A DNA stretch of 64,000 nt, taken from assembly GCA_017411385.1 (NCBI GenBank), contig JAFQQF010000006.1, positions 114,161 through 178,160 on the forward strand. Direction: 5' to 3'. The position numbers were made by a program, and so were the translations under genes. Position 1 is the stretch's first letter; each line of letters starts with the position of its first letter. The stretch comes from Ruminococcus sp. GTDB lineage: Bacteria > Bacillota > Clostridia > Oscillospirales > Acutalibacteraceae. Below, piece after piece: positions 1 to 64,000 of this stretch. Under the pieces are notes generated by a model. The model was not told the origin of the DNA. It did no database searches and saw only the letters and a program-made list of their open reading frames with translations.

Positions 1-101
1 CACTTGGAGTTACCAACCTCGCCAACGCCGTCAGCATCGGGGATTTCGCCCACATTTCGGGGGTTAGCAAAATGGTCCATAACCTTTTCTGAATATGCCA
101 T
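1..101 (-). CDS. nifU: NifU/IscU-type iron-sulfur scaffold, N-terminal end only
   Basis: Partial gene that runs off the left edge. The 33 visible residues begin [18 protein letters not shown] and continue with a [14 protein letters not shown] stretch, the typical start of clostridial IscU/NifU scaffolds. These assemble Fe-S clusters on three cysteines; the first would lie just beyond the edge. An AAGGAG sequence sits just ahead of the ATG. It is downstream of the cysteine desulfurase gene on the same strand with 19 bases between, the usual nifS-nifU pair, so the two are very likely co-transcribed. Family assignment is firm; the rest of the protein cannot be seen. Confidence 0.85.
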
Positions 102-120
102 AATCTATACTCCTTAAATA

Positions 121-1293
121 TTAGTCATTCTTTATTTTGTCCCAAAGGGGAGAGAAGCTTCTCAGGTATGCCACAATCTCGGGAACAATCTTAAGAATAT
201 AATCAATATCTTCTTCTGTGTTATCATCGCTGAAAGAAAGCCTGAGGCTTCCGTGAGCGATTTCGTGGGGAAGTCCCAGAGAAAGAAGCACGTGGCTGGG
301 GTCAAGGCTTCCTGATGTGCAGGCAGAGCCTGAGGATGCGCTGACTCCTTTAAGGTCAAGGCTTAAAAGCAGGCTTTCGCCCTCAATACCCTCAAAGCAC
401 ATATTTACATTACCGGGGAGTCTGTGGTCGTGGCTTCCGTTAAGACGGCTTTTTTCAATATTCAGTAGACCGTCAATAAGGCGGTCACGCATTTTTGTAA
501 GTCGCTGATTTCTTTCCTGCATTGTGGAAATGCTTAGCTCCATGGCCTTTGCAAGACCGACAATACCTGCTACGTTTTCTGTGCCTGCTCTGCGAGAACG
601 CTCCTGTGCCCCGCCGTCAATGAGTGTTTCTACTCTGACACCGCGGCGGATATATAAAGCTCCGATTCCCTTGGGACCGTGGAACTTGTGAGCAGTAAGA
701 GAAAGAAGGTCGATGCATTCTTCCTCAACATTGATTGGGGTATTGCACACAGCCTGAACAGCATCTGTGTGGAAAAGAACTCCTGCCTCACGGCATATTT
801 TACCAATCTCGGCAATAGGCTGAATTGTGCCTATTTCGTTGTTGGCATACATAATTGTAACAAGTGCTGTGTTGTCGCGGATAGCGTTCTTTACATCCTC
901 TGCACGAACAAGACCGTCATCGTAAACATCAAGGTAGGTTACCTCAAAGCCTTCCTTTGCGAGCTTTTCACATACGTGAAGCACAGCGTGATGCTCGAAT
1001 TTAGAGGTTATGATGTGGTTCTTCCCTTTGTCTTTGAGCATTTTGCAGACACCCTTGATTGCCCAGTTGTCTGCTTCAGAACCGCCTGATGTAAAGTAAA
1101 TCTCATTTGCGTTTTTAGCACCTATGAGATTTGCCACAGTCTGTCTTGCTTCTTCTACTGCATCCTTAGCCGTTGCACCGATACGGTAAAGGCTTGAAGG
1201 GTTGCCGTAGATTTCTGTGAGATAAGGAGTCATAGCCTCCAAAACCTTAGGTGACAATGCGGTGGTTGCGGCATTGTCTGCATAAATCTGCAT
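121..1293 (-). CDS. nifS: Cysteine desulfurase (NifS/IscS family)
   Basis: PLP enzyme that takes sulfur from cysteine, leaves alanine, and hands persulfide sulfur to the NifU scaffold encoded next. About 390 residues, full family length. The N-terminus IYADNAATT is typical; the PLP lysine is in [10 protein letters not shown] near residue 203; the persulfide cysteine is in SSGSACTSG near residue 325. A GTG lies two codons upstream, but it is almost on top of the AAGGAGA ribosome site, so I chose the ATG at 1293, about seven bases away. The pairing with nifU and the absence of other isc genes fit the minimal clostridial NifSU system. Confidence 0.93.
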
Positions 1294-1362
1294 ATACACT
1301 TCTCCTTAAATAGTCTTTATGTGAGGAGATATTTGTATCTCCGATAAAATCGTTTGCAAAAC

Positions 1363-1812
1363 TCAGCTGAATTTACTAGACTGAGCAACAGCGAGTCTGT
1401 CGCATCTTTCGTTTTCGGGATGGCCTGCATGACCTCTCACCCAGACGATATTCACCTTGTGAGTATCGTAGAGCTTTAAGAGTCGCTCCCATAAATCAGG
1501 ATTCAGAGCAGGCTCCTTTTTGTTTCTCATCCAGCCGTTTTTTTGCCAATTCTTTGCCCAGCCTCTCTCCAATGCATTGCAAACATACTGAGAGTCAGAG
1601 TAAAGGGTTACCTCGCAGGGTTCTTTGAGAAGCTCCAAGGCACTGATAACAGCCATAAGCTCCATTCTGTTGTTAGTGGTGTTTGCTTCTCCGCCCGAGA
1701 TTTCCTTCTCGGTTGTTTTGTAGCGGAGTATTGCTCCCCAGCCGCCGGGACCCGGGTTGCCTGAGCAGGCACCATCTGTAAAAATCTCCACTTGCTTCAA
1801 AGCACTCACCAT
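1363..1812 (-). CDS. rnhA: Ribonuclease HI
   Basis: Degrades the RNA strand of RNA-DNA hybrids. The 149-residue form shows the full carboxylate set: Asp13 in [11 protein letters not shown], Glu51 in NNRMELMA, Asp73 in YSDSQYV and Asp138 in NERCDRLA, with the GHAGHPEN loop before the last. It aligns almost end to end with the Escherichia coli RnhA type, including the basic protrusion region ([11 protein letters not shown]). The reading frame is open 15 codons further upstream. The ATG at 1812 is the first start near a purine-rich AGGAAGG, though the spacing is poor, and the in-frame GTG or TTG just after it are alternatives. The gene lies upstream of nifS on the same strand, with a 7-bp hairpin between them. 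Confidence 0.92.
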
Positions 1813-2235
1813 CCTTCCTGCGGGCATATTGTGGCTTTTTTGTAAAAATATATACAAATTAAACCTTATTAAAAATCGTATAAACTTTACTTATTATTCC
1901 ACCACACTATATTATAACACCAAAATTTCTATTTGCAATATTTTTTACGATTAAATTTGCCTCTTTGTGCCAAGAATAAGAATGATAAAATTAACTCTAT
2001 AATTCTCTTTCTCACCTTGACACAAGGCATATAAAAAGGTACAATAAATTGAATAACTATATTAGGTACATATATCCTTTTTTGCGAAAAGCACACAGGA
2101 TTAATTAATTTATCCGTAAAACTTAACGGTATTAATTTAGGATTTAGTTTCACGCGGCGGTCGTGTAAACATATAGAACGGACGAATAAACAAACAATCA
2201 CGTTAAAGACACTTTGTCAGAAATGGAGGAATATT
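1813..2235. other. Intergenic region upstream of rnj and rnhA
   Basis: About 420 AT-rich bases between divergent rnhA and rnj. It should hold both promoters. A weak candidate for rnj is TTGAAT at 2049-2054 with TATATC 16 bases later, but it is far from the start codon. A small GC-rich imperfect palindrome (CACGcggcggtCGTG) lies at 2151-2165. A 90-codon open frame on the minus strand here looks non-coding (odd composition, no ribosome site). I see no RNA gene. Confidence 0.4.
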
Positions 2236-4110
2236 TTGAGTCAGAACAATACTGCTGAAAAGACTAAAACAGCTAAAAATCAGAGCTCTAAAAAAAGCTC
2301 AAAGCCTGCTTTAAATCAGAGCAAAAAAAAGAGCACTAAGCCTGCGGCAAAAAGCAACGGCAGTCAAGGTGCTAAGAAATCTGCTCAGACTAAAAAATAC
2401 AAGAGAACGAATTATACACCTAAGAGAAAGAAGCAGAGTGTTGCTGAGAAAAAGCCTGCTGTACGTATAATGTTCCTTGGCGGACTCAACGAAATCGGTA
2501 AGAATATGACACTCTTTGAGTGTATGGGCGATATGGTGCTTCTCGATTGCGGTATGGCTTTCCCCGATGGTGAAATGCTGGGTGTTGACCTTGTGATTCC
2601 TGATTTCACTTATGTTGAGCAGAACAAGGATAACATCAAGGGTATTATCATTACCCATGCCCATGAGGACCACATAGGCGGTCTGCCTTATCTTCTGGGC
2701 AAGGTCAACGTGCCCATTTACGGCACAGCCCTTACAAACGGAATAATCGGCAATAAGCTTAAAGAGCACAGCTTGCCTAAAGCACCCCAGCTTGTGGATG
2801 TGAAGGCAGGTGCCCGTATAAAGCTTGGCTGTATGGAGATAGAGTTTATCCACGTAAACCACTCAATTCCCGATGCAACAGCCATTGCTCTGCATACTCC
2901 TGCAGGCACTGTTATTCACACAGGCGACTTCAAGGTTGATTACACTCCCACTTGGGGCGAGCCCATTGACCTTAACACCTTTGCCAGACTTGGCAGTGAG
3001 GGAGTGCTTTGTCTGCTTGCAGACTCCACCAACGCTTCCCGACCGGGGTCTACTCCCACAGAGCAGACTGTTTCCGAAAGCTTCGATAAAATCTTCAAGG
3101 GTGCAATGAACAAACGTATAATTATTGCAACCTTTGCTTCAAATGTTGGCAGAGTACAGTCTATTATCAACTGTGCCTACAAATACGGCAGGAAGGTAGC
3201 GTTCTCGGGCAGAAGTATGGTCAACTATATGTCCGTTGCCAAAGAGCTTGGCTACCTTGATGTTCCCGAAGGAATCCTTATTGATATAGATATGCTGTCA
3301 CGCTACAGCCCCGAGCAGGTGGTGCTTATAACCACAGGCAGTCAGGGCGAGCCCATGTCTGCTCTTTCACGAATGGCATATTCCGACCATCGCAAGGTTG
3401 CGGTAGGTGAGGGTGACTGCATTATAATTTCCGCTAACCCTATCCCCGGTAACGAACGCACCGTAGGCAACGTTGTGGATGAACTCTTAAAGCGTGGTTG
3501 TGAGGTTATCTATGAGTCTATGTATGAGGTTCACGTTTCGGGCCATGCCCGTCAGGATGAGCTTAAGATTATCCATTGCCTGACAAAGCCTAAGTATTTT
3601 ATCCCTGTTCACGGTGAGCAGAAGCATCTGAGAAAAAGCCGTGATATTGCAGTTTCTATGGGTATGCCCAAGGAGAATGTGTTTATCGGTGATATAGGCT
3701 CCTGCGTTGAGCTTCACGAGGATTATATGAAAGAGCTTGCACCTGTTCAGGCAGGCAAGGTCTTTGTTGACGGTCTTGGAGTAGGCGACGTGGGAAGCAT
3801 TGTGCTTCGCGACAGAAAGCATCTGGGTCAAGACGGACTTATTATCATCGTTGCTTCACTTGATGTTTATGACGGCCACGTAATCAGCGGTCCCGATATA
3901 GTGTCCCGTGGCTTTGTATACGTAAAGGAAAGTGAATCCCTCTTTGACGAAATCCGTCATATTTCCTTGGATGTGCTGGAGGATTGTGCCAACAGAAACA
4001 TCCACGAATGGGGAGTTATCAAGAACAGAATCAAAGACGTCGTGTCAAAGCATATCAGCGACAAGACCCGTCGTTATCCTATGATTCTGCCAATTCTTAT
4101 GGAGGTCTGA
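2236..4110 (+). CDS. rnj: Ribonuclease J
   Basis: Metallo-beta-lactamase fold RNase with endonuclease and 5'-3' exonuclease activity, a main mRNA decay and rRNA maturation enzyme in Firmicutes. Residues 141-146 (HAHEDH) and the later HTGDFKVD motif are metal ligands; the beta-CASP domain and a C-terminal domain follow. At 624 residues it is longer than the usual 550-560 because of a 70-residue N-terminal extension of Lys, Ser, Thr, Gln and Asn with no predicted fold. The start is a TTG at 2236 behind a good GGAGG at 2224-2228. The first gene of the run that continues into gdpP; three tandem hairpins follow its stop codon. Confidence 0.95.
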   Translation: MSQNNTAEKTKTAKNQSSKKSSKPALNQSKKKSTKPAAKSNGSQGAKKSAQTKKYKRTNYTPKRKKQSVAEKKPAVRIMFLGGLNEIGKNMTLFECMGDMVLLDCGMAFPDGEMLGVDLVIPDFTYVEQNKDNIKGIIITHAHEDHIGGLPYLLGKVNVPIYGTALTNGIIGNKLKEHSLPKAPQLVDVKAGARIKLGCMEIEFIHVNHSIPDATAIALHTPAGTVIHTGDFKVDYTPTWGEPIDLNTFARLGSEGVLCLLADSTNASRPGSTPTEQTVSESFDKIFKGAMNKRIIIATFASNVGRVQSIINCAYKYGRKVAFSGRSMVNYMSVAKELGYLDVPEGILIDIDMLSRYSPEQVVLITTGSQGEPMSALSRMAYSDHRKVAVGEGDCIIISANPIPGNERTVGNVVDELLKRGCEVIYESMYEVHVSGHARQDELKIIHCLTKPKYFIPVHGEQKHLRKSRDIAVSMGMPKENVFIGDIGSCVELHEDYMKELAPVQAGKVFVDGLGVGDVGSIVLRDRKHLGQDGLIIIVASLDVYDGHVISGPDIVSRGFVYVKESESLFDEIRHISLDVLEDCANRNIHEWGVIKNRIKDVVSKHISDKTRRYPMILPILMEV

Positions 4111-4162
4111 TAAGGTTCAGACCTTTCGGGAGTCTAAGACTCCTTGTGCCGAATCAGTCGGC
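4103..4162 (+). promoter_or_regulatory. Three tandem hairpins between rnj and gdpP
   Basis: Three consecutive inverted repeats fill the 58-base gap: AGGTCTGA 4103-4110 with TCAGACCT 4117-4124 (includes the rnj stop codon); GGAGTCT 4129-4135 with AGACTCC 4137-4143; GCCGA 4148-4152 with TCGGC 4158-4162. The last stem ends directly against the GGAGGT ribosome site of gdpP (4163-4168). None is followed by a T-run, so they do not look like terminators. Processing, mRNA protection or control of gdpP translation is inferred. Confidence 0.6.
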
Positions 4163-4174
4163 GGAGGTATGAGT

Positions 4175-6118
4175 ATGAAGAAAAAAGCTTGGATTACAGT
4201 TCCGTATCTTGCTTTGTTTTCACTTGCAATGATAATAATGGCACTGATATCCCTCAGCGTCAGCAAGACTCTCTTCATAATCGAAGGGATAATTGCACTT
4301 GTGAGTATTATTGCGGCGCTAGTGATTTATCTGCTTTTTGCAAAATATGTCCGAGTTTCCGTTAAAGGTGCTGTGGAGAGTATCCGTGGCTTGGATAAAA
4401 AGTATTTGGAGCGATTTGGCTTTCCTGTAGCTGTAGTAAGCGAAGATGGTCAGATACTCTGGTACAACAGCACCTTTGAAAGAAACCTGTGCAAGGATGA
4501 GAATATGTTCGGTATGTACGTATCCTCAATAATCAAAGGCAAAAGCGTAGAGGAGCTGTGCTCAGCTCACGGCGGTGACATTGAGCTTGATGATAAAAAA
4601 TTCACCGTTTATGCAAATCCCATTGAACAGGGATTTGTGCTGTATTTTTTTGATGATACATATTACAAGGACACAGAAAAGGAATTTAAGGAAACCCGTC
4701 AGTCTGTGGCTTTGGTTGTTCTGGATAACCGAGAGGCTCTGGAAAATGTAGATGACGAGGACGAAGCAATGCGCGTTTTGGTGCAGGTAGAATCCCTTCT
4801 GCAAAAATGGGCGGCTGAGTATAATGCTCTTTATCGTAAGTGGGGCAACAGCCGATATATGATAATCTTTGAAGAACGAGAAATTCAAAAGCTTGTTGAA
4901 AATAAGTTTGACATTCTTGCAAAGATAAGAGAGCTTCGCATAGGCGACGTGGGAGCCACCATTTCAATCGGTATCGGCAGAGGTGAGCAGGGACTCAGAC
5001 GCAGCCAAGCAGCTGCAAAGCGTGCTCTCGATATGGCTTTGGGCAGAGGCGGCGATCAGGTTGCGATTCTTAAGAGCGGCGACTTTGAGTTCTTTGGCGG
5101 AAAATCCGCAGGAGTAGAGCGTCAGAGCAAGGTGAGAGTCCGTGTTATTGCACGAAGTCTTATGGAAGCAATCGAAGACAGCGACAAGGTTTACATAATG
5201 GGACACAAATTCTCTGACCTTGATTGCATAGGCTCTGCTGTAGGTCTTTACGGGGCAATAACCTCCACAATGGGTAAACCTGTGCAGATTGCAGTTGATT
5301 ACGAAAACTCTATGGCTAAAAGCTTGATTGATGCCTATAAAACCCAGTGCGGCGAGGGAGTGTTTATAAGTCCCCTGCAGGCATCGGCAGAGATTACCCC
5401 CAAAACTCTGCTTATTGTAGTTGATACCCAGTCTGAGAACAGATTGGAGAGCAAGGAGCTTTATCTGGCTTCTCAGCGGGTGGTTGTTATTGACCACCAC
5501 AGAATGAGTGTTGACCATCTGGAAAACACTCTGGTGTTCTATCACGAACCCAGTGCATCCTCCGCTTGCGAAATGTGCACAGAGCTTATCGACAGCTTCC
5601 CTGATATTAACCTTAAAAAGCCTGAGGCTGAGGCGTTGCTCTCGGGTATTATTCTTGATACAAAGAACTTTGTTGTGAATGCAGGTGCACGTACCTTTGA
5701 AGCGGCGGCATACCTTAAAAAGCATGGTGCGGATACTGTTTCCGTGCGTCAGCTTTTCTCTGATTCCATCGAAATTTACAGAAATAAATATAAGCTGGTA
5801 TCCACAGCCAGAATATATAAAAAATGTGCAATCGTTATTGCTGAGGAGGATATGAGCGACATCCGTCTGATTGCCTCTAAGGCTGCAGACGAGCTTTTGG
5901 GACTTAAAGGAGTTAACGCTTCCTTTGTTGTGTTCCGTACTGATGAGGATACAATCAACATCTCAGCAAGAAGCTACGGCAAGCGTAACGTTCAGCTTAT
6001 TATGGAGAAGCTGGGCGGCGGCGGTCACCACGCAATGGCGGCGGCACAGCTGAGCGGCGTCAGCTTTGAGGCTGCTGTCAGACAGCTTGTAGAGGCTATC
6101 GACAGCGAAGCTCAGTAA
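4175..6118 (+). CDS. gdpP: GdpP/YybT-type c-di-AMP phosphodiesterase
   Basis: Membrane-bound enzyme expected to hydrolyse cyclic di-AMP to pApA. Order: two membrane segments in the first 60 residues, a PAS-like domain, a degenerate GGDEF domain, then DHH and DHHA1 domains. The DHH signature is visible as MGHKFSDLDCIGS, VDTQSEN and VVVIDHHRMSVDH; the DHHA1 end has GGGGHHAMAAAQ. At 647 residues it matches the family. An ATG at 4169 touches the GGAGGT ribosome site, so the ATG at 4175 (MKKKAW) is preferred. Downstream rplI and dnaB follow the order known from Bacillus (yybT-rplI-dnaB), which supports the assignment. Confidence 0.93.
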   Translation: MKKKAWITVPYLALFSLAMIIMALISLSVSKTLFIIEGIIALVSIIAALVIYLLFAKYVRVSVKGAVESIRGLDKKYLERFGFPVAVVSEDGQILWYNSTFERNLCKDENMFGMYVSSIIKGKSVEELCSAHGGDIELDDKKFTVYANPIEQGFVLYFFDDTYYKDTEKEFKETRQSVALVVLDNREALENVDDEDEAMRVLVQVESLLQKWAAEYNALYRKWGNSRYMIIFEEREIQKLVENKFDILAKIRELRIGDVGATISIGIGRGEQGLRRSQAAAKRALDMALGRGGDQVAILKSGDFEFFGGKSAGVERQSKVRVRVIARSLMEAIEDSDKVYIMGHKFSDLDCIGSAVGLYGAITSTMGKPVQIAVDYENSMAKSLIDAYKTQCGEGVFISPLQASAEITPKTLLIVVDTQSENRLESKELYLASQRVVVIDHHRMSVDHLENTLVFYHEPSASSACEMCTELIDSFPDINLKKPEAEALLSGIILDTKNFVVNAGARTFEAAAYLKKHGADTVSVRQLFSDSIEIYRNKYKLVSTARIYKKCAIVIAEEDMSDIRLIASKAADELLGLKGVNASFVVFRTDEDTINISARSYGKRNVQLIMEKLGGGGHHAMAAAQLSGVSFEAAVRQLVEAIDSEAQ

Positions 6119-6153
6119 TTTTCATTGATAACTATTAGAAAAGAGGATATATT

Positions 6154-6597
6154 ATGAAACTTGTTTTATTACAGGATGTTAAGTCCCTTGGCAAAAAAGG
6201 CGAGCTTGTAAACGCTTCTGACGGCTATGCAAGAAACTACCTTATTCCCAGAGGGCTTGCAAAGGAAGCTAATGCTCAGGCTATGAATGAGTATCAGAAT
6301 GCAGAAAACTCCAAAAAGTATAAGCACGACCAAGAGGTTCTCGCTGCAGAGAACGCAAAGGCTGCACTTGACGGAAAGACTATTTCTCTCAAGTCAAAGG
6401 CAGGCAAGGAAGGCAAGCTTTTCGGTTCTGTTACTACCAAGGAGGTTGCCGCAGAGCTTAAGGCTAAGTACGGCATCAACGTAGACAAGCGTAAGATTGC
6501 TATGGCTGACATCAAAACCTGTGGAAGCTACAAGGCAGAAATTAAGCTTTTTCAGGGCATTACTGCAGTTGTAACTGTGGCTGTAAGTGAACTGTAA
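6154..6597 (+). CDS. rplI: 50S ribosomal protein L9
   Basis: 147 residues, normal length. The N-terminal domain has the L9 signature ([22 protein letters not shown]), followed by the long connecting helix rich in Ala, Glu and Lys and the C-terminal domain with [11 protein letters not shown]. It binds 23S rRNA domain V with an extended second domain that helps keep reading frame. It sits between gdpP and dnaB, with GAAAAGAGGATAT before the ATG as ribosome site. Confidence 0.97.
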
Positions 6598-6636
6598 TTT
6601 CTGTCATAGAATTATAAATTCAAGGAGAACACCATT

Positions 6637-8010
6637 ATGGCTGATTATACTCCGAAAACCGAATATGACGGTCTGAGCTTGCCTTACAGCTCTGAGGCTG
6701 AGCAGGCGGTGCTGGGTGCTATTATCTTTGAGCCTGAGTGCCTTGACAGAGTAACCGATATTCTGCCAAACTCTGACTATTTTTACATAGCACTGCACAG
6801 ACTTATATACAGCACTATGCTTTCAATGCTCTCTTCGGGCAGAAGCATTGACTTTGTAACTCTTTACGAAGAACTAAGACGTGAGAAGGACTTTGACCCA
6901 ACCGAGGGTAAAACCTACCTTGTTGGTCTGGTTGAAAACTGCCCTTCAACCTCTAACGTTGAGATTTACGCCCGTCTTGTAAGGGATAAGTTTGATATTC
7001 GTCAGCTTATTTACGCAGGACGTCAGATTATCGACAAAGCCACCGCAGGCGAGTATGAGTCCGATATTCTTGTGGATAATGCGGAGCAGATGATTTTTGA
7101 TATCCGCCGAGGCAAGAATGTAGCAGGGCTTGAGCTTGTAGGTGACGTTATCCTCAAAACTTTTGACCGACTGGATGCCCTCAATAAGGATGACCCTGAG
7201 CTGAAGCCTGTTTCCTCAGGTATCGGCGACCTTGACCGTGTAATCACAGGTCTTAATCGCTCAGACCTTATTTTGTTGGCGGCACGACCCGGTATGGGTA
7301 AGACCAGCTTTGCTCTGAACATTGCAAAGAATGTTGCAGGACCTCAGAAGCGTACTGTTGCTTTCTTCTCATTGGAAATGTCCAAGGAACAGCTTGCATC
7401 CCGTTTGCTTTCAACAGAATCTCTTGTTGAAGGCACAAAGCTCAGAACAGGCAAGCTTACAGACGAGGAGTGGCAGAGAATCATTGCAGGCGGAGATATT
7501 TTGTCTAAAATGAAGCTCTATCTTGATGATACACCGGGTATCACCGTACCTGCTATGAAAGCAAAGCTAAGACGTCTTCGTGGTATTGATTTGGTGGTAA
7601 TCGACTACCTCCAGCTTATGTCCACAGGCAGACGAGGAGATGGCAACCGAGTACAGGAAATTTCTGAAATCACAAGAAACCTTAAGATTATGGCTAAGGA
7701 GCTCAATGTTCCCGTAATCTGTCTTTCACAGCTATCTCGTGCCAGCGAACAGCGTACCGACCACAGACCTCAGCTTTCAGACCTGCGAGATTCAGGTTCT
7801 ATCGAGCAGGATGCTGATATTGTTCTTTTCCTTTATCGCGAGGGCTACTATGATAAAGAAGGTTCACCCGAGGCTTCTCAGAATGTAGACCAGAATGCGG
7901 CAGAGTGTCTTGTTGCCAAAAACCGTCACGGCGAAACAAGGTCTGTTAAGCTTCATTGGCAGGGACAGTTTATGCGGTTTACCTCCGTGGAGAATAACCG
8001 TGATTACTAA
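6637..8010 (+). CDS. dnaB: Replicative DNA helicase DnaB
   Basis: Hexameric fork helicase. The N-terminal helical domain (about 10-150) starts with LPYSSEAEQAVLGAI. The RecA-like domain has Walker A in ARPGMGKTSF, Walker B in LVVIDYLQLM and the DLRDSGSIEQDAD segment near the end. At 457 residues it is full length, with no intein. AAGGAG precedes the ATG by nine bases. The 3' end overlaps the tilS start by 11 bases, implying translational coupling. Confidence 0.96.
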   Translation: MADYTPKTEYDGLSLPYSSEAEQAVLGAIIFEPECLDRVTDILPNSDYFYIALHRLIYSTMLSMLSSGRSIDFVTLYEELRREKDFDPTEGKTYLVGLVENCPSTSNVEIYARLVRDKFDIRQLIYAGRQIIDKATAGEYESDILVDNAEQMIFDIRRGKNVAGLELVGDVILKTFDRLDALNKDDPELKPVSSGIGDLDRVITGLNRSDLILLAARPGMGKTSFALNIAKNVAGPQKRTVAFFSLEMSKEQLASRLLSTESLVEGTKLRTGKLTDEEWQRIIAGGDILSKMKLYLDDTPGITVPAMKAKLRRLRGIDLVVIDYLQLMSTGRRGDGNRVQEISEITRNLKIMAKELNVPVICLSQLSRASEQRTDHRPQLSDLRDSGSIEQDADIVLFLYREGYYDKEGSPEASQNVDQNAAECLVAKNRHGETRSVKLHWQGQFMRFTSVENNRDY

Positions 8011-9346
8011 GGTACGCAGAACCCTCACAGCTCGAAATCTTCTAAAAAAGGGTGACAGGGTTATAGTGGCACTTTCGGGAGGAGCAGACTCCGTTTCGCT
8101 TTTGCACGTGTTGCTTACTCTGAAAGATGAGTTTGAGTTGACCATAATGGCGGCACACGTAAATCACAACCTCAGAGGCGAAGAATCTCTTAGGGATGAA
8201 GCTTTTGTAGCTGATTTGTGTGAAGCCGAGGGTGTGGAGCTTTTTGTTCGCAATGAGGATGTTAATGCCCTTGCAATAAAGCAAAAAAAAAGTGTGGAGC
8301 TGTGTGCCCGAGAGATAAGGTATGAGTTCTTTGAGAAGCTCTCAAAAGCTTATAATGCAAAGGTCGCAACAGCACACACCTTGAGCGATAGTGAGGAAAC
8401 AATGCTCTACAATGTGGCAAGAGGGACAACCCTGCATGGATTATGCTCAATTCCTTACAAACGGGATTATATTATCCGACCCTTGCTTGATGTGTCGAGG
8501 GAAGAGGTAGAGGCTTTTTGCCGTGAAAACAATATAGACTTTGTTCAGGACAGCACTAATTTCTCTGAGGAAGTCTGCAAGCGTAACAAAATCCGCTTGT
8601 CGATTTTGCCGCCTCTTCGAAGTCTAAACGATGGCTTTCACCCGAATTTTTACAATCTTCGTGAGGATTTGCTTTGCGTTGATGACTTCCTTCGCTATAG
8701 TGCCGAGGAGGCTTTGAAAGCTTCAGAATGCAAATTTGGCTTTGATGCAAGTAAGCTTTGCTCTTATCACAGGGCAGTAGTAAACTATGCACTGGCTTTG
8801 ATTGTTTCAAGGTCGGGTGCCAAGGCGGAAAACCGCCACATAAAGCTGTGCTCTGAGCTTCTGCGTATTGGCGGTGTGGTTGCTCTAATAGGTAACCACA
8901 CAGCTGTGTGTACTCAGGGGATTTTTCGCGTTGTGTCCGATGTGAAGAATGAAGATTTTCAGGTGATTCCTTTCAGAGAAGGTCTGAGTTTTGTTTATAA
9001 GGGCTCAGAGTATTTTGTAAAGGAAATAACAGGCGATAATAAATTTAACAAAAAGTTAGCAAGTTTTTGTATTGGATATGATAAAATAAGTGATGATACA
9101 GTAATCCGTACTCGGCATGAAGGGGATACCTTCTCACCTATAGGCAGAGGACACACAAAGCCTCTGCGAAAGCTCCAGAATGAGCTAAAAATCCCTGCGG
9201 AAAAACGTGATACCAACCTTGTGGTTGCCACAGGGAGTACTGTTTTGTGGGCAGAGGATATAGGCGCTTCCGCTCACGGAGTAATGGACAAGGATGCTTT
9301 AAACGGACTCTGTATTTATATAAAAAGGGGAGAGCAAAATGCATAA
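8000..9346 (+). CDS. tilS: tRNA(Ile)-lysidine synthetase TilS
   Basis: Converts C34 of the CAU-anticodon isoleucine tRNA to lysidine with ATP and lysine, so that AUA is read as Ile. The PP-loop SGGADS is at residues 26-31 and HVNHNLRGEES follows; the C-terminal TilS domain has the DTVIRTRHEGDTFSPIGRG stretch. The frame is open upstream inside dnaB, but the GTG at 8000 has GGAGA at 7989-7993 and gives the expected N-terminus, for 448 residues. It overlaps dnaB by 11 and hpt by 8 bases; tilS-hpt-ftsH is a conserved Firmicute order. Confidence 0.94.
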   Translation: MITKVRRTLTARNLLKKGDRVIVALSGGADSVSLLHVLLTLKDEFELTIMAAHVNHNLRGEESLRDEAFVADLCEAEGVELFVRNEDVNALAIKQKKSVELCAREIRYEFFEKLSKAYNAKVATAHTLSDSEETMLYNVARGTTLHGLCSIPYKRDYIIRPLLDVSREEVEAFCRENNIDFVQDSTNFSEEVCKRNKIRLSILPPLRSLNDGFHPNFYNLREDLLCVDDFLRYSAEEALKASECKFGFDASKLCSYHRAVVNYALALIVSRSGAKAENRHIKLCSELLRIGGVVALIGNHTAVCTQGIFRVVSDVKNEDFQVIPFREGLSFVYKGSEYFVKEITGDNKFNKKLASFCIGYDKISDDTVIRTRHEGDTFSPIGRGHTKPLRKLQNELKIPAEKRDTNLVVATGSTVLWAEDIGASAHGVMDKDALNGLCIYIKRGEQNA

Positions 9347-9875
9347 GGATTGCGAATACATACTGCTTTCGGAGCAGGAAATCAAAGATATTGTCAAGGA
9401 TATGGCAAAGAAAATCAGTGAGGATTACAAGGATAAGAATCTGATTCTCATAGGACTTCTCAAGGGTAGTGTCTTGTTTATGTCTGATTTGATGAGGGAG
9501 CTTTCCATTGACTGCGCTATCGACTTTATCTGTGCCTCAAGTTACGGTTCAGGTACAGAGTCCTCTGGCAGAGTCAATATCGTCAAGGACGTTTCTCAGC
9601 CTCTTGACGGCAAGGATGTGCTCATCGTTGAGGATATTATTGATTCGGGAAATACTCTCAATTTCATAACTAAGTATTTTGCTGCAAAAAATGCCGCAAG
9701 TGTAAAGATTTGCACAATGCTCTCAAAACCATCCAGAAGGGTTGTAGAAATCCCTGTGGATTATGTAGGCCGTGAAGTGCCTGATGAGTTCGTAATAGGT
9801 TACGGACTTGACTATGCAGAAAAATACAGAAATCTTCCATACATCGGTGTGCTGAAGCCTTCTGTTTATTCATAA
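9339..9875 (+). CDS. hpt: Hypoxanthine phosphoribosyltransferase
   Basis: Salvages hypoxanthine (and usually guanine) with PRPP to IMP or GMP. 178 residues, normal length. The PRPP-binding loop is VLIVEDIIDSGNTL, the purine-side motif includes VDYVGREVPDEFVIGYGLDYAE, and the N-terminal flexible loop region GLLKGSVLF is present. The ATG overlaps the end of tilS, and AGGGGAG precedes it at 9327-9334. In Bacillus this gene also sits between tilS and ftsH. Confidence 0.96.
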   Translation: MHKDCEYILLSEQEIKDIVKDMAKKISEDYKDKNLILIGLLKGSVLFMSDLMRELSIDCAIDFICASSYGSGTESSGRVNIVKDVSQPLDGKDVLIVEDIIDSGNTLNFITKYFAAKNAASVKICTMLSKPSRRVVEIPVDYVGREVPDEFVIGYGLDYAEKYRNLPYIGVLKPSVYS

Positions 9876-9917
9876 TTTCAAAATATTTTTCCATACTACA
9901 CTAAGGAGTGAAGCAAT

Positions 9918-11915
9918 TTGCAGAATAATAAATTATCAGCAAAAAAACTTTTAATCTACTTAGGAATCCCGATTCTGGTTATTCTTTGTGTTGCCTTGAT
10001 GTTCTCGTTCGGCAAAGAGAAGAAAGAGTATAAATATTCAGATATTGTTGGATTTTTTAAAGCACAGCAGGTTGAAAGCTTTTCTGTGAATGTGGGTACA
10101 GGTGCCCTTGAAATGATGGTTAAGGATGAGGCATTGGTATCTGACAAGACCGCGGAAAAGGATGATAGTCCATCACAGACAGGTAATATCTTTTCAGGAC
10201 TTGTAAAGCCCGAGGATAAGAAGGACGATGACGGACTCACTAAGATTAAGTACAAGCTTGCAAGTGTTGACTTGTTTTATATGGATGTAAACGATTACAT
10301 TCTTGAATACAACGAAAAGCACTCAGAGCCTTTGGAGTATGACTATATTCCTGCAACCAACAACTCCTTCCTTCTGGAGCTTATCCCCATCTTATTCTTT
10401 ATAATTGTTGCTGTTGTGTTCTGGTTCTTCATTATGAAGAGGATGAATGCCGGCGGTATGGGCGGTAAGGAGTTCCAGTTCGGCAAGGCAAAGTTTAAGG
10501 ATACCAACGATGAGAAGCGTAAGACTACCTTTGAGGATGTGGCAGGTGCCGACGAGGAAAAGGAAGAGCTTGAAGAAATCGTGGAGTTCCTGAAAAATCC
10601 CGGCAAGTATAACGAGCTTGGTGCAAGAATTCCCAAGGGTGTTCTCCTTGTAGGCCCTCCCGGTACAGGTAAAACTCTTCTTGCACGTGCTGTAGCAGGT
10701 GAGGCAGGAGTTCCCTTCTTCTCAATCTCAGGTTCTGATTTTGTAGAAATGTTTGTAGGTGTGGGTGCCTCCCGTGTGCGTGACCTTTTTGAACACGCAA
10801 AGAAGAACTCCCCCTGTATTATATTCATCGACGAGATTGACGCCGTTGGCAGACAGCGAGGCACAGGCCTTGGCGGCGGACACGATGAGCGTGAGCAGAC
10901 CTTGAACCAGATGTTGGTTGAGATGGACGGCTTCGGTGCAAACGAGGGTGTAATCGTTATTGCGGCTACCAACCGCCCCGATATACTTGACCCTGCACTG
11001 CTCAGACCCGGTCGTTTTGACCGTCAGGTGACTGTCGGCTATCCCGATGTTCAGGGCAGAGAGGCAATCCTTAAGGTACACGCCAGAAAGAAGCCTCTTG
11101 CTCCCGATGTAAAGCTCAAGACTATTGCAAAAACTACCGCAGGATTTACAGGTGCTGACCTTGCAAACCTTTTGAACGAAGCAGCCCTCCTTGCAGCACG
11201 CAGAGGCAAAAAGGCTATCACTATGCAGGAGGTTGAGGAAGCTACAATCAAGGTTGTAGTGGGCACAGAGAAGAAGTCAAAGGTTATGTCTGACAAAGAG
11301 AAAAAGCTCACAGCATACCACGAGGCAGGTCACGCAGTTGCTACCTATGTGTGCGAAACTCAGGACCCTGTTCATCAGATTTCTATTATACCCACAGGTA
11401 TGGCAGGCGGTTACACAATGCACCTGCCCGCTGAGGATAAGTCCTACCAGTCCAAAAAGGGAATGGAAGAGGATATCGTTGTGCTTCTGGGTGGCCGTGT
11501 TGCCGAGGCTTTAGTGCTCGGCGATATTTCCACAGGTGCATCCAATGATATTGAGCGTGCTACCTCAACAGCCCGTGCAATGGTTACAAAGTACGGAATG
11601 TCTGAACTGCTCGGTTGCATCAACTACGCATCAGGCAGTACAGAAGTGTTCATTGGCAGAGATATGGGACAGGTTAAGGATTATTCCGACGATACTGCAT
11701 CTAAAATTGACTTGGAGATTCATCGTATTATTACAGAGGGCTACAAGAAGTGCGAAAGCATTCTTACCTCAAATATGGATAAGCTCCACGAGGTTTCTGC
11801 TTACCTTATGAAGCACGAAAAAATGTCGGGCGCAGACTTTGCGGCAATGATGGAGGGTACCTTCACAGAGCCTGAAGAAACCCCTGATGATGAAAGCGAA
11901 GAAACCGCTGAATAA
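9918..11915 (+). CDS. ftsH: ATP-dependent zinc metalloprotease FtsH
   Basis: Membrane-anchored AAA protease for quality control of membrane and regulatory proteins. Segments: TM1 at 11-30, an extracytoplasmic domain to about 150, TM2 at 151-173, AAA domain with Walker A GPPGTGKT at 246-253, Walker [10 protein letters not shown] and the second region of homology, then zinc motif HEAGH at 468-472. The start is TTG at 9918 with AAGGAG at 9903-9908. The extracytoplasmic loop is somewhat long and charged. A perfect 13-bp hairpin follows the stop. Confidence 0.96.
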
Positions 11916-11925
11916 AAGAAACCCG

Positions 11926-11960
11926 AGGCGGATAACAATGTTGTTATCCGCCTTATATTA
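11926..11960 (+). terminator. Terminator after ftsH
   Basis: Perfect 13-bp inverted repeat (AGGCGGATAACAA, two-base loop, then its complement) at 11926-11953, followed by a weak T/A tract. It ends the rnj-to-ftsH run before uvrA. Confidence 0.75.
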
Positions 11961-11989
11961 ACAGCCTTTTTAGAAAGGAGTGTTTATTG

Positions 11990-14809
11990 ATGAGTGAAAA
12001 ATATCTTTCTGTCAGGGGTGCAAGAGAGCATAACCTGAAGAACATAGATGTTGATATACCAAGGGATAAGCTTGTGGTGCTCACAGGTCTGTCGGGTTCG
12101 GGCAAGTCCTCTCTTGCTTTTGATACCATCTACGCTGAGGGACAGCGCAGATACGTCGAATCCTTGTCCTCTTATGCGCGAATGTTTTTAGGTCAGATGG
12201 ATAAGCCCGATGTGGATAGCATCGACGGTCTATCTCCTGCAATTTCCATTGACCAGAAAACCACCTCAAAGAATCCTCGTTCAACAGTTGGAACAGTAAC
12301 CGAAATCTACGATTATCTTCGACTTTTATATGCACGTATCGGCACACCTCATTGTCCTGTCTGCGGCAAAGAAATTAAACAGCAGACCGTTGACCAGATT
12401 GTTGACAGGGTAATGAGTATTGCCGAGGGGACAAAAATTCAGGTTATGGCACCTGTTGTCCGTGCCCGCAAGGGTGAGCACACAAAGGAGCTGGATTCTG
12501 CTCGTAAAGGCGGATTTGTCCGTGTCCGTGCAGACGGAATTATTTATGATTTGTCGGAGAATATAATTCTCGAAAAGAACAAAAAACACAGCATAGAAAT
12601 TATTGTGGACAGGCTTGTGATTAAAGAAAGTATTCGTTCAAGACTTTCTGACAGCATCGAAACTGCATCTAAGCTTGCAGGAGGTCTTGTGCTTGTGTCA
12701 GTAGACGGGGAGGAGGATATACTCTTCTCTCAGAGCTACGCTTGTCCCGAGCACGGTATTAGCATTGATGAGCTTTCACCCCGTATGTTTTCCTTTAACG
12801 CACCTCAGGGTGCCTGTCCCAAGTGCACAGGCTTAGGCGTGTTTATGAGGATTGACCCGGAAAAGATTATTCCCGATAAGTCAAAATCCGTTAATCAGGG
12901 TGCTATCAAAGCAGGCGGTTGGGCAATGGAAGGCAACACCATTGCGGCTATGTACTACAACGGTCTGTCTGCTCATTATGGTTTCTCTCTTGATACCCCT
13001 GTTTGCGATTTGCCCGATGAGATTGTAGACATACTTCTTTACGGCACAAAGGGCGAAAAAATCCGATTGGTTAGAAACGGACTTTACGCAGGGGGAGAAT
13101 ACTACGCTCCCTTTGAGGGTGTAATAAATAATCTTGAAAGACGTTTCAGCCAAACCCAAAGTAATTGGATAAAAGAGGAAATCGAAGCCTTTATGTCTGC
13201 AATTCCTTGTGATGAGTGCAATGGAAGAAGACTCAGCAAGATTTCTCTTTCTGTCACCGTAGGCGGACTTAATATCTCTGAATTCTGTGATATGTCTGTG
13301 ACAAAGGCTCTGGAGTTTGTAAACACTCACAAGCTTTCAGAACGCCAGATGCTCATTGGCGGTGCAATTATAAAAGAAATCAAAGAGCGACTGGGCTTCC
13401 TTGAAAGCGTAGGTCTTGGTTATCTCACCCTCTCGCGAAGTGCAGGAACCCTCTCGGGCGGTGAAAGTCAGCGAATCCGCCTTGCAACTCAGATTGGCAG
13501 CTCCCTGATGGGTGTGTTGTATATTCTTGACGAGCCAAGCATCGGGCTTCACCAAAGGGATAACGAAAAGCTTCTCAAAACCCTGAGAAGACTTCGTGAT
13601 TTGGGCAATACGGTTATTGTTGTTGAGCACGATACAGACACAATGCTTGCCGCTGACCATATTGTTGATATTGGTCCCGGTGCAGGTGTTCACGGCGGAG
13701 AGGTTGTAGCAAGCGGTGCCTTAAAAGATATCATTGCCTGTGAGCGTTCTGTTACAGGCAAGTACTTAAGCGGTGAAATCAAGGTTGAGGTGCCTTCAAA
13801 ACGTCGCAAGGGTAACGGCAAAAAGCTGGAGATTACAGGTGCTTCACAGAACAATCTGAAAAATATAAACGTGAAAATTCCCTTGGGCGAGTTTGTATGT
13901 GTTACAGGTGTGTCAGGCTCGGGTAAGTCTTCTCTTGTAAACGAGATTTTGTACAAACGTCTTGCACGGGACTTAAACGCAGCTAAAACCCGCCCCGGTA
14001 AGCACAAGGATATTAAGGGTATTGAACACTTAGATAAGGTTATCAACATTGATCAGAGCCCCATCGGCAGGACTCCCCGCAGTAATCCTGCTACCTATAC
14101 GGGAATGTTTACCGATATCCGTGAGCTTTTTGCAAAAACTCAGGAGGCTAAGATGAGAGGCTTTAGCTCAGGCAGATTTTCCTTTAATGTCAAGGGAGGC
14201 AGATGCGAAGCCTGTGAAGGCGGCGGAATTGTAAAAATCGAAATGCATTTTCTGCCCGATGTGTATGTTCCTTGCGATGTGTGCAAAGGAAGACGTTATA
14301 ACCGCGAAACTCTTGAGGTTAAGTACAAGGGCAAGTCCATTCACGACGTGCTTGAGATGACAGTTGATGAAGGCATTGATTTCTTCCAGAGTATTCCGAA
14401 AATCCATCGCAGACTTCAGACCCTCTACGAGGTAGGCTTGGGTTACATCAAAATCGGTCAGCCTGCAACTACTCTCTCAGGCGGTGAGGCACAGAGAGTA
14501 AAGCTTGCAACAGAGCTTTCAAAACGTTCTACCGGCAAGACTGTTTATATCCTTGACGAGCCTACAACCGGACTCCATTCAGCAGATGTTCACAGGCTTA
14601 TAGAGGTGCTTCAGAAGCTGGTAGATAAGGGCAACAGCGTAATTGTTATTGAGCATAACCTTGACCTTATAAAAACCGCCGACTACGTCATTGACTTAGG
14701 TCCCGAGGGCGGTGACGGCGGAGGAGAGATTATAGCAGAAGGTACACCCGAAAAAATTGCCTCCTGCGAAAATTCCTACACAGGACACTTCCTTAAAAAA
14801 CTTCTGTAA
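11990..14809 (+). CDS. uvrA: Excinuclease ABC subunit A
   Basis: Damage-recognition ATPase of nucleotide excision repair. 939 residues, full length. Two ABC domains are visible: Walker [11 protein letters not shown] near residue 35 and [10 protein letters not shown] in the second half, signatures [12 protein letters not shown] and [12 protein letters not shown]. Zinc modules: [15 protein letters not shown] and CEACEGGG with CDVCKGRR. The ATG at 11990 lies nine bases from AAAGGAG; a TTG one codon earlier is possible. It stands alone between two terminators, without uvrB or uvrC nearby. Confidence 0.96.
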
Positions 14810-14824
14810 ATAAACATTTTATTT

Positions 14825-14868
14825 AAGAGAAATTGCATTGTTTTATGCAATTTCTCTTTCTTTTTTTG
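14825..14868 (+). terminator. Terminator after uvrA
   Basis: AAGAGAAATTGCAT at 14825-14838, six-base loop, complementary arm to 14858, then a run of seven T at 14861-14867. A strong intrinsic terminator that separates uvrA from the phage-like cassette. Confidence 0.9.
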
Positions 14869-14890
14869 CTGTTTTTGGAGGTGTAATTAT

Positions 14891-17038
14891 ATGATTACTA
14901 TTCTGAATGGAAAACTTACCATTCCCGAGTCTGAGCGTTTTATCGGATTTGCAGGGGATAACCTCAGACGAAAAATTGAATTTTTAGTCAGCGGTATTTA
15001 CGAAGCTGACCGTATTTATCGTATCTACCTCACCTTTGATGACGGTACGGTGAATTATTTTACTCTGCCCTTTGAGGTAACCGATTTGGGAGTTGTCCTC
15101 ACTTGGGATGTGCTCAGAGAGCATATTTTCAAGAGCGGTTGTGTAAAGGTGCAGATTAAAGCTTTTTCTGACAATGGGGTTGTCTGGCATACCAACACAG
15201 AACGCTTCATTGTGGGTGAAAGCACAGAGCTTACCGAGGAGTTTGCAAAACAGAACACAGAGTTCCTTAGATATGAGGAAAGACTCAACAATCTTTCAAA
15301 GGAGATTTCTGAAATCTGTGTTCTGATGCCCTTTGTAGGTGATAACGGCAACTGGTACATCTACGATGCACAGGCTTGTGAGTATAAAGACAGCGGTAAG
15401 CCCTCTGTTGCAATTGCCGACGGGGTTAAGATTTCAGACGGCGATATTGATAAGCTTTCTCTTTTTTCCCCCGAAATGGTTCAGAAGTATCTGTCCTTGC
15501 CTGTGTATAAGTGTGAGTCTAACGACCCTTTTTCAGAAGAGTTTTACAACACATTGACAGAACAGGGCATTTACAAGCTTGATTCCTTATCAGGTGTTCA
15601 TCAGGTTGTTGTTGTGCTAAGCCCGAACACATCAGCACACCTGATGCAGATTAAATTTGAATATAACCAAATCCGATATCGCGGAATATGGTGTACTGAG
15701 GACGGAAAATACCCTCAGGAGGATTGGGAAGAGTGGACAACACTTAATGTGAAGGTTGATTTGAACCTCGATTCCAATTCCGAAAATCCTGTTTCAAACA
15801 AGGCTGTATCGGAAGCACTCGGCAAGAAAATGAGCGTAGCTAAAAGCTTTGTCAAGGCAGCAAGCGTTGCAGATGATACTGACCCTCAGCTTATTGCCTA
15901 TCAGGAAGAGGATGTGTCAGTCCCGGAAATGCTGAGAATTCCTCTGTCAGTTCTTATGAAGAAAATCAAGTCTGTAGCTGACAGCGGTAACTATTTTGAG
16001 TCAGATACCGTGGAGGCTGTGTTGCAGGAAATCGGCGCAAAGCTTCTCAAGTTTACAGAACTTAAATCAATTTACGACAACGAGCCTGAGCTTGCTGACC
16101 CCAATAATACAGGCTTGCTTTCCAATGTAACTGAAAACTCTATATTTATGGCAAGCAACTCACATTGGACCGATACACCAAACAATGAAACAGTAATTTT
16201 CATCAATCTTCGTTACAGCCTTAATTACGATGTTCAGATTGGTATATCCATTGTGAACTCAGGTGTGATTTATACAAGGGTTATTCATCATAGCAAGAGA
16301 ACCGTATTCAAAGATTGGGGAACGGCTTCTGTGATAAATCAGAGCGATACCCAAAAGCCTCTGAAGGTTCTTGCTGTTGGCGACTCTATATGCACAGGTT
16401 CAGGAAATTCAGGAAAGGGTTATGCTGACTATCTCGGACTTGAATGCAGAAACGCCGCCGTGGGTATGGCGACAATTTCAAATTTCCGCACAACTGTTAC
16501 AAATATTCCTGACCAGCTTACAGGAGTAACAGATTTTACTCCCGATGTGATTATCGCCGAGGGTGGAGTGAACGATTACTATTATCACGTTCCATTGGGT
16601 ACGCTTTCAGCTTCTCCTGTCAGTTCGGATGCAGAGGCAAACTCCCTTGACCGAAACACTTTTTTGGGTGCCTTGGAATACCTTTTTTACAAGATGATTA
16701 AGCTTCGTCCCAAGGCACAGCGGTTCTTTCTGATTACTCACAAAACCTATGCTACTGCCTGCAACGGCGCCACAGATAAAGCGTACTGGGTTACTCACAA
16801 AAACAACGCAGGCTATACTCAACAGGATATGCACGATGCAATAGTTGAATGCTGCAGAATGTATAACGTGGGTGTGATTGATGTGTTTGAAGAAGGTTTA
16901 ATCAACACTCTGTATTCTGAATATATGACAGGCTATGTAGGTGCAGACGGAATCCATCCTCTTGAACAGGGCTATAAGGAAGCTTACGTTCCTCTTATTA
17001 AAAAAGCCTTGGCTATCGGCACTGTAAAGAATAGCTGA
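14891..17038 (+). CDS. Phage tail/baseplate-like protein with SGNH esterase domain
   Basis: 715 residues, not secreted by a visible signal. The first 110 residues resemble BppU-type N-terminal domains of phage baseplate proteins; a short helix follows (TEEFAKQNTEFLRYEERL). The middle has a pyocin-knob-like stretch (NTLTEQGIYKL) typical of tail fibres. The C-terminal 220 residues form an SGNH hydrolase: AVGDSICTGSG (nucleophile Ser), GGVNDYYY and the DGIHP catalytic pair. It would bind and perhaps deacetylate a surface glycan. First gene of a three-gene cassette with lysin and holin. No capsid, portal, terminase or integrase genes are near. Domain calls are by motif; the role is inferred. Confidence 0.7.
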   Translation: MITILNGKLTIPESERFIGFAGDNLRRKIEFLVSGIYEADRIYRIYLTFDDGTVNYFTLPFEVTDLGVVLTWDVLREHIFKSGCVKVQIKAFSDNGVVWHTNTERFIVGESTELTEEFAKQNTEFLRYEERLNNLSKEISEICVLMPFVGDNGNWYIYDAQACEYKDSGKPSVAIADGVKISDGDIDKLSLFSPEMVQKYLSLPVYKCESNDPFSEEFYNTLTEQGIYKLDSLSGVHQVVVVLSPNTSAHLMQIKFEYNQIRYRGIWCTEDGKYPQEDWEEWTTLNVKVDLNLDSNSENPVSNKAVSEALGKKMSVAKSFVKAASVADDTDPQLIAYQEEDVSVPEMLRIPLSVLMKKIKSVADSGNYFESDTVEAVLQEIGAKLLKFTELKSIYDNEPELADPNNTGLLSNVTENSIFMASNSHWTDTPNNETVIFINLRYSLNYDVQIGISIVNSGVIYTRVIHHSKRTVFKDWGTASVINQSDTQKPLKVLAVGDSICTGSGNSGKGYADYLGLECRNAAVGMATISNFRTTVTNIPDQLTGVTDFTPDVIIAEGGVNDYYYHVPLGTLSASPVSSDAEANSLDRNTFLGALEYLFYKMIKLRPKAQRFFLITHKTYATACNGATDKAYWVTHKNNAGYTQQDMHDAIVECCRMYNVGVIDVFEEGLINTLYSEYMTGYVGADGIHPLEQGYKEAYVPLIKKALAIGTVKNS

Positions 17039-17062
17039 TTTTATTAAAAAGGAGGTGAAAAG

Positions 17063-17998
17063 ATGAATTGTATTGATGTTTCTGAGTGGCAGGACACTAT
17101 AGATTGGAAAAAGGTAAAGTCGGCCGGATATGACTACGCTATTCTCCGTGCAGGCTTTGGCCGTCTTGCATCTCAGAAGGATAGCTCTTTTGAAGCTAAC
17201 TACAAAAACGCAAAAGCCGCAGGAGTAAAGCTTGGTGCATATTGGTACTCATATGCTACAGATAACAGCATTGCAAAAATGGAAGCCAAGGCTTGTCTTG
17301 AGGTGCTTGGCGGCAGATATTTTGAAATGCCTGTTTTCTTTGATATGGAAGAAAGCTCTATGACAAAGCTTTCAAAAGACACCCTCACAGGTATTGCAAA
17401 GACCTTTTGCAATGCTTTGATAAAAGCAGGCTACAGAGCAGGTGTTTACAGTAATCTAAACTGGTTTACAAACTATCTTGATTACGACGCTATCCGCAAG
17501 CTTTATCCTGTGTGGCTTGCTCAGTATTACAAGGAAGCACAGCTTGATTGCGATGTGTGGCAGTATTCTTCTGAAGGAAAGGTAAACGGTATCTCTGGTA
17601 ATGTAGATATGAATATTATTTACAATACAGAGATAATCAAGAGTGAAGGAGAAAAGCCTGATGATAAAAATGAAGTGAAACCTGTTTTTGAAACCGCCTC
17701 TGTGCAGGCTTTGCTCAGACTGGCTTATAATATGGGTGTTGTAAAAACCTTTGTATCTCCTGTTGATAATAAAAAAGGCAAGCTTACCAATGCGGCGATT
17801 GTTGAGGCAAGACAGTATTTGGAGTATCAGAATCCCGATTCTTCCGTTGACCTTGATTTTATATCACAGCTTTCTGCCGTGCTAGAAGAAAAGCTCAATG
17901 CTCTTTCAAACAGAGCTGTTGGAGATGTTAACGGTGACGGTAAGGTTGATATAAAGGATGCCACAGAAATTCAGAAGAAAGTTGCAGGACTTATCTGA
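17063..17998 (+). CDS. GH25 lysozyme (phage-type endolysin) with C-terminal dockerin-like half repeat
   Basis: Muramidase of glycoside hydrolase family 25: CIDVSEWQDTIDW at the start, FFDMEES carrying the catalytic DxE, and the WQYSSEGKVNGISGNVDMN end of the barrel near residue 190. A linker region of about 90 residues follows. The last 25 residues read GDVNGDGKVDIKDATEIQKK, one calcium-binding loop-helix segment as in type I dockerins, which normally have two. No signal peptide, so release would depend on the holin encoded next (stop and start overlap by one base). AAGGAGGTGAAAAG precedes the ATG, a strong ribosome site. Confidence 0.88.
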   Translation: MNCIDVSEWQDTIDWKKVKSAGYDYAILRAGFGRLASQKDSSFEANYKNAKAAGVKLGAYWYSYATDNSIAKMEAKACLEVLGGRYFEMPVFFDMEESSMTKLSKDTLTGIAKTFCNALIKAGYRAGVYSNLNWFTNYLDYDAIRKLYPVWLAQYYKEAQLDCDVWQYSSEGKVNGISGNVDMNIIYNTEIIKSEGEKPDDKNEVKPVFETASVQALLRLAYNMGVVKTFVSPVDNKKGKLTNAAIVEARQYLEYQNPDSSVDLDFISQLSAVLEEKLNALSNRAVGDVNGDGKVDIKDATEIQKKVAGLI

Positions 17999-18465
17999 TG
18001 TTTGCGAAAATTATGGCGTATTTTACAGGCTCTTTTACCTTGCCAAAAATAACTTTTGCCTCGATTGTTGCAGGAGTCGGAGGTTTTGTTGCGTGGTTTT
18101 TAGGAGGTTGGGATGAGCTTATTATTACCTATATTACCCTTATGGTGCTTGATTATATCACCGGTGTTGCAAAGGCAATTTATCAGAAAAAGCTTTCAAG
18201 CTCGGTGGGCTTCAAAGGAATAATCAAGAAAATACTTGCACTTCTCATTGTGGGGCTTTCGGTAACCTTGCAGAATGTTCTGCCCGAGGGAATACCTCTT
18301 CGCGAAATCACCGTCTTGTTTTTTATAGCCAACGAGGGCTTTTCAATCCTAGAAAACGCAGACGGACTAATTCCTCTGCCAAAAAAACTACGCTCGGTAT
18401 TGGCTCAGCTTCAGAACAATTCAGAGGAGAATAAAAAGGATACTAAGCACGAAACAAAGGAATAA
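17998..18465 (+). CDS. Phage holin (holin 4/TcdE-like family)
   Basis: 155 residues with about three or four membrane segments and a charged C-terminal tail (NSEENKKDTKHETKE). The family pattern LDYITGVAKAIYQKKLSSS and LFFIANEGFSILENA is clear for toxin-secretion/phage-lysis holins. It should form membrane holes that let the lysin through. The ATG shares a base with the lysin stop codon, and a terminator follows at 18482, closing the cassette. Confidence 0.85.
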   Translation: MFAKIMAYFTGSFTLPKITFASIVAGVGGFVAWFLGGWDELIITYITLMVLDYITGVAKAIYQKKLSSSVGFKGIIKKILALLIVGLSVTLQNVLPEGIPLREITVLFFIANEGFSILENADGLIPLPKKLRSVLAQLQNNSEENKKDTKHETKE

Positions 18466-18481
18466 TTCATTGGTAAAGTAT

Positions 18482-18522
18482 AAGGCATCAGTCACAGAAT
18501 CGGCTGATGCCTTTCTTGATTT
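18482..18522 (+). terminator. Terminator after holin
   Basis: AGGCATCAG at 18483-18491 pairs with CTGATGCCT at 18504-18512, followed by TTCTTGATTTTT. The T-rich tail overlaps the -35 box of the thyX promoter. Confidence 0.8.
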
Positions 18523-18544
18523 TTGATATTCTCTGTGGTATAAT
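18516..18544 (+). promoter_or_regulatory. Promoter for thyX
   Basis: TTGATT at 18516-18521, 17 bases, then TATAAT at 18539-18544 with an extended -10 (TGG before it). The promoter starts inside the tail of the preceding terminator and lies about 60 bases ahead of thyX. Confidence 0.8.
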
Positions 18545-18606
18545 ATCAGTTAATATGGATAAGTGTATGGATTTTCAGATTTTTTACATAAAAGGAGAGG
18601 GACAAT

Positions 18607-19413
18607 ATGGCTATAAAGGTTACACTTCTTGCACATACTCCAAGCCCCGAGGAAATAGTAGCAGCGGCGGCAAAGCTTTGCTACTCACCCTCAGGAATTG
18701 ATAATATACGCGATGGACTCACCGAGGAAAAAACTGCATCCTTTGTAAAGATGCTTGCAGATATGGGGCATGCAAGCCCCACAGAGCACGCTTCCTTTAC
18801 CTTTGGTATCGAGGGTATCTCCCGTGCTTGCTCCCATCAGCTTGTACGTCACAGAATTGCATCCTACAGCCAGCAGTCCCAAAGATATGTTGACGGCAAC
18901 AGCTTCGAGTTTGTTACTCCTCCCGAAATTGCTGAGGATGACCATTGCCTTGATGTTTACAACAGAGTTATTGATTTGCAGAGAGAGGCTTATTCTGAAA
19001 TCCGTGATGCTCTTGCTGTAAAGTATATCCGTGAATTCACAGACAAGGAATACAAAGGTACAGATGCAGAAGTTATCGAGGCGTTCAAGGCTGACAACAA
19101 AGCTCAGTGCTCTGCTTTTATCAAGAAGGCAAACGAAGATGCCCGTTACATTCTGCCCAACGCTTGCACCACCAAGATTGTGTGTACCTTCAATGCAAGA
19201 AGCCTTGAAAACTTCTTCGCTCATCGTTGCTGTAACCGTGCCCAGTGGGAAATAAGAGAGGTTGCAGAGCAGATGCTTCTTCTGTGCAAGGAGGTTGCTC
19301 CCAATATATTTGCAAAGAGCGGTCCCTCTTGTATGCGCGGTGCTTGTCCCGAGGGCGGTATGACCTGCGGTAAAATTAAGGAAGTAAGAGAAAAATACGG
19401 ATATGGAAAATAA
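18607..19413 (+). CDS. thyX: Flavin-dependent thymidylate synthase ThyX
   Basis: Makes dTMP from dUMP with methylenetetrahydrofolate, FAD and NAD(P)H, releasing THF rather than DHF. The ThyX motif RHR-x7-S is present as RHRIASYSQQSQRY near residue 80. FNARSLENFFAHRCC near the end is also typical. 268 residues. AAGGAGAGGG precedes the ATG. It overlaps tmk by 11 bases, so the next step in dTTP synthesis is coupled. No ThyA or DHFR is seen in the window. Confidence 0.95.
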   Translation: MAIKVTLLAHTPSPEEIVAAAAKLCYSPSGIDNIRDGLTEEKTASFVKMLADMGHASPTEHASFTFGIEGISRACSHQLVRHRIASYSQQSQRYVDGNSFEFVTPPEIAEDDHCLDVYNRVIDLQREAYSEIRDALAVKYIREFTDKEYKGTDAEVIEAFKADNKAQCSAFIKKANEDARYILPNACTTKIVCTFNARSLENFFAHRCCNRAQWEIREVAEQMLLLCKEVAPNIFAKSGPSCMRGACPEGGMTCGKIKEVREKYGYGK

Positions 19414-20089
19414 TCAGAATAAAAAGGGACGTATAATAGTAATAGAGGGACTTGACGGTTCAGGTAAGGGAACTCAGTCTAAAATTCTCTTGGAGAAATT
19501 AGCTGAAAAATATAAGGTGAGAAAAATCTCTTTTCCCGACTACGAAAGCCCTGCTTCTTACCCTGTAAGAATGTATTTGGGCGGTGAATTCGGCAACGAT
19601 GCTTCCTGTGTGAATTCCTATGCGGCGGCATCCTTTTATGCTGTTGACAGAGTTGCAAGCTTCCTCAAGGACTGGAAGCAGGATTACGAGAACGGCACGG
19701 TTTTTGTGCTGGACAGATATGTAACCTCGAATATGATATATATGCCTGCAAAGCTTCCGAAGTGCGAGTGGAACTCTTTCCTTTCGTGGCTTGCAGATTT
19801 TGAATATGACAAGCTGGGACTTCCAAAGCCCATAGGTGTAATCTACCTCGATATGCCCACAGATATTTCTCAGAAGCTTATGACAGGCAGATACAATAGT
19901 GACGAGTCTAAAAAGGATTTGCACGAAAAGGATGTTACATTCCTCAACGCTTGCCGCGAAAGTGCTCTCTATGCCGCTGAAAATCAGGGTTGGACAGTTA
20001 TTCCTTGCAGTGATGGAGTTGAGCCCTTCACCATTGAGGAAATTGCAGAGAAAGTGTATGAAACAGCCTGTGACTTTCTGCAGGATTGA
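19403..20089 (+). CDS. tmk: Thymidylate kinase
   Basis: Phosphorylates dTMP to dTDP. 228 residues; P-loop IEGLDGSGKGTQS at about 14-26, DR motif in VLDRYVTSNM, and a lid region around MTGRYNSDESKKDLHEKD. It is a somewhat divergent form, with a Lys rather than Ser after the P-loop Gly and an unusual lid. It starts inside the last codons of thyX and has no strong ribosome site of its own, so it likely depends on thyX translation. Confidence 0.9.
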   Translation: MENNQNKKGRIIVIEGLDGSGKGTQSKILLEKLAEKYKVRKISFPDYESPASYPVRMYLGGEFGNDASCVNSYAAASFYAVDRVASFLKDWKQDYENGTVFVLDRYVTSNMIYMPAKLPKCEWNSFLSWLADFEYDKLGLPKPIGVIYLDMPTDISQKLMTGRYNSDESKKDLHEKDVTFLNACRESALYAAENQGWTVIPCSDGVEPFTIEEIAEKVYETACDFLQD

Positions 20090-20113
20090 TAATTTATACT
20101 TACGGAGGACACG

Positions 20114-20665
20114 ATGTTCTATTGTTTTTTAGCAGATGGATTTGAAGAAATAGAAGCCATAACCACAGTTGATATGCTCCGCCGTGCAGGGGTTGATATG
20201 AAAACCGTAGCGGTGACAGGGGATGCTTCCCTCACGGTTACAGGTGCTCACAGCATCCCTGTTACAGCAGATATGCACATAAGTGACGCGAACACATCTG
20301 ACCTTTGCGGTGTTTTTCTGCCCGGAGGTATGCCGGGTACTACAAACCTTGATGAAAACAGCAAGGTAAGGGAGCTTGTAGCTTTCTGTGCAGATAACGA
20401 TAAATACATTTTTGCTATCTGTGCCGCTCCCTCAGTTTTAGGTCACATGGGACTGCTCAAAGGCAGAAAAGCTACCTGCTACCCCGGCTTTGAGTCTGAG
20501 CTTGCAGGTGCTCATTATTGCGATGCTCCTTGTGTGCAGGACAATAAAATTATCACAGGCAAGGGCCCCGGTGCAACGGTTGGTTTTGCATCAATGATTA
20601 TTACCGAGCTTTGCTCTGATGATGCTTCAAAGATGCTCAGAGCTTCAATGCAGTGCAATGAGTAA
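20114..20665 (+). CDS. DJ-1/PfpI family protein
   Basis: 183 residues of the DJ-1 subfamily (YajL/ThiJ type). The reactive cysteine is Cys103 in AICAAPSVLG and Glu12 is in ADGFEEIEA. PGGMPGT and the ITGKGPGAT stretch are also typical. Homologues are oxidative-stress proteins or glyoxalase/deglycase-like enzymes; the exact reaction cannot be told from sequence. GGAGGA precedes the ATG. Its end overlaps the FTHF ligase start by eight bases. Confidence 0.9.
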   Translation: MFYCFLADGFEEIEAITTVDMLRRAGVDMKTVAVTGDASLTVTGAHSIPVTADMHISDANTSDLCGVFLPGGMPGTTNLDENSKVRELVAFCADNDKYIFAICAAPSVLGHMGLLKGRKATCYPGFESELAGAHYCDAPCVQDNKIITGKGPGATVGFASMIITELCSDDASKMLRASMQCNE

Positions 20666-21242
20666 GATTTATGATGAAAAGGTAAAGCTTCGTCAGCATT
20701 ACCGCTCAATGCGAGATAAAATGACGCCTGAGTACAAGCACAGCCTTGACATTGAACTTGCAAGCCGATTGTTGTGTACCCGTGAATATATGAAGGCAAA
20801 AACCCTCCTTGCATACGTTGCAAAGAAGGGAGAGGTTGAAACACGCGGGATAATTCATGCCGCCTTTGCTAACAAAAAGCAGGTAGCCTGTCCTCGGTGT
20901 GAAGGCGAAGGAGTTATGAAGTTCTATCTCATCTCATCTATGGATGATTTGGTTGAGGGCAAATTTGGTCTTCTGGAGCCTGACACGAGCAAGTGCAGAC
21001 TCCTTGAGGATTTTGACAAGTCTGTTTGCCTTGTGCCTGCATTCACATTTGACCCTCAGGGGTATCGTTTGGGTTACGGTGCAGGTTACTACGACCGCTT
21101 CCTCAGCACATACAAGGGCACAAGCGCAGGACTTTGCTATGCAAGCTTTGTGAAGTGGGATTTGCCCTGCGAGCCTCACGATGCGAAGGTTCAGCTTCTT
21201 GTAACAGACAGATATGCACGGCACACAGCCGATAAGATATAA
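20658..21242 (+). CDS. 5-formyltetrahydrofolate cyclo-ligase
   Basis: Converts 5-formyl-THF to 5,10-methenyl-THF with ATP, returning a storage folate to the pool that ThyX draws on. 194 residues from the ATG at 20658; the frame is open 13 codons upstream but that reads through the end of the DJ-1 gene. Basic N-terminal K-x-R motif (KVKLRQHYRSMRDKM) and the ATP-binding GYRLGYGAGYYDRFL signature are visible. The overlap with the DJ-1 stop suggests coupling. Confidence 0.92.
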   Translation: MSKIYDEKVKLRQHYRSMRDKMTPEYKHSLDIELASRLLCTREYMKAKTLLAYVAKKGEVETRGIIHAAFANKKQVACPRCEGEGVMKFYLISSMDDLVEGKFGLLEPDTSKCRLLEDFDKSVCLVPAFTFDPQGYRLGYGAGYYDRFLSTYKGTSAGLCYASFVKWDLPCEPHDAKVQLLVTDRYARHTADKI

Positions 21243-21266
21243 ACAAAAACCTTTGGAGGTGTTTGT

Positions 21267-22631
21267 ATGAGTGAAAATATGGACAACCGCGATAACCTGA
21301 ATCAAGAGGAAATTCGCCTGTATCGTCAGCGTAGGGTAGACCAGTTCAAAATGCAGATACAGGAGGATGAGCCTGCTTCTCAGGAAGCATCCTCGGATTT
21401 TTCTGACGAGATTACCTCTTTTTCTGATGAAACCACAAGAGCACAGATTGAGCGTGACTCAAAGCGAGAGCTCAAACGTCAGAAGAATGAAGAGAAGAAG
21501 ATTCTCAGAATCAAATCAGGACAGAACAAAAAGGTATACAGAATAGCGTGGATTGCTGTTGTAATTATCCTTTCTGTGGTAATGTCCCAGTTTCTGATTA
21601 TCGGAAGTAACGATTTTCTTGCAATTACCAGAGAGGATGAGAGTCCTGCCACAGTAATTGTTGAGGCTGACGATAAGGTACCCGATATTGCCAAGAAGCT
21701 TCAGAAAAAAGGTGTTATCAATTCCACAGGCTTCTTTACTCTTTTTGCTAATATCACAGGTAAAATTGACAACGTAGAGCCTGGTGTTTATCAGATTGCA
21801 AAGAATAAAGACTACCTTGCAATTCTCAATCACCTTCAGTACACAGGCAATCGCCAGAACACTATTACCCTTCAGATTCCCGAAGGCACAAATGTTCTTG
21901 ATTTGGCACATCTTTTGTATGAATCAGGCGTTACCTATGATGTAGACGAGTTCCTCCGTCTTTGCAACAGCAATGAATTCGACGAGGATTATGCTTTCCT
22001 TCAGGATTTGTCCGATAACCCTGTTCGTATTTATAAGCTTGAGGGCTATTTGTTCCCCGATACCTACGAGTTCTATGTTGACGAAGCTCCCGACGTTACA
22101 ATCAGACGTTTCCTTAATAACTTCGAAACAAGAATTACAGAAACAAAGTTCGAGGTTAAGGGCTACAGCGAGCCTGTTACAATTTATCAGCTTATTAACG
22201 ATAAGAGAGAATATAATCTTGAAGAAATAATCAATATGGCGGCTATTGTTCAGGGCGAGTCTGCAAACTCCGAGGAAATGTTCAAGGTTTCCTCTGTAAT
22301 CCACAACCGTCTTGATTACGGTCCCCAGTATGATATTCATACTCTTGGTATGGACTCAACCGCTTATTATCCCTATAAAAACGAGGATGCTGTGCCCGAG
22401 GATGAGCTTGAAAGCTTTGTAAGCACCTATGGCACCTACGAAAAAGAAGGTCTGCCTGTGGGTGCAATCAACTCTCCCGGTGCAGATGCAATCATTGCCG
22501 CTGTTGCTCCCTCAGATACAGATTATCTGTACTTTTGCCACGGTGTAGAAGCAGACGGCTCAATAACATCTTACTTTGCTTCTGACTACAGCACCCACCT
22601 TTCAAATCTTTCCAAAGCAGGACTGAACTGA
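21267..22631 (+). CDS. mltG: Endolytic murein transglycosylase MltG
   Basis: Cuts nascent glycan strands and is thought to set their length. 454 residues: an acidic cytoplasmic tail of about 90 residues, one membrane segment at 91-112, a LysM-like region (VPDIAKKLQKKGVINS), then the YceG domain with MAAIVQGESAN in place of the more common IVEKE motif, followed by VIHNRL and NSPGADAIIAAVAPSDTDYLYFC. GGAGG precedes the ATG. The stop is two bases from the U32 gene; mltG next to U32 proteins is also seen in Bacillus (yrrL to yrrO). Confidence 0.92.
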   Translation: MSENMDNRDNLNQEEIRLYRQRRVDQFKMQIQEDEPASQEASSDFSDEITSFSDETTRAQIERDSKRELKRQKNEEKKILRIKSGQNKKVYRIAWIAVVIILSVVMSQFLIIGSNDFLAITREDESPATVIVEADDKVPDIAKKLQKKGVINSTGFFTLFANITGKIDNVEPGVYQIAKNKDYLAILNHLQYTGNRQNTITLQIPEGTNVLDLAHLLYESGVTYDVDEFLRLCNSNEFDEDYAFLQDLSDNPVRIYKLEGYLFPDTYEFYVDEAPDVTIRRFLNNFETRITETKFEVKGYSEPVTIYQLINDKREYNLEEIINMAAIVQGESANSEEMFKVSSVIHNRLDYGPQYDIHTLGMDSTAYYPYKNEDAVPEDELESFVSTYGTYEKEGLPVGAINSPGADAIIAAVAPSDTDYLYFCHGVEADGSITSYFASDYSTHLSNLSKAGLN

Positions 22632-22633
22632 TA

Positions 22634-23866
22634 ATGAACGAACATATTATAAAACCCGAAATCCTTGCTCCTGCAGGGGATGAAGAAGCATTGCAGGCGG
22701 CATTAAGATTCGGTGCAGATGCAGTGTACGTAGGTGCACAGCAGTTTGGTATGAGAACCTCGCCTAAAAACTTTGATGAGGTTTCCTTGCCCCGTGCGGT
22801 AAAGCATGCTCACACTTTAGGCAAAAAGCTGTACCTTGTCTGCAATGTTCTGCCGCGTGAACCTCAGCTTCACCTTTTGCCCGACTTTCTCACCTTTGCA
22901 CAGGAGTGCGGGGTGGATGCTCTGATTATTGCCGATTTGGGCGTGTTTGAGCTTGCTAAAAGGTACGCTCCCAACACTCCCCGTCACGTCAGCACTCAGG
23001 CAGGCATTGTCAACAGCGAAACCGCAAAGGCTTTCTACAATATGGGTGCAAGCCGAGTGGTTTTAGCCCGTGAGCTTTCCTTTGAGGAAATCGCACAGAT
23101 TCGTGCTAATATTCCCAAAGAGCTTGAAATTGAGTGCTTTGTTCACGGCGCAATGTGTGTAAGCTTCTCGGGCAGATGCCTTATTTCCGAGTACCTTACA
23201 GGCAGGGATCCCAATAGAGGCGATTGCTCTCAGCCTTGCAGATGGAAGTACCATCTTTACGAAGAAAACAGAGAGGGCAATTACTTCCCTGTAGAAGAGG
23301 ATAACGGCGGTACATTCCTTTATAACTCCAAGGATATGTGTATGATAGATTATATCCCCGAGCTTGTAAAAGCAGGCATCAGCAGTTTCAAGATTGAGGG
23401 CAGAGCAAAGACAGCATATTATAGTGCGGTTGCTACCAATGCTTACCGACAGGCTGTGGACGCATACTTTGAAAGTGGACTGAAGGATGATTTCAAAACT
23501 CCCGATAATATCCGCGAGGAGCTTGAAAAGATAAGCCACCGTGATTACAGCACAGGCTTCTACCTTGGTACAACACCCGGTCAGAACACCTCCTCGGGCG
23601 GATACATTCGTCACTATGATTTAGTAGCTCTTTGCGAAGAAGAGTGTGACTTCGGCGGTGTAATCACTCAGCGTAATAAGTTCTATCTTGGTGATGAGGT
23701 TGACGTGCTTCCCCCAAGCGGTATTCCTTTCACAGTTGTTATAAAAAAGCTTGTGAACGAATACGGTCAAGAAGTTGACTCCACACCACATCCAATGCAA
23801 AAACTTGAGCTTCATTGCGATAAAAAAATCCCTGCAGGCTCCTTCCTGCGAGTTAAACGTAAATAA
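22634..23866 (+). CDS. Peptidase U32 family protein (TrhP-like tRNA hydroxylation)
   Basis: 410 residues. The U32 signature is intact: ECFVHGAMCVSFSGRC, LISEYLTGRDPNRGDC and SQPCRWKY, with the Cys cluster thought to hold an iron-sulfur centre. FKIEGRAKTAYYSA is also typical. Members next to mltG in Firmicutes (YrrN/YrrO, TrhP) make 5-hydroxyuridine at position 34 of tRNAs from prephenate-derived chemistry; protease activity is reported only for a few. I favour the tRNA role from context. An IR-containing dispersed repeat begins right after the stop. Confidence 0.85.
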   Translation: MNEHIIKPEILAPAGDEEALQAALRFGADAVYVGAQQFGMRTSPKNFDEVSLPRAVKHAHTLGKKLYLVCNVLPREPQLHLLPDFLTFAQECGVDALIIADLGVFELAKRYAPNTPRHVSTQAGIVNSETAKAFYNMGASRVVLARELSFEEIAQIRANIPKELEIECFVHGAMCVSFSGRCLISEYLTGRDPNRGDCSQPCRWKYHLYEENREGNYFPVEEDNGGTFLYNSKDMCMIDYIPELVKAGISSFKIEGRAKTAYYSAVATNAYRQAVDAYFESGLKDDFKTPDNIREELEKISHRDYSTGFYLGTTPGQNTSSGGYIRHYDLVALCEEECDFGGVITQRNKFYLGDEVDVLPPSGIPFTVVIKKLVNEYGQEVDSTPHPMQKLELHCDKKIPAGSFLRVKRK

Positions 23867-23926
23867 GCCTCCCTTGCCTAAAGGGAGGTGGGTTTTGCCT
23901 TGGGCGAAACTCGGAGGGATTGTAAA
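23867..23926 (+). repeat. Dispersed intergenic repeat, copy 1
   Basis: GCCTCCCTTGCCTAAAGGGAGG begins right after the U32 stop codon and ends with GGAGGGATTGTAAA. CCTCCCTT (23868-23875) pairs with AAGGGAGG (23881-23888). A close copy lies at 57437-57494 and a diverged one near 26950. It may also act as the terminator for the U32 transcript. Confidence 0.7.
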
Positions 23927-23979
23927 CATAATGGGCATAAATGAGCGTTCTTTTTTGTTAAAAGATTATTCTGCCTCTA

Positions 23980-24008
23980 TTGACAATCCCTTTTGTTATA
24001 GCTATAAT
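23980..24008 (+). promoter_or_regulatory. Consensus promoter for alaS
   Basis: TTGACA at 23980-23985, exactly 17 bases, TATAAT at 24003-24008. Both boxes match the sigma-A consensus perfectly, suiting a leader that is controlled downstream by termination. Confidence 0.92.
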
Positions 24009-24011
24009 ATC

Positions 24012-24262
24012 AACAGATATTGCAAAAAGCGTTGACGGGACGAGATGTTTCATTTGCCCACTCAGAGAGAGCACCCATCGGCTGGAAGGTGCTCAGGTGT
24101 AAAGATTCATCAGCCACCCCTGAGCATCGTGCGAAGAGTACGACGTATATCTGCGTTAAAGATAACCGAGCGGATGCATTATATTGTAATGCGTCAATCA
24201 GGGTGGTACCGCAGGAATTATACTCTTGTCCCTATTTTGGGGCAGGAGTTTTTTTATTTTTA
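24012..24262 (+). promoter_or_regulatory. T-box riboswitch for alaS
   Basis: Leader RNA that senses uncharged tRNA(Ala). Stem I has the AGAGAG and CACCCATCGGCTGGAAGGTG apical features. The T-box bulge sequence GGGTGGTACCGC is at 24201-24212. The terminator is 24222-24257: ACTCTTGTCCC, loop, GGGGCAGGAGT, then a T-run. A GCG at 24153-24155 near the 3' side of stem I is a possible specifier codon, consistent with alanine, but I could not fold the stem with certainty. Confidence 0.93.
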
Positions 24263-24289
24263 CTGTACTTAATTGAAAGGATGATTTAT

Positions 24290-26920
24290 ATGAAGTGGAC
24301 AGGTCTTAACGAGCTCAGAGAAAAGTTCCTTTCCTTTATGGAGAGCAAGGGTTGCCTTCGTTTAGAGAGCTTTCCTCTGATTCCTAAAGACGACAACAGC
24401 CTTCTGCTGATTAACAGCGGTATGGCTCCTATGAAAAAGTATTTTACAGGTGAGGTTACCCCTCCCAGAACAAGGGTTACAACATGCCAGAAGTGCATCC
24501 GTACTCCCGATATCGAGCGCGTTGGTATCACAGCACGTCACGGCACATATTTTGAGATGCTGGGTAACTTTTCTTTCGGCGATTACTTCAAGATTGAGGC
24601 TACTGCTTGGGCTTGGGAGTTCTTCACAGAAGTTCTAGAAATGCCCAAGGAGCTTCTCTATGTTTCTGTTTACGAGGAAGACGACGAAGCCTTTGACATC
24701 TGGACTCAGCGTGTAGGTGTTGATCCCTCGCATATGTGCAGAATGGGTAAGGAAGATAACTTCTGGGAGCACGGCTCAGGTCCCTGCGGTCCTTGTTCCG
24801 AGATTTACTTTGACAGAGGCCCTGAGAAGGGTTGCGGCTCACCCGATTGTAAGGTAGGCTGTGAGTGTGACCGCTTTGTTGAGGTTTGGAACCTTGTGTT
24901 TACTCAGTTTGAGAGTGACGGCAAGGGTAACTACACACCCCTTGAGCATCCCAACATCGACACAGGTATGGGACTTGAGCGTCTTGCTTGTGTAATGCAG
25001 GGTGTAGATAACCTCTTCCTTGTTGACACAGTTCAGAATATTATGAAGCATATCTCCTCGGTTGTAGGCGTTGAGTACGGCACTGATGATAAGAAGGACA
25101 TTTCTCTGCGTGTTATCACAGACCACATCCGCTCCACAACCTTTATGATTGGTGACGGTGTAATGCCCTCAAACGAAGGCAGAGGCTATGTTCTCCGTCG
25201 ACTTCTCCGCCGTGCCGCACGTCACGGCAGACTCCTCGGTTACAACAAACCCTTCCTCTATGAAATCTGTTCCACAGTTATCAAGGAGAACGAGTCTGCA
25301 TATCCCGAGCTCAAAGAGAAGGAAGAGTTCATCACAAAGCTCATCCGTGTTGAGGAGGAGAACTTCGCAAAGACAATCGAGCAGGGCTTTGCAATGCTTG
25401 ATTCTATCATTACAAAGGGCGATGTAAAGGTACTCTCCGGTGAGGATACCTTCAAGCTCAACGATACCTTCGGTTTCCCTGTTGACCTTACCCGTGAGAT
25501 TCTGGCTGAAAAAGGTATTGCTGTTGATACAGACCGCTTCTATGAGCTTTTGACTGAGCAGAAAAAACGCTCAAGAGATGCAAGAAAGAACGCAGGTGCA
25601 GATGCTTGGATTTCTGACAGCGTAGACCTTTCCGACATTTCTGCAACAGAGTTTGTGGGCTACAAAGACTACACCTGTGATGCTAAAATCAAGGCTATCA
25701 TTGTAAACGGTGAGCGTGAGGTTGCCGCATCTGAGGGTGACAAGGTGATTGTTGTTCTTGACAAAACTCCCTTCTATGCAGAGAGCGGCGGACAGGTGGG
25801 CGACACAGGTGTAATCGTTATCGGTGAAACTGAGGTTGAGGTAACCAACACCACCAAGGACCACGCAGGCATCTTTATGCACGCTGGAATTGTTACAAAG
25901 GGTAGCTTTGCAGTAGACGATTGTGCCAAGGCTTCTATTGATGCTGACCGCAGAATGGCTATTATGCGTAACCATACAGCAGCACATCTTCTTCAGGCAG
26001 CCCTCAGACAGGTTCTCGGCAACCATGTTGAGCAGGCAGGACAGCTTGTAAACGATGTGGCAGTTCGTTTTGACTTTACTCATTTCTCAGCTTTGACAGC
26101 TTCTGAGCTTGCACAGGTTGAGGAGCTTGTAAATAAATATATCTTCGATGCAATTCCCGTTGTAACCCGTGAAATGCCTATTGCAGAGGCAAAGGAAATG
26201 GGTGCAATGGCTCTGTTTGGCGAAAAATACGGCGATGTGGTTCGTGTTGTTAACGCTGAGAATTGCTCCGTTGAGCTTTGCGGCGGTACTCACGTGGATA
26301 ATACAGCAAAGCTCGGACTCTTCAAGATTCGCTCCGAAGGTTCGGTTGCCGCAGGTGTTCGCCGTATTGAGGCTCGCACAGGTGACGGTGTACTCGAAAT
26401 GATTACAAACCTTATCGGCACAATCGCTCAGTGCTCACAGACCTTGAAAATTAGCAATGTAAAGGATCTTCCCGCAGGCTGCGAGAAGCTTATGGACGAG
26501 CTCAAAGCAAAGGATAAGAGAATTGCTGAGCTTGAAAACCAGATTGCCGCAGGCAGAATTGCAAGCCTTGTTGATAAGGCAGAGGATATTGACGGAGTTA
26601 AGGTCCTCACAGAGAAGCTTCAGGATGCCGATGCAGATATGCTCCGCAATATGTGCTCTATGGTAACCGATAAGTTTGCAAACGCAGTTGTCCTCATTGC
26701 AGGAATAAATGGCGAGAAGCTGACTCTTTGCTGTGCTTGCGGTAAAGAAGCAGTTGCAAAGGGTATCAAGGCAGGTAATGTAGTTAAGGCTGCTGCAGTT
26801 GTTACAGGCGGTAACGGTGGCGGTAAGCCCGATATGGCTATGGCTGGCGGAAAGGATATCACAAAGGTTGACGAAGCTTTGGCATCTGTAAAAGATACCG
26901 TAAAATCAACCCTCGGCTAA
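24290..26920 (+). CDS. alaS: Alanyl-tRNA synthetase
   Basis: Charges tRNA(Ala). 876 residues, normal length. Aminoacylation domain starts GLNELREKFLSFMESKG with CQKCIRTPDIERVG; editing domain has the metal motif NHTAAHLL and CGGTHVDNTA; the C-terminal C-Ala/DHHA1 region includes GGNGGGKPDMAMAGGKD. The frame is open for 90 codons further up, but that runs through the T-box leader, so the ATG at 24290 (GAAAGGA eight bases before) is right. Expression is set by the T-box. Confidence 0.97.
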   Translation: MKWTGLNELREKFLSFMESKGCLRLESFPLIPKDDNSLLLINSGMAPMKKYFTGEVTPPRTRVTTCQKCIRTPDIERVGITARHGTYFEMLGNFSFGDYFKIEATAWAWEFFTEVLEMPKELLYVSVYEEDDEAFDIWTQRVGVDPSHMCRMGKEDNFWEHGSGPCGPCSEIYFDRGPEKGCGSPDCKVGCECDRFVEVWNLVFTQFESDGKGNYTPLEHPNIDTGMGLERLACVMQGVDNLFLVDTVQNIMKHISSVVGVEYGTDDKKDISLRVITDHIRSTTFMIGDGVMPSNEGRGYVLRRLLRRAARHGRLLGYNKPFLYEICSTVIKENESAYPELKEKEEFITKLIRVEEENFAKTIEQGFAMLDSIITKGDVKVLSGEDTFKLNDTFGFPVDLTREILAEKGIAVDTDRFYELLTEQKKRSRDARKNAGADAWISDSVDLSDISATEFVGYKDYTCDAKIKAIIVNGEREVAASEGDKVIVVLDKTPFYAESGGQVGDTGVIVIGETEVEVTNTTKDHAGIFMHAGIVTKGSFAVDDCAKASIDADRRMAIMRNHTAAHLLQAALRQVLGNHVEQAGQLVNDVAVRFDFTHFSALTASELAQVEELVNKYIFDAIPVVTREMPIAEAKEMGAMALFGEKYGDVVRVVNAENCSVELCGGTHVDNTAKLGLFKIRSEGSVAAGVRRIEARTGDGVLEMITNLIGTIAQCSQTLKISNVKDLPAGCEKLMDELKAKDKRIAELENQIAAGRIASLVDKAEDIDGVKVLTEKLQDADADMLRNMCSMVTDKFANAVVLIAGINGEKLTLCCACGKEAVAKGIKAGNVVKAAAVVTGGNGGGKPDMAMAGGKDITKVDEALASVKDTVKSTLG

Positions 26921-26944
26921 GAGTCGGTTATCTCTCAGTGAAAG

Positions 26945-27031
26945 TAACGCCCCTCTTGTGCAAAGGGAGTTGGGTGTTAGCACAAACCGAGAAATCAATT
27001 AATAATGTAGGGGAGGGACTTGCTCCTCCCA
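26945..27031 (+). repeat. Diverged dispersed repeats downstream of alaS
   Basis: Two repeat-like pieces. CCCCTCTTGTGCAAAGGGAG near 26951 resembles the repeats at 23867 and 57437. GGGGAGGGACTTGCTCCTCCC at 27010-27030 is a small palindrome of a kind scattered in clostridial intergenic regions. The remaining bases up to 27038 show nothing further. Confidence 0.5.
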
Positions 27032-27038
27032 AATAATA

Positions 27039-27072
27039 AAAGGTTCCGACTTCTCAGGTCGGAACCTTTTTT
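27039..27072 (+). terminator. Terminator after alaS
   Basis: AAAGGTTCCGAC at 27039-27050, seven-base loop, exact complement at 27058-27069, ending in a T-run of six. Strong intrinsic terminator. Confidence 0.93.
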
Positions 27073-27170
27073 AGTCACTTTCTGTGAATATGTAAAAATA
27101 ATTTAAATACATTTTTGTATGCACTTTTTCTCGGGTTCTCAGTTGTATTAATAGTGAAAGGAGAGATACA

Positions 27171-27656
27171 ATGTCAACAACGGTCGAAAAAAAAGAACGG
27201 GCAGAACAGATTATAAGACAGCATGCTGATATGATTTATCGCATAGCTTTGAATAATCTGAAAAATCCTGCTGACGCTGAAGATATTTTTCAGGAAGTTG
27301 CTTTAACCTTGCTGACAAAGGATGCTCCTCTTTTTGATGATGCGCACATCAAAAACTGGCTCATACGCGTAACGATTAACAAGTGTAATAATTTTCGCAG
27401 AACTCCGTGGCAAAGCAGAACAGAGCCTTTGAGTCTTTATACTGATATAACCACAGAGCAAAACAATTCAATGCTCGAATTACTCTTCTGTTTGCCTAAA
27501 AAGTACAGAAACATAATTTACCTGTACTATTATGAGGAGTATACTGTCCCCGAAATCGCTCAGCTTCTCAATGAAAATAAAAATACTGTTAATTCCAAGT
27601 TACAGCGTGCCCGTAAGAAACTCAGAGAAATACTTGAAGAAGGTGACAGTCTATGA
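27171..27656 (+). CDS. ECF-type RNA polymerase sigma factor
   Basis: 161 residues with only sigma regions 2 and 4. Region 2: HADMIYRIALNNLKNPADAEDIFQEV; region 4: LPKKYRNIIYLYYYEEYTVPEIAQLL then the recognition helix NKNTVNSKLQRARKKLRE. It would direct polymerase to a small set of stress or envelope promoters. AAAGGAGAG lies ahead of the ATG. Its last four bases overlap the start of the next gene (ATGA), the usual sign of a sigma factor with its own antagonist. I saw no clear ECF-type self-promoter upstream. Confidence 0.92.
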   Translation: MSTTVEKKERAEQIIRQHADMIYRIALNNLKNPADAEDIFQEVALTLLTKDAPLFDDAHIKNWLIRVTINKCNNFRRTPWQSRTEPLSLYTDITTEQNNSMLELLFCLPKKYRNIIYLYYYEEYTVPEIAQLLNENKNTVNSKLQRARKKLREILEEGDSL

Positions 27657-28582
27657 AAGATAACCTTTATACACAAACAATTAAGCATATTAAGGCACCT
27701 GCGAATCTTATTGAAGAAACAGTAAAAGCTATGCAGAGTGTAAATACAGAAAGTGAGGTAATCTCTATGCGCAATAAAAGAACATTCAAATTTGCATCGG
27801 TTATAGCTGCAGCTCTTGCCCTCATTATTACTTTTGGCGCGGTTTCACTGAGCATAGGTGATAATTCAGAGCATAATTTCATTTTGACGGTTGGTGCGGC
27901 ACAGGCTACTGATGATGAAGCAACAGTTGATGAAATTACTAAGGAAGCATATATTAACGTTGGTGAGCTTAAGGGCTTTTCTGATGCAGGAACATCTCTG
28001 CACAAAAAGCAGTATGATGAGAACGGCAATGTTTATTACAATATGTATGAGGGCGAACTTATTTCTCTCAGCGAAGAGTTTACAGTCGATATGACCTGCA
28101 CGGGTGAAAATATCGAAAGCGTTACCTATACAGCACATAACGGTTTTCTTACTTATGATGAAAACTATGTGGGATTAAAGAACGCCATAAAGGTTACTGA
28201 AAACGGGGTTGAAAAAATCGGCGGAACTAACGGCTATAAGTGGGCTTACTCTTGCACTTTTGATTATAATAATCAGCCGAAAAGCTCTTGGGATAAATCA
28301 ACTGTTGTGTTTGAGGATGAAGATGTTGTTGATGGTACAATTCCTCTGAGAATGGCATTTGAGCTCGAATTTGAAGCAGGAGAATACTATGTAAAAATAG
28401 ACAAAAGCACAGGAGCTTGGGATGTTGATGATATATTCGAAAAAGAGTTTAATGCCAAAGCTGATGATTATGCTCTTGATGTAACAGCTAACTTTAAAGA
28501 CGGAACTACCGCAACAAAGACGTTAAAGTTTAAATGTGTAAACGAAGACAATCAGCTATATATGTATGCAATTGAATCTTAA
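27653..28582 (+). CDS. Probable membrane anti-sigma partner, unrecognised extracytoplasmic domain
   Basis: 309 residues. A cytoplasmic N-terminus of about 45 residues (IKAPANLIEETVKAMQS) resembles the short helical anti-sigma segments common in clostridia; one membrane segment follows at about 48-70 (FASVIAAALALIITFGAV). The outer 235 residues are acidic, rich in beta-type sequence, and match no family I know. No zinc HxxxCxxC motif. It overlaps the sigma gene by four bases. The anti-sigma role is inferred from position and layout. Confidence 0.7.
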   Translation: MKDNLYTQTIKHIKAPANLIEETVKAMQSVNTESEVISMRNKRTFKFASVIAAALALIITFGAVSLSIGDNSEHNFILTVGAAQATDDEATVDEITKEAYINVGELKGFSDAGTSLHKKQYDENGNVYYNMYEGELISLSEEFTVDMTCTGENIESVTYTAHNGFLTYDENYVGLKNAIKVTENGVEKIGGTNGYKWAYSCTFDYNNQPKSSWDKSTVVFEDEDVVDGTIPLRMAFELEFEAGEYYVKIDKSTGAWDVDDIFEKEFNAKADDYALDVTANFKDGTTATKTLKFKCVNEDNQLYMYAIES

Positions 28583-28593
28583 GCATTAATCAA

Positions 28594-28633
28594 AAGCCCC
28601 CGATTTCTTTTTTAGAAATCGGGGGCTTGGTTT
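28594..28633. terminator. Terminator between convergent genes
   Basis: AAGCCCCCGATTTCT at 28594-28608, five-T loop, complement at 28614-28628, then GGTTTTT. Serves the sigma operon on the plus strand and may also stop folT transcripts arriving on the other strand. Confidence 0.88.
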
Positions 28634-29191
28634 TTATCCTTTGATTTTAATTATCCGCCTGAGCACTACCTTTGCAAAGAAGTACACAAGTGCTGTTTCA
28701 ATGGGGAGAGCAATCAGACATTTTATTGCTCTGGTGCCTGCCATCACCCAGAAAGCCTTGTTGTATTGAATGTATAGCCACAAGGAGCCTAAAGGTACTT
28801 CTACAGCAAAGTTTATGAGGATTTCGCAGATGATGAGTTTAAGCAGGAGCTTTCCGTCTGCTTTGTAAAGAAACAGTCCATACAGCAGTCCTGCAAGCAT
28901 TCCGTTTAAGGTCCAGCCGAAGAAGTATCCGCCCATAGGTGCCAGCATAAAGCTTATTATATCTCCAAGTCCTCCCACAATCATACCGCATACAGGACCT
29001 AAAAGCATAGATGCAATAGCAACAGGCAGAAAGGCAAAACCTACCTTAGCATTGGGCGTAATTGCAAGGGAGAAGTTTGCGAAGTAGCCTATTACTACCC
29101 TGAGTGCCAACATCATTGCACATATAGATATGTTTTTTACACTTGAAAGCTCCTGTGCCGAGCTTCTGAATTTTTGAGTCAAACAGTTCAT
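28634..29191 (-). CDS. folT: Folate-specific ECF transporter S component
   Basis: 185 residues with about six membrane segments; contains the S-component pattern KVGFAFLPVAIASMLLGPV and a glycine-rich stretch GGLGDIISFMLAPMGGYFFG as in the folate family. It captures folates and works with the EcfA-EcfA'-EcfT motor, whose genes are at 44.1-46.6 kb. Specificity is supported by the THF riboswitch directly upstream. A GTG lies five codons earlier, but its bases form the AAGTGAGG ribosome site for the ATG at 29191, so that is the start. Confidence 0.9.
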   Translation of the reverse strand: MNCLTQKFRSSAQELSSVKNISICAMMLALRVVIGYFANFSLAITPNAKVGFAFLPVAIASMLLGPVCGMIVGGLGDIISFMLAPMGGYFFGWTLNGMLAGLLYGLFLYKADGKLLLKLIICEILINFAVEVPLGSLWLYIQYNKAFWVMAGTRAIKCLIALPIETALVYFFAKVVLRRIIKIKG

Positions 29192-29230
29192 TTGTATAAG
29201 CCTCACTTAGGTTATACGCCGTTTGCAAAA

Positions 29231-29261
29231 GAAAAAAGGACAGATCCCAGAGGCTCTGTCC
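29231..29261 (-). terminator. Regulated terminator of the folT leader
   Basis: On the minus strand GGACAGA and TCTGTCC arms (29255-29261 and 29238-29244) are followed by six U. Lies between the THF aptamer and folT, so folate binding probably favours termination. Confidence 0.85.
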
Positions 29262-29278
29262 CAAAGTTCTTCATAAAC

Positions 29279-29382
29279 AGCGGGATGCGAAAGCTGTACC
29301 GCAGATTTTGTTTTATCAAAATCCTTCGTCATGCAGGCAACTCCCCGTCCCGCAGGCACTTCACGCACAGCTTCTACTCTGT
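29279..29382 (-). promoter_or_regulatory. Tetrahydrofolate (THF) riboswitch
   Basis: Read on the minus strand the leader has AGAGTAG, GTGCGTGAAGTGCC, a GGGAC segment, GACGAAGG, GCGGTACAGC and the closing GCATCCCGCT, matching the THF-I aptamer consensus in order. The last arm pairs with the GCGGGAC segment as the known long-range contact. It sits upstream of folT, the usual target. Confidence 0.9.
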
Positions 29383-29391
29383 AATGTTAAT

Positions 29392-29419
29392 ATTATATCA
29401 CGTGTGTTGAATTTGTCAA
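29392..29419 (-). promoter_or_regulatory. Promoter for folT leader
   Basis: Minus strand: TTGACA (29414-29419), 16 bases, TATAAT (29392-29397). Both boxes are perfect consensus; transcription would start about 10 bases before the THF aptamer. The -35 box overlaps the 3' end of ribU. Confidence 0.88.
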
Positions 29420-30039
29420 TTCAGACCTTTAATCAGTACGCTCAAAGGCTTGTAGATGAATACTGTAATCACAGAAACAACAAAAGCTTTGATAAGGTTA
29501 AAGGGCAGAACACAAACAAGACAGAAATCAAACATACTGTCCACAAAGGGGAAAATAGCAGTACCCATCTGGATGATTGTATCAACCGGCATATTGAAGG
29601 CTGTTGCATACAGAGGAATCATTACAAAAGCATTCAGGAAGGTTGCAAGTATTGACATAAGCAAACCACCCACAACAAGAGAAATAACAGCTCTGCCTTT
29701 TGTTTTCTTGCTTCTGTAGATAAGAGCAGCAGGAACAACATAGATACAACCGAGCACAAAGTTTGAAAGTTCACCAATACCCATAGTCGGGTTTGCAGGG
29801 TTTACAATAAGCATAACAAGGCTTTTGATTAACTCTATGATAACACCTGCCACAGGGCCCATAGCAAAACCGCCGATAAGAGCGGGCAGGTCAGATACAT
29901 TGAATCTGTAAAAGCTCGGTGCAATAAAGGTAGGGAACTCAAGGTAAGTGAGTATAATTGCACAGGCAGACAGCATAGCACAGCTTACTATGTTTCTGGT
30001 TGTAAAGATTTTTTTGTTGCTTTTTGTTGTTTCGCTCAT
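29416..30039 (-). CDS. ribU: Riboflavin-specific ECF transporter S component
   Basis: 207 residues, about six membrane segments. The RibU pattern is visible: FRFNVSDLPALIGGFAMGP-like sequence (here FYRFNVSDLPALIGGFAMGP) and PTMGIGELSNFVLGC. Imports riboflavin using the shared ECF motor. The FMN riboswitch upstream makes the specificity secure. GGGGGAAC precedes the ATG. It ends just before the folT promoter, so the two S genes are separate transcription units. Confidence 0.94.
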   Translation of the reverse strand: MSETTKSNKKIFTTRNIVSCAMLSACAIILTYLEFPTFIAPSFYRFNVSDLPALIGGFAMGPVAGVIIELIKSLVMLIVNPANPTMGIGELSNFVLGCIYVVPAALIYRSKKTKGRAVISLVVGGLLMSILATFLNAFVMIPLYATAFNMPVDTIIQMGTAIFPFVDSMFDFCLVCVLPFNLIKAFVVSVITVFIYKPLSVLIKGLN

Positions 30040-30059
30040 AATGCAAGTTCCCCCTTAAT

Positions 30060-30087
30060 AAAATAATCCCTGCGAAATCCGCAGGGA
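30060..30087 (-). terminator. Hairpin between FMN aptamer and ribU
   Basis: Minus strand TCCCTGCG, five-base loop, CGCAGGGA (30067-30087), then TTATTTTATT. Likely the expression-platform terminator of the FMN riboswitch, though the U-tract is interrupted; it also lies close to the ribosome site. Confidence 0.7.
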
Positions 30088-30146
30088 CTGAGCTTTTTGA
30101 TAAGATGCAAGATTAATTATGAGATGATATAAAAATCTTGCCTTCC

Positions 30147-30265
30147 ATCTTTTCTCATCCGGACTATACCGTCGGCACAGGACTCAAACCTGTTCGGCAA
30201 AGTGCAGTAAAACTTTGCTTGCGGGCTATACCGCCGGTGGGGATTTTCACCCCGCCTCAAAGACT
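30147..30265 (-). promoter_or_regulatory. FMN riboswitch (RFN element)
   Basis: Minus strand shows the near invariant RFN blocks: GAGGCGGGGTGAAAATCCCC, ACCGGCGGTATAGCCCGC, GAGTCCTGTGCCGACGGTA and AGTCCGGATGAGA. Located upstream of ribU. Flavin binding should switch off uptake. Confidence 0.97.
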
Positions 30266-30273
30266 TCTAATAT

Positions 30274-30302
30274 ATATTATTACTCAAAAGAATATTTGTC
30301 AA
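30274..30302 (-). promoter_or_regulatory. Promoter for ribU leader
   Basis: Minus strand TTGACA (30297-30302), 17 bases, TAATAT (30274-30279), ending about ten bases before the FMN aptamer. Confidence 0.85.
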
Positions 30303-30344
30303 TAGTTTTTAAATAAATCAGGGCACCGCAAGCCTCAAAGGTAG

Positions 30345-30412
30345 CAGTCAGTTAAGCTGACTGAGAAATTAACAGAACAAAAAACAAGCCCTGCATTATC
30401 TGCAAGGCTTGT
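30345..30412 (-). terminator. Terminator at the end of licD, plus a second hairpin
   Basis: Minus strand: ACAAGCC-TGCA arms (30384-30412, one mismatch) followed by five or six U. The stem overlaps the last codons of licD. Beyond it CAGTCAG/CTGACTG (30345-30363) forms another hairpin with no U-run. Confidence 0.78.
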
Positions 30413-31244
30413 GAAGTTTAAGTTCGATTATGTCGTGGTGGGGAATTCTCTTTTCTTCCGGAGGAAGCTCCATATAATTCCCAAAAGGAATTTTTAAGTA
30501 TTCGTCGTAATTCTTCATAGCAAGGAAGTTTCTGCCTTCAAACTCAAGCTCTGTGGTACCATCCTCATAAATGTGTCGGGGATATACTTTCTTCATAAAG
30601 TAAAAACCTGCACAAAGCTCAGCCACGTTACTGCTCTCATAAAAATCATAGCGTGTCATTCGCTTTTCAGCATATCGCCAGATTTTGTATCTTGTCTTGT
30701 GACTTCTGAAAATCGACAGCAGAGTCTTGCTTCCAAAAGAGAGTAATCTGCCTTGGTTTTTCGGAACAATCTGAGAACGGAAAAGAGAGTAAACCATAGT
30801 CCAGAAGTACTGAATATATCGTGCTGCCTTACCCTCGGCAAGTCCGTCAATGGGGAAGATGTCAAGGGGGAGTCCGTGGGGCATCTGAAGGTCTTTTTGG
30901 TATTCCTTAATAAGCGTGTGGTCGGTGTCGCTTATAACTGCAAAGATATTTCCTGAGTAGCTCTCTATGTCAGAGTCATCCACAAGCACATATCTTTCGC
31001 TTGGGTTTTCCTGCCTGTAAAGCTCAAGAAATCTTTCGTAGTCAGGTCTTGGCATCAGTACGTCAGCGTCATCATCCCAAGGAATGAAGCCTTTGTTCCT
31101 TAATGCACCTATAAGGCAACCGCCGCACAGATAATATGTAAGTCCGTTACGTCTGCAAAACTCATCAAAAAACACAAGTCCGTCAAGCTCGCAAAGCTGA
31201 AGTTCTCTTAGTTCTTCAGGTGTAAGTTTTAATGTTTCCGACAT
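30396..31244 (-). CDS. LicD family protein (nucleotidyltransferase-like)
   Basis: 282 residues. The LicD core is clear: YYLCGGCLIGALRNKGFIPW followed by DDDADVLMPR, giving the metal-binding Asp pair. Family members add phosphocholine or other phospho-substituents to surface polysaccharides or teichoic acids; the substrate here cannot be read. The frame extends 13 codons upstream across the glycosyltransferase stop; the ATG at 31244, five bases after that stop, is more likely. Last gene of a four-gene minus-strand operon. Confidence 0.88.
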   Translation of the reverse strand: MSETLKLTPEELRELQLCELDGLVFFDEFCRRNGLTYYLCGGCLIGALRNKGFIPWDDDADVLMPRPDYERFLELYRQENPSERYVLVDDSDIESYSGNIFAVISDTDHTLIKEYQKDLQMPHGLPLDIFPIDGLAEGKAARYIQYFWTMVYSLFRSQIVPKNQGRLLSFGSKTLLSIFRSHKTRYKIWRYAEKRMTRYDFYESSNVAELCAGFYFMKKVYPRHIYEDGTTELEFEGRNFLAMKNYDEYLKIPFGNYMELPPEEKRIPHHDIIELKLHKPCR

Positions 31245-31248
31245 AGAA

Positions 31249-32337
31249 TCACCCGATTGCATCTTCTGCCTTGTCAGGCTCACGTCTGTTATTTATCATA
31301 GTCTGACGTACTTCTTCAATACGCTCATAGGGAGCTTTGCCAAGCTTATGCTTCCAGAAGGGCATTTTAATAAGTCCCACAAATGTGCCCACACCGTATG
31401 CAATGTGCAGTATGGGGAATAGCACAGGAAGCAAAAAGAACTGAGGCTTAATTTTCTTGGTCATAAAGCATCCTACTGTGTTTGTAAAATCAAACATTGC
31501 GTATGCAAGTATAAGGAACATAAGGGGATAAAGATATCCGAAGCAGGCAATAACCGTGAACAGAATAAGTGCCATAAGGAAGGCAAAGGGAACAAAGTGG
31601 AAGTAGGAAAGACAACCTCTGCAAACGCCGAAGGTAAGTCCTATCCAGTATCCGTTGCCGTATTTCTGCTTAATCATATGTCGCAGGGTGTTTCTTGTGT
31701 GCTGGAAAGAGATGATGTCAGGGCAGCTGCACATCTTGTAGCCCGCCTCACGGATTCTGTAGTGAAGCTCGTTGTCTTCGGTTCTGCCAAGGGATTCGTT
31801 GAATCCACCAACTTTCTCAAAGACCTCGCGTCTGTATGCGGCGTGAAAAAGGGAATCGTGATATTCCTTTTTTTCTGTTGGGCGTCTGTACTCGGCAATA
31901 GAGCTTCCGAACAGGCTTTCCTCAGCGGCTAAGAGTGTCAGCTTCCAAGGGGTTTCGTTGTCAACAATATTGGGTCTGCCGCCGCCAACGATGTTTTCGC
32001 CTTCTTCAAGGTTGTCCACACATCTTCTGATGAAATCTCTGGGAATTTGTGCGTGGGCATCAATTCTGATGATAACGTCACCTGTAGCTTCGCACAAAGC
32101 ACAGTTCCAAGCACTTGCCTGATTGAGCTTTGTGTTGTTTGTGATGGCAACTCTTCTGAATTTGTAGTCGGTGTTTTTGAAATCCTCCATCATTGAGCGT
32201 GTGTTGTCTGTAGAATTACTGTCTACAAGCACAACCTCAATATCTTGATGAGGATAGGTCTGGTCGGCGATGTTGCGGAACAGTCCGTTGAGCACCTTTT
32301 CTTCGTTGTATGCAATTACGCATAGTGAAACCAACAT
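31249..32337 (-). CDS. Family 2 glycosyltransferase, membrane-attached
   Basis: 362 residues. GT-A fold N-terminus: VSLCVIAYNEE, VVLVDSNSTDNT and the metal motif in IRIDAHAQ; KVGGFNESLGRTEDNELHYR carries the ED base region. The C-terminal third has three or four membrane segments (HFVPFAFLMALILFTVIACF). Resembles ExoA-like succinoglycan transferases. With LicD it probably decorates a cell-surface glycan. It starts three bases after the preceding gene's stop. Confidence 0.9.
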   Translation of the reverse strand: MLVSLCVIAYNEEKVLNGLFRNIADQTYPHQDIEVVLVDSNSTDNTRSMMEDFKNTDYKFRRVAITNNTKLNQASAWNCALCEATGDVIIRIDAHAQIPRDFIRRCVDNLEEGENIVGGGRPNIVDNETPWKLTLLAAEESLFGSSIAEYRRPTEKKEYHDSLFHAAYRREVFEKVGGFNESLGRTEDNELHYRIREAGYKMCSCPDIISFQHTRNTLRHMIKQKYGNGYWIGLTFGVCRGCLSYFHFVPFAFLMALILFTVIACFGYLYPLMFLILAYAMFDFTNTVGCFMTKKIKPQFFLLPVLFPILHIAYGVGTFVGLIKMPFWKHKLGKAPYERIEEVRQTMINNRREPDKAEDAIG

Positions 32338-32340
32338 ATT

Positions 32341-33150
32341 TTACTCATCCTTGTTTTCTGATTGATAATGCAGAGCGATTATCCATTTTGCTGATGTTGA
32401 AAGGCAAGTTAAAGCATAGGGTAAAACAAACAGACAAGGGATAATCAGGATACAGGAAAGTATCCATGGAAAAAGGGATAAAATCAGTTTCATAACACTG
32501 TCTTTGAATCTTTCCATATAAGCTTTAGACAGTGTGCAAAGCTCTCTTATGCCAAGATTTTCGTTCTCAAAATAGAGAAAAAAGCTAAGAAAATATTTTA
32601 CGCTAAGCCTTGCAAATAGAAGTATACCGCCAAAAATCAAGGCGTAAACTATAAAATAACATAAATTGTCAAAAAAAGCAAGCTTATCTTTTTCTGCTGT
32701 AGCATCAGTCAGAAGGACGTACCCTATGTATGATGGCAGAAAGCTCACAGCCGCCTGCCAAAGACAACGTACTCCTACACCAAAAAACACACCCAGTGAA
32801 CGGAAATACTTTGCGCCTTTGTAGTAAAAAAGCTCAGAAAACTCTATTTCATTGTTCTTGGTCATAAGGTAGAAAAGCCTTAATGCTCCCATAACAAGAG
32901 GGATAAGCAGTACAATTCCTGGCAGTATAAGTGCATTCAAAAAGTAGCCTTGGGTGTAAGCCTCCACATCTATAATTTGCTGAAGCTCAAATTCGTTAAA
33001 CAAAGCCTCACACAGCAAATCAAGACTGGAAAGCAGGTAAATCATTACAATGAAAGCAGCAAATACCACAAGTATAACTGCAACTGCCATAGTCCAGTTG
33101 TTTGCAAGGGAGTTCTTTGCTTGTAATCTAATCTTTTTTTCCGGACTCAT
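32341..33150 (-). CDS. DUF975-like integral membrane protein
   Basis: 269 residues, about five or six membrane segments. The N-terminus IRLQAKNSLANNW just before TM1 is the hallmark of DUF975 proteins. Function unknown; they often sit with envelope genes. The open frame continues 97 codons upstream through the dipeptidase 3' end, but AGGAG before the ATG at 33150 sets the start. Tight spacing ties it to the glycosyltransferase. Confidence 0.75.
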   Translation of the reverse strand: MSPEKKIRLQAKNSLANNWTMAVAVILVVFAAFIVMIYLLSSLDLLCEALFNEFELQQIIDVEAYTQGYFLNALILPGIVLLIPLVMGALRLFYLMTKNNEIEFSELFYYKGAKYFRSLGVFFGVGVRCLWQAAVSFLPSYIGYVLLTDATAEKDKLAFFDNLCYFIVYALIFGGILLFARLSVKYFLSFFLYFENENLGIRELCTLSKAYMERFKDSVMKLILSLFPWILSCILIIPCLFVLPYALTCLSTSAKWIIALHYQSENKDE

Positions 33151-33184
33151 AACAAAATCTCCTGTGATTTTGAGTTTTAGCAGA

Positions 33185-34546
33185 TTACTCTGCGGTATAC
33201 ATTCTGTACATTGCTTCAAGGCAAATCTGAGCGTGCTTGAAGAAGCTTTCCTCGTTAATACCCTCGTTTGAGTTGTGAAGCCTTGCATCCTCACCGGGGA
33301 ACACAGGACCGAAGGCAACACCGTTGCCTCCAAGCTTTCTGGCATAGGTTCCGCCACCTGTGGAGTACATAAGAGGCTCTTCGCCCATAACTTCCTTGTA
33401 GGCTTCCTTAAGAATACCGATAACAGGCTTTGTATCATCAAGGCACAGAGGCAGGGTGTGAGAGAGAATTTTTACCTCTACGTTTTCAAGCTCAGCAGCC
33501 TTTTTAACTCGTCTTATCAGCTCCTTGCCGCCAAAGGTAACAGGATAACGGATGTCAATGGTAGCCTTTGCCTGAGTTTCGTCAATACAGATGGTTGAAA
33601 GACAAGCAGTAAGAGCACCTGACTGGGAATCACGCATCTTCATTCCGAGAGATGTGCCGTCGGATTCCAGCTTAATATGAGTGGATATGAAAGTGCAAAG
33701 GTCGCCTAAAGCTTCCAAAGAGAAGTTGGAAGCCAGCAAGTCCACAAGCTCCAGAATAGCGTTAAGGCCAAGGTGTGGCTCACAGGCGTGAGCAGCCTTA
33801 CCACGGCTTTTAATCATCAAACCGTCAATGGTGTAGCAGAACTCAAAGTCACCGTTTTTTGCATCAGCAAGACGCATAAGCTGGTTGTCGTCGTTTTCGT
33901 TGCAGTAAAGCAGACAGTAGGCTTTATCAGGTACGGCGTTTGTGGCAGTACCGCCCTTGAACTCTGTAAGCAGTGAGTGGTTTTGGTTTTTAGAGCTGAT
34001 TTCAAGCTGAAGAATACCCTTTTCGGCCGCACAGATTCCGTAGCCTGAATCGGGAGTAAAGGACATATCAGGCATAGCTTCCTTTGCAAAGTAAGCAACA
34101 ACGTCTGTCATTCCAACCTCTTCGTCGGTACCAAAAATTGCTCTTAGTGTGTTTTTACCAACAACTCCTTCATCCTTAAGGATTTTTAAGCAGTAAAGAG
34201 TCAGAAGTGCCGCACCCTTATCGTCAGCAACACCACGGCCTAAAAGCATTCCGTTCTTTCTTGTCAGCTCAAAAGGCTCGCACTCCCAGTTTTCTCCTGC
34301 AGGTACAACGTCAAGGTGTGTAAGAGTAGCACAAAGCTTTCCGCCTTCGCCAAGCTGTGCGTGTCCTGCTTTGTTGTCAATGTTCTTTGTAACAAGTCCG
34401 AAGCTTTCAGCTTTTGCAAGCATCCAGTCAAGTGCTTCCTTGCACTTTGCGGGGCTCTCGGAATACACGGAGCGGATTTTGAGAAGCTCATCCAAATCTC
34501 TGAGAATATCGTCTTTATACTCAAGTATCTTTGCACCGAAATTCAT
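33185..34546 (-). CDS. pepV: M20 family dipeptidase (PepV-like)
   Basis: 453 residues. Zinc-dependent dipeptidase of the PepV/Sapep group: THLDVVPAGENW gives the first metal ligand, GRGVADDKGAALLTL the bridging Asp, and FGTDEEVGMTD the catalytic and metal Glu residues. The YSTGGGTYARKLG segment near the end is typical of PepV. The upstream 26 codons are AT-rich and non-coding; GGAGGT ahead of the ATG at 34546 marks the start. First gene of the operon to licD. Confidence 0.9.
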   Translation of the reverse strand: MNFGAKILEYKDDILRDLDELLKIRSVYSESPAKCKEALDWMLAKAESFGLVTKNIDNKAGHAQLGEGGKLCATLTHLDVVPAGENWECEPFELTRKNGMLLGRGVADDKGAALLTLYCLKILKDEGVVGKNTLRAIFGTDEEVGMTDVVAYFAKEAMPDMSFTPDSGYGICAAEKGILQLEISSKNQNHSLLTEFKGGTATNAVPDKAYCLLYCNENDDNQLMRLADAKNGDFEFCYTIDGLMIKSRGKAAHACEPHLGLNAILELVDLLASNFSLEALGDLCTFISTHIKLESDGTSLGMKMRDSQSGALTACLSTICIDETQAKATIDIRYPVTFGGKELIRRVKKAAELENVEVKILSHTLPLCLDDTKPVIGILKEAYKEVMGEEPLMYSTGGGTYARKLGGNGVAFGPVFPGEDARLHNSNEGINEESFFKHAQICLEAMYRMYTAE

Positions 34547-34681
34547 ATTTACCTCCATAATTTTTAGTAAAATATCTTTACCAAATTGCTTCTTTATTAT
34601 ATAATACTCTATATTATAACACATCTGTTTCTGAAATGCACTAATTATTTTGATTAAATTATTAATTAAGAGGTATATAAT

Positions 34682-35260
34682 ATGAGTAATTTTTTTGCAA
34701 TGCTTTCAAGAATGAAGTATATAAATCGCTGGGGACTTATGAACAACACCAGAGAAGAAAATATAAGTGAGCACAGCTTAGAGGTTGCCCTTCTTGCTCA
34801 TGCGCTTGTAACCATTGCAAACGAGCGTTTCGGGGCAAATCTTTCTGCAGACCGCGCGGCGGTAATGGGGATTTTCCACGATGCAGGAGAGATTATCACA
34901 GGCGATATGCCAACTCCCATCAAGTACTACAACGAAGATATTCGTACAGCTTATCAGCAGATAGAAAGGGTTTCCGAGCAAAGCCTGCTTTCAATGCTTC
35001 CTGAGGATTTACGCACAGTTTACGAGCCTTTGGTAGACTCCTCAAAAGCAGATATGGAGCTTTTGCCTTATGTTAAAGCAGCGGACAAGCTTTCGGCACT
35101 AATCAAGTGTATTTGTGAAATTAGAATGGGTAATACAGAGTTTGCAAAGGCTGAGCGTACAATCCGCGAGTCTTTGATGAATACCGAGCTGTCAGCACTC
35201 AGAGTTTTTATGGAGGAATTTTTGCCTTCATACGAGCTTACTTTGGATGAGCTTGACTGA
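34682..35260 (+). CDS. YfbR-type 5'-deoxynucleotidase (HD domain)
   Basis: 192 residues. HD phosphohydrolase with His31 (ISEHSLEVA), the His66-Asp67 pair (GIFHDAGEII) and GDMPTPIKYYN, all matching YfbR. It dephosphorylates deoxynucleoside monophosphates, including dUMP, so it could touch the thymidylate route, though the gene is not near thyX. AAGAGG lies ahead of the ATG. It is divergent from pepV, with 135 AT-rich bases between. Confidence 0.9.
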   Translation: MSNFFAMLSRMKYINRWGLMNNTREENISEHSLEVALLAHALVTIANERFGANLSADRAAVMGIFHDAGEIITGDMPTPIKYYNEDIRTAYQQIERVSEQSLLSMLPEDLRTVYEPLVDSSKADMELLPYVKAADKLSALIKCICEIRMGNTEFAKAERTIRESLMNTELSALRVFMEEFLPSYELTLDELD

Positions 35261-35370
35261 TTTTTGTGATGAAGATGTGAAAGTAATATGACAGTTTTCT
35301 AAAACATAAGACTTTCCTTTGTATATATCTACAAATCTTGTCGTTAATTCTGTATTGGAACAATAAAATA

Positions 35371-35407
35371 AAACCATAGGGGTATAATAACCTGTGGTTT
35401 GTTTTTC
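35371..35407 (+). promoter_or_regulatory. Palindrome enclosing a -10 box before the LCP genes
   Basis: AAACCATAGG (35371-35380) and CCTGTGGTTT (35391-35400) form an inverted repeat with one G-U pair; TATAAT lies in the loop at 35383-35388 and GTTTTTC follows. It may be a terminator for yfbR or an operator around a promoter; no good -35 box was found. Confidence 0.4.
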
Positions 35408-35432
35408 AGTATGGTTTTTGGAGGCTTAAACC

Positions 35433-36638
35433 ATGGCAGACAATAGAGATTATTTGGATGATTACGGCGACAATTACGGCTCTTCTCCCCGCAGAAGAAA
35501 GAACTACAGCTCCGATGAGGAATATCCCGTAACCGCCCGTTATACTCCGTATATCAACAACTACGGCGACGGCACAGAAGATAACTCTGACAGGGAGATT
35601 TATTCTCACAGCAAACCCAATGCACACAGCAGAGCAAAAAACAAAAAGAGCAGTCACAGCTTCAAAAAGCTTATCTGTGTTCTTCTTTCTCTTTTGCTTT
35701 TGTTTGCAGGCGGTGTCTGTCTTACCTTTTATTTTATATTAGAGCCTGTAAACTACGTTGAAATCGACAGCTCTGATGACTTCCTTTCATTTGATGAAAG
35801 TGCAGGGGAGCTTATGAGTGACTCAAAGGTTCTCAATATTATGCTTTTCGGTGTGGATGATGACTCCTCAGATTACGGCAGGAGTGATACAATGCTTCTG
35901 CTATCCGTTGACAACCGCCACAAGAAGCTCAAGATGACATCGTTTCAACGTGATACCTTCGTCTTTGTTCCTGATGCTGAGGACCCTTATTACACAAAGC
36001 TTACCAATGCCTTCAGCTATGGGGGAGTTCCCCTTGCTGTGAATACCATAGAAGCTAACTACGGCGTGCAGATAGACCGCTATGCTACCGTGAATTTTGA
36101 ATCCTTCAAAGCCATCATCGACATCTTGGGCGGTGTGGAGGTGGAGCTTTCTGACAGAGAAATCCTCTATATTAACTGCCAGATTGCTCAGAATAATCAG
36201 ACGGAATATCTGAATGCAGAAGCAGGGCTTGTCACCTTAAACGGTCAGCAGGCTCTCTGGTATGCCAGAAACCGCGGTGGCGATGTAATAAACGGTGTTG
36301 AGTTTTACGAAGGCACAGACTGGGACAGAACAGAGCGTCAGCGTAAGCTTCTCTCAGCCGTTATTGATGATATGAAATCTGCTTCTCCTGCGGAAATTCT
36401 CCGTATTGTTAACGAAGCAGGACCTCATATCACAACAAATCTGAAAAAGACAGAGATTGTGTCATTAGTGGCAAATTCTCTTACATATCTTCGCTACGAT
36501 ATAGAGCAATGCTCTATGCCTTCAGATGGAACTTGGGGGTATGAGGATAACTTTGCAGGCAATGTTATCTATGTGTATGATTGGGAGCAAACCCGATACG
36601 ACCTTAAAAAGTTTATCTATGAGGAGCATGCGGAATAA
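35433..36638 (+). CDS. LytR-CpsA-Psr (LCP) family protein 1
   Basis: 401 residues. Charged cytoplasmic tail of about 75 residues, one membrane segment (LICVLLSLLLLFAGGVCLTF), then the LCP domain: VLNIMLFGVDDD, GRSDTMLLLSVD, KMTSFQRDTFV and ALWYARNRGG with a later DRTERQRKLL. These enzymes attach wall polymers such as teichoic acids to peptidoglycan from undecaprenyl-linked donors. GGAGG precedes the ATG. Tandem paralogue with the next gene. Confidence 0.93.
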   Translation: MADNRDYLDDYGDNYGSSPRRRKNYSSDEEYPVTARYTPYINNYGDGTEDNSDREIYSHSKPNAHSRAKNKKSSHSFKKLICVLLSLLLLFAGGVCLTFYFILEPVNYVEIDSSDDFLSFDESAGELMSDSKVLNIMLFGVDDDSSDYGRSDTMLLLSVDNRHKKLKMTSFQRDTFVFVPDAEDPYYTKLTNAFSYGGVPLAVNTIEANYGVQIDRYATVNFESFKAIIDILGGVEVELSDREILYINCQIAQNNQTEYLNAEAGLVTLNGQQALWYARNRGGDVINGVEFYEGTDWDRTERQRKLLSAVIDDMKSASPAEILRIVNEAGPHITTNLKKTEIVSLVANSLTYLRYDIEQCSMPSDGTWGYEDNFAGNVIYVYDWEQTRYDLKKFIYEEHAE

Positions 36639-36675
36639 TCGTAAAAATCTACCTTTATAAAAAGGAGTGCAGTAT

Positions 36676-37800
36676 ATGAACAATAAGGAAAATATGGATT
36701 ACGTGGATATCAACAGCCGAAGTGCTTCGTCAGTAAGTAATCAGACAAGCCCTCAGCCAAAGAACAAAAAATCGAGTGCAAAAGTTATCAAAATTATTGC
36801 TGTTGTGCTTGCTTTTATTTTTGTGCTTTCCGGCAGTGTTTGTCTTTACGGATACAAAACTCTGAATTCCTTCGGTTATGAGGATTTGCCCGATGTTACC
36901 AATCCTACATCCTCTCAGAACACAACAGACGAGCCTTCAACAGAGGATTTGCAGTTCCATAATGAATCTTCGGGCTCTTTGCTCAATGACCCTTATGTGC
37001 TGAATATTATGCTTTTCGGTACAGACAGATATGGCGACGAGGGCTTGAGCGACACAATGATTCTTCTTTCTATTGACAATCGTCACCAGAAAATTAAGAT
37101 GACCTCCTTCCTCAGAGATACCTACATCTCAATTCCCGGTGTTACTTCCCACAAGCTTAACTATGCTTATGCCGTAGGCGGTGCAGGTCTTTCAATTCAG
37201 ACAATAGAGTCCAACTACGGTGTGCAGATTGACCGCTATGCAACAGTTAACTTCTCCACCTTCAAGGATATTGTTGATATTATGGGCGGTGTAGAGCTGT
37301 ATGTTACAGCATCAGAAATCGACTATATCAACGCTCAGGTTGCACACAACGGTCAGTCCGAATACCTCTATGCATCAGAGGGTATGGTTACACTTAACGG
37401 TCAGCAGGCTCTCTGGTATGCCAGAAACCGAGGCGGATACTATAACGGTATGAGCTTCTCGGGCGATGACTGGGACCGCACAGACCGTCAGCGTAATTTT
37501 ATTGAGGCTGTTATTACAAATCTCAGAGAAGATGCAAGCCTTACCGAGATTGTTCAGATTGTTAACAAGGTTGGACCTATGGTTACCACAAACCTGAAGA
37601 AAACCGAGATTCAGTCCCTTGTTGCAAATGCAATGACTTATCTTACCTACGACATCGAGCAGTGCTCGATGCCTACAGACGGAAACTGGAGCTACGGTTA
37701 TAACGCTGCAGGCTCAGTAATCCTTGTAAACGATTGGTATCAGGTTCGCCGTGATTTGGCAACCTTTATCTATGAGGAGCTTGTAACAACAAGTTACTGA
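36676..37800 (+). CDS. LytR-CpsA-Psr (LCP) family protein 2
   Basis: 374 residues, same architecture as the gene before it: short polar tail, membrane segment (IIAVVLAFIFVLSGSVCLYGY) and LCP domain with LNIMLFGTDRYGDEG, LSDTMILLSID, KMTSFLRDTYISIPG and ALWYARNRGG. The C-terminal halves of the two are near identical in places (TDGNWSYG against SDGTWGYE), so they are recent duplicates. A GTG three codons upstream overlaps the AAAGGAG site; the ATG at 36676 is preferred. Confidence 0.93.
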   Translation: MNNKENMDYVDINSRSASSVSNQTSPQPKNKKSSAKVIKIIAVVLAFIFVLSGSVCLYGYKTLNSFGYEDLPDVTNPTSSQNTTDEPSTEDLQFHNESSGSLLNDPYVLNIMLFGTDRYGDEGLSDTMILLSIDNRHQKIKMTSFLRDTYISIPGVTSHKLNYAYAVGGAGLSIQTIESNYGVQIDRYATVNFSTFKDIVDIMGGVELYVTASEIDYINAQVAHNGQSEYLYASEGMVTLNGQQALWYARNRGGYYNGMSFSGDDWDRTDRQRNFIEAVITNLREDASLTEIVQIVNKVGPMVTTNLKKTEIQSLVANAMTYLTYDIEQCSMPTDGNWSYGYNAAGSVILVNDWYQVRRDLATFIYEELVTTSY

Positions 37801-37815
37801 TTACAATAAACAGAA

Positions 37816-37849
37816 CACCCGACAGCCTGTGCTGTCGGGTGCTTTTTTT
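37816..37849 (+). terminator. Terminator after the LCP pair
   Basis: CACCCGACAGC, four-base loop, GCTGTCGGGTG (37816-37841), then C and seven T. Strong. Confidence 0.93.
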
Positions 37850-37869
37850 GTTTGGATTAAAATTCAGAT

Positions 37870-38874
37870 TTATACCAAAGTGAATTCAAGGTGTGCAGGT
37901 ACTGCATCAAGGGTGATTTTTTCTGTGCCGATTTGCTTGATATTTCCGTAGAGCTTTCCGAAAATAATGTTTTTGTTACCGCACTTCTGACTCATAAGCC
38001 TGCCTGCTTTAATCTCAGGTCTGAACACAATCTCCATAGCGTTGCTGCCTGCTGTGAATCGCCAGGGCTTATCGGGTCGTTCTTCTGACCCTTCGGCTTT
38101 TACGGAGGCAAATTTGTGCACTACTCCGTCAAGGAAATAGCAGTTTTCAGAGCCTTGTGCAGGGTCGCCCAGACCTCCTGCAAGGCAAAGAGAAAACTTG
38201 CGGTTGTCAATTACAGAGTCTGCATATAAGGCGTGGTAATATGCCTTATCGTTAATGGAAAACCTCTGCCAGTCGAGAAAGGCTGTGGTGGTTTCAGCTT
38301 TCAGATTATATTCAGCACCACCGCAACGAACAACTCCCGATACACTCATAGAGGGCATAAATCTTTTCAGGAAGAAGCCTCGCTTGTTGTGCTTTGTGGG
38401 AATAAGCACGTTGAGGCTTTCGTCTATGGTGTCCTCCAGCGTAACATTGATGTAAAGATTTTTGTCTTTGCAGAAGTTTACAAACTCACAGCGGATGTAT
38501 CTTTTCAGAGCTGTGTTTGAAAAATTCATTCCCACTCTTGCATCAGTAAAAGTAACGTCACCATTTTTGCTTGATGAGGGCATATCGTGCCTGCCAAAGG
38601 ACATATATTTTTTCAGGGTCCTTGCATCAATGGTGCCTCTAACGTGGTCGACAACAACTGCAGTAACCTCAGAGTTTATGCCCATATCAGCAATGGAAAG
38701 ATAAATTGAAACTTCTTCGTTTGCAATGAGGTAGCTGTCCCTTTCGCAAAGACTCAGTCTGTTTTTGCACAGAGATTTATCAAAAGTAAAAAGAGGAAGT
38801 CTGCTCCAACCGGGATTTTTTACAAAGCCTGACTCGTCAAAAACAGCAGTTTCGGTTTTAATCTCGTTTTGCAT
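37870..38874 (-). CDS. DUF2804 family protein
   Basis: 334 residues with no membrane segment. The order FVKNPGWSRLPLFTFDK, YLIANEEVSIYLSIADMG, TTTAFLDWQRF and a C-terminal EIVFRPEIKAG identify the DUF2804 family, probably a beta-sandwich protein of unknown function. The start is the ATG at 38874, eight bases from AAGGAG; an in-frame GTG three codons earlier is too close. Single gene with its own promoter. Confidence 0.85.
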   Translation of the reverse strand: MQNEIKTETAVFDESGFVKNPGWSRLPLFTFDKSLCKNRLSLCERDSYLIANEEVSIYLSIADMGINSEVTAVVVDHVRGTIDARTLKKYMSFGRHDMPSSSKNGDVTFTDARVGMNFSNTALKRYIRCEFVNFCKDKNLYINVTLEDTIDESLNVLIPTKHNKRGFFLKRFMPSMSVSGVVRCGGAEYNLKAETTTAFLDWQRFSINDKAYYHALYADSVIDNRKFSLCLAGGLGDPAQGSENCYFLDGVVHKFASVKAEGSEERPDKPWRFTAGSNAMEIVFRPEIKAGRLMSQKCGNKNIIFGKLYGNIKQIGTEKITLDAVPAHLEFTLV

Positions 38875-38948
38875 ATGCCTCACTCCTTACCGATGTTTTG
38901 TGTTTATGTGGCAGTCTTAAAATACATACAAACCCACTATAATATCTA

Positions 38949-38976
38949 ATTATACATTATTTGCAGTTTAATTCAA
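38949..38976 (-). promoter_or_regulatory. Promoter for the DUF2804 gene
   Basis: Minus strand TTGAAT (38971-38976), 16 bases, TATAAT (38949-38954), about 75 bases ahead of the ATG. Confidence 0.7.
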
Positions 38977-39021
38977 TACTTTTGAAGAAATCTGCCTTAT
39001 ACTTTTGCCAAAAGGTGATTT

Positions 39022-39393
39022 ATGAAACGCTTTATTTTGATTTCGATTACCGCAATTGTTATGCTTGCCTTCTCTGCCTGCAGAAGGGTTGTGGTCACAA
39101 GTGTAGATGAGTTAACCTCTAAAAGCTGGTGTGCAGAAACCTTATCGGGTATGAAGGCACAACTGATTTTTGATGAAAATACCGCTACCCTCAGAATTAT
39201 AGGGGAGGAAGAAATATCTTTGTCTGGCCGTCTGTCAGCAGACCCGGAAAGGTTTTATATCACAAGCGTTGATAATTTCAAAACCTATACCTTTTCTTAT
39301 CAGGTGTTTTATGATAAAGTTAAGGTTATTTATAACGGTGCAGAGCTTGTTTTTTATCCTTGTGATACAACCCAAACCCCTGATGAATACTGA
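39022..39393 (+). CDS. Small putative lipoprotein
   Basis: 123 residues. Signal peptide MKRFILISITAIVMLAFSAC with a lipobox (AFSAC) gives a mature lipoprotein of about 104 residues. The mature part (VDELTSKSWCAETLSG, then short beta-type segments and VFYDKVKVIYNGAELVFYP) matches nothing I recognise; it looks like a small beta-sheet domain. AAAGGTGA precedes the ATG. It stands alone between DUF2804 and ruvC. Confidence 0.8.
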   Translation: MKRFILISITAIVMLAFSACRRVVVTSVDELTSKSWCAETLSGMKAQLIFDENTATLRIIGEEEISLSGRLSADPERFYITSVDNFKTYTFSYQVFYDKVKVIYNGAELVFYPCDTTQTPDEY

Positions 39394-39495
39394 TGATTTC
39401 AAGTGTTGATGCCTTGATGTATGCGAAGTGGTTTTAATACATTTTTTGTCAGGCTTGTTCTTCTTTAAAAAATGCAAAACTTTTGCGAATATCCG

Positions 39496-39524
39496 TTGAT
39501 AAATTTGCATTTATATGTTATAAT
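39496..39524 (+). promoter_or_regulatory. Promoter for ruvCAB
   Basis: TTGATA at 39496-39501, 17 bases, TATAAT at 39519-39524, ending about 50 bases ahead of the ruvC GTG start. No SOS (LexA) box of the GAACNNNNGTTC or CGAACNNNNGTTCG type was seen by eye. Confidence 0.85.
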
Positions 39525-39576
39525 GTTTCATTAGTGAAATTATGTTCGGGCAGTATGCCCAAAGGAGGGATTTGCG

Positions 39577-40086
39577 GTGGTTGTTCTTGGTATTGACCCC
39601 GGCTATGCTATAGTCGGCTACGGGGTGATTTCCTATGGCGGTACAGGCTATAAGCCACTTGCCTGCGGAGCTATAACCACCGATGCAGATACTCCTTTTG
39701 ACAAGCGTCTTCGGATTATTTATGACAATATGACCGAGCTGATTGAAAAGGTTAAGCCTCAGGCAATTTCTATTGAGTCCTTGTATTTTCAAAATAACCA
39801 GAAAACAGCCATCATGGTTGCCGAGGCAAGGGGAGTAATTCTTCTGTGTGCAAACCTTGCAGGTGTGCCTGTGTTTGAATACACACCCTTGCAGGTTAAA
39901 ACTGCAGTTACAGGCTACGGCAAGGCAAAGAAGCCGCAGGTTATGGAAATGACAAAGCGGCTTTTGCACCTTGCAAAGATGCCCCGATACGACGATACCT
40001 GTGATGCACTTGCGGTTGCAATCTGCCACGTGCACGCCGCAGGCACCGCCGCAAGGCTCAATATGCGTAATATGGGGCTGAGTTAA
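39577..40086 (+). CDS. ruvC: Holliday junction resolvase RuvC
   Basis: 169 residues. Cuts Holliday junctions moved by RuvAB. Acidic catalytic residues: Asp7 in LGIDPGYA, Glu in ISIESLYFQNN, and the Asp pair in YDDTCDALAVAICH. The start is a GTG at 39577 with AAAGGAGGG 8-10 bases before. First gene of ruvC-ruvA-ruvB. Confidence 0.96.
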   Translation: MVVLGIDPGYAIVGYGVISYGGTGYKPLACGAITTDADTPFDKRLRIIYDNMTELIEKVKPQAISIESLYFQNNQKTAIMVAEARGVILLCANLAGVPVFEYTPLQVKTAVTGYGKAKKPQVMEMTKRLLHLAKMPRYDDTCDALAVAICHVHAAGTAARLNMRNMGLS

Positions 40087-40111
40087 CAGCTAAAATAACA
40101 AGAGGTAAAAT

Positions 40112-40705
40112 ATGATTTATTCTGTCAGAGGTACGCTCATTCATATGGAGCCGGGCTTTGCCGTTGTGGAGTGCTCGGGTGTTGGAATGAGATGCCAGAC
40201 CACAACCAATACACAAAGAAATCTCAAGCTTAATTCAGAGGTAACCCTGTATACTCATCTGAATGTCCGTGAGGATGCAATGGAGCTTTTCGGATTTTAC
40301 AGTCAGACCGAGCTTTCCACCTTCCGCATTCTTATCGGTGTTACGGGTGTAGGCCCTAAGATGGCGCTGTCGATTCTCAGCGAGCTTACCTCAGAGCAGG
40401 TGGCAATGGCTGTTGCTTCTTCCGATGTGAAGTCGCTCACCCGTGCATCGGGTGTAGGCCCCAAGCTTGCTCAGAGGATTATCCTTGAGCTCAAAGACAA
40501 GCTTAAAGGCTTTGCTAGCTCAGAGGTTTCTGTGGAAACATCAGGCTCGGTGATTCAGGACACAGGCAATATATCAAAGGCGGTTGCCGCTTTGGCGGTG
40601 CTTGGTTATTCCTCGGCAGATGTAACTCCCGTGCTGAGCACCATGGACCCCACCCTCAGCGTGGAACAGCTTATTGCTCAGACCTTGAGAAGAATGGGTA
40701 GATAA
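40112..40705 (+). CDS. ruvA: Holliday junction branch migration protein RuvA
   Basis: 197 residues. N-terminal OB fold ([20 protein letters not shown]), helix-hairpin-helix pair with [14 protein letters not shown] and [19 protein letters not shown], and the C-terminal domain that contacts RuvB ([16 protein letters not shown]). Binds four-way junctions as tetramers. AAGAGG before the ATG. Confidence 0.96.
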
Positions 40706-40707
40706 TT

Positions 40708-41778
40708 ATGAGTGCAAACGTATTTACAGATGATTTTGATTTTGAAAACAGAATAGTAGACACAGCAGAAATACCTGCAGATACTCTTGAGGGGGATAAC
40801 CCCCTTCGTCCCAAAACCTTCGATGATTACATCGGTCAGCAGAAGGTTAAAGAGAATCTAAAAGTTTACATCGAGGCAGCTAAGCTCAGAGGTGAGCCTC
40901 TGGACCACGTACTCCTTTACGGTCCTCCCGGACTTGGCAAGACCACTCTTTCTAACATCATCGCAAATGAGCTGGGAGTAAACATTCGCATCACCTCAGG
41001 CCCTGCCATTGAAAAGCCGGGTGATTTGGCGGCGTTGCTTACAAACCTTAACCCCGGTGATGTGCTCTTTATTGACGAAATCCATCGTATGAGCCGTGCT
41101 GTAGAAGAAATCCTCTACCCTTCAATGGAAGACTTTGCAATAGATATTATCACAGGTAAAGGCCAGATGGCGGCATCTTACCATCTGCCGCTTCCCAAGT
41201 TCACTTTGGTGGGTGCTACCACTCGTGCAGGTCAGCTTTCAGCTCCCTTGCGTGACCGCTTTGGTGTGATTTTAAGACTGGAGCTTTATAAAGCTGAGGA
41301 GCTTGCAGAGATTATAACCCGTTCTGCAGGAATTTTGGGCATCGGCATTGACAAGGGCGGTGCAATGGAGCTTGCATCACGTTCCCGCGGTACACCTCGA
41401 ATTGCAAACCGCTTGCTTAAAAGAGTGCGTGATTTTGCACAGGTTATGTCAGACGGTATCATTACCTATGAGGTTGCAAAGGAAGCCTTGGATAGACTTG
41501 AGATTGACTCACTTGGTCTTGACCAGAGCGACAGACGAATGCTTCTTGCAATGATTCGCAACTACGGCGGAGGTCCTGTGGGACTTGATACAATAGCCGC
41601 CGCAATAGGCGAGGAGGCTGTCACCATCGAGGATGTGTACGAACCCTATCTGATGCAGATTGGATTTATAAGCCGTACACCTCGTGGCAGATGCGTCACA
41701 GCCTTGGCTTACGAGCATCTGGGAATTTCTCAGAATGGCTCAAACTGTGACTGCTGTCAGCCTACACTTTTTGAATGA
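40708..41778 (+). CDS. ruvB: Holliday junction branch migration ATPase RuvB
   Basis: 356 residues. AAA motor: Walker [14 protein letters not shown], Walker [11 protein letters not shown], sensor [19 protein letters not shown]-terminal winged helix ending in [17 protein letters not shown]. The short tail carries an unusual Cys pair (CDCCQ). It starts two bases after the ruvA stop. Confidence 0.97.
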
Positions 41779-41846
41779 CTTTAAAGACGGCTTAATGTCG
41801 TCTGAAATATAAAAATAACTCAAATTACATATAACGGAGGATTATT

Positions 41847-43196
41847 ATGGGAAGATTATTCGGTACAGACGGTGCCAGAGGTGTCGCAAATACAGAGCTC
41901 ACCTGTGAGCTTGCAATGAACATCGGCAGAGCCGCCGCAATGGTGCTCACAAGCGACGAGGTAGCACATCCTACCTTTGTTATCGGTAAGGACACACGTC
42001 TTTCGGGCGATATGCTGGAGGGTGCTCTGATTGCAGGTCTTTGCTCTGTTGGTGCAAATGTTAAAATTTTGGGTGTAGTGCCCACTCCTGCAGTTGCTTA
42101 CCTTGTTTCCAAGTACAAGGCAGATGCAGGTATTATGATTTCTGCATCCCATAATCCCTATGAATTCAACGGCATCAAGCTCTTTAACGAGGAAGGCTTC
42201 AAGCTTCCCGATGAGCTGGAAGACCAGATTGAGTCCATTGTTCTTGACAATTCTACACCCTACAGAGTATGCTCTCGAGATGAGCTGGGTAAGGTGGAAT
42301 ATGTTACCACAGCTGCCGATGAATATATTGACCATGTTGTAAGCACTGTTCAGTACGACCTTACAGGTATGCGTATTGCACTTGATTGCTCCAACGGTTC
42401 TTCCAGTACTACAGCTAAGAAGCTTTTTGAAAAACTGGGTGCAGAGTGCCATATGCTTTTTGACCATCCCGATGGCATCAACATCAACGAAAACTGCGGT
42501 TCAACTCACACAGAAACCTTGATGCGATTTGTTCGTGATAATAACCTTGATGCAGGACTTGCCTTTGACGGTGATGCCGACAGATGTCTTGCTGTTGACG
42601 ATCATGGTGAGCTTGTAGATGGTGACTTCATCATCGCAATCATTGCCGCTGATTTCAAGAGCCGCGGTATGCTCAAGCGTGACACGGTTGTGGGCACAGT
42701 TATGACAAATATGGGCTTCCAGAAGTTCTGCGAAATTAACGGTATGAACTTTGTATCCACAAAGGTTGGCGACCGTTATGTATTGGAGTCTATGCTTCAG
42801 GAGGGCTACAATATCGGCGGTGAGCAGTCAGGTCACGTTATCTGCCTCGATTACTCTACCACCGGTGACGGTCAGCTTACAGGTGCACAGCTTTTAAGCC
42901 TTATCAACCGCCGTCAGGCACGCCTTTCTTCCATTGCAACTCTGATGGAGCGTTATCCTCAGATTCTCATTAACGTAAAGGTTTCCAACGAGAACAAGAA
43001 TAAATTCTACACAGATAAGGATATCAAGGAAGAAATCAAGAGAGTTGAAGATATCCTCGAGGGCAGAGGCAGAATTTTAGTAAGACTTTCAGGCACAGAG
43101 CCTATCATCAGAGTTATGCTGGAGGGCGAGGATTACGCTGAGATTTCACGCCTTGCAAATGAAACAGCAGCAGTAATCAAGGAGAAGCTCAGCTGA
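41847..43196 (+). CDS. glmM: Phosphoglucosamine mutase
   Basis: Interconverts glucosamine 6- and 1-phosphate for UDP-GlcNAc and so peptidoglycan. 449 residues. The phosphoserine is Ser101 in MISASHNPYEFNG; the metal loop is DGDADRC; the sugar loop GEQSGH and phosphate loop RLSGTEPIIRVM are intact. GGAGG precedes the ATG. The stop shares a base with the next start. Confidence 0.96.
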   Translation: MGRLFGTDGARGVANTELTCELAMNIGRAAAMVLTSDEVAHPTFVIGKDTRLSGDMLEGALIAGLCSVGANVKILGVVPTPAVAYLVSKYKADAGIMISASHNPYEFNGIKLFNEEGFKLPDELEDQIESIVLDNSTPYRVCSRDELGKVEYVTTAADEYIDHVVSTVQYDLTGMRIALDCSNGSSSTTAKKLFEKLGAECHMLFDHPDGININENCGSTHTETLMRFVRDNNLDAGLAFDGDADRCLAVDDHGELVDGDFIIAIIAADFKSRGMLKRDTVVGTVMTNMGFQKFCEINGMNFVSTKVGDRYVLESMLQEGYNIGGEQSGHVICLDYSTTGDGQLTGAQLLSLINRRQARLSSIATLMERYPQILINVKVSNENKNKFYTDKDIKEEIKRVEDILEGRGRILVRLSGTEPIIRVMLEGEDYAEISRLANETAAVIKEKLS

Positions 43197-44062
43197 TGAG
43201 AGTTGCAGACAGATTTGTAGACTACGAGCTTCTGGATACCTCAGGCGGCGAGAGGCTTGAGCGTTGGGGTGATATTATCCTCATCCGTCCCGACCCTCAG
43301 ATTATCTGGAACACAGAGAAGAAAGACAAGCGTTGGTTTTCTGCTCACGCAAGATACATCCGCTCCCAGAAGGGCGGCGGCAACTGGGAGGTTTACAAAA
43401 ACCTGCCCGACAGATGGAATATTAAATACGATAACCTTTCCTTTAACGTGCGTACTATGGGCTTCAAGCACACAGGTGTTTTCCCTGAGCAAGCAGTTAA
43501 CTGGGATTTTGCAACTGATATTATCCGTAAGTCTGATAGAGAGCTGAGTGTTATTAACCTTTTCGGTTACACAGGCTGTGCGACCCTTGCTTGCCTCGAG
43601 GCAGGTGCACGTGTGTGCCACGTAGATGCATCAAAGGGTATGGTTCAGTGGGCAAGGGATAACGCTCAAGAGAGCGGTCTTGCAGACAAGCCCGTGCGTT
43701 GGCTTGTGGATGACTGCATCAAGTTTGTAAAGAGAGAGCTTCGCCGAGGCAACCGCTATGACGGCATCATTATGGACCCTCCTTCCTACGGCAGAGGTCC
43801 CGGCGGTGAGGTGTGGAAGCTTGAAGAGGAAATTTATTCTTTCATAGAATTAAGTGCACAGCTTCTATCTGAGGATGCTAAATTCTTCATTCTCAATTCC
43901 TACACAGCAGGACTTTCACCCTCGGTTATGCACTATATTCTCAGCAGTGTTATTGTGCCCCGTATGGGTGGCAAGGTAACCTGCGATGAAATCGGTCTGC
44001 CTGTAACCTCAACAGGTCTGGTGCTTCCCTGCGGAAGTACCGCAATCTGGCAGAAGGACTAA
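43196..44062 (+). CDS. SAM-dependent methyltransferase (RlmI/RlmK-like catalytic domain)
   Basis: 288 residues of class I Rossmann type. Motif I is VINLFGYTGCATLACLEAGA, with VCHVDASKGMVQWARDNA as the acidic SAM loop and IIMDPPSYGRGPGGEVW as the catalytic segment, the pattern of RlmI-like 23S rRNA cytosine methyltransferases. The PUA domain found at the N-terminus of RlmI is absent; an unrelated 110-residue region replaces it. Target unknown. Coupled to glmM by TGATG overlap. Confidence 0.87.
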   Translation: MRVADRFVDYELLDTSGGERLERWGDIILIRPDPQIIWNTEKKDKRWFSAHARYIRSQKGGGNWEVYKNLPDRWNIKYDNLSFNVRTMGFKHTGVFPEQAVNWDFATDIIRKSDRELSVINLFGYTGCATLACLEAGARVCHVDASKGMVQWARDNAQESGLADKPVRWLVDDCIKFVKRELRRGNRYDGIIMDPPSYGRGPGGEVWKLEEEIYSFIELSAQLLSEDAKFFILNSYTAGLSPSVMHYILSSVIVPRMGGKVTCDEIGLPVTSTGLVLPCGSTAIWQKD

Positions 44063-44125
44063 GCTGTTCTGCATTATTTGGAATTTGAAAGTATATGAAA
44101 ATAGTCAAAACACAGGAGAGTATAA

Positions 44126-44974
44126 ATGGACTTTATAAGGACAGAGCACCTGTCGTTTTATTACGAGCAGGAGGACGAACAACAGAATACCCCAATAGAC
44201 GTTCTGCGTGATGTGTCTTTGTCTGTAAAGAAAGGTGAGTTTCTTGCGGTAATCGGTCACAACGGTTCAGGCAAATCCACCCTATCAAAGCATTTTAATG
44301 CTATTTTGCTTCCCACAGGAGGCAAGGTTTTCGTTGAGGAGCTCGATACCTCAGATGAAGACAGAATTTACGATGTAAGACGTAAGGTAGGACTCGTTTT
44401 GCAGAATCCCGACAACCAGCTTGTAGCAAGCATTGTTGAGGAGGATGTGGCATTCGGTCCCGAAAACTTAGGAGTAGCTCCTGAGGAAATCCGTCGCCGT
44501 GTAGACGAAGCTTTGAAGGCTGTGGATATGTATGAATACAGACTCCACGCTCCTCACAAGCTCTCAGGCGGACAGAAGCAGAGAATTGCAATTGCAGGAA
44601 TACTTGCAATGGAGCCCGACTGCATTGTTCTTGACGAGCCTACGGCTATGCTGGACCCCAAGGGCAGAGAAGAGGTAATCTCTGCTGTCACAAAGCTCAA
44701 TCGGGAGCGGGGTATCACAGTTGTTCTCATTACCCACAATATGGATGAAACCACCCGATGCGACCGAGTGGTTGTAATGGACAAGGGTAGGATTCTCACA
44801 GAGGGCACTCCCCGTGAGGTTTTCTCTCAGGTTCAGCTGCTTCGCAGCCATCGCTTAGATGTGCCTCAGGCAACAGAGCTTTGCTCTATGCTTTCTGCCT
44901 GCGGCGTTGATTTTTTACAGCTTCCTCTTGATACCGAGGAATGCGTGAAGGTTCTTTCGGAGGTGCTTCTATGA
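44126..44974 (+). CDS. ecfA1: ECF transporter ATPase EcfA1
   Basis: 282 residues. ABC ATPase with Walker [16 protein letters not shown]-loop [24 protein letters not shown], signature [12 protein letters not shown] and Walker [15 protein letters not shown]. The QNPDNQ form is diagnostic of ECF (cobalt-type) ATPases. It pairs with EcfA2 and EcfT as a shared motor for S components, including FolT and RibU in this window. Its stop overlaps the ecfA2 start by four bases. Confidence 0.95.
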
Positions 44975-45840
44975 GTAATCCGATTTTGAGAACAGAAAGT
45001 TTAAGCTTGGTTTACGGCAAGGGAACTCCCTTTGAAAAGCAAGCTGTAAAGAATGTTTCAATAGAAATTAACCGTGGTGAGGTTATAGGCGTTATAGGTC
45101 ATACAGGCTCAGGAAAATCCACCCTGATGCAGATGCTCAACGGACTTATTAAACCCACCTCTGGCAAAGTTTTCCTTGACGGCAAGGATATCCACGCTGA
45201 TAAAAAATCCCTACGCAATGTACGTTTTCGCGTAGGCTTGGTTTTCCAGTATCCTGAAAACCAGCTTTTTGAAGAAACTGTCAGACGTGATATTGCCTTT
45301 GGCCCTCACAATATGGGCCTCCCCGAGGAAGCAATAGAAAAGCGAGTGAAGAGTGCCGCTGCTTTTGCAGGTCTGAAGCCGGAGCTTCTTGACCGCTCAC
45401 CCTTTGATTTGTCGGGCGGTGAGAAACGCCGTGCGGCTATTGCAGGTGTTATTGCAATGGACCCCGAGGTTCTTATCCTCGATGAGCCTACCGCCGGTCT
45501 TGACCCTATGGGCAGAGAAGATCTTCTCTCTCAAATTGATGCTTACCATAAATCAAGAAATAATACCGTGCTTCTGGTTTCTCACAGTATGGAGGATATA
45601 GCAGGCATTGCAGACCGTGTACTGGTTATGAACCACGGAGAATGTGTGATGCTTGATACCACACAGAATGTATTTTCAAAAGCAGCAGAGCTTGAAAAAA
45701 TCGGCTTGAGAATTCCTCAAATAACCAAAATCACCTCAGAGCTTCGTGCTAAGGGTGTGCCTCTCTCTGAGGGTATCCTCACAGTTTCAGAGGCTTTTGA
45801 AGAAATCCGTGCCATCCTGAAAAAGGAGGGCAGGCTATGA
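44971..45840 (+). CDS. ecfA2: ECF transporter ATPase EcfA2
   Basis: 289 residues from the ATG at 44971, with GGAGG 8-12 bases before; the open frame begins ten codons earlier inside ecfA1. Walker [16 protein letters not shown]-loop [21 protein letters not shown], signature [13 protein letters not shown] and Walker [13 protein letters not shown]. Forms the asymmetric ATPase pair with EcfA1. Confidence 0.95.
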
Positions 45841-46637
45841 TGCGAGATATTACTCTCGGTCAGTATTACCCCTCAAACGGAGTACTGCACCGACTTGATC
45901 CCAGAATAAAAGTTCTTTTGCTTATTGGTGTGATTGTACTTATATTCTGCACTTTCAATTTTTACGCTTTGGGAGTAGTTGCTCTTTTGGTGGCGGCTTC
46001 AGTAATACTCAGTAAGGTGCCTGTTAAGCTGTACCTAAAGAGTATGAAAGCCATCATCCTTGTTATCCTTATAACCTCTCTGTTAAACCTGTTCTACGGC
46101 ACAGGCGAACCCATCTTCCAGTGGTGGATATTCAAGGTGACTGCAGACGGAATAAAGAATTCTATCTACGTAGCCGTGCGTATTATATCTCTTGTAATGG
46201 TCAGTTCATCACTTACCTTTACAACCTCACCCACAGATTTGACAGATGCTCTGGAGCGGCTTATGAAGCCGCTTAGCGTCTTGAAAATCAAAACCCACGA
46301 AATTGCAATGATGATGACTATCGCTCTTCGCTTTGTACCCACCTTGCTTGAAGAAACCGACAAGATTATGTCTGCGCAGAAAGCAAGAGGTGCAGATATG
46401 GAAAGCGGCAATCTCATCAGAAGAATAAAAGCTCTCATACCTGTCCTTGTGCCTTTGTTTGTTTCTGCATTTCGCAGAGCTTACGAGCTTGCAATGGCAA
46501 TGGAGTGCCGTTGCTATCAGGGCGGAGAGGGCAGAACAAGAATGAAACAGCTTCATATGAGTGCACGTGATTTTGTAGCTTTGGGTGTGCTCTTGGTAGC
46601 TGTGGCAGGAGTGGTATTATGCAACATCTTCCTGTAA
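45837..46637 (+). CDS. ecfT: ECF transporter transmembrane component EcfT
   Basis: 266 residues with five or six membrane segments. N-terminus ITLGQYYPSNGVLHRLDPR is typical. The two coupling-helix motifs are AQKARGADME and AMECRCYQGG (family form ARG and related), which dock to the ATPases. ATG-ATG start overlapping ecfA2. truA follows and overlaps by 19 bases; ecfA1-ecfA2-ecfT-truA is the usual Firmicute order. Confidence 0.94.
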   Translation: MMRDITLGQYYPSNGVLHRLDPRIKVLLLIGVIVLIFCTFNFYALGVVALLVAASVILSKVPVKLYLKSMKAIILVILITSLLNLFYGTGEPIFQWWIFKVTADGIKNSIYVAVRIISLVMVSSSLTFTTSPTDLTDALERLMKPLSVLKIKTHEIAMMMTIALRFVPTLLEETDKIMSAQKARGADMESGNLIRRIKALIPVLVPLFVSAFRRAYELAMAMECRCYQGGEGRTRMKQLHMSARDFVALGVLLVAVAGVVLCNIFL

Positions 46638-47401
46638 TTCCCGATATTGCAAGCGGTGAACGCAACTTGCTTTTTACTCTCAAATTTGACGGGAGCGTGT
46701 TTCACGGCTGGCAGATTCAGCACAATGCAATTACCGTTCAGCAGGTTTTTCAGGAGGCTGTGGCGAAAATCATCGGCAAATGCCCCGATATAAAAGGGTG
46801 CAGCCGCACGGACTCAGGAGTTCACGCCAATATGTTCTGCATCAGTATGCATGTGCATCATCCAATTCCCTGTGAGAGGTTTTTGGCGGCGGTTAACTCC
46901 CATCTGCCCGAAGAGGTGGTTGTCACGTCTGTACGCGAGGTGCCTCTTGATTTTCACGCACGCTACAATGCCTTAGGCAAAAGATATATTTATAAAGTCC
47001 ACAATTCTCAAGTGAGGGACCCTTTCCTTCGGGGCAGAGCGCTTTATTACCGCAGACCGATTAATGCTGATTTGCTTAATAAAGCCTCAAAGGCATTCAT
47101 CGGTGCTCACGACTTCACTTCCTTTTGTACACTTGATAAGCGTGAACCGGGGGATTTTGTCAGAACGGTTACAGATTTTTCTGTCTGGCGCGAGGGAGAT
47201 ATGGTCTATTTCTCAGTAAGTGCTGACGGTTTCCTTTACAATATGGTGCGTATTATGGTTGGTACACTTCTTTATATAAACGAAGGAGGTACCTCACCTG
47301 ATTCAATTGTGCATATACTAAAGGCTTTAAACCGAAGCGAAGCAGGGCCGACAGCTCCTGCCTGCGGACTATATCTTGACGAGGTCTTTTACGACCTTTG
47401 A
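46619..47401 (+). CDS. truA: tRNA pseudouridine(38-40) synthase TruA
   Basis: 260 residues. Catalytic Asp in GCSRTDSGVHA near residue 60; LKFDGSVFHGWQIQ at the start and FLYNMVRIMVGTLL near the end are typical. Modifies the anticodon arm of many tRNAs. The ATG lies within the last codons of ecfT. A slightly extended N-terminus (MQHLPVIPDIASGER) could mean that a later start is used, but no better ribosome site was seen. Confidence 0.94.
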   Translation: MQHLPVIPDIASGERNLLFTLKFDGSVFHGWQIQHNAITVQQVFQEAVAKIIGKCPDIKGCSRTDSGVHANMFCISMHVHHPIPCERFLAAVNSHLPEEVVVTSVREVPLDFHARYNALGKRYIYKVHNSQVRDPFLRGRALYYRRPINADLLNKASKAFIGAHDFTSFCTLDKREPGDFVRTVTDFSVWREGDMVYFSVSADGFLYNMVRIMVGTLLYINEGGTSPDSIVHILKALNRSEAGPTAPACGLYLDEVFYDL

Positions 47402-47469
47402 TAAAAATTTACAAATTATCCATACATTAAGTTTTATTTGGTGTATTATTGTTGAAAGGGGGAGTCCCC

Positions 47470-48705
47470 GTGGCTTTGTTCGGTAAAAAACCAAACCACT
47501 ACCGCATTGATAAAAATAAAAGAGATGAGCGTCAGGTATTGAGCTTTGAGCAGCTGCCTCTTGAAGAATACGAAAATCAGGATGAAAATGCCCCAAAGCT
47601 TGATAAAAAGAAAATCCTGATAGCGGTAGGAATACTTATCCTTCTTGTGTTATGTGTTCTGTTGTATTTTAGCAGGGACAGTCTTGCCTCTTGCGTAAGC
47701 AGTCTTGGAAAAGGCAAAAGCTTTTCAGCGGTTGTTTCCGGCTCCGGTGTTGATGCGGGAAACTTCCGAAGCTTTGCAGGTGGTTTGGCTTACGCTTCAG
47801 ATACGGGTTTTATTTGTCTTGATAGTGAGGGTAACGAAAAATTCAGTGCTCAGCATGGCTTTGCACACCCTGTAATGAAAACCGGCGGTAACACAGCAAT
47901 GGTTTATGATTTAGGTTCAACAGGCTTTATTATCGCCGACAATACAAAAGTGCTTCATTCAAAGGACGCAGAGCGTAATATATTTCTCGGAGATATTGCA
48001 TCGGATATGAGCTATGCTTTGGTAACTGAAGAGAGTGGTTACAATGCGAAGCTTTCTGCTTATACGCAGGAGCACAAAGTTCGCTATACCTATTCGTTTA
48101 CAGAATGCTACATTACCTCTATGGCTTTGAGCCCCGATGGCGAAGGAGCGGTAGTCTGTGGCATAACTGCAGAAAACGGAAGTCAGGTTAATATTATTTA
48201 TCTGGTGGATTTTTCAAAGGAAGAGCCTGTGGCAAAGCATACGGTTGCAGGGGATTTGATTTTCGACTGTGATTATCTTTCTAAAAATTCTGTTTGCTTA
48301 ATCGGCTCAGAAGCATCATATGTAATTAACGGCAGCAGATTTTCAAACCTTACAAAAAAATCCTACAGTCAGATGACTCTTACCGCATACGATATAAATA
48401 CCGATGTGGGTGTTCTTGCCATATCATTGTCACGAAGCGGTGATGGCAGAAATTGTAGTGTTGAATATATTAACTCCTCGGGTAAAACCGAGAAAACCAT
48501 AGAAACAGATTTAGCTCTAAAAACCTTGAGTACCTTCAAGGACAGACTTGCTGTTTGTGATAATAAGGGTGTTCACCTTTACCGCCACAACGGCGACCTT
48601 ATCTCAAGTGCTGAGGTAAACTCTGATTGCAAGCAAATACGTCTTGCATCGGCGAATTATGTTTATGTTTTAGGTCTTTCTCACATTGTCGGAATATCTT
48701 TTTAA
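47470..48705 (+). CDS. DUF5711 family membrane-anchored protein
   Basis: 411 residues from a GTG at 47470, five bases after AAGGGGGAG. A cytoplasmic tail of about 45 residues, a single membrane segment (ILIAVGILILLVLCVLLYF), then about 345 outer residues made of repeated beta-strand units of beta-propeller type (for instance AYASDTGFICLDSEGNEKF). This fits DUF5711, a clostridial family of unknown function. Next to CvpA and PgsA, so an envelope setting. Confidence 0.75.
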   Translation: MALFGKKPNHYRIDKNKRDERQVLSFEQLPLEEYENQDENAPKLDKKKILIAVGILILLVLCVLLYFSRDSLASCVSSLGKGKSFSAVVSGSGVDAGNFRSFAGGLAYASDTGFICLDSEGNEKFSAQHGFAHPVMKTGGNTAMVYDLGSTGFIIADNTKVLHSKDAERNIFLGDIASDMSYALVTEESGYNAKLSAYTQEHKVRYTYSFTECYITSMALSPDGEGAVVCGITAENGSQVNIIYLVDFSKEEPVAKHTVAGDLIFDCDYLSKNSVCLIGSEASYVINGSRFSNLTKKSYSQMTLTAYDINTDVGVLAISLSRSGDGRNCSVEYINSSGKTEKTIETDLALKTLSTFKDRLAVCDNKGVHLYRHNGDLISSAEVNSDCKQIRLASANYVYVLGLSHIVGISF

Positions 48706-48722
48706 ATTATGAGTGTGAATTT

Positions 48723-49442
48723 ATGATTTTTGACTTGGTATTTTTAGCAATACTAATTGTATTTCTGATATACGGTATACGCAAGGGTGCGGCAAAAACT
48801 CTTCTGTCTTTGGTTGCACTTGTGTTGGCTGCTGTGCTCAGCATTGTACTCTCACGCTGTATTTCGCAGTGGATATCAGATTTCTTTATCAGAGGATGGC
48901 TTGTTAACAGAATCAGCTCTGTTATTGAAGCAACTGCCTTGGAGCCTGTAGCAAATACTGTTTCGGAAATTGTGTCTTCAGTTCCTCAAGTTATTATTTC
49001 CGTGCTGGCTTTTAAGGGAATGTCATCAGTCGGATTTGAAACCAGCTGCACAGAGGCTTTGTCGGATGAAGCTTATCCTGCTGAACAAAGCATAGCGGAT
49101 TTAATAATGCCTGCCATAACCGGCGTTATAGGTGCTGTGCTTGGCATAATCCTTTTTATTGTACTTACAATACTTTTATCCGGACTTGCAAAAGCTCTCT
49201 CTAAGGTTTTCCGCTTACCTCTTATAAGAGTTCTGGATTCACTTTTTGGTGCTGTGCTCGGAATTGCAGAGGGCATTTTGTTAGTAACGGTAATACTTGT
49301 TTTGCTGAACCTTCTGATACCGATGTTGCCTATTTCGGTTTCAGAATATATAAATACTTCTTATGTTTTTGAAGGCTTTAATTCAGGTGAATTGCTAAAT
49401 CTCATTCAGCAGTATATTTATCCTGTAAAGGAGCTTGTGTAA
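48723..49442 (+). CDS. CvpA family membrane protein
   Basis: 239 residues, four membrane segments. N-terminus MIFDLVFLAILIVFLIYGIRKGAAKTLLSL is the CvpA pattern. The family is named for colicin V production and is linked to envelope homeostasis; the mechanism is not established. Open frame starts 32 codons earlier in the DUF5711 gene; the ATG at 48723, with only a weak ribosome site (GAGTGTG), is the sensible start. Confidence 0.88.
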   Translation: MIFDLVFLAILIVFLIYGIRKGAAKTLLSLVALVLAAVLSIVLSRCISQWISDFFIRGWLVNRISSVIEATALEPVANTVSEIVSSVPQVIISVLAFKGMSSVGFETSCTEALSDEAYPAEQSIADLIMPAITGVIGAVLGIILFIVLTILLSGLAKALSKVFRLPLIRVLDSLFGAVLGIAEGILLVTVILVLLNLLIPMLPISVSEYINTSYVFEGFNSGELLNLIQQYIYPVKELV

Positions 49443-49476
49443 TACATTTATTTGTAAGGTATAGGAGAAAGTTAAA

Positions 49477-50079
49477 ATGGAGTGGAACAAAGAAAAAAAG
49501 GTGGATTACAGGTATATCTTCACTGTACCCAACATCTTAAGCTATTTCAGAATTTTGCTGATTGTGCCCTTTGTAATTCTTTTTCTCAGGGGTGAATATC
49601 TATGGAGTGCAGTCTGTATTATAACTTCGGGTCTTACAGATTGCATTGACGGATTTTTAGCCAGAAAACTCAATCAGATTACCCAGCTTGGCAAAATGCT
49701 GGACCCTGTGGCAGATAAGCTCACCTTGCTTGCTGTAGGCGTTTGCTTGTCTGTAGTTGAACCCATGATTATTCCGGTCATAATTATTCTTGTTGCAAAG
49801 GATATGCTGATGCTAATCGGTGCATCTTTGATGCTCAAAAATAAGGTTATGCCCTTTGCATCTGAGTGGTACGGCAAGGTCGGCACAGTTTGCTTCTATG
49901 TTTCAGTAGCTGCAATTGTTGTTTTTGACTTGATTTTGAAGGTTAAGCATTTTGATATTGTTTCCCTTATACTGTTGTCAATTACTGCAGTTATTATGAT
50001 ATATTCACTCATCAGATATTATCTGATTTTTAAGTCAATGATGAAAAAAGCAAAAGAAGAAAAATCAGAAGTAAAGTAA
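49477..50079 (+). CDS. pgsA: CDP-diacylglycerol-glycerol-3-phosphate phosphatidyltransferase
   Basis: 200 residues, about five membrane segments. CDP-alcohol phosphotransferase motif DCIDGFLARKLNQITQLGKM followed by LDPVADK fits D-x2-DG-x2-AR-x8-G-x3-D-x3-D. Makes phosphatidylglycerol phosphate, the route to PG and cardiolipin. AGGAGA precedes the ATG. Could be another CDP-alcohol transferase, but length and N-terminus (YIFTVPNILSYFRI) suit PgsA. Confidence 0.88.
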   Translation: MEWNKEKKVDYRYIFTVPNILSYFRILLIVPFVILFLRGEYLWSAVCIITSGLTDCIDGFLARKLNQITQLGKMLDPVADKLTLLAVGVCLSVVEPMIIPVIIILVAKDMLMLIGASLMLKNKVMPFASEWYGKVGTVCFYVSVAAIVVFDLILKVKHFDIVSLILLSITAVIMIYSLIRYYLIFKSMMKKAKEEKSEVK

Positions 50080-50111
50080 ATCTTCTTGATTTTATATAAA
50101 GGAGAACTGTT

Positions 50112-52442
50112 ATGTTATGTTCAAGATGCGGCAAACGTCCCGCAGTTGTTTTTGTTTCCAATAATCAGAACGATTCCAATACAGTCGGATATTGCCTTTC
50201 CTGTGCAAGGGAACTAGGCATTAAGCCTGTTGATGATTTGATGAAAAAGATGGGAATATCCGACGAGGACCTCAAGGCTATGGAAGAGCAGATGGGCCCT
50301 ATGATGGAAAGTCTGCAGGAGGGCGGAGATTTCTCTGAAATGATGCAAAATCTTCAGAATCCCGACGATATCGAGGAAGCAGAAAGTGCAGACGGAGAAG
50401 ATTTTACTCCCGGTGGTGCACCTGCTTTCCCAAGCTTTTTCAATAACTTTTTCGGAGGCGCTCAGAAGCCTGCAGATGCAAGCGGTTCAGACCCCAAGAA
50501 AACCAAAAAGCAGGAGAAAAAGGAAAAGAAAGAGAGAAAGTTCCTCTCACTTTACTGTGAGGATTTAACCCGCAAGGCACGTGAAGGAAGAACCGACCGT
50601 GTTATCGGCAGAGATAAAGAAATCGAGCGTGTTATCCAGATTCTCTCCAGACGTACAAAGAATAACCCCTGCCTTATTGGTGAACCCGGTGTAGGTAAAA
50701 CCGCCATAGCCGAGGGACTTGCTTTGCGTATTGCCGAGGGTAACGTACCCCAGCGACTCAGAGATAAAGAAATTCACCTTTTGGACCTTACTGCTTTGGT
50801 TGCAGGTACTCAGTTCAGAGGCCAGTTTGAAAGCCGTATCAAGGGACTTACTCAAGAGGTTAAGAATCTTGGCAACATCATCCTTTTCATTGATGAGGTT
50901 CACAACCTTGTTGGTACAGGTGATGCCGAGGGTACAATGAATGCGGCAAACATCCTAAAGCCTGCTTTGTCCCGCGGTGAAATTCAGGTTGTAGGTGCTA
51001 CCACCTTCAACGAATACAGAAAATACATCGAGAAGGACTCAGCCTTAGAGCGTCGCTTCCAGCCTGTAAAGGTAGCAGAACCTTCTGTTTCTGAGGCTAT
51101 TGAGGTGCTTGAGGGCATCAAGGATTACTATGCAATGCACCACAGAGTTGAGGTGGGCGCAGATATAATCCGCAAGGCTGTAATTTTCTCTGAGAGATAC
51201 ATCACAGACCGCTTCCTTCCCGATAAAGCCATCGACCTTCTGGACGAGGCTTGTGCTTGTGCATCTCTTCGCAACAAGGAGCGTGAGCGACACGACAAGC
51301 TCACAAATGAAAAGCACAACCTTCAGCTTGTGCAGGAGAAGCTTTCCACAGAAGAGCAGATTGACTACGAACGCCTTGCAAGTGTCAAGAGTGAGCTTGC
51401 AAAGCTTGAACAGCAGATTGCAGAGATTCCTGAGGAAGCTCTGCATACAGAGGTTACCGAGGAAGATTTGGCAAAGGTGATTGAGCTGTGGACAGGAATC
51501 CCCTCAACCCATGTTCGTGAAAACGAGCTTGCAAAGCTTGCTAATATCGAAGCACAGATGAAGGAAAAAATCATCGGTCAGGATGAAGCTGTAAAGGTGC
51601 TTGCAAATGCAATCAAAAGAAGCCGCGTGCAGATTTCTCCCAGACGCCGTCCTGCATCCTTTATCTTTGTTGGTCCCACAGGTGTAGGTAAAACCGAGCT
51701 TGTCAAGGTTCTTTCGAGTCTTCTTTTTGATACACCCGAAACCTTAATCCGACTGGATATGTCCGAGTTTATGGAGAAGCACTCCGTTTCCAAAATTATC
51801 GGTTCTCCTCCCGGATATGTAGGTTACGACGAGGCAGGTCAGGTTACTGAGAAGGTGCGTCGCCGACCCTACAGCGTTCTCCTTTTCGACGAGATTGAAA
51901 AAGCTCATCCCGATGTGCTCAATATTCTTCTGCAGATTCTTGACGAAGGCAAGCTTACAGATGCTCACGGTAGAGTTGTAAACTTCGAAAATACGGTTAT
52001 CGTTATGACAAGTAACGCTGGAAGTGAGAAGAAGGAAAACGCTCTCGGCTTTGCAAAGAGCGAAGCAGATGCTACCCGTGACAAGGTAATGAAGGCACTC
52101 TCAGAATTCCTCCGACCCGAGTTTATTGCCCGTGTTGACGAAATCCTTGTTTTCCGCCACCTTGAAAAAGAAGATTTACGCAAGATTGCTGCTCTGATGC
52201 TTTCAGAATATGTGGACACTTTAAAGGAAAAAGGCATACAGTTTACCTTTGATGTTAATGCCTGCGAGGTGCTCACAAACAAAATCACATCAGGCAGAAG
52301 CGGAGCAAGAGATTTGCGTAACATTATCCGCAAGGAAGTAGAAGAGCGTATTGCTGAAGAAATGATTGCAAGAGGTGAGGGCGGTATTATCGGCATCAAC
52401 TTTACCGCTGAAAACGGCGATGTTAAAATAGAAGTTCTTTGA
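50112..52442 (+). CDS. clpE: ClpE-like ATP-dependent unfoldase
   Basis: 776 residues. The first 35 residues form a zinc ribbon with Cys3, Cys6, Cys28 and Cys31 ([10 protein letters not shown] and [10 protein letters not shown]), as in ClpE and McsA. Two AAA domains: Walker [14 protein letters not shown] and [14 protein letters not shown] coiled-coil M region sits between them ([21 protein letters not shown]). NALGF provides an LGF loop for docking ClpP. There is no Clp N-domain. Likely heat or protein-stress responsive, but no CtsR box was recognised. A bidirectional terminator follows. Confidence 0.87.
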
Positions 52443-52461
52443 TAGATATAAGAAAATATAA

Positions 52462-52493
52462 AAAAAGACCGCTGAGCAATCAGCGGTCTTTTT
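52462..52493. terminator. Bidirectional terminator
   Basis: AAAAAGACCGCTGA, four-base loop, TCAGCGGTCTTTTT (52462-52493). Serves clpE on the plus strand and the exporter pseudogene on the minus strand. Confidence 0.92.
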
Positions 52494-52518
52494 GCGTTTA
52501 GGTGTTAAGTTATAAAAT

Positions 52519-53378
52519 TTATCTGTTAACACCGAATACTCCGATTATTATAAGTGCACAGCATATAAGCTGAGGTAAAGACATACTTTCTTTCAATAAA
52601 ATCAAGCCAGCCAGTACAGACACCACGGTAATCAGGTTGGAGAAGGAAGCGGACCTTACAGGACTTATCACCGAGGTGGAGTAGTTGTAGAGCATAAAAG
52701 CTACAATCGAAGAGGCGACGGATAAATACAGTATTGCGCCCCAGAACTCAAGAGCGCCAACAGCTGTTACAAGCTCTGTGACATAGTTGCTTCTAAGCCC
52801 GATTAATGCAATCAGATTAAATCCCACAGTGCCCACAAGGAACATAATATACGTTCTCTCAAAAGGGGAGTAGTGCTTTGATTCTGTTCGGCTTAGTATG
52901 TTAAATACTGCCGCACATAGAGTAGCCCCCAGCAAAAGTAAAATTCCGAATGGCTTGTTCTTTGCACCGTTGTCTGACAATATACTGATTACCGCATTTG
53001 AGAAACGGTAGGTTTTTCCTTCAGGAAAACAGCGGATAGAATAATCACAACCACAGGTACCAACGAAATAATAACTCCCGACATAGCACTTGAGGTGTTC
53101 TCAATTCCGTACAGCTCCAAAATAAAATACAGCAGAGGCTGAGCCAAAGACATAAGCAGAATTCTCTTTTTAGGCTTGCCTTTGAAGTTAAGCTTTACAA
53201 TGCCAAACATCCAAAGCAGATTAAGTACTGCAAAAGCTACAGTAAACCTCACCGCCAGTATAATCAGCGGATGAGCGTAAGAAAGTGCTATCTTTGAAAA
53301 CAGGAAACTGAAACCGAATATTATATTTACGATTAAAGCGGCAATAGTGCCTTTGAGTTGTTTTGATTTGTCTGTCAT
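52519..53378 (-). pseudogene. EamA/DMT family transporter, split by a frameshift
   Basis: Two adjoining frames together make one ten-helix EamA exporter. The first (53378-52989) covers the first five helices and ends QMR just after VFLKEKPTVSQ, where an intact protein continues into the fifth-helix end. The second (52980-52519) resumes with the missing GAxISI-type helix in another frame (AVISILSDNG when read upstream of its TTG) and covers the second EamA repeat. So a small frameshift, probably with a short deletion, lies near 52985-52995. It may be a true pseudogene or a sequencing error. Confidence 0.8.
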
Positions 53379-53406
53379 AATTTACTTGTGCGTTTTAGAA
53401 TGTATA

Positions 53407-54963
53407 TCAGAAAATCTTGGTTGTCCACTTGGTGCAGTCCCAGACCTCGTCAACCACATCTAGGTAAAACTCGGGCTCGTGACATATAAGCAGGATGCTT
53501 CCTCTGTATTCTCTCAGTGCACGCTTGAGCTCTTCCTTTGCATCCACATCAAGATGGTTTGTAGGCTCATCTAAGAGCAGTACGTTTGTGTCCTTATTAA
53601 TCAGCTTGCAAAGCCGTACCTTTGCCTGCTCACCGCCGCTTAATACTCTCACCTGACTTTCAATGTGTTTTGTAGTAAGTCCGCATTTTGCAAGGGCGGC
53701 ACGTACCTCGTGCTGATTGAGAGAAGGGAATTCTTTCCAGATTTCTTCAATACAAGTCACAGTCATATCACCTGTGAACTCCTGCTCAAAGTAACCTGTG
53801 AGCAGATTATCTCCAAGTTCAACCTTTCCAGAAAGTGGGGGGATGATTCCCAGAATGCTTTTGAGCAAAGTTGTCTTACCGATACCGTTGGCGCCAACCA
53901 AAGCAATCTTCTGTCCTCTTTCCATGTGGATTGTCAGAGGCTTTGACAAAGGCTCGTCATAACCGATTACAAGGTCTTCTGCTTCAAAGATAAACTTTCC
54001 GGGAGTTCTGCCGACCTTAAAGTTGAATTCAGGTTTTGGCTTCTCCTGTGCAAGCTCTATAACCTCCATTTTATCAAGGAGCTTCTGTCTGGACATAGCC
54101 ATATTTCGGGTTGATACTCTCGCTTTGTTTCTTGCCACAAAGTCCTTAAGCTCGCTAATCTCCTGTTGCTGACGTTTGAATGCCGCTTCAAGCTGAGCTT
54201 TCTTCATTGCGTGAACTTCCTCAAAATGGTAGTAATCACCAACGTAGCGGTCAAGCTTCTGATTCTCCATATGATAGATAATGTTGATAACCTCGTTGAG
54301 GAAGGGGATATCGTGAGAAATCAGAATAAATGCGTTTTCGTAGTCAATTAGGTATCGCTTCAGCCACGCAATATGCTCTTCGTCAAGATAGTTTGTGGGC
54401 TCGTCAAGGAGCAGAATATCGGGCTTTTCAAGCAAAAGCTTTGCAAGGAGAACCTTTGTCCTCTGACCGCCGCTCAAATCCGTAACATCTCTCTGAAGCC
54501 CTAAGTCTGCAAGTCCCAAAGCACGTGCAACTTCCTCAACCTTTGCATCAATTACATAGAAGTCGTGAAGCGTAAGCGCATCCTGAATGGTGCCAAGCTC
54601 CTCAAGCATTTCAGCCATTTCGTCTTCGTCAGCTTCACCCAGCTTGTCGCAGATTTCGTTCATTCGCTCTTCCATTTCAAAGAGATAGGAAAAAGCGCTT
54701 TTCAGCACATCTTCAATAGTCATTCCGGGTGTGAGCACCGTGTGCTGGTCAAGGTATCCTGCACGGACATTCTTTGACCATTCAACCTTGCCCTCGTCAG
54801 GCATAAGCTTGCCTGTAACTATATTCATAAAAGTAGATTTACCCTCACCGTTAGCACCGATAAGTCCGATATGCTCACCCTTGAGCAGGCGGAAGGATAC
54901 ATCGTCAAAAATAGCTCTGTCACCGAAACCGTGTGTCAGATGCTCAACATTAAGTATACTCAT
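53407..54963 (-). CDS. ABC-F family ATPase (ribosome-associated)
   Basis: 518 residues, two ABC domains on one chain and no membrane part. Walker A LIGANGEGKSTFMN and LVGANGIGKTTLLK; signatures LSGGQRTKVLLAK and LSGGEQAKVRLCK; both followed by DEPTN. The linker between them (residues about 240-320, KAQLEAAFKRQQQEISELKD) is the ABC-F P-site tRNA interaction motif. Closest to the YkpA/YbiT-like group by feel; whether it serves translation or antibiotic protection cannot be decided. AAGGAG precedes the ATG. Confidence 0.92.
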   Translation of the reverse strand: MSILNVEHLTHGFGDRAIFDDVSFRLLKGEHIGLIGANGEGKSTFMNIVTGKLMPDEGKVEWSKNVRAGYLDQHTVLTPGMTIEDVLKSAFSYLFEMEERMNEICDKLGEADEDEMAEMLEELGTIQDALTLHDFYVIDAKVEEVARALGLADLGLQRDVTDLSGGQRTKVLLAKLLLEKPDILLLDEPTNYLDEEHIAWLKRYLIDYENAFILISHDIPFLNEVINIIYHMENQKLDRYVGDYYHFEEVHAMKKAQLEAAFKRQQQEISELKDFVARNKARVSTRNMAMSRQKLLDKMEVIELAQEKPKPEFNFKVGRTPGKFIFEAEDLVIGYDEPLSKPLTIHMERGQKIALVGANGIGKTTLLKSILGIIPPLSGKVELGDNLLTGYFEQEFTGDMTVTCIEEIWKEFPSLNQHEVRAALAKCGLTTKHIESQVRVLSGGEQAKVRLCKLINKDTNVLLLDEPTNHLDVDAKEELKRALREYRGSILLICHEPEFYLDVVDEVWDCTKWTTKIF

Positions 54964-54994
54964 AATTACTCCTTGAAATATATCGTCTTTCGAC

Positions 54995-55023
54995 AGTATA
55001 TCATAACAGACTCTTTTTTACAA
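54995..55023 (-). promoter_or_regulatory. Promoter for the ABC-F gene
   Basis: Minus strand TTGTAA (55018-55023), 17 bases, TATACT (54995-55000), about 30 bases ahead of the ATG. No leader attenuator was seen. Confidence 0.65.
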
Positions 55024-55036
55024 CTTATTAATGTAA

Positions 55037-55074
55037 TGAAAAACAGCAGATGTCATATCAAAAACATCTGCTGT
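55037..55074 (-). terminator. Terminator after the LytTR/DUF3021 pair
   Basis: Minus strand ACAGCAGATGT (55064-55074), ten-base loop, ACATCTGCTGT (55043-55053), then TTTTC. Confidence 0.85.
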
Positions 55075-55093
55075 AAGTTTTGGTGCTTTGGGT

Positions 55094-55489
55094 TTAATCT
55101 TTGCTGTTGAGTGCTTCGTTGATTTTCTTAGCTTCAGCTTTTGCCGCAATCAGAGTTGTGATGTAAATTGCCGCATAAACGACCACAAACACAGGCAGTA
55201 CAGATATCAGTATACTCCAGAAGCTGTCGCTGTAGCCGTTTATTGCACAGGCTGTGCAGGTAATAATCAGACAGCCAACGCAATGAATAGCTGTGATAAT
55301 GGGTAAAGATATCCTTGAATTCTTGAACAATATGCTCAGCACACCAAAAAGTGCTGAAGCCACAAGCCAAACCAGAAACTCTTTGATTGTTTCGTTCCAT
55401 CCGCCGAGAATAAACATACAAATAATAGTAACGGGCATTCCGATGCCGATGCCTGAAATACAGGCTAAAACAATATCTTTTAATTTCAT
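55094..55489 (-). CDS. DUF3021 membrane protein
   Basis: 131 residues, four membrane segments (IVLACISGIGIGMPVTIICM, LVWLVASALFGVLSILF, AIHCVGCLIITCTACAI, ILISVLPVFVVVYAAIY). DUF3021 proteins are almost always encoded with a LytTR regulator, as here (12 bases after it), and probably inhibit or sense for it in the membrane. AAGGAG before the ATG. Confidence 0.88.
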   Translation of the reverse strand: MKLKDIVLACISGIGIGMPVTIICMFILGGWNETIKEFLVWLVASALFGVLSILFKNSRISLPIITAIHCVGCLIITCTACAINGYSDSFWSILISVLPVFVVVYAAIYITTLIAAKAEAKKINEALNSKD

Positions 55490-55501
55490 AATCGGTTCTC
55501 C

Positions 55502-55939
55502 TTAAATTTTACTTTTGAATTCCTTGAAATACTTTCTTGAAATAGTGAGTGTTTCCTTGCTGTTTTTTAGTTTCAGAGTGTAGTTTCCGCTGAATTCAGC
55601 CGATACAGATTTTACAAAATCAATGTTTACAATTACGCCTTTGTTAATCTGAGCAAAGGGTAGGGAAGTAAGAAACTCTTTTAATTCATATAGCTTCTGT
55701 TTTGTGTGATACACACCGTCTGTAGTAAGCACGGATACCTTACCATCGCTTGCCTCCAGATATATAATATCCTCAGCATCCACAAGATATTGTTCATCTT
55801 CCTTGTAGAGCAACAGCTTTCCGCTGTTGCTGCCTGAGTTTATAAAGCTCAGCAGAGAGCTCACTTCGTTTGAAGCAATATCACCTCTGATGATTATTTC
55901 TGTTTCACCTGTGTTCATCGGTTCTAAAGTGATTTTCAC
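55502..55939 (-). CDS. LytTR DNA-binding transcriptional regulator
   Basis: 145 residues. A short N-terminal part (about 45 residues) and then the LytTR domain: DIIYLEASDGKVSVLTTDG, LPFAQINKGVIVNIDFVKSV and LTISRKYFKEFKSK. There is no response-regulator receiver. Such stand-alone LytTR/DUF3021 pairs commonly control nearby envelope or bacteriocin-type genes. Start is GTG at 55939 with GAGGTAA before it. Possible target promoters with phased repeats lie 2-3 kb to the right. Confidence 0.92.
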   Translation of the reverse strand: MKITLEPMNTGETEIIIRGDIASNEVSSLLSFINSGSNSGKLLLYKEDEQYLVDAEDIIYLEASDGKVSVLTTDGVYHTKQKLYELKEFLTSLPFAQINKGVIVNIDFVKSVSAEFSGNYTLKLKNSKETLTISRKYFKEFKSKI

Positions 55940-55970
55940 CTGATTACCTCATTTCGTTTGTTCTGTGCTA

Positions 55971-55999
55971 ATTATATATCAAAAAAACACATTTGTCAC
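55971..55999 (-). promoter_or_regulatory. Promoter for the LytTR/DUF3021 operon
   Basis: Minus strand GTGACA (55994-55999), 17 bases, TATAAT (55971-55976), about 30 bases ahead of the GTG start and just after the 59-residue gene. Confidence 0.82.
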
Positions 56000-56013
56000 A
56001 TACTTTTAAAGCT

Positions 56014-56193
56014 TTATTCGCTTTCGAGTTTAATCAGTCTTTCTATGCTTGCACAAGCAAGACCGATGCCAAGAAGAAGTACTGCTTTTTCAACAGCTAT
56101 TGCATCCATTATCATCATAGCAACTACTGCTACACCCATTGCAAGGGAAACTGCCTTAAAAATCAGTTTAATCATTTTATTAAAGTTCTTCAT
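56014..56193 (-). CDS. Small membrane protein, 59 residues
   Basis: Starts MKNFNKMIKLIFKAVSLAMG and ends LACASIERLIKLESE. Two probable membrane segments (about 10-30 and 37-50) with a short acidic loop (MDAIAVEKA). AGGAGC lies seven bases ahead of the ATG. It begins 20 bases after the Ntn hydrolase stop on the same strand, so it is likely the second gene of that operon. No family recognised. The size, ribosome site and clean codon pattern argue that it is real. Confidence 0.72.
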   Translation of the reverse strand: MKNFNKMIKLIFKAVSLAMGVAVVAMMIMDAIAVEKAVLLLGIGLACASIERLIKLESE

Positions 56194-56213
56194 TTTTTGT
56201 TTGCTCCTAATTT

Positions 56214-57272
56214 TTATTCTATAGTATAGCTGTATGAGCTTTCAAAATTTCTGTGGAAGTAAAAGTCCAGAGCTTTTTTATCAAGGTTATATACAATGCT
56301 CCATTGAGTTTCGCTAGCATAAGAAACAGCTTCAAGACAGTCTTTCATATCCATAACGTCAGAAACGTTAGATTTAGCGTTTAGGAGTTTTTCAAATCTC
56401 TTGTGAGATTCCTCATTCCCAATACCCTGCTTGCTACCCTCGGACAGATAGTGATTTGTAACTGCCGGAGTGTCTGTCACAGTCATAACATTATCAATAT
56501 ACTCAACTACTACAGATTTACCGCTTGCATCACTAATAGCAAGATGATGAGATGTGCCGATTGAAGAGTGCATGTCGTATTCTGAGAGCAAATTAACCGC
56601 CTCCTCAACTGTGGAAGCTTTGTCAAGCAGAAGTCTTATAGCACTTGTTGTAGTAAGGTCGGGCTTCTCCGTCTGCTGATTTGTTGTGTAGTTATCTCCT
56701 GCAAGCAAATCAGCAACACAAAGCCCCATTTCGTTTATGCCATCAAGGGGTACATATACTCCGGCAATAGACATATATTTGTTACCGAAGCTTTCGGGAG
56801 TGAATCCCTCACCAAAGCCTAAAAAATCAAGCCATGTTGTAGAGTATGATTCATAACCGTCAGAGGGTTTGGTGTGAATAATCATAACGGCACCCGTAGA
56901 ACCGTTTGACCAATCGAAGTTTCTGCCCATTATTGTACCCTCTGCTGTGTTAGTGGTAAGTGTACTGCAACCAAAATCAAGGGATACGTCTTCGGGTTCA
57001 TTTTTCCAAAATCCGCCGGACATAAACGATATAAGATAAGCAGCCATTTCGCTTTCTGAGGAAGCACCGCCGTTTTGAAGGAACTCTTCAAAACCGTAGT
57101 TACCTTCATATTCCATATAGTAAAGGTTGTGTTCGAGCTTTTTCACACTTCCTGCAGCTGAAATCTTATCTGCAAACATCGCATATCCGAAAATTCCTGT
57201 TGTTATAGTAGCACTCAGGATTATTGCAACTATAATGATAATTACTGTTTTGATTTTGCTTTTCTTTTTCAT
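56214..57272 (-). CDS. Membrane-anchored linear amide hydrolase (C45/choloylglycine hydrolase-like)
   Basis: 352 residues. One N-terminal membrane anchor (VIIIIVAIILSATITTGIFGY), then an Ntn-hydrolase domain facing outside. DFGCSTLTTNTAEGTIMGRNFDW places the likely nucleophile at Cys102 after a Gly, as in acyl-CoA:6-APA acyltransferase (C45) enzymes that self-cleave at Gly-Cys; GINEMGLCVADL and NHYLS are also typical. Substrates of relatives are acyl amides, penicillins or bile salts; here unknown. AAGGTGA precedes the ATG. Confidence 0.83.
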   Translation of the reverse strand: MKKKSKIKTVIIIIVAIILSATITTGIFGYAMFADKISAAGSVKKLEHNLYYMEYEGNYGFEEFLQNGGASSESEMAAYLISFMSGGFWKNEPEDVSLDFGCSTLTTNTAEGTIMGRNFDWSNGSTGAVMIIHTKPSDGYESYSTTWLDFLGFGEGFTPESFGNKYMSIAGVYVPLDGINEMGLCVADLLAGDNYTTNQQTEKPDLTTTSAIRLLLDKASTVEEAVNLLSEYDMHSSIGTSHHLAISDASGKSVVVEYIDNVMTVTDTPAVTNHYLSEGSKQGIGNEESHKRFEKLLNAKSNVSDVMDMKDCLEAVSYASETQWSIVYNLDKKALDFYFHRNFESSYSYTIE

Positions 57273-57316
57273 AAAATCACCTTCAAGTTTTGTTTTGTTC
57301 TTTCGGAACTGTCTGT

Positions 57317-57364
57317 ATTATACGAAACCACACACCGTTTGTCATAAAGAAAACAGTGTGTGGT
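57317..57364 (-). promoter_or_regulatory. Promoter and overlapping palindrome for the Ntn hydrolase gene
   Basis: Minus strand ATGACA (57340-57345), 17 bases, TATAAT (57317-57322). A 9-bp inverted repeat, ACCACACAC at 57327-57335 and GTGTGTGGT at 57356-57364, brackets the -35 box with 20 bases between arms; it is a good operator candidate. Confidence 0.75.
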
Positions 57365-57436
57365 CAAAAATCCAAGTCAAGATGCAAAATATCAAGGGTG
57401 AAATTATATATTCGATTAAATAATCCTCTGTAAAAA

Positions 57437-57494
57437 GCCTCCCTTGCCTAAAGTGAGGTGGCAAAATCTTTGGCTTTGACGGAGGAATTGTAAA
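57437..57494 (+). repeat. Dispersed intergenic repeat, copy 2
   Basis: GCCTCCCTTGCCTAAAGTGAGG to GGAGGAATTGTAAA, a close relative of the repeat at 23867-23926; the inner part between the conserved ends differs. Confidence 0.75.
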
Positions 57495-57769
57495 TCGTTT
57501 TGTAGCGGATGATGTCCTTTATATATATAACGCCCTTTCGATTCCCATCTTGAGGCGCCCTCTCAGAGGGAGCTGTCACCGAAGATGACTGAGGAAGTAC
57601 AAAAATGGAGCGGATGATGTGCCAAAGATAGAGAAGGTCACATCTTCTCGTCAGATGGGGTGTGTAAAGGCTTTAAAACAACATCATCGCGACGGGCTAA
57701 AAACAGTCCGCAGGACTGTTTTCTTAACGCCCTTTCGATTCCCATCATCTTATTCACTCCATAAAAAAA
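57495..57769. repeat. Patchwork of short direct repeats and hairpins
   Basis: No convincing gene. TAACGCCCTTTCGATTCCCATC occurs exactly at 57528-57549 and 57725-57746. AGCGGATGATGT occurs at 57504-57515 and 57609-57620. AAAACAGTCC pairs with GGACTGTTTT at 57700-57722. GAGGGAGCTGTCACCGAAG near 57566 is of the kind repeated in clostridial intergenic DNA. A 36-codon frame on the minus strand (57743 down to 57633) lies in the repeats and is probably not a gene. Confidence 0.65.
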
Positions 57770-57842
57770 CAGCACTCGTATAGGCTACTTCTCATAAGGA
57801 TGTTTTGAATACCCTATGAAATCAGCCGATTGACGAGTGCTA
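57770..57842. repeat. Large imperfect palindrome, possible structured RNA
   Basis: AGCACTCGT at the left end pairs with ACGAGTGCT at the right end; inside, GGCT pairs with AGCC and CTCATAAGG with CCCTATGA. On the minus strand the outer arm is followed by seven U, so it could terminate or be the 3' end of a small RNA read leftward. Confidence 0.55.
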
Positions 57843-57849
57843 AGAAGAT

Positions 57850-57921
57850 GACAGTATAGCAATATGCCATGCTGTCTTTTCTTTTATCATCCCACCGATT
57901 TTTCATCGGTGGGATTTTTTC
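57850..57921 (+). terminator. Two tandem terminators before the envelope locus
   Basis: First: GACAGTAT/ATGCTGTC with inner GCA/TGC pairs (57850-57876) and TTTTCTTTT. Second: ATCCCACCGAT, five-base loop, ATCGGTGGGAT (57889-57915), then TTTTT. They isolate the right-hand locus from read-through, or end a small RNA from the repeat patch. Confidence 0.8.
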
Positions 57922-57933
57922 ATTTTAATAAAA

Positions 57934-57978
57934 CTGAAACATTTCAAAAACATCGCAAAAACATTGACAAGATATAAT
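57934..57978 (+). promoter_or_regulatory. Phased-repeat promoter, copy 1
   Basis: Three 11-bp units CTGAAACATTT, CAAAAACATCG, CAAAAACATTG (57934-57966), then TATAAT at 57973-57978. The array start is 39 bases before the -10 box, as in copies 2 and 3. Lies about 70 bases upstream of copy 2, giving two tandem promoters for the first small gene. Confidence 0.7.
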
Positions 57979-58041
57979 CTGCTTGTACGGTGAAGAAAGC
58001 GGCAAAAACACTTTCGAAAGAAATTTTTGAAATTAACAAAA

Positions 58042-58086
58042 CTCAAACATTTCTCAAAAATTTCGCAAACAACCGTAAGATATAAT
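58042..58086 (+). promoter_or_regulatory. Phased-repeat promoter, copy 2
   Basis: CTCAAACATTT, CTCAAAAATTT, CGCAAACAACC at 58042-58074 and TATAAT at 58081-58086. No -35 box resembling TTGACA, so an activator bound to the 11-bp repeats on one face of the helix probably recruits polymerase. Confidence 0.75.
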
Positions 58087-58120
58087 GAACTCACAAAATC
58101 AAGAAAAGGAGATTATTACA

Positions 58121-58519
58121 ATGAACAATAAGCAGATGGAAATGATGGCAAGAGAACACGATATGTCCGCTATTGATGCGGAAGTTGCAGAAAAAGTTGT
58201 TCAGGCGGCAGCTAATGGTGCAAAAAGCACCTATCAAAAAATCGAAGATGCTGTGGTTGGTGGTTATAAGAAAATCGAGGATAAGTTTACAGAAACATTT
58301 TTGAATGAGGATGGAACTATGAAGACCGGTAAAATTGGAGATGCGGTAGTCGAGGGCTACAAGAAAATTGAGGATGGCGTTGTAGAAGGTTATAAGAAGA
58401 TTGAAACCAGTGCCGTAGAAGGCTTCAACAAAGTTAACGATAAGATTATTGAAAAGGTATTTTCTAAGGATGGCGAGACCGTGGAGGAAACCAAGAAGAG
58501 ACTTTCCGGTGACAAATAA
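58121..58519 (+). CDS. Unrecognised protein with 11-residue amphipathic repeats
   Basis: 132 residues, no signal or membrane segment, strongly charged. Five 11-residue units: 37-47, 48-58, 79-89, 90-100 and 101-111, built on GYKKIEDxVVE. Such hendecad helices (as in synuclein, apolipoproteins and LEA proteins) often lie flat on membranes; that is inference. Open frame starts at 58085, but that ATG overlaps the -10 box; AAAAGGAG before the ATG at 58121 fixes the start. First gene of the right-end locus. Confidence 0.8.
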   Translation: MNNKQMEMMAREHDMSAIDAEVAEKVVQAAANGAKSTYQKIEDAVVGGYKKIEDKFTETFLNEDGTMKTGKIGDAVVEGYKKIEDGVVEGYKKIETSAVEGFNKVNDKIIEKVFSKDGETVEETKKRLSGDK

Positions 58520-58544
58520 TTCTGTAGCCAAGAAGAGGACGCAA

Positions 58545-58943
58545 ATGAATCAGGATACAACATTTATTTATAATTACTCGGCAAAAGAAAATAAAGAGAT
58601 TCAAGATATCAGAAGCAAATACCTTCCCCGTGAGGAAAGCAAGCTGGAAGAACTGAAGCGGTTGGATTACACTGTTCAAAACTCCGGAATGATCGAATCT
58701 CTATGTGCAGGTATCGGCGGTGTCTTAATATTTGGGCTTGGACTTTGCCTTGCAATGCAGGTGATCGGAAGTGGCGCGCTGACGACGGCACTCGGTGTTC
58801 TTCTTGGAATCATTGGTATGGTGAGTATGATCGTCGCCTATCCGATATACCGTAAGGTGTTTGGTAAAACCAAAGAAAAGCTTGCGCCGAGAATTCTCGA
58901 ACTTACAGCCGAACTTACCAGTGGAAAAAATTCTGCACTTTAA
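58545..58943 (+). CDS. Small membrane protein, paralogue 1
   Basis: 132 residues. Cytoplasmic start with KLEELKRLDYTV, two membrane segments (SLCAGIGGVLIFGLGLCLAM and LTTALGVLLGIIGMVSMIVA) and a charged tail (YPIYRKVFGKTKEKLAPRI). No family known to me. Paralogue of the gene at 59026. The ATG at 58545 follows GAGGAC; upstream codons in frame overlap the first gene. First gene in the window where GATC sites become common. Confidence 0.8.
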   Translation: MNQDTTFIYNYSAKENKEIQDIRSKYLPREESKLEELKRLDYTVQNSGMIESLCAGIGGVLIFGLGLCLAMQVIGSGALTTALGVLLGIIGMVSMIVAYPIYRKVFGKTKEKLAPRILELTAELTSGKNSAL

Positions 58944-58948
58944 CAAAA

Positions 58949-58993
58949 CTCAAACATTTCTCAAAACTTTCAAAAACAATAGTAAGCTATAAT
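58949..58993 (+). promoter_or_regulatory. Phased-repeat promoter, copy 3
   Basis: CTCAAACATTT, CTCAAAACTTT, CAAAAACAATA at 58949-58981 and TATAAT at 58988-58993; array to -10 distance again 39 bases. Its downstream leader also resembles that of copy 2 (AATTCATAAAATTAAGAAAG against AACTCACAAAATCAAGAAAA). Confidence 0.75.
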
Positions 58994-59025
58994 TAATTCA
59001 TAAAATTAAGAAAGAGGTTATCGTT

Positions 59026-59391
59026 ATGAATAAAAATGATCAGTATTTTCTCGTACAAAAGATCCGTACACAGTACACCGAAAAGGAACATACCGGCCTG
59101 GATGAACTGAAAGAACTGGATACAAAGGTTAAGCGCCCGGCTAATGTGTTCGCCTATATCTTCGGCAGCATATCCGCTATTATTATGGGCGCAGGCATGA
59201 GCCTTGTTATGACCGATATTGCAGAAACTGTGGGCATTCAGAATCCGATGCTTTACGGTATAGTAATCGGAATTATTGGTATGTTTATGGCAATCGTAAA
59301 CTATCCCATCTATAAAGGCATTCTCGGCTCTCGCCGTAAGAAGTATGCTGATAAAATCATCGCTCTCAGCGATAAGATCATGAACAAGTAA
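59026..59391 (+). CDS. Small membrane protein, paralogue 2
   Basis: 121 residues with the same layout as the 58545 gene: GLDELKELDTKVKRP, two membrane segments (VFAYIFGSISAIIMGAGMSL and LYGIVIGIIGMFMAIVNYPI) and a basic tail (GSRRKKYADKIIALSDKI). Shared positions include ELK-LD, GIIGM and YPIYK. It has its own phased-repeat promoter. AAGAGG lies ahead of the ATG. Function unknown. Confidence 0.8.
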   Translation: MNKNDQYFLVQKIRTQYTEKEHTGLDELKELDTKVKRPANVFAYIFGSISAIIMGAGMSLVMTDIAETVGIQNPMLYGIVIGIIGMFMAIVNYPIYKGILGSRRKKYADKIIALSDKIMNK

Positions 59392-59417
59392 TAACATCTG
59401 AAAAGGAGTAAATGAAA

Positions 59418-59906
59418 ATGGAAAACAGAACCAAGACTCAGCAGGAAATCGAACAGGAGATGCTCGAACTGAATGATCAGTTTGCTGCATTCCTTCACAC
59501 CAAGGGCATTGCCGCAAAGTTTAAACTGGCATTCAATAACATGGGCGAGTCTGCAAGAAAGCAGCACGCTGCTGACGTTGCCGAATTTGAAGCAGTAAAG
59601 GCTCAGTCTGCAGAAGACAACAAGGAGTTCGCAGAATTCCTTCGTACTAAGGGTATTAAAGCAAAATACAAGTTGGTTGTTGAGAATATTAAGAAGGGCG
59701 CAAAGGCTGCACCTGCCAACACCGCCGCACAGATTGCAAAGGTTCAGGCCGAAACACAGGCAGCTGTTGCCCGTGCAAACGCTATGGGTAACCCCGCGCC
59801 CGTAGTAACCGAGGTAAGTGCTGCTACCCTTGAGAATGAATTTAATGCCTTCCTGAAGTCCAAGGGACTGGACGGTAAGTATACTGTTTCTGTAACAGAA
59901 GAATAA
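59418..59906 (+). CDS. Unrecognised protein with a triplicated FxxFLxTKGI motif
   Basis: 162 residues, soluble. Three copies of a 16-residue motif: FAAFLHTKGIAAKFKL at 22-37, FAEFLRTKGIKAKYKL at 71-86 and FNAFLKSKGLDGKYTV at 142-157, joined by charged or Ala-rich helices. It may be three small helical modules. A possible ATG two codons earlier is only three bases from AAGGAG, so the second ATG is preferred. Follows the paralogue gene by 26 bases and ends at a terminator. Confidence 0.8.
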   Translation: MENRTKTQQEIEQEMLELNDQFAAFLHTKGIAAKFKLAFNNMGESARKQHAADVAEFEAVKAQSAEDNKEFAEFLRTKGIKAKYKLVVENIKKGAKAAPANTAAQIAKVQAETQAAVARANAMGNPAPVVTEVSAATLENEFNAFLKSKGLDGKYTVSVTEE

Positions 59907-59913
59907 GACCGGT

Positions 59914-59945
59914 AAGCGAAACGGCTTTTGGCCGTCTCGCTTTTC
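59914..59945 (+). terminator. Terminator before cls
   Basis: AAGCGA, A, ACGGC, loop TTTTG, GCCGT, C, TCGCTT, then TTC. One mismatch in an eleven-pair stem; the tail is short, so partial read-through into cls is possible. Confidence 0.75.
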
Positions 59946-59966
59946 GGCGTTTTATGAGGTGGTTTA

Positions 59967-61529
59967 ATGAAGCGAAAATACAGCTATTTTGACGGCAAAA
60001 AACAGACTGAACGGGAGTATTCTTATATTCCTTTCCGTTACATAGCGGCTGTTCTTATTACTCTTTTTGAAGTCCTTGCAGTAATTGGAATCGTAATTGC
60101 TTGCTGTTATTATGTTCCGTATTTTTATTTGACGGCTTGGGCAACGGAAATATTCTGCGTGATCCGCATTATAGCCTCTGATGATAACCCCGATTATAAA
60201 GTGCCGTGGCTTCTGTTTGTGCTGATAATTCCGATTGCAGGCTTTATGCTATATTTTATGTTTTATTCCAGAACTTTACAGAAACGGTTTATCAAGCGTT
60301 TGGACACATTAAAAAGCCACAGCTACAAGTACGATGACAGTGCCCTAATTGCAAAGCTGCAGGATGAAAATCCGATTGTCGCATCGCAGGCAAAGATGCT
60401 TTGCAGTATTGGAGAAGCGCATTTGTTTACCGATACCAAACAGGAATATTTTCCCCTTGGTGAAGATATGCACCGCCGCTTACTTGAAGATTTGGAAACC
60501 GCTGAAAAGTTCATCTATATGGAATACTTCATCATTGAGGAAGGCAAGTTTTGGAACTCGATACTGGAGATTCTGAAAAGAAAAGCCGCCGAAGGTGTTG
60601 AAGTCAAAGTCTTATATGACGATATCGGCTGTATGATGACACTCCCCGGCGATTACCACAAAACACTGAAATCATACGGTATTGATGCAACTCCCTTTTC
60701 ACGACTCAAAGGCAATGCAGACAGCGAGTTCAATAACCGCAGCCACCGTAAAATCACAGTTATAGACGGAAAAGTGGGATATACCGGCGGCGTTAATATT
60801 GCTGACGAATATATTAATGAGATTGTGAAATACGGTCATTGGAAGGATACTGCCCTCCGTTTGGAAGGCGAAGCGGTACGGGAACTGACAAAACTGTTCC
60901 TTGTGGATTTCGGTATCAACGTGAGAAAAATGCCGGATATCCGTGATGACCTGTATCCCAAAAATGAGGTGAAAGAACACGGATATGTCATTCCCTTCGG
61001 CGATGGTCCGCATCCGCTTTATAATCGCAGAGTTGGTAAAAGCGTAATTCAGAATATGCTCAGCGGTGCTACTCGGTATATGTGGATGACCACACCGTAT
61101 CTTATCATCGACAACGATCTGTGCCAGAGCATAGAAAATGCCGCTTTGCGTGGCGTGGATGTTCGCATTATTGTCCCACATATTCCCGACAAAAAGCTTG
61201 TCTTTGGTATGACACAAAGCTTTTACCACAGACTGATGGCGGCGGGAGTGCGAATTTATGAATACGAACCCGGCTTTGTTCACGCCAAGAGTTATCTCGC
61301 AGATGATAATCAAGCGATGATCGGCACCATCAATCTGGATTACCGCAGTCTTGTTCATCACTTTGAAAACGGTGTGTGGATGTATGATTGCGAGTCCATC
61401 AAGGACTTGAAAACCGATATGGAGGAAACCTTAAGCAAAAGCATCGAGGTTACTCCCGAAATGCTAAAAACAAATCTACTGCAGCGGTTCATCCGTGCGG
61501 TAGTCAGAATATTTGCACCAATGCTGTAA
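59967..61529 (+). CDS. cls: Cardiolipin synthase (phospholipase D family)
   Basis: 520 residues. Two N-terminal membrane segments (about 25-50 and 55-90), then two PLD domains with HKD motifs: SHRKITVIDGKVGYTGG and FVHAKSYLADDNQAMIGTIN. Joins phosphatidylglycerol molecules to cardiolipin. GAGGTGG precedes the ATG. Cardiolipin often rises in daptomycin or antimicrobial-peptide tolerance, which fits the ABC transporter genes that follow, though that link is inferred. Confidence 0.92.
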   Translation: MKRKYSYFDGKKQTEREYSYIPFRYIAAVLITLFEVLAVIGIVIACCYYVPYFYLTAWATEIFCVIRIIASDDNPDYKVPWLLFVLIIPIAGFMLYFMFYSRTLQKRFIKRLDTLKSHSYKYDDSALIAKLQDENPIVASQAKMLCSIGEAHLFTDTKQEYFPLGEDMHRRLLEDLETAEKFIYMEYFIIEEGKFWNSILEILKRKAAEGVEVKVLYDDIGCMMTLPGDYHKTLKSYGIDATPFSRLKGNADSEFNNRSHRKITVIDGKVGYTGGVNIADEYINEIVKYGHWKDTALRLEGEAVRELTKLFLVDFGINVRKMPDIRDDLYPKNEVKEHGYVIPFGDGPHPLYNRRVGKSVIQNMLSGATRYMWMTTPYLIIDNDLCQSIENAALRGVDVRIIVPHIPDKKLVFGMTQSFYHRLMAAGVRIYEYEPGFVHAKSYLADDNQAMIGTINLDYRSLVHHFENGVWMYDCESIKDLKTDMEETLSKSIEVTPEMLKTNLLQRFIRAVVRIFAPML

Positions 61530-61544
61530 AAAAGGAGAAATATT

Positions 61545-62447
61545 ATGAACGCTATAGAAATTAAAAATCTTTCTAAAAGCTTTCGCACCATGTATGCGGT
61601 GGATCATCTGAATATGACCGTTCCCGTAGGCGCCATTTACGGTTTCATCGGCGAGAACGGTTCAGGTAAATCCACAACTATGAAGCTAATTTGCGGACAC
61701 CTGGTTCCCGACTACGGTGATATTAAGTTGTTCGGCAAGGATTATACCGATCCCGGTGTCCGTGTAAGAGTGGGCGCACTTATTGAAAATGCCGGATGCT
61801 TCCCCGGGTCGAGTGTATATCAGAACCTGAAGATGCAGTGCATCAATCTCGGTATCGAAAACGCTGACGAGGAAATCCATCGTGTCCTTGAAATTGTTCG
61901 TATGGAGGACAATGCAAACATTAAGTTTAAGAGTTGTTCTCTCGGTATGAAGCAGAGAATCGGTATCGCAATGGCGCTCCTTGGCGATCCTGCGCTTCTC
62001 ATTCTGGACGAGCCTATCAACGGACTTGATACAGACGGTATGAGAATTATGCGAGAAATACTTGTGGATATCACGCAGAAGTACGGTTGCACCGTTCTCA
62101 TCTCTTCCCATATTCTCGGTGAACTTGAAAAGATTGCAACACACTACGGCATTATCCGTCAGGGCAAGATGATTATGGAGCTTTCCGCAGAAGAAATGGA
62201 TTCAAGGGCTCAGGTGTTCGTATCACTTAAAACAAAGGATATGAACGGTGCTAAGGCACTTTTGGAATCAAAGTTTGCGGATGTTCGCATTGAAGATGAT
62301 TATATTCGTGTTTATGACGTGGACGATACAGCGGCTATTGTTGATTACATGATGAAAAACGGTCACGTTGTCAGCGAACTGAAAAAGAACAAGATTGGTC
62401 TCGAAGAATACTACATCGAACTGATGTCAGCAAAGGAGGAGAAGTAA
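61545..62447 (+). CDS. BcrA-type ABC transporter ATPase 1
   Basis: 300 residues. Walker A GENGSGKSTTMKLI, signature SLGMKQRIGIAMALLGD and Walker B LLILDEPINGLD (Ile where Thr is usual), with the C-terminal regulatory extension of bacitracin/lantibiotic transporters. It pairs with the permease starting one base after its stop. AAGGAGAAA precedes the ATG. Confidence 0.92.
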   Translation: MNAIEIKNLSKSFRTMYAVDHLNMTVPVGAIYGFIGENGSGKSTTMKLICGHLVPDYGDIKLFGKDYTDPGVRVRVGALIENAGCFPGSSVYQNLKMQCINLGIENADEEIHRVLEIVRMEDNANIKFKSCSLGMKQRIGIAMALLGDPALLILDEPINGLDTDGMRIMREILVDITQKYGCTVLISSHILGELEKIATHYGIIRQGKMIMELSAEEMDSRAQVFVSLKTKDMNGAKALLESKFADVRIEDDYIRVYDVDDTAAIVDYMMKNGHVVSELKKNKIGLEEYYIELMSAKEEK

Positions 62448-62448
62448 C

Positions 62449-63285
62449 ATGACAAGAGAACTTAAATTTCGCAACCCGAGCTTTTCGGAGAGAATTAAAG
62501 GTATGCTTGGAGTGGACTTTTACCGCCTTTTCCATACCCCTATGTTTTATATTTTCTTATGCATTGCCGCTATCATTCCTGCAATGGTTTCAGCGATGAC
62601 CATGATGCCAGACCAAAACGGCAATACGATGGAACCTCTCTATTCCAATGTGTGGCAGATCATTGCCGCAACCAAGTCGCTTTACGTAATCGAAACCATT
62701 GCCGATTATGCTAATATGAATATGGTGTTTATTTTCGGCGGTATTATGGTGTCAATTTTTATTGGTCACGACTATAAATCCGGCTATGTAAAGCAGCTCT
62801 TCACAACCCACGCAAAAAAGCAGGACTATATGATCTCCAAGAGTCTTGTATGCGCTTTTGCAATGGCGTGTATGTGCATTACTTATTTCATTGGTGGTAC
62901 AGTGGGCGGTTTGCTTGTAGGATACGAAACAACTGTCAATGTGGGCTCATTACTTATTGCTATTCTCGGAAAGATTATTATGTCACTCGGCTGGGCAAGC
63001 CTTTACACCTTCCTCAACGTGATCTTCAGAAGATATTTCGGTATTTCCGTGGCATCATCCTTCTTCTTTGGTACGGGTATACTGATTATCGGAGCTGCAG
63101 CAATCGTTGAAAACCTTAAGATTCCTACGGCATTTCTCAACATTTTCCTCTACGGAGCATCGGTAAATGCAAACCTTTCAAGCGGTATCGGCTCTTTGCT
63201 TATCTGCATTGTAGTGTCGGTTGCTTGGGCGGTAATCTATAACGTAGCAGGCACACGACTTCTAAATAAGTGTGATGTGTATTAA
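62449..63285 (+). CDS. ABC-2 type permease of the BcrB/LanFEG kind
   Basis: 278 residues, six membrane segments. The N-terminus has the FYRLFHTPMFYIFL entry helix and the FIGHDYKSGYVKQLF coupling loop common in antimicrobial-peptide and lantibiotic-immunity permeases. The ATPase genes flank it on both sides; a second permease may lie beyond the edge. Confidence 0.88.
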   Translation: MTRELKFRNPSFSERIKGMLGVDFYRLFHTPMFYIFLCIAAIIPAMVSAMTMMPDQNGNTMEPLYSNVWQIIAATKSLYVIETIADYANMNMVFIFGGIMVSIFIGHDYKSGYVKQLFTTHAKKQDYMISKSLVCAFAMACMCITYFIGGTVGGLLVGYETTVNVGSLLIAILGKIIMSLGWASLYTFLNVIFRRYFGISVASSFFFGTGILIIGAAAIVENLKIPTAFLNIFLYGASVNANLSSGIGSLLICIVVSVAWAVIYNVAGTRLLNKCDVY

Positions 63286-63300
63286 GGAGGTCGAAACAAT

Positions 63301-64000
63301 GAACGCAGTTGAAATAAAAAACCTATCTAAAAACTTCGGCCCCAAGCAGGCGGTGTGTGGACTTGATATGACCGTACCGATGGGTGCATTTTATGGATTT
63401 ATCGGTGAGAACGGCTCGGGCAAATCCACTACCGAAAAAATGATCTGTGGTCTGATCCCTACAAGCGGCGGATCAATCAAACTGTACGGAAAGGATTATA
63501 CGGATGAAGCTGTGAGAGCAAAAATGGGTGTTCTCATCGAATCTCCCGGTTGTTTCCCGGGTCTTACCGTTTGGGATAATATGATGCTTCAAGCGGCAAA
63601 TCTCAGCATTCCGAATGCCGAGCAGGAAGTCATTAAGGTTCTCAAAATGGTGAGAATGGAAGGAGCCGCAGGAAACAAATACAAAAACTGTTCCCTTGGT
63701 ATGAAACAGAGAGTTGGCATTGCTATGGCACTTCTCGGCGATCCTACACTTCTCGTGCTGGACGAACCTCTCAATGGTCTTGACGCTGACGGTATGAGAA
63801 TTATGCGCGAGGTGTTTACTGACATTATTAAGGACGGAAAGCGCAGTATTGTCGTATCTTCCCATCTGCTTGGCGAACTGCAAAAGGTCGCTACTCATTA
63901 CGGTATCATCCGTCACGGTAAAATGATCTGCGAGATGACGGCGGACGAGCTTGATGCAAGTTGCCGTACTTATATTGCACTAAAAGCCGAAGAAATGAGC
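63301..64000 (+). CDS. BcrA-type ABC transporter ATPase 2, partial
   Basis: Open to the right edge, so the last part is missing; 233 residues are visible. Starts MNAVEIKNLSKNFGPKQAV; Walker A GENGSGKSTTEKMI, signature SLGMKQRVGIAMALLGD, Walker B LLVLDEPLNGLD. A clear paralogue of the 61545 gene (same SSHLLGELQKVATHYGIIR end). AAGGAGGTCGAAACA precedes the ATG. Two ATPases flanking a permease suggests either a LanF-type pair or two transporters in series. Confidence 0.9.

Follow-up and report, generated by a model that had tools for sequence, protein, structure and literature searches.

The closest described counterparts of this locus are the Tn4451/TndX-like integrative mobilizable elements (IMEs) with DUF4368 recombinases. 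Like them, it carries a single serine recombinase with Resolvase, Recombinase, zinc ribbon and DUF4368 domains, a MobA/VirD2-type relaxase and a very short direct repeat at its junctions. The core of Tn4451 is GA, while here the junction word is GTAT and the core, judged by the dyad centre, is AT. According to the part of PMC10083194 that deals with such enzymes, DUF4368 occurs widely in a multi-targeting clade to which the TndX-like recombinases belong; a pseudo-palindromic attP, which the present element also has about its short core, is described for A118 in the relevant part of PMC3783163. A figure legend in an IME review (PMC5704250) places the attB of serine-recombinase elements within a gene, whereas here and in a related element of another genome (G035) it is a terminator-like hairpin. 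A second body of work concerns restriction-site avoidance (Rusinov et al. 2015, PMC4687349), the pertinent passages of which likewise treat strongly underrepresented palindromic sites, name GATC as an outlier and report the genes in relatives; their Kr (threshold 0.78) is a different statistic from the Markov ratio used here.

We use "the window" for the whole stretch of 64,000 nucleotides that was analysed. Our explanation, to which we assign a probability of roughly 0.9, is that a recently arrived IME of about 19.9 kb is inserted at 57,781 in a GATC-poor, gut-type chromosome, and that the right end of the window is the left part of this element. The kinds of element and of avoidance are known, and are seen here unusually clearly: the depletion is strong enough to reveal a mobile element at gene scale, a use of it that the passages cited from PMC4687349 do not make.

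GATC in the window and across the genome

Thirty GATC sites were counted in the window, 9 in positions 1-58,600 and 21 from 58,691 to 63,925. The first-pass annotation had given the same numbers by eye, with one position misread (42601 for 42600), and its approximately 25-fold step in density was upheld by Markov correction. Under a second-order model 204 sites are expected in the left part (ratio 0.04) and 24 in the last 5.4 kb (ratio 0.87), so that the corrected frequencies on the two sides are not alike, and G+C is flat across the step (0.438 versus 0.439). The maximum-likelihood change point is 58,690, where the log-likelihood gain is 34.7; when these 30 sites were placed at random 2000 times, the highest gain was 10.6. 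An artefact of composition or codon usage was ruled out by a synonymous-codon permutation null that holds proteins and codon usage constant. In the window's ORFs, which were chosen mechanically at a length of at least 150 aa and some of which may be spurious, this null gave 8 sites against 179.9 expected (sd 9.9) on the left and 22 against 19.9 (sd 3.5) at the right end, the latter count being 22 rather than 21 because overlapping ORFs may count one site twice. The phage-like cassette at 14.9-18.5 kb, earlier read as old or home-grown for its lack of GATC, indeed has none against 9.8 expected by the codon null, which fits long residence. CATG and GGCC are low on both sides of the step.

The scarcity of GATC on the left is a property of the host, as had been proposed. 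GATC is the most depleted of the 256 tetramers (ratio 0.10 in sampled sequence without the islands); an 866-kb sample of the genome that includes GATC-richer islands has 441 sites against 2753 expected, and the ratio over the whole of the window's contig (C13) is 0.06. The resident flank on contig C14 (20001-37503) has 1 site in its ORFs against 41.8 (codon null) and 5 over all bases against 58.7. The site is therefore strongly underrepresented genome-wide. By segment, codon-null ratios are about 1 in the element's cargo, 0.48 in its mobilization half, 0.41-0.83 in other islands and 0.02-0.07 in resident DNA, and this gradation suggests a relative residence clock. Four of the GATC-rich segments outside the element fit mobile DNA (Table 1). 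The expectation that all such segments are mobile did not come out cleanly, as those on C7 and at C14:10-20 kb resemble secreted-protein genes, a judgement based solely on how their ORFs begin. Further GATC-rich segments lie on C55, C32, C50 and C60.

Table 1. Features of the window, and GATC-rich segments elsewhere on the window's contig and in the genome
Feature	Position	Strand	Evidence or remark
GATC-depleted resident chromosome	1..57781	.	9 GATC vs ~201 expected; Markov, change point, codon null
GATC sites, left part	5054, 14051, 23207, 24722, 26465, 29243, 42600, 45520, 45897		counted
Last resident gene before element, AAT/CBAH-family, 352 aa	56214..57272	-	Pfam PF03417, PF02275
Left half of target	57734..57781	.	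inverted copy of part of tRNA-Gly 3' end, and terminator hairpin left arm; ends GTAT
IME, left 6.2 kb	57782..64000	+	549-bp exact contig overlap; two empty sites; GATC at expectation
Element end (P' arm)	57782..57830	.	inverted repeat of recombinase-side end on C14; begins AGGCTACTTCTCATAAGGATGTTTT
Three copies of 89-bp promoter-like repeat ahead of cargo genes	57910..59013 (57910, 58018, 58925)	+	65-82% to reference copy
Cargo small protein, 144 aa	58085..58519	+	no family match
Cargo small protein, ~132 aa, membrane-like by look	58545..58943	+	no family match; contains first GATC, 58691
21 GATC sites, ordinary density	58691..63928		counted
Cargo small protein, 121 aa, membrane-like by look	59026..59391	+	no family match
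Cargo protein, 164 aa	59412..59906	+	no family match above cut-off
Cargo cardiolipin synthase-type phospholipase D (cls), 520 aa	59967..61529	+	PF13091, PF00614, PF13396; TIGR04265 above cut-off
Cargo ABC transporter ATPase	61545..62447	+	top NCBIfam match lantibiotic-protection TIGR03740, under its cut-off
Cargo ABC-2 type permease	62449..63285	+	Pfam match under cut-off
Cargo second ABC transporter ATPase	63272..64000	+	cut at contig end; completed on C14
GATC-rich segment	C37		relaxase, ArdC, TniQ, TnsB-like; fits mobile DNA
GATC-rich segment	C24		TIR-like, Lamassu; fits mobile DNA
GATC-rich segment	C25		integrase; fits mobile DNA
GATC-rich segment	C13 left end		MmeI type IIG; fits mobile DNA

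Extent, empty sites and target of the element

The jump in GATC frequency marks a newcomer: a mobile element with ends resolved to the base pair, whose site is empty in two relatives. A single tetranucleotide can thus reveal, in genomes that strongly avoid a site, arrivals to which G+C is blind. The step had been taken as the foreign boundary, with 5.3 kb of acquired DNA to its right; the boundary in fact lies at 57,781/57,782, 909 bp to the left of the element's first GATC, and the element measures about 20 kb, the remainder being on C14 from 52579 down to 37518. Its first 909 bp have no GATC where its mean in the window, 21 per 6.2 kb, predicts about 3, which is mildly unusual (about 5%, a Poisson estimate by hand) and which we take as chance. 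Both contigs terminate inside the element, and no read or single contig spans it. Window positions 62619-64000 overlap the end of C14, the final 549 bp exactly; the 833 bp of overlap upstream differ at 104 positions, possibly reflecting strain variants or two tandem copies.

In two genomes of the same genus, G020 (L205) and G028 (L206), the genes to the left in the window adjoin the C14 genes and the element is absent (tblastn matches above 45% identity were counted). The gap from the left genes to the homologue of C14:36956-37357 (75 and 90% aa identity) is 1.5-1.7 kb, a dockerin gene follows that homologue, the tRNA-Gly is the same and the gene order of approximately 41.8-57.3 kb is kept. 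A third genome, G026, also has the left genes; in the 3.3 kb of contig beyond them no such match to a C14 gene or an element gene occurs, and the site is thus organised differently in that genome. Defined ends and an empty site in relatives, like the recombinase and the relaxase of its own, are features that the segment shares with IMEs.

These findings bear on two other accounts of the right end. Another species' DNA could have been joined to the contig as a chimera of assembly or binning, for which one could cite the position at a contig end in a 62-contig assembly (93% complete, 2.29% contamination) and the 104 differences in 1382 positions of overlap. However, two relatives have the left flanks of the window and of C14 side by side, the element ends fit together as a single attP, and the contig ends share an exact overlap of 549 bp. 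No chimera formed by chance would combine these three, and we consider this account ruled out by the empty-site synteny and the exact overlap, or at the least very improbable. Alternatively, the segment could be vertically inherited resident DNA that kept its GATC sites by local relaxation (e.g. through protected sites or protein need), in keeping with the unchanged G+C and with the low CATG and GGCC shared by both sides. The two relatives that lack the segment at this site argue against this. So do GATC at the synonymous-codon expectation and the cls gene, which 4 of 35 same-genus genomes carry at just 43-45% identity and MAGs of other names at up to 91%. We regard such relaxation as scarcely credible and favor acquisition, as proposed earlier from the same right end; the element's recombinase and relaxase are consistent with this.

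The two ends reveal how the element sits in its target. GTAT is present at both junctions (57778-57781 and C14:37518-37521). When the element ends are rejoined, 22 of 25 positions are complementary about the centre, a near-perfect palindrome (0 of 2000 shuffles). The rejoined flanks form the terminator hairpin after tRNA-Gly(tcc), with a fold of -26.0 kcal/mol (matched by 0 of 300 shuffles). A plausible scenario is that the large serine recombinase joins the palindromic attP to an attB consisting of the intrinsic-terminator hairpin directly after this tRNA gene; crossover in the hairpin loop would place GTAT at each junction and split the hairpin, with an arm to either side of the element. In the related element of G035 the target is also a hairpin loop, whereas in that of G002 it is not, so that the rejoined attB folds like a terminator in two of the three elements with both ends known. 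Right flanks resemble the 3' half of a terminator in 5 of 7 cases, by a score devised after the flanks had been seen; of 5000 background positions in each sequence, 87-202 do so by this score.

We tentatively suggest, while holding it less probable than not, that DUF4368 serine recombinases of this group home on the loops of intrinsic terminators. The A- and T-tract arms would provide a pseudo-palindrome and a safe intergenic landing pad, half-hairpins would bracket the element, and word density could date arrivals in word-avoiding hosts. Terminator targeting, if general, would explain how a promiscuous recombinase spares genes. Serine recombinases that target terminators did not appear in the literature listings examined; "terminator" is absent from PMC5704250, and "hairpin" and "terminat" from PMC10083194.

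Possible causes of GATC avoidance

The chromosome would most likely have shed nearly all its GATC sites under prolonged exposure to a restriction system specific for GATC. The first-pass annotation had invoked such a system; the avoidance itself is borne out, and the system is not in evidence; an active one is unproven, with loss of the system roughly as probable. Profile searches for a DpnII/MboI-like system or an orphan methylase (PF02086, PF01555, PF00145, PF04556 and PF06044, i.e. D12, N6_N4, C5, DpnII and DpnI) gave no match in this genome, which is 93% complete and in which contigs below 3 kb were read as N. A tblastn search with the congeners' R-M enzymes, including the MutH type, covered 1.09 of 2.11 Mb and returned nothing below E = 0.2. 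By comparison with the known DpnII and Sau3AI-MutH type systems, two congeners do have sets: in G032 about 0.8 kb separates a DpnII nuclease from a D12 methylase, and in G015 a MutH-family nuclease adjoins one; their GATC specificity is presumed from their families. Across the 36 same-genus genomes among 59 examined, a D12 methylase is weakly associated with depletion (12 of 26 depleted genomes have one, versus 1 of the 10 others; p = 0.06 by the Fisher test and 0.16 by the Mann-Whitney test).

It is quite possible, if somewhat short of an even chance, that an active system is present and is unassembled or of a family outside the search. The incomplete assembly with its masked short contigs, the congeners' enzymes and the strength of the depletion speak for this, and the empty profile and tblastn searches against it. 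The avoidance may equally be a relic of a GATC system since lost, with nothing to maintain it now, a prospect that we place close to even. Rusinov et al. 2015 (PMC4687349), in the passages concerned, describe avoidance that persists after R-M loss, often where a close relative has the system, and the same pattern is seen here. However, the absence on which this relies fits an unassembled system as well, and the depletion is without visible decay (8 sites versus 180 in the window's ORFs).

Three other explanations were set aside. A DpnI-type system is not supported, as DpnI exceeds the cut-off in 0 of 40 genus genomes (two are below it, this genome not among them); the lack of a DpnI match in this genome has no positive control, since 14 control genomes gave none either. 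Deamination of methylated GATC is not favored: GATT and AATC are at just 1.19 of expectation, a Markov ratio insufficient to exclude it, and no C5 methylase was found. A DNA methylase carried by the element is not among the element proteins scanned.

Gene content and origin of the cargo

The C14 part of the element holds the rest of the cargo, the relaxase (PF03432, 8.9e-36), a replication-type ATPase and the large serine recombinase (L175:17606-19228, minus strand; PF00239, PF07508, PF13408, PF14287); AAA_25 is also among the backbone domains. Pfam scans of a subset of the element's ORFs, its middle being known through two contig ends, gave no type IV secretion family, and transfer would presumably be conjugative. 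Further cargo includes permeases, a two-component system and a TetR-like regulator; both ABC ATPases come closest to the lantibiotic-protection type, and the gene content probably represents an envelope-stress or peptide-defence set. Of 39 other same-genus genomes, 3 carry the resident AAT/CBAH-family gene bordering the element at 61-77% identity, and a further 2 have it at 34-36%.

That the right end is not yet adapted, as was first supposed, holds for the cargo only. Its GATC counts are at the codon-null expectation (22 versus 19.9 and 18 versus 19.7, the 1.4-kb C13/C14 overlap being entered twice), whereas the mobilization half has roughly half the expected number (14 versus 29.0), which counts against a uniformly unadapted element. 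The cargo would have come from a lineage in which GATC has its usual frequency, and would not yet have lost the word. For comparison, 80 of 315 cargo loci were kept, mostly from ruminant-gut MAGs by name. The nearest, L055, has cls at 91% aa identity (65-84% in the other 79) and a kinase 86% identical to that at C14:48259-49323; its GATC ratio is 0.55. Other loci are GATC-poor (e.g. L063, 0.09; L073, 0.02), and no donor is fixed. Window positions 57889-58278, which contain the first two 89-bp repeats, match L058 at 86.7% (alignments above 300 bp considered). L058 and four other loci (L056, L057, L059 and L109) have GATC at 0.75-1.19 over their whole length and low GGCC (0.05-0.31), and in all of these except L059 CATG is lowish as well (0.08-0.45).

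GATC avoidance and the step in the window

The first-pass annotation claimed that the host avoids GATC and that this avoidance ends near 58.6 kb. Both claims hold. By machine count the window has 30 sites: 9 in 1-58,600, where a second-order Markov model expects 204, and 21 in 58,601-64,000, where it expects 24. The proposed Markov-corrected count, run on the window and on sampled genome stretches, thus gave depletion on the left and not on the right, and across 866 kb of the genome (2.1 Mb, 62 contigs, 93% complete, 2.29% contamination) we counted 441 GATC vs 2753 expected, the lowest ratio among the 16 palindromic tetramers. In a 1.09-Mb sample no other tetramer among the 256 was as depleted as GATC (312 vs 3064); its ratio of 0.10 is lowered by construction, GATC-rich segments having been removed.

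A change-point scan gave the step a likelihood gain of 34.7 (maximum 10.6 in 2000 random placements), and G+C is flat across it (0.438 left, 0.439 right). Permuting synonymous codons gave 8 sites vs 179.9 expected (sd 9.9) in the left part and 22 vs 19.9 (sd 3.5) at the right end, in ORFs that were chosen mechanically (at least 150 aa, ATG), some of which may be spurious, and whose overlap makes one site count double. A two-state segmentation of the 866 kb, at rates set by the analyst, placed 75.9 kb in 12 rich segments with 2.8 GATC per kb and the remaining 790 kb at 0.29 per kb.

Surviving sites lie mostly in codon frame GAT|C (8/8 in ORFs of window 1-57781, 45% expected; 23/31 in C13:9400-171900, on the window's contig, 42% expected). 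Other words are also depleted in window 1-57750 (CATG 0.21, GGCC 0.21, CTAG 0.19, CCGG 0.35, GCGC 0.36), a pattern that more than one restriction system could have left. The phage-like cassette, described earlier as GATC-free and old or home-grown, has no site vs 9.8 expected, which fits long residence.

Coordinates of features in the window, elsewhere in its genome and in related genomes
Feature	Location	Codon-null GATC ratio	Remarks
Window	C13:114161-178160		right edge coincides with contig end
Phage-like cassette	window 14891-18465		between uvrA- and thyX-like genes (names by sequence reading); tail-fibre-like 715-aa protein, endolysin with dockerin-like tail (by reading), holin
Intergenic unit with tRNA-Gly 3'-end piece	window 57440-57750		one 144-bp unit
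Same, G028 empty site	L206:16057-16381		two tandem copies, about 81% identity; terminator-like hairpin
GTAT, left junction	window 57,778-57,781		
GTAT, right junction	C14:37,518-37,521		
Element, window part	window 57,782-64,000		
Element, C14 part	C14:37,518-52,579		
Contig overlap	window 62,619-64,000		1382 bp, C14 reversed; final 549 bp identical, initial 833 bp with 104 differing positions
GATC step	window 58,690		
MmeI-family type IIG restriction enzyme-methyltransferase	C13:3263-6010	0.41	opposite end of window's contig; GATC-rich stretch
Defence island	C24:5573-14273	0.69	GATC-rich; PDC-M11A, TIR-like protein, Lamassu LmuA/LmuB
Contig GATC-rich throughout	C37:1-19329	0.68	relaxase, ArdC-type anti-restriction protein, D5-like primase, TniQ, TnsB-like
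Island adjoining tyrosine integrase	C25:13647-35630	0.70	phosphatase- and kinase-like genes, 3131-aa ORF (names by sequence reading)
Rich segment	C14:10-20 kb	0.73	one ORF
Rich segment	C7	0.83	
Same cargo, goat-cecum MAG	L058:5265-7607		about 1-3 kb from C5-methylase-like gene and possible nuclease gene (names read from sequence)

A probable integrative mobilizable element and its empty site

In a related MAG (L055) the next genes after the cargo pointed to a second contig of the window's genome, C14, whose right end carries a histidine kinase 86% identical to that of the MAG and overlaps the window. Joined there, the element measures about 19.9 kb. Its cargo comprises a cardiolipin synthase, which passes the TIGR04265 cut-off, two ABC ATPases, a PhoR/PnpS-like kinase with a response regulator, and four small proteins of no family behind a repeated promoter-like sequence; we infer an envelope-stress or peptide-defence set. 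One of the ABC ATPases was tested, and its nearest match, the lantibiotic-protection type, scores under the cut-off, as do the kinase and response regulator for their names. Past the cargo, C14 encodes a TetR-like regulator (below Pfam cut-offs), a DUF6076 protein, an AAA_25 ATPase, a MobA/VirD2 relaxase and a DUF4368 large serine recombinase.

In two congeners, G020 and G028, matches to window genes are collinear leftward from 57.3 kb, as far as 40.1 and 41.8 kb, and 1.5-1.7 kb past the last left gene stands the SecB-like 134-aa gene of C14 (75 and 90% identity), followed by a dockerin gene; a tRNA-Gly(tcc) lies at the site. Since window-left genes adjoin C14 genes there, C13 and C14 are neighbours when the element is absent. 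That the right end was acquired, as first proposed, is borne out by this element-free site and by the recombinase and relaxase on C14. In G026 the last three left genes are present on a 6.6-kb contig, with no C14 gene match in the 3.3 kb past them. By eye, a hairpin also follows the tRNA in the relatives' empty sites; its sequence differs. The tRNA-Gly 3'-end units may be scars of earlier insertions.

Attachment sites and terminators

GTAT stands at both junctions. The rejoined chromosomal flanks (attB) restore the hairpin terminator of tRNA-Gly, a 50-nt stretch folding at -26.0 kcal/mol (0/300 shuffles as low), and the rejoined element ends (attP) are complementary about their centre at 22/25 positions (0/2000 shuffles). 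The best even-centred dyad of attB is unremarkable by itself (325/2000 shuffles); its hairpin loop has five bases, placing the centre half a base off.

Serine recombinases matching that of the element (E <= 0.001) occur in 48/59 other genus genomes, and six near-full-length relatives are 65-70% identical. In G035 a 17,853-bp element, of like backbone as judged from its ORFs, lies in the loop of a hairpin (-19.9 kcal/mol; 0/300 shuffles as low) that starts about 14 bp past an oadA-like gene (named by sequence reading); the 12,945-bp element in G002 is not in a hairpin (161/300 shuffles as low). Right flanks resemble a terminator 3' half in 5/7 elements vs 87-202/5000 random positions per sequence, by a score written after the flanks had been seen. 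Scans of loci from seven relatives turned up no tRNA close to the recombinase. According to PMC10083194, a clade rich in DUF4368 is multi-targeting, and an example motif given there is T/A-enriched at its ends. A preference for palindromes of A-tract, core and T-tract would make terminators natural targets.

Restriction systems and residence

A GATC-cutting restriction system, the first explanation offered for the avoidance, found no support in the genome itself, which at 93% completeness has no match for the D12, N6_N4, C5, DpnII or DpnI families. Over 36 genus genomes RRGATCYY ranges from 15 to 529 per megabase (rounded genome sizes), with 26 below 150 and 10 above; D12 adenine methylases, a class that includes enzymes without GATC specificity, occur in 12/26 of the former vs 1/10 of the latter (Fisher p = 0.06). 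Of 59 genomes searched, one (G032) has a DpnII nuclease, which lies about 0.8 kb from a D12 methylase, and in G015 a MutH-family nuclease directly follows a D12 methylase (26.3 bits, cut-off 23). Lost restriction-modification systems leave such a pattern, according to Rusinov et al. 2015 (PMC4687349). Absence here with enzymes in congeners fits a lost system; a system that was not assembled fits too.

Under the codon null, GATC ratios are 0.04 and 0.02 in the resident flanks, 1.11 and 0.91 in the cargo and 0.48 in the mobilization half (cargo vs mobilization half, binomial p = 0.01, the cargo counting the 1.4-kb overlap twice). Past circulation of the backbone among GATC-avoiding congeners would account for the lower value; recombinase relatives are common in the genus. 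Within the element CATG (0.28) and GGCC (0.23) are low as well, while GCGC, at 0.46 in the host, is close to expectation (0.89); the element's source lineage may therefore have shared part of the host's word avoidance.
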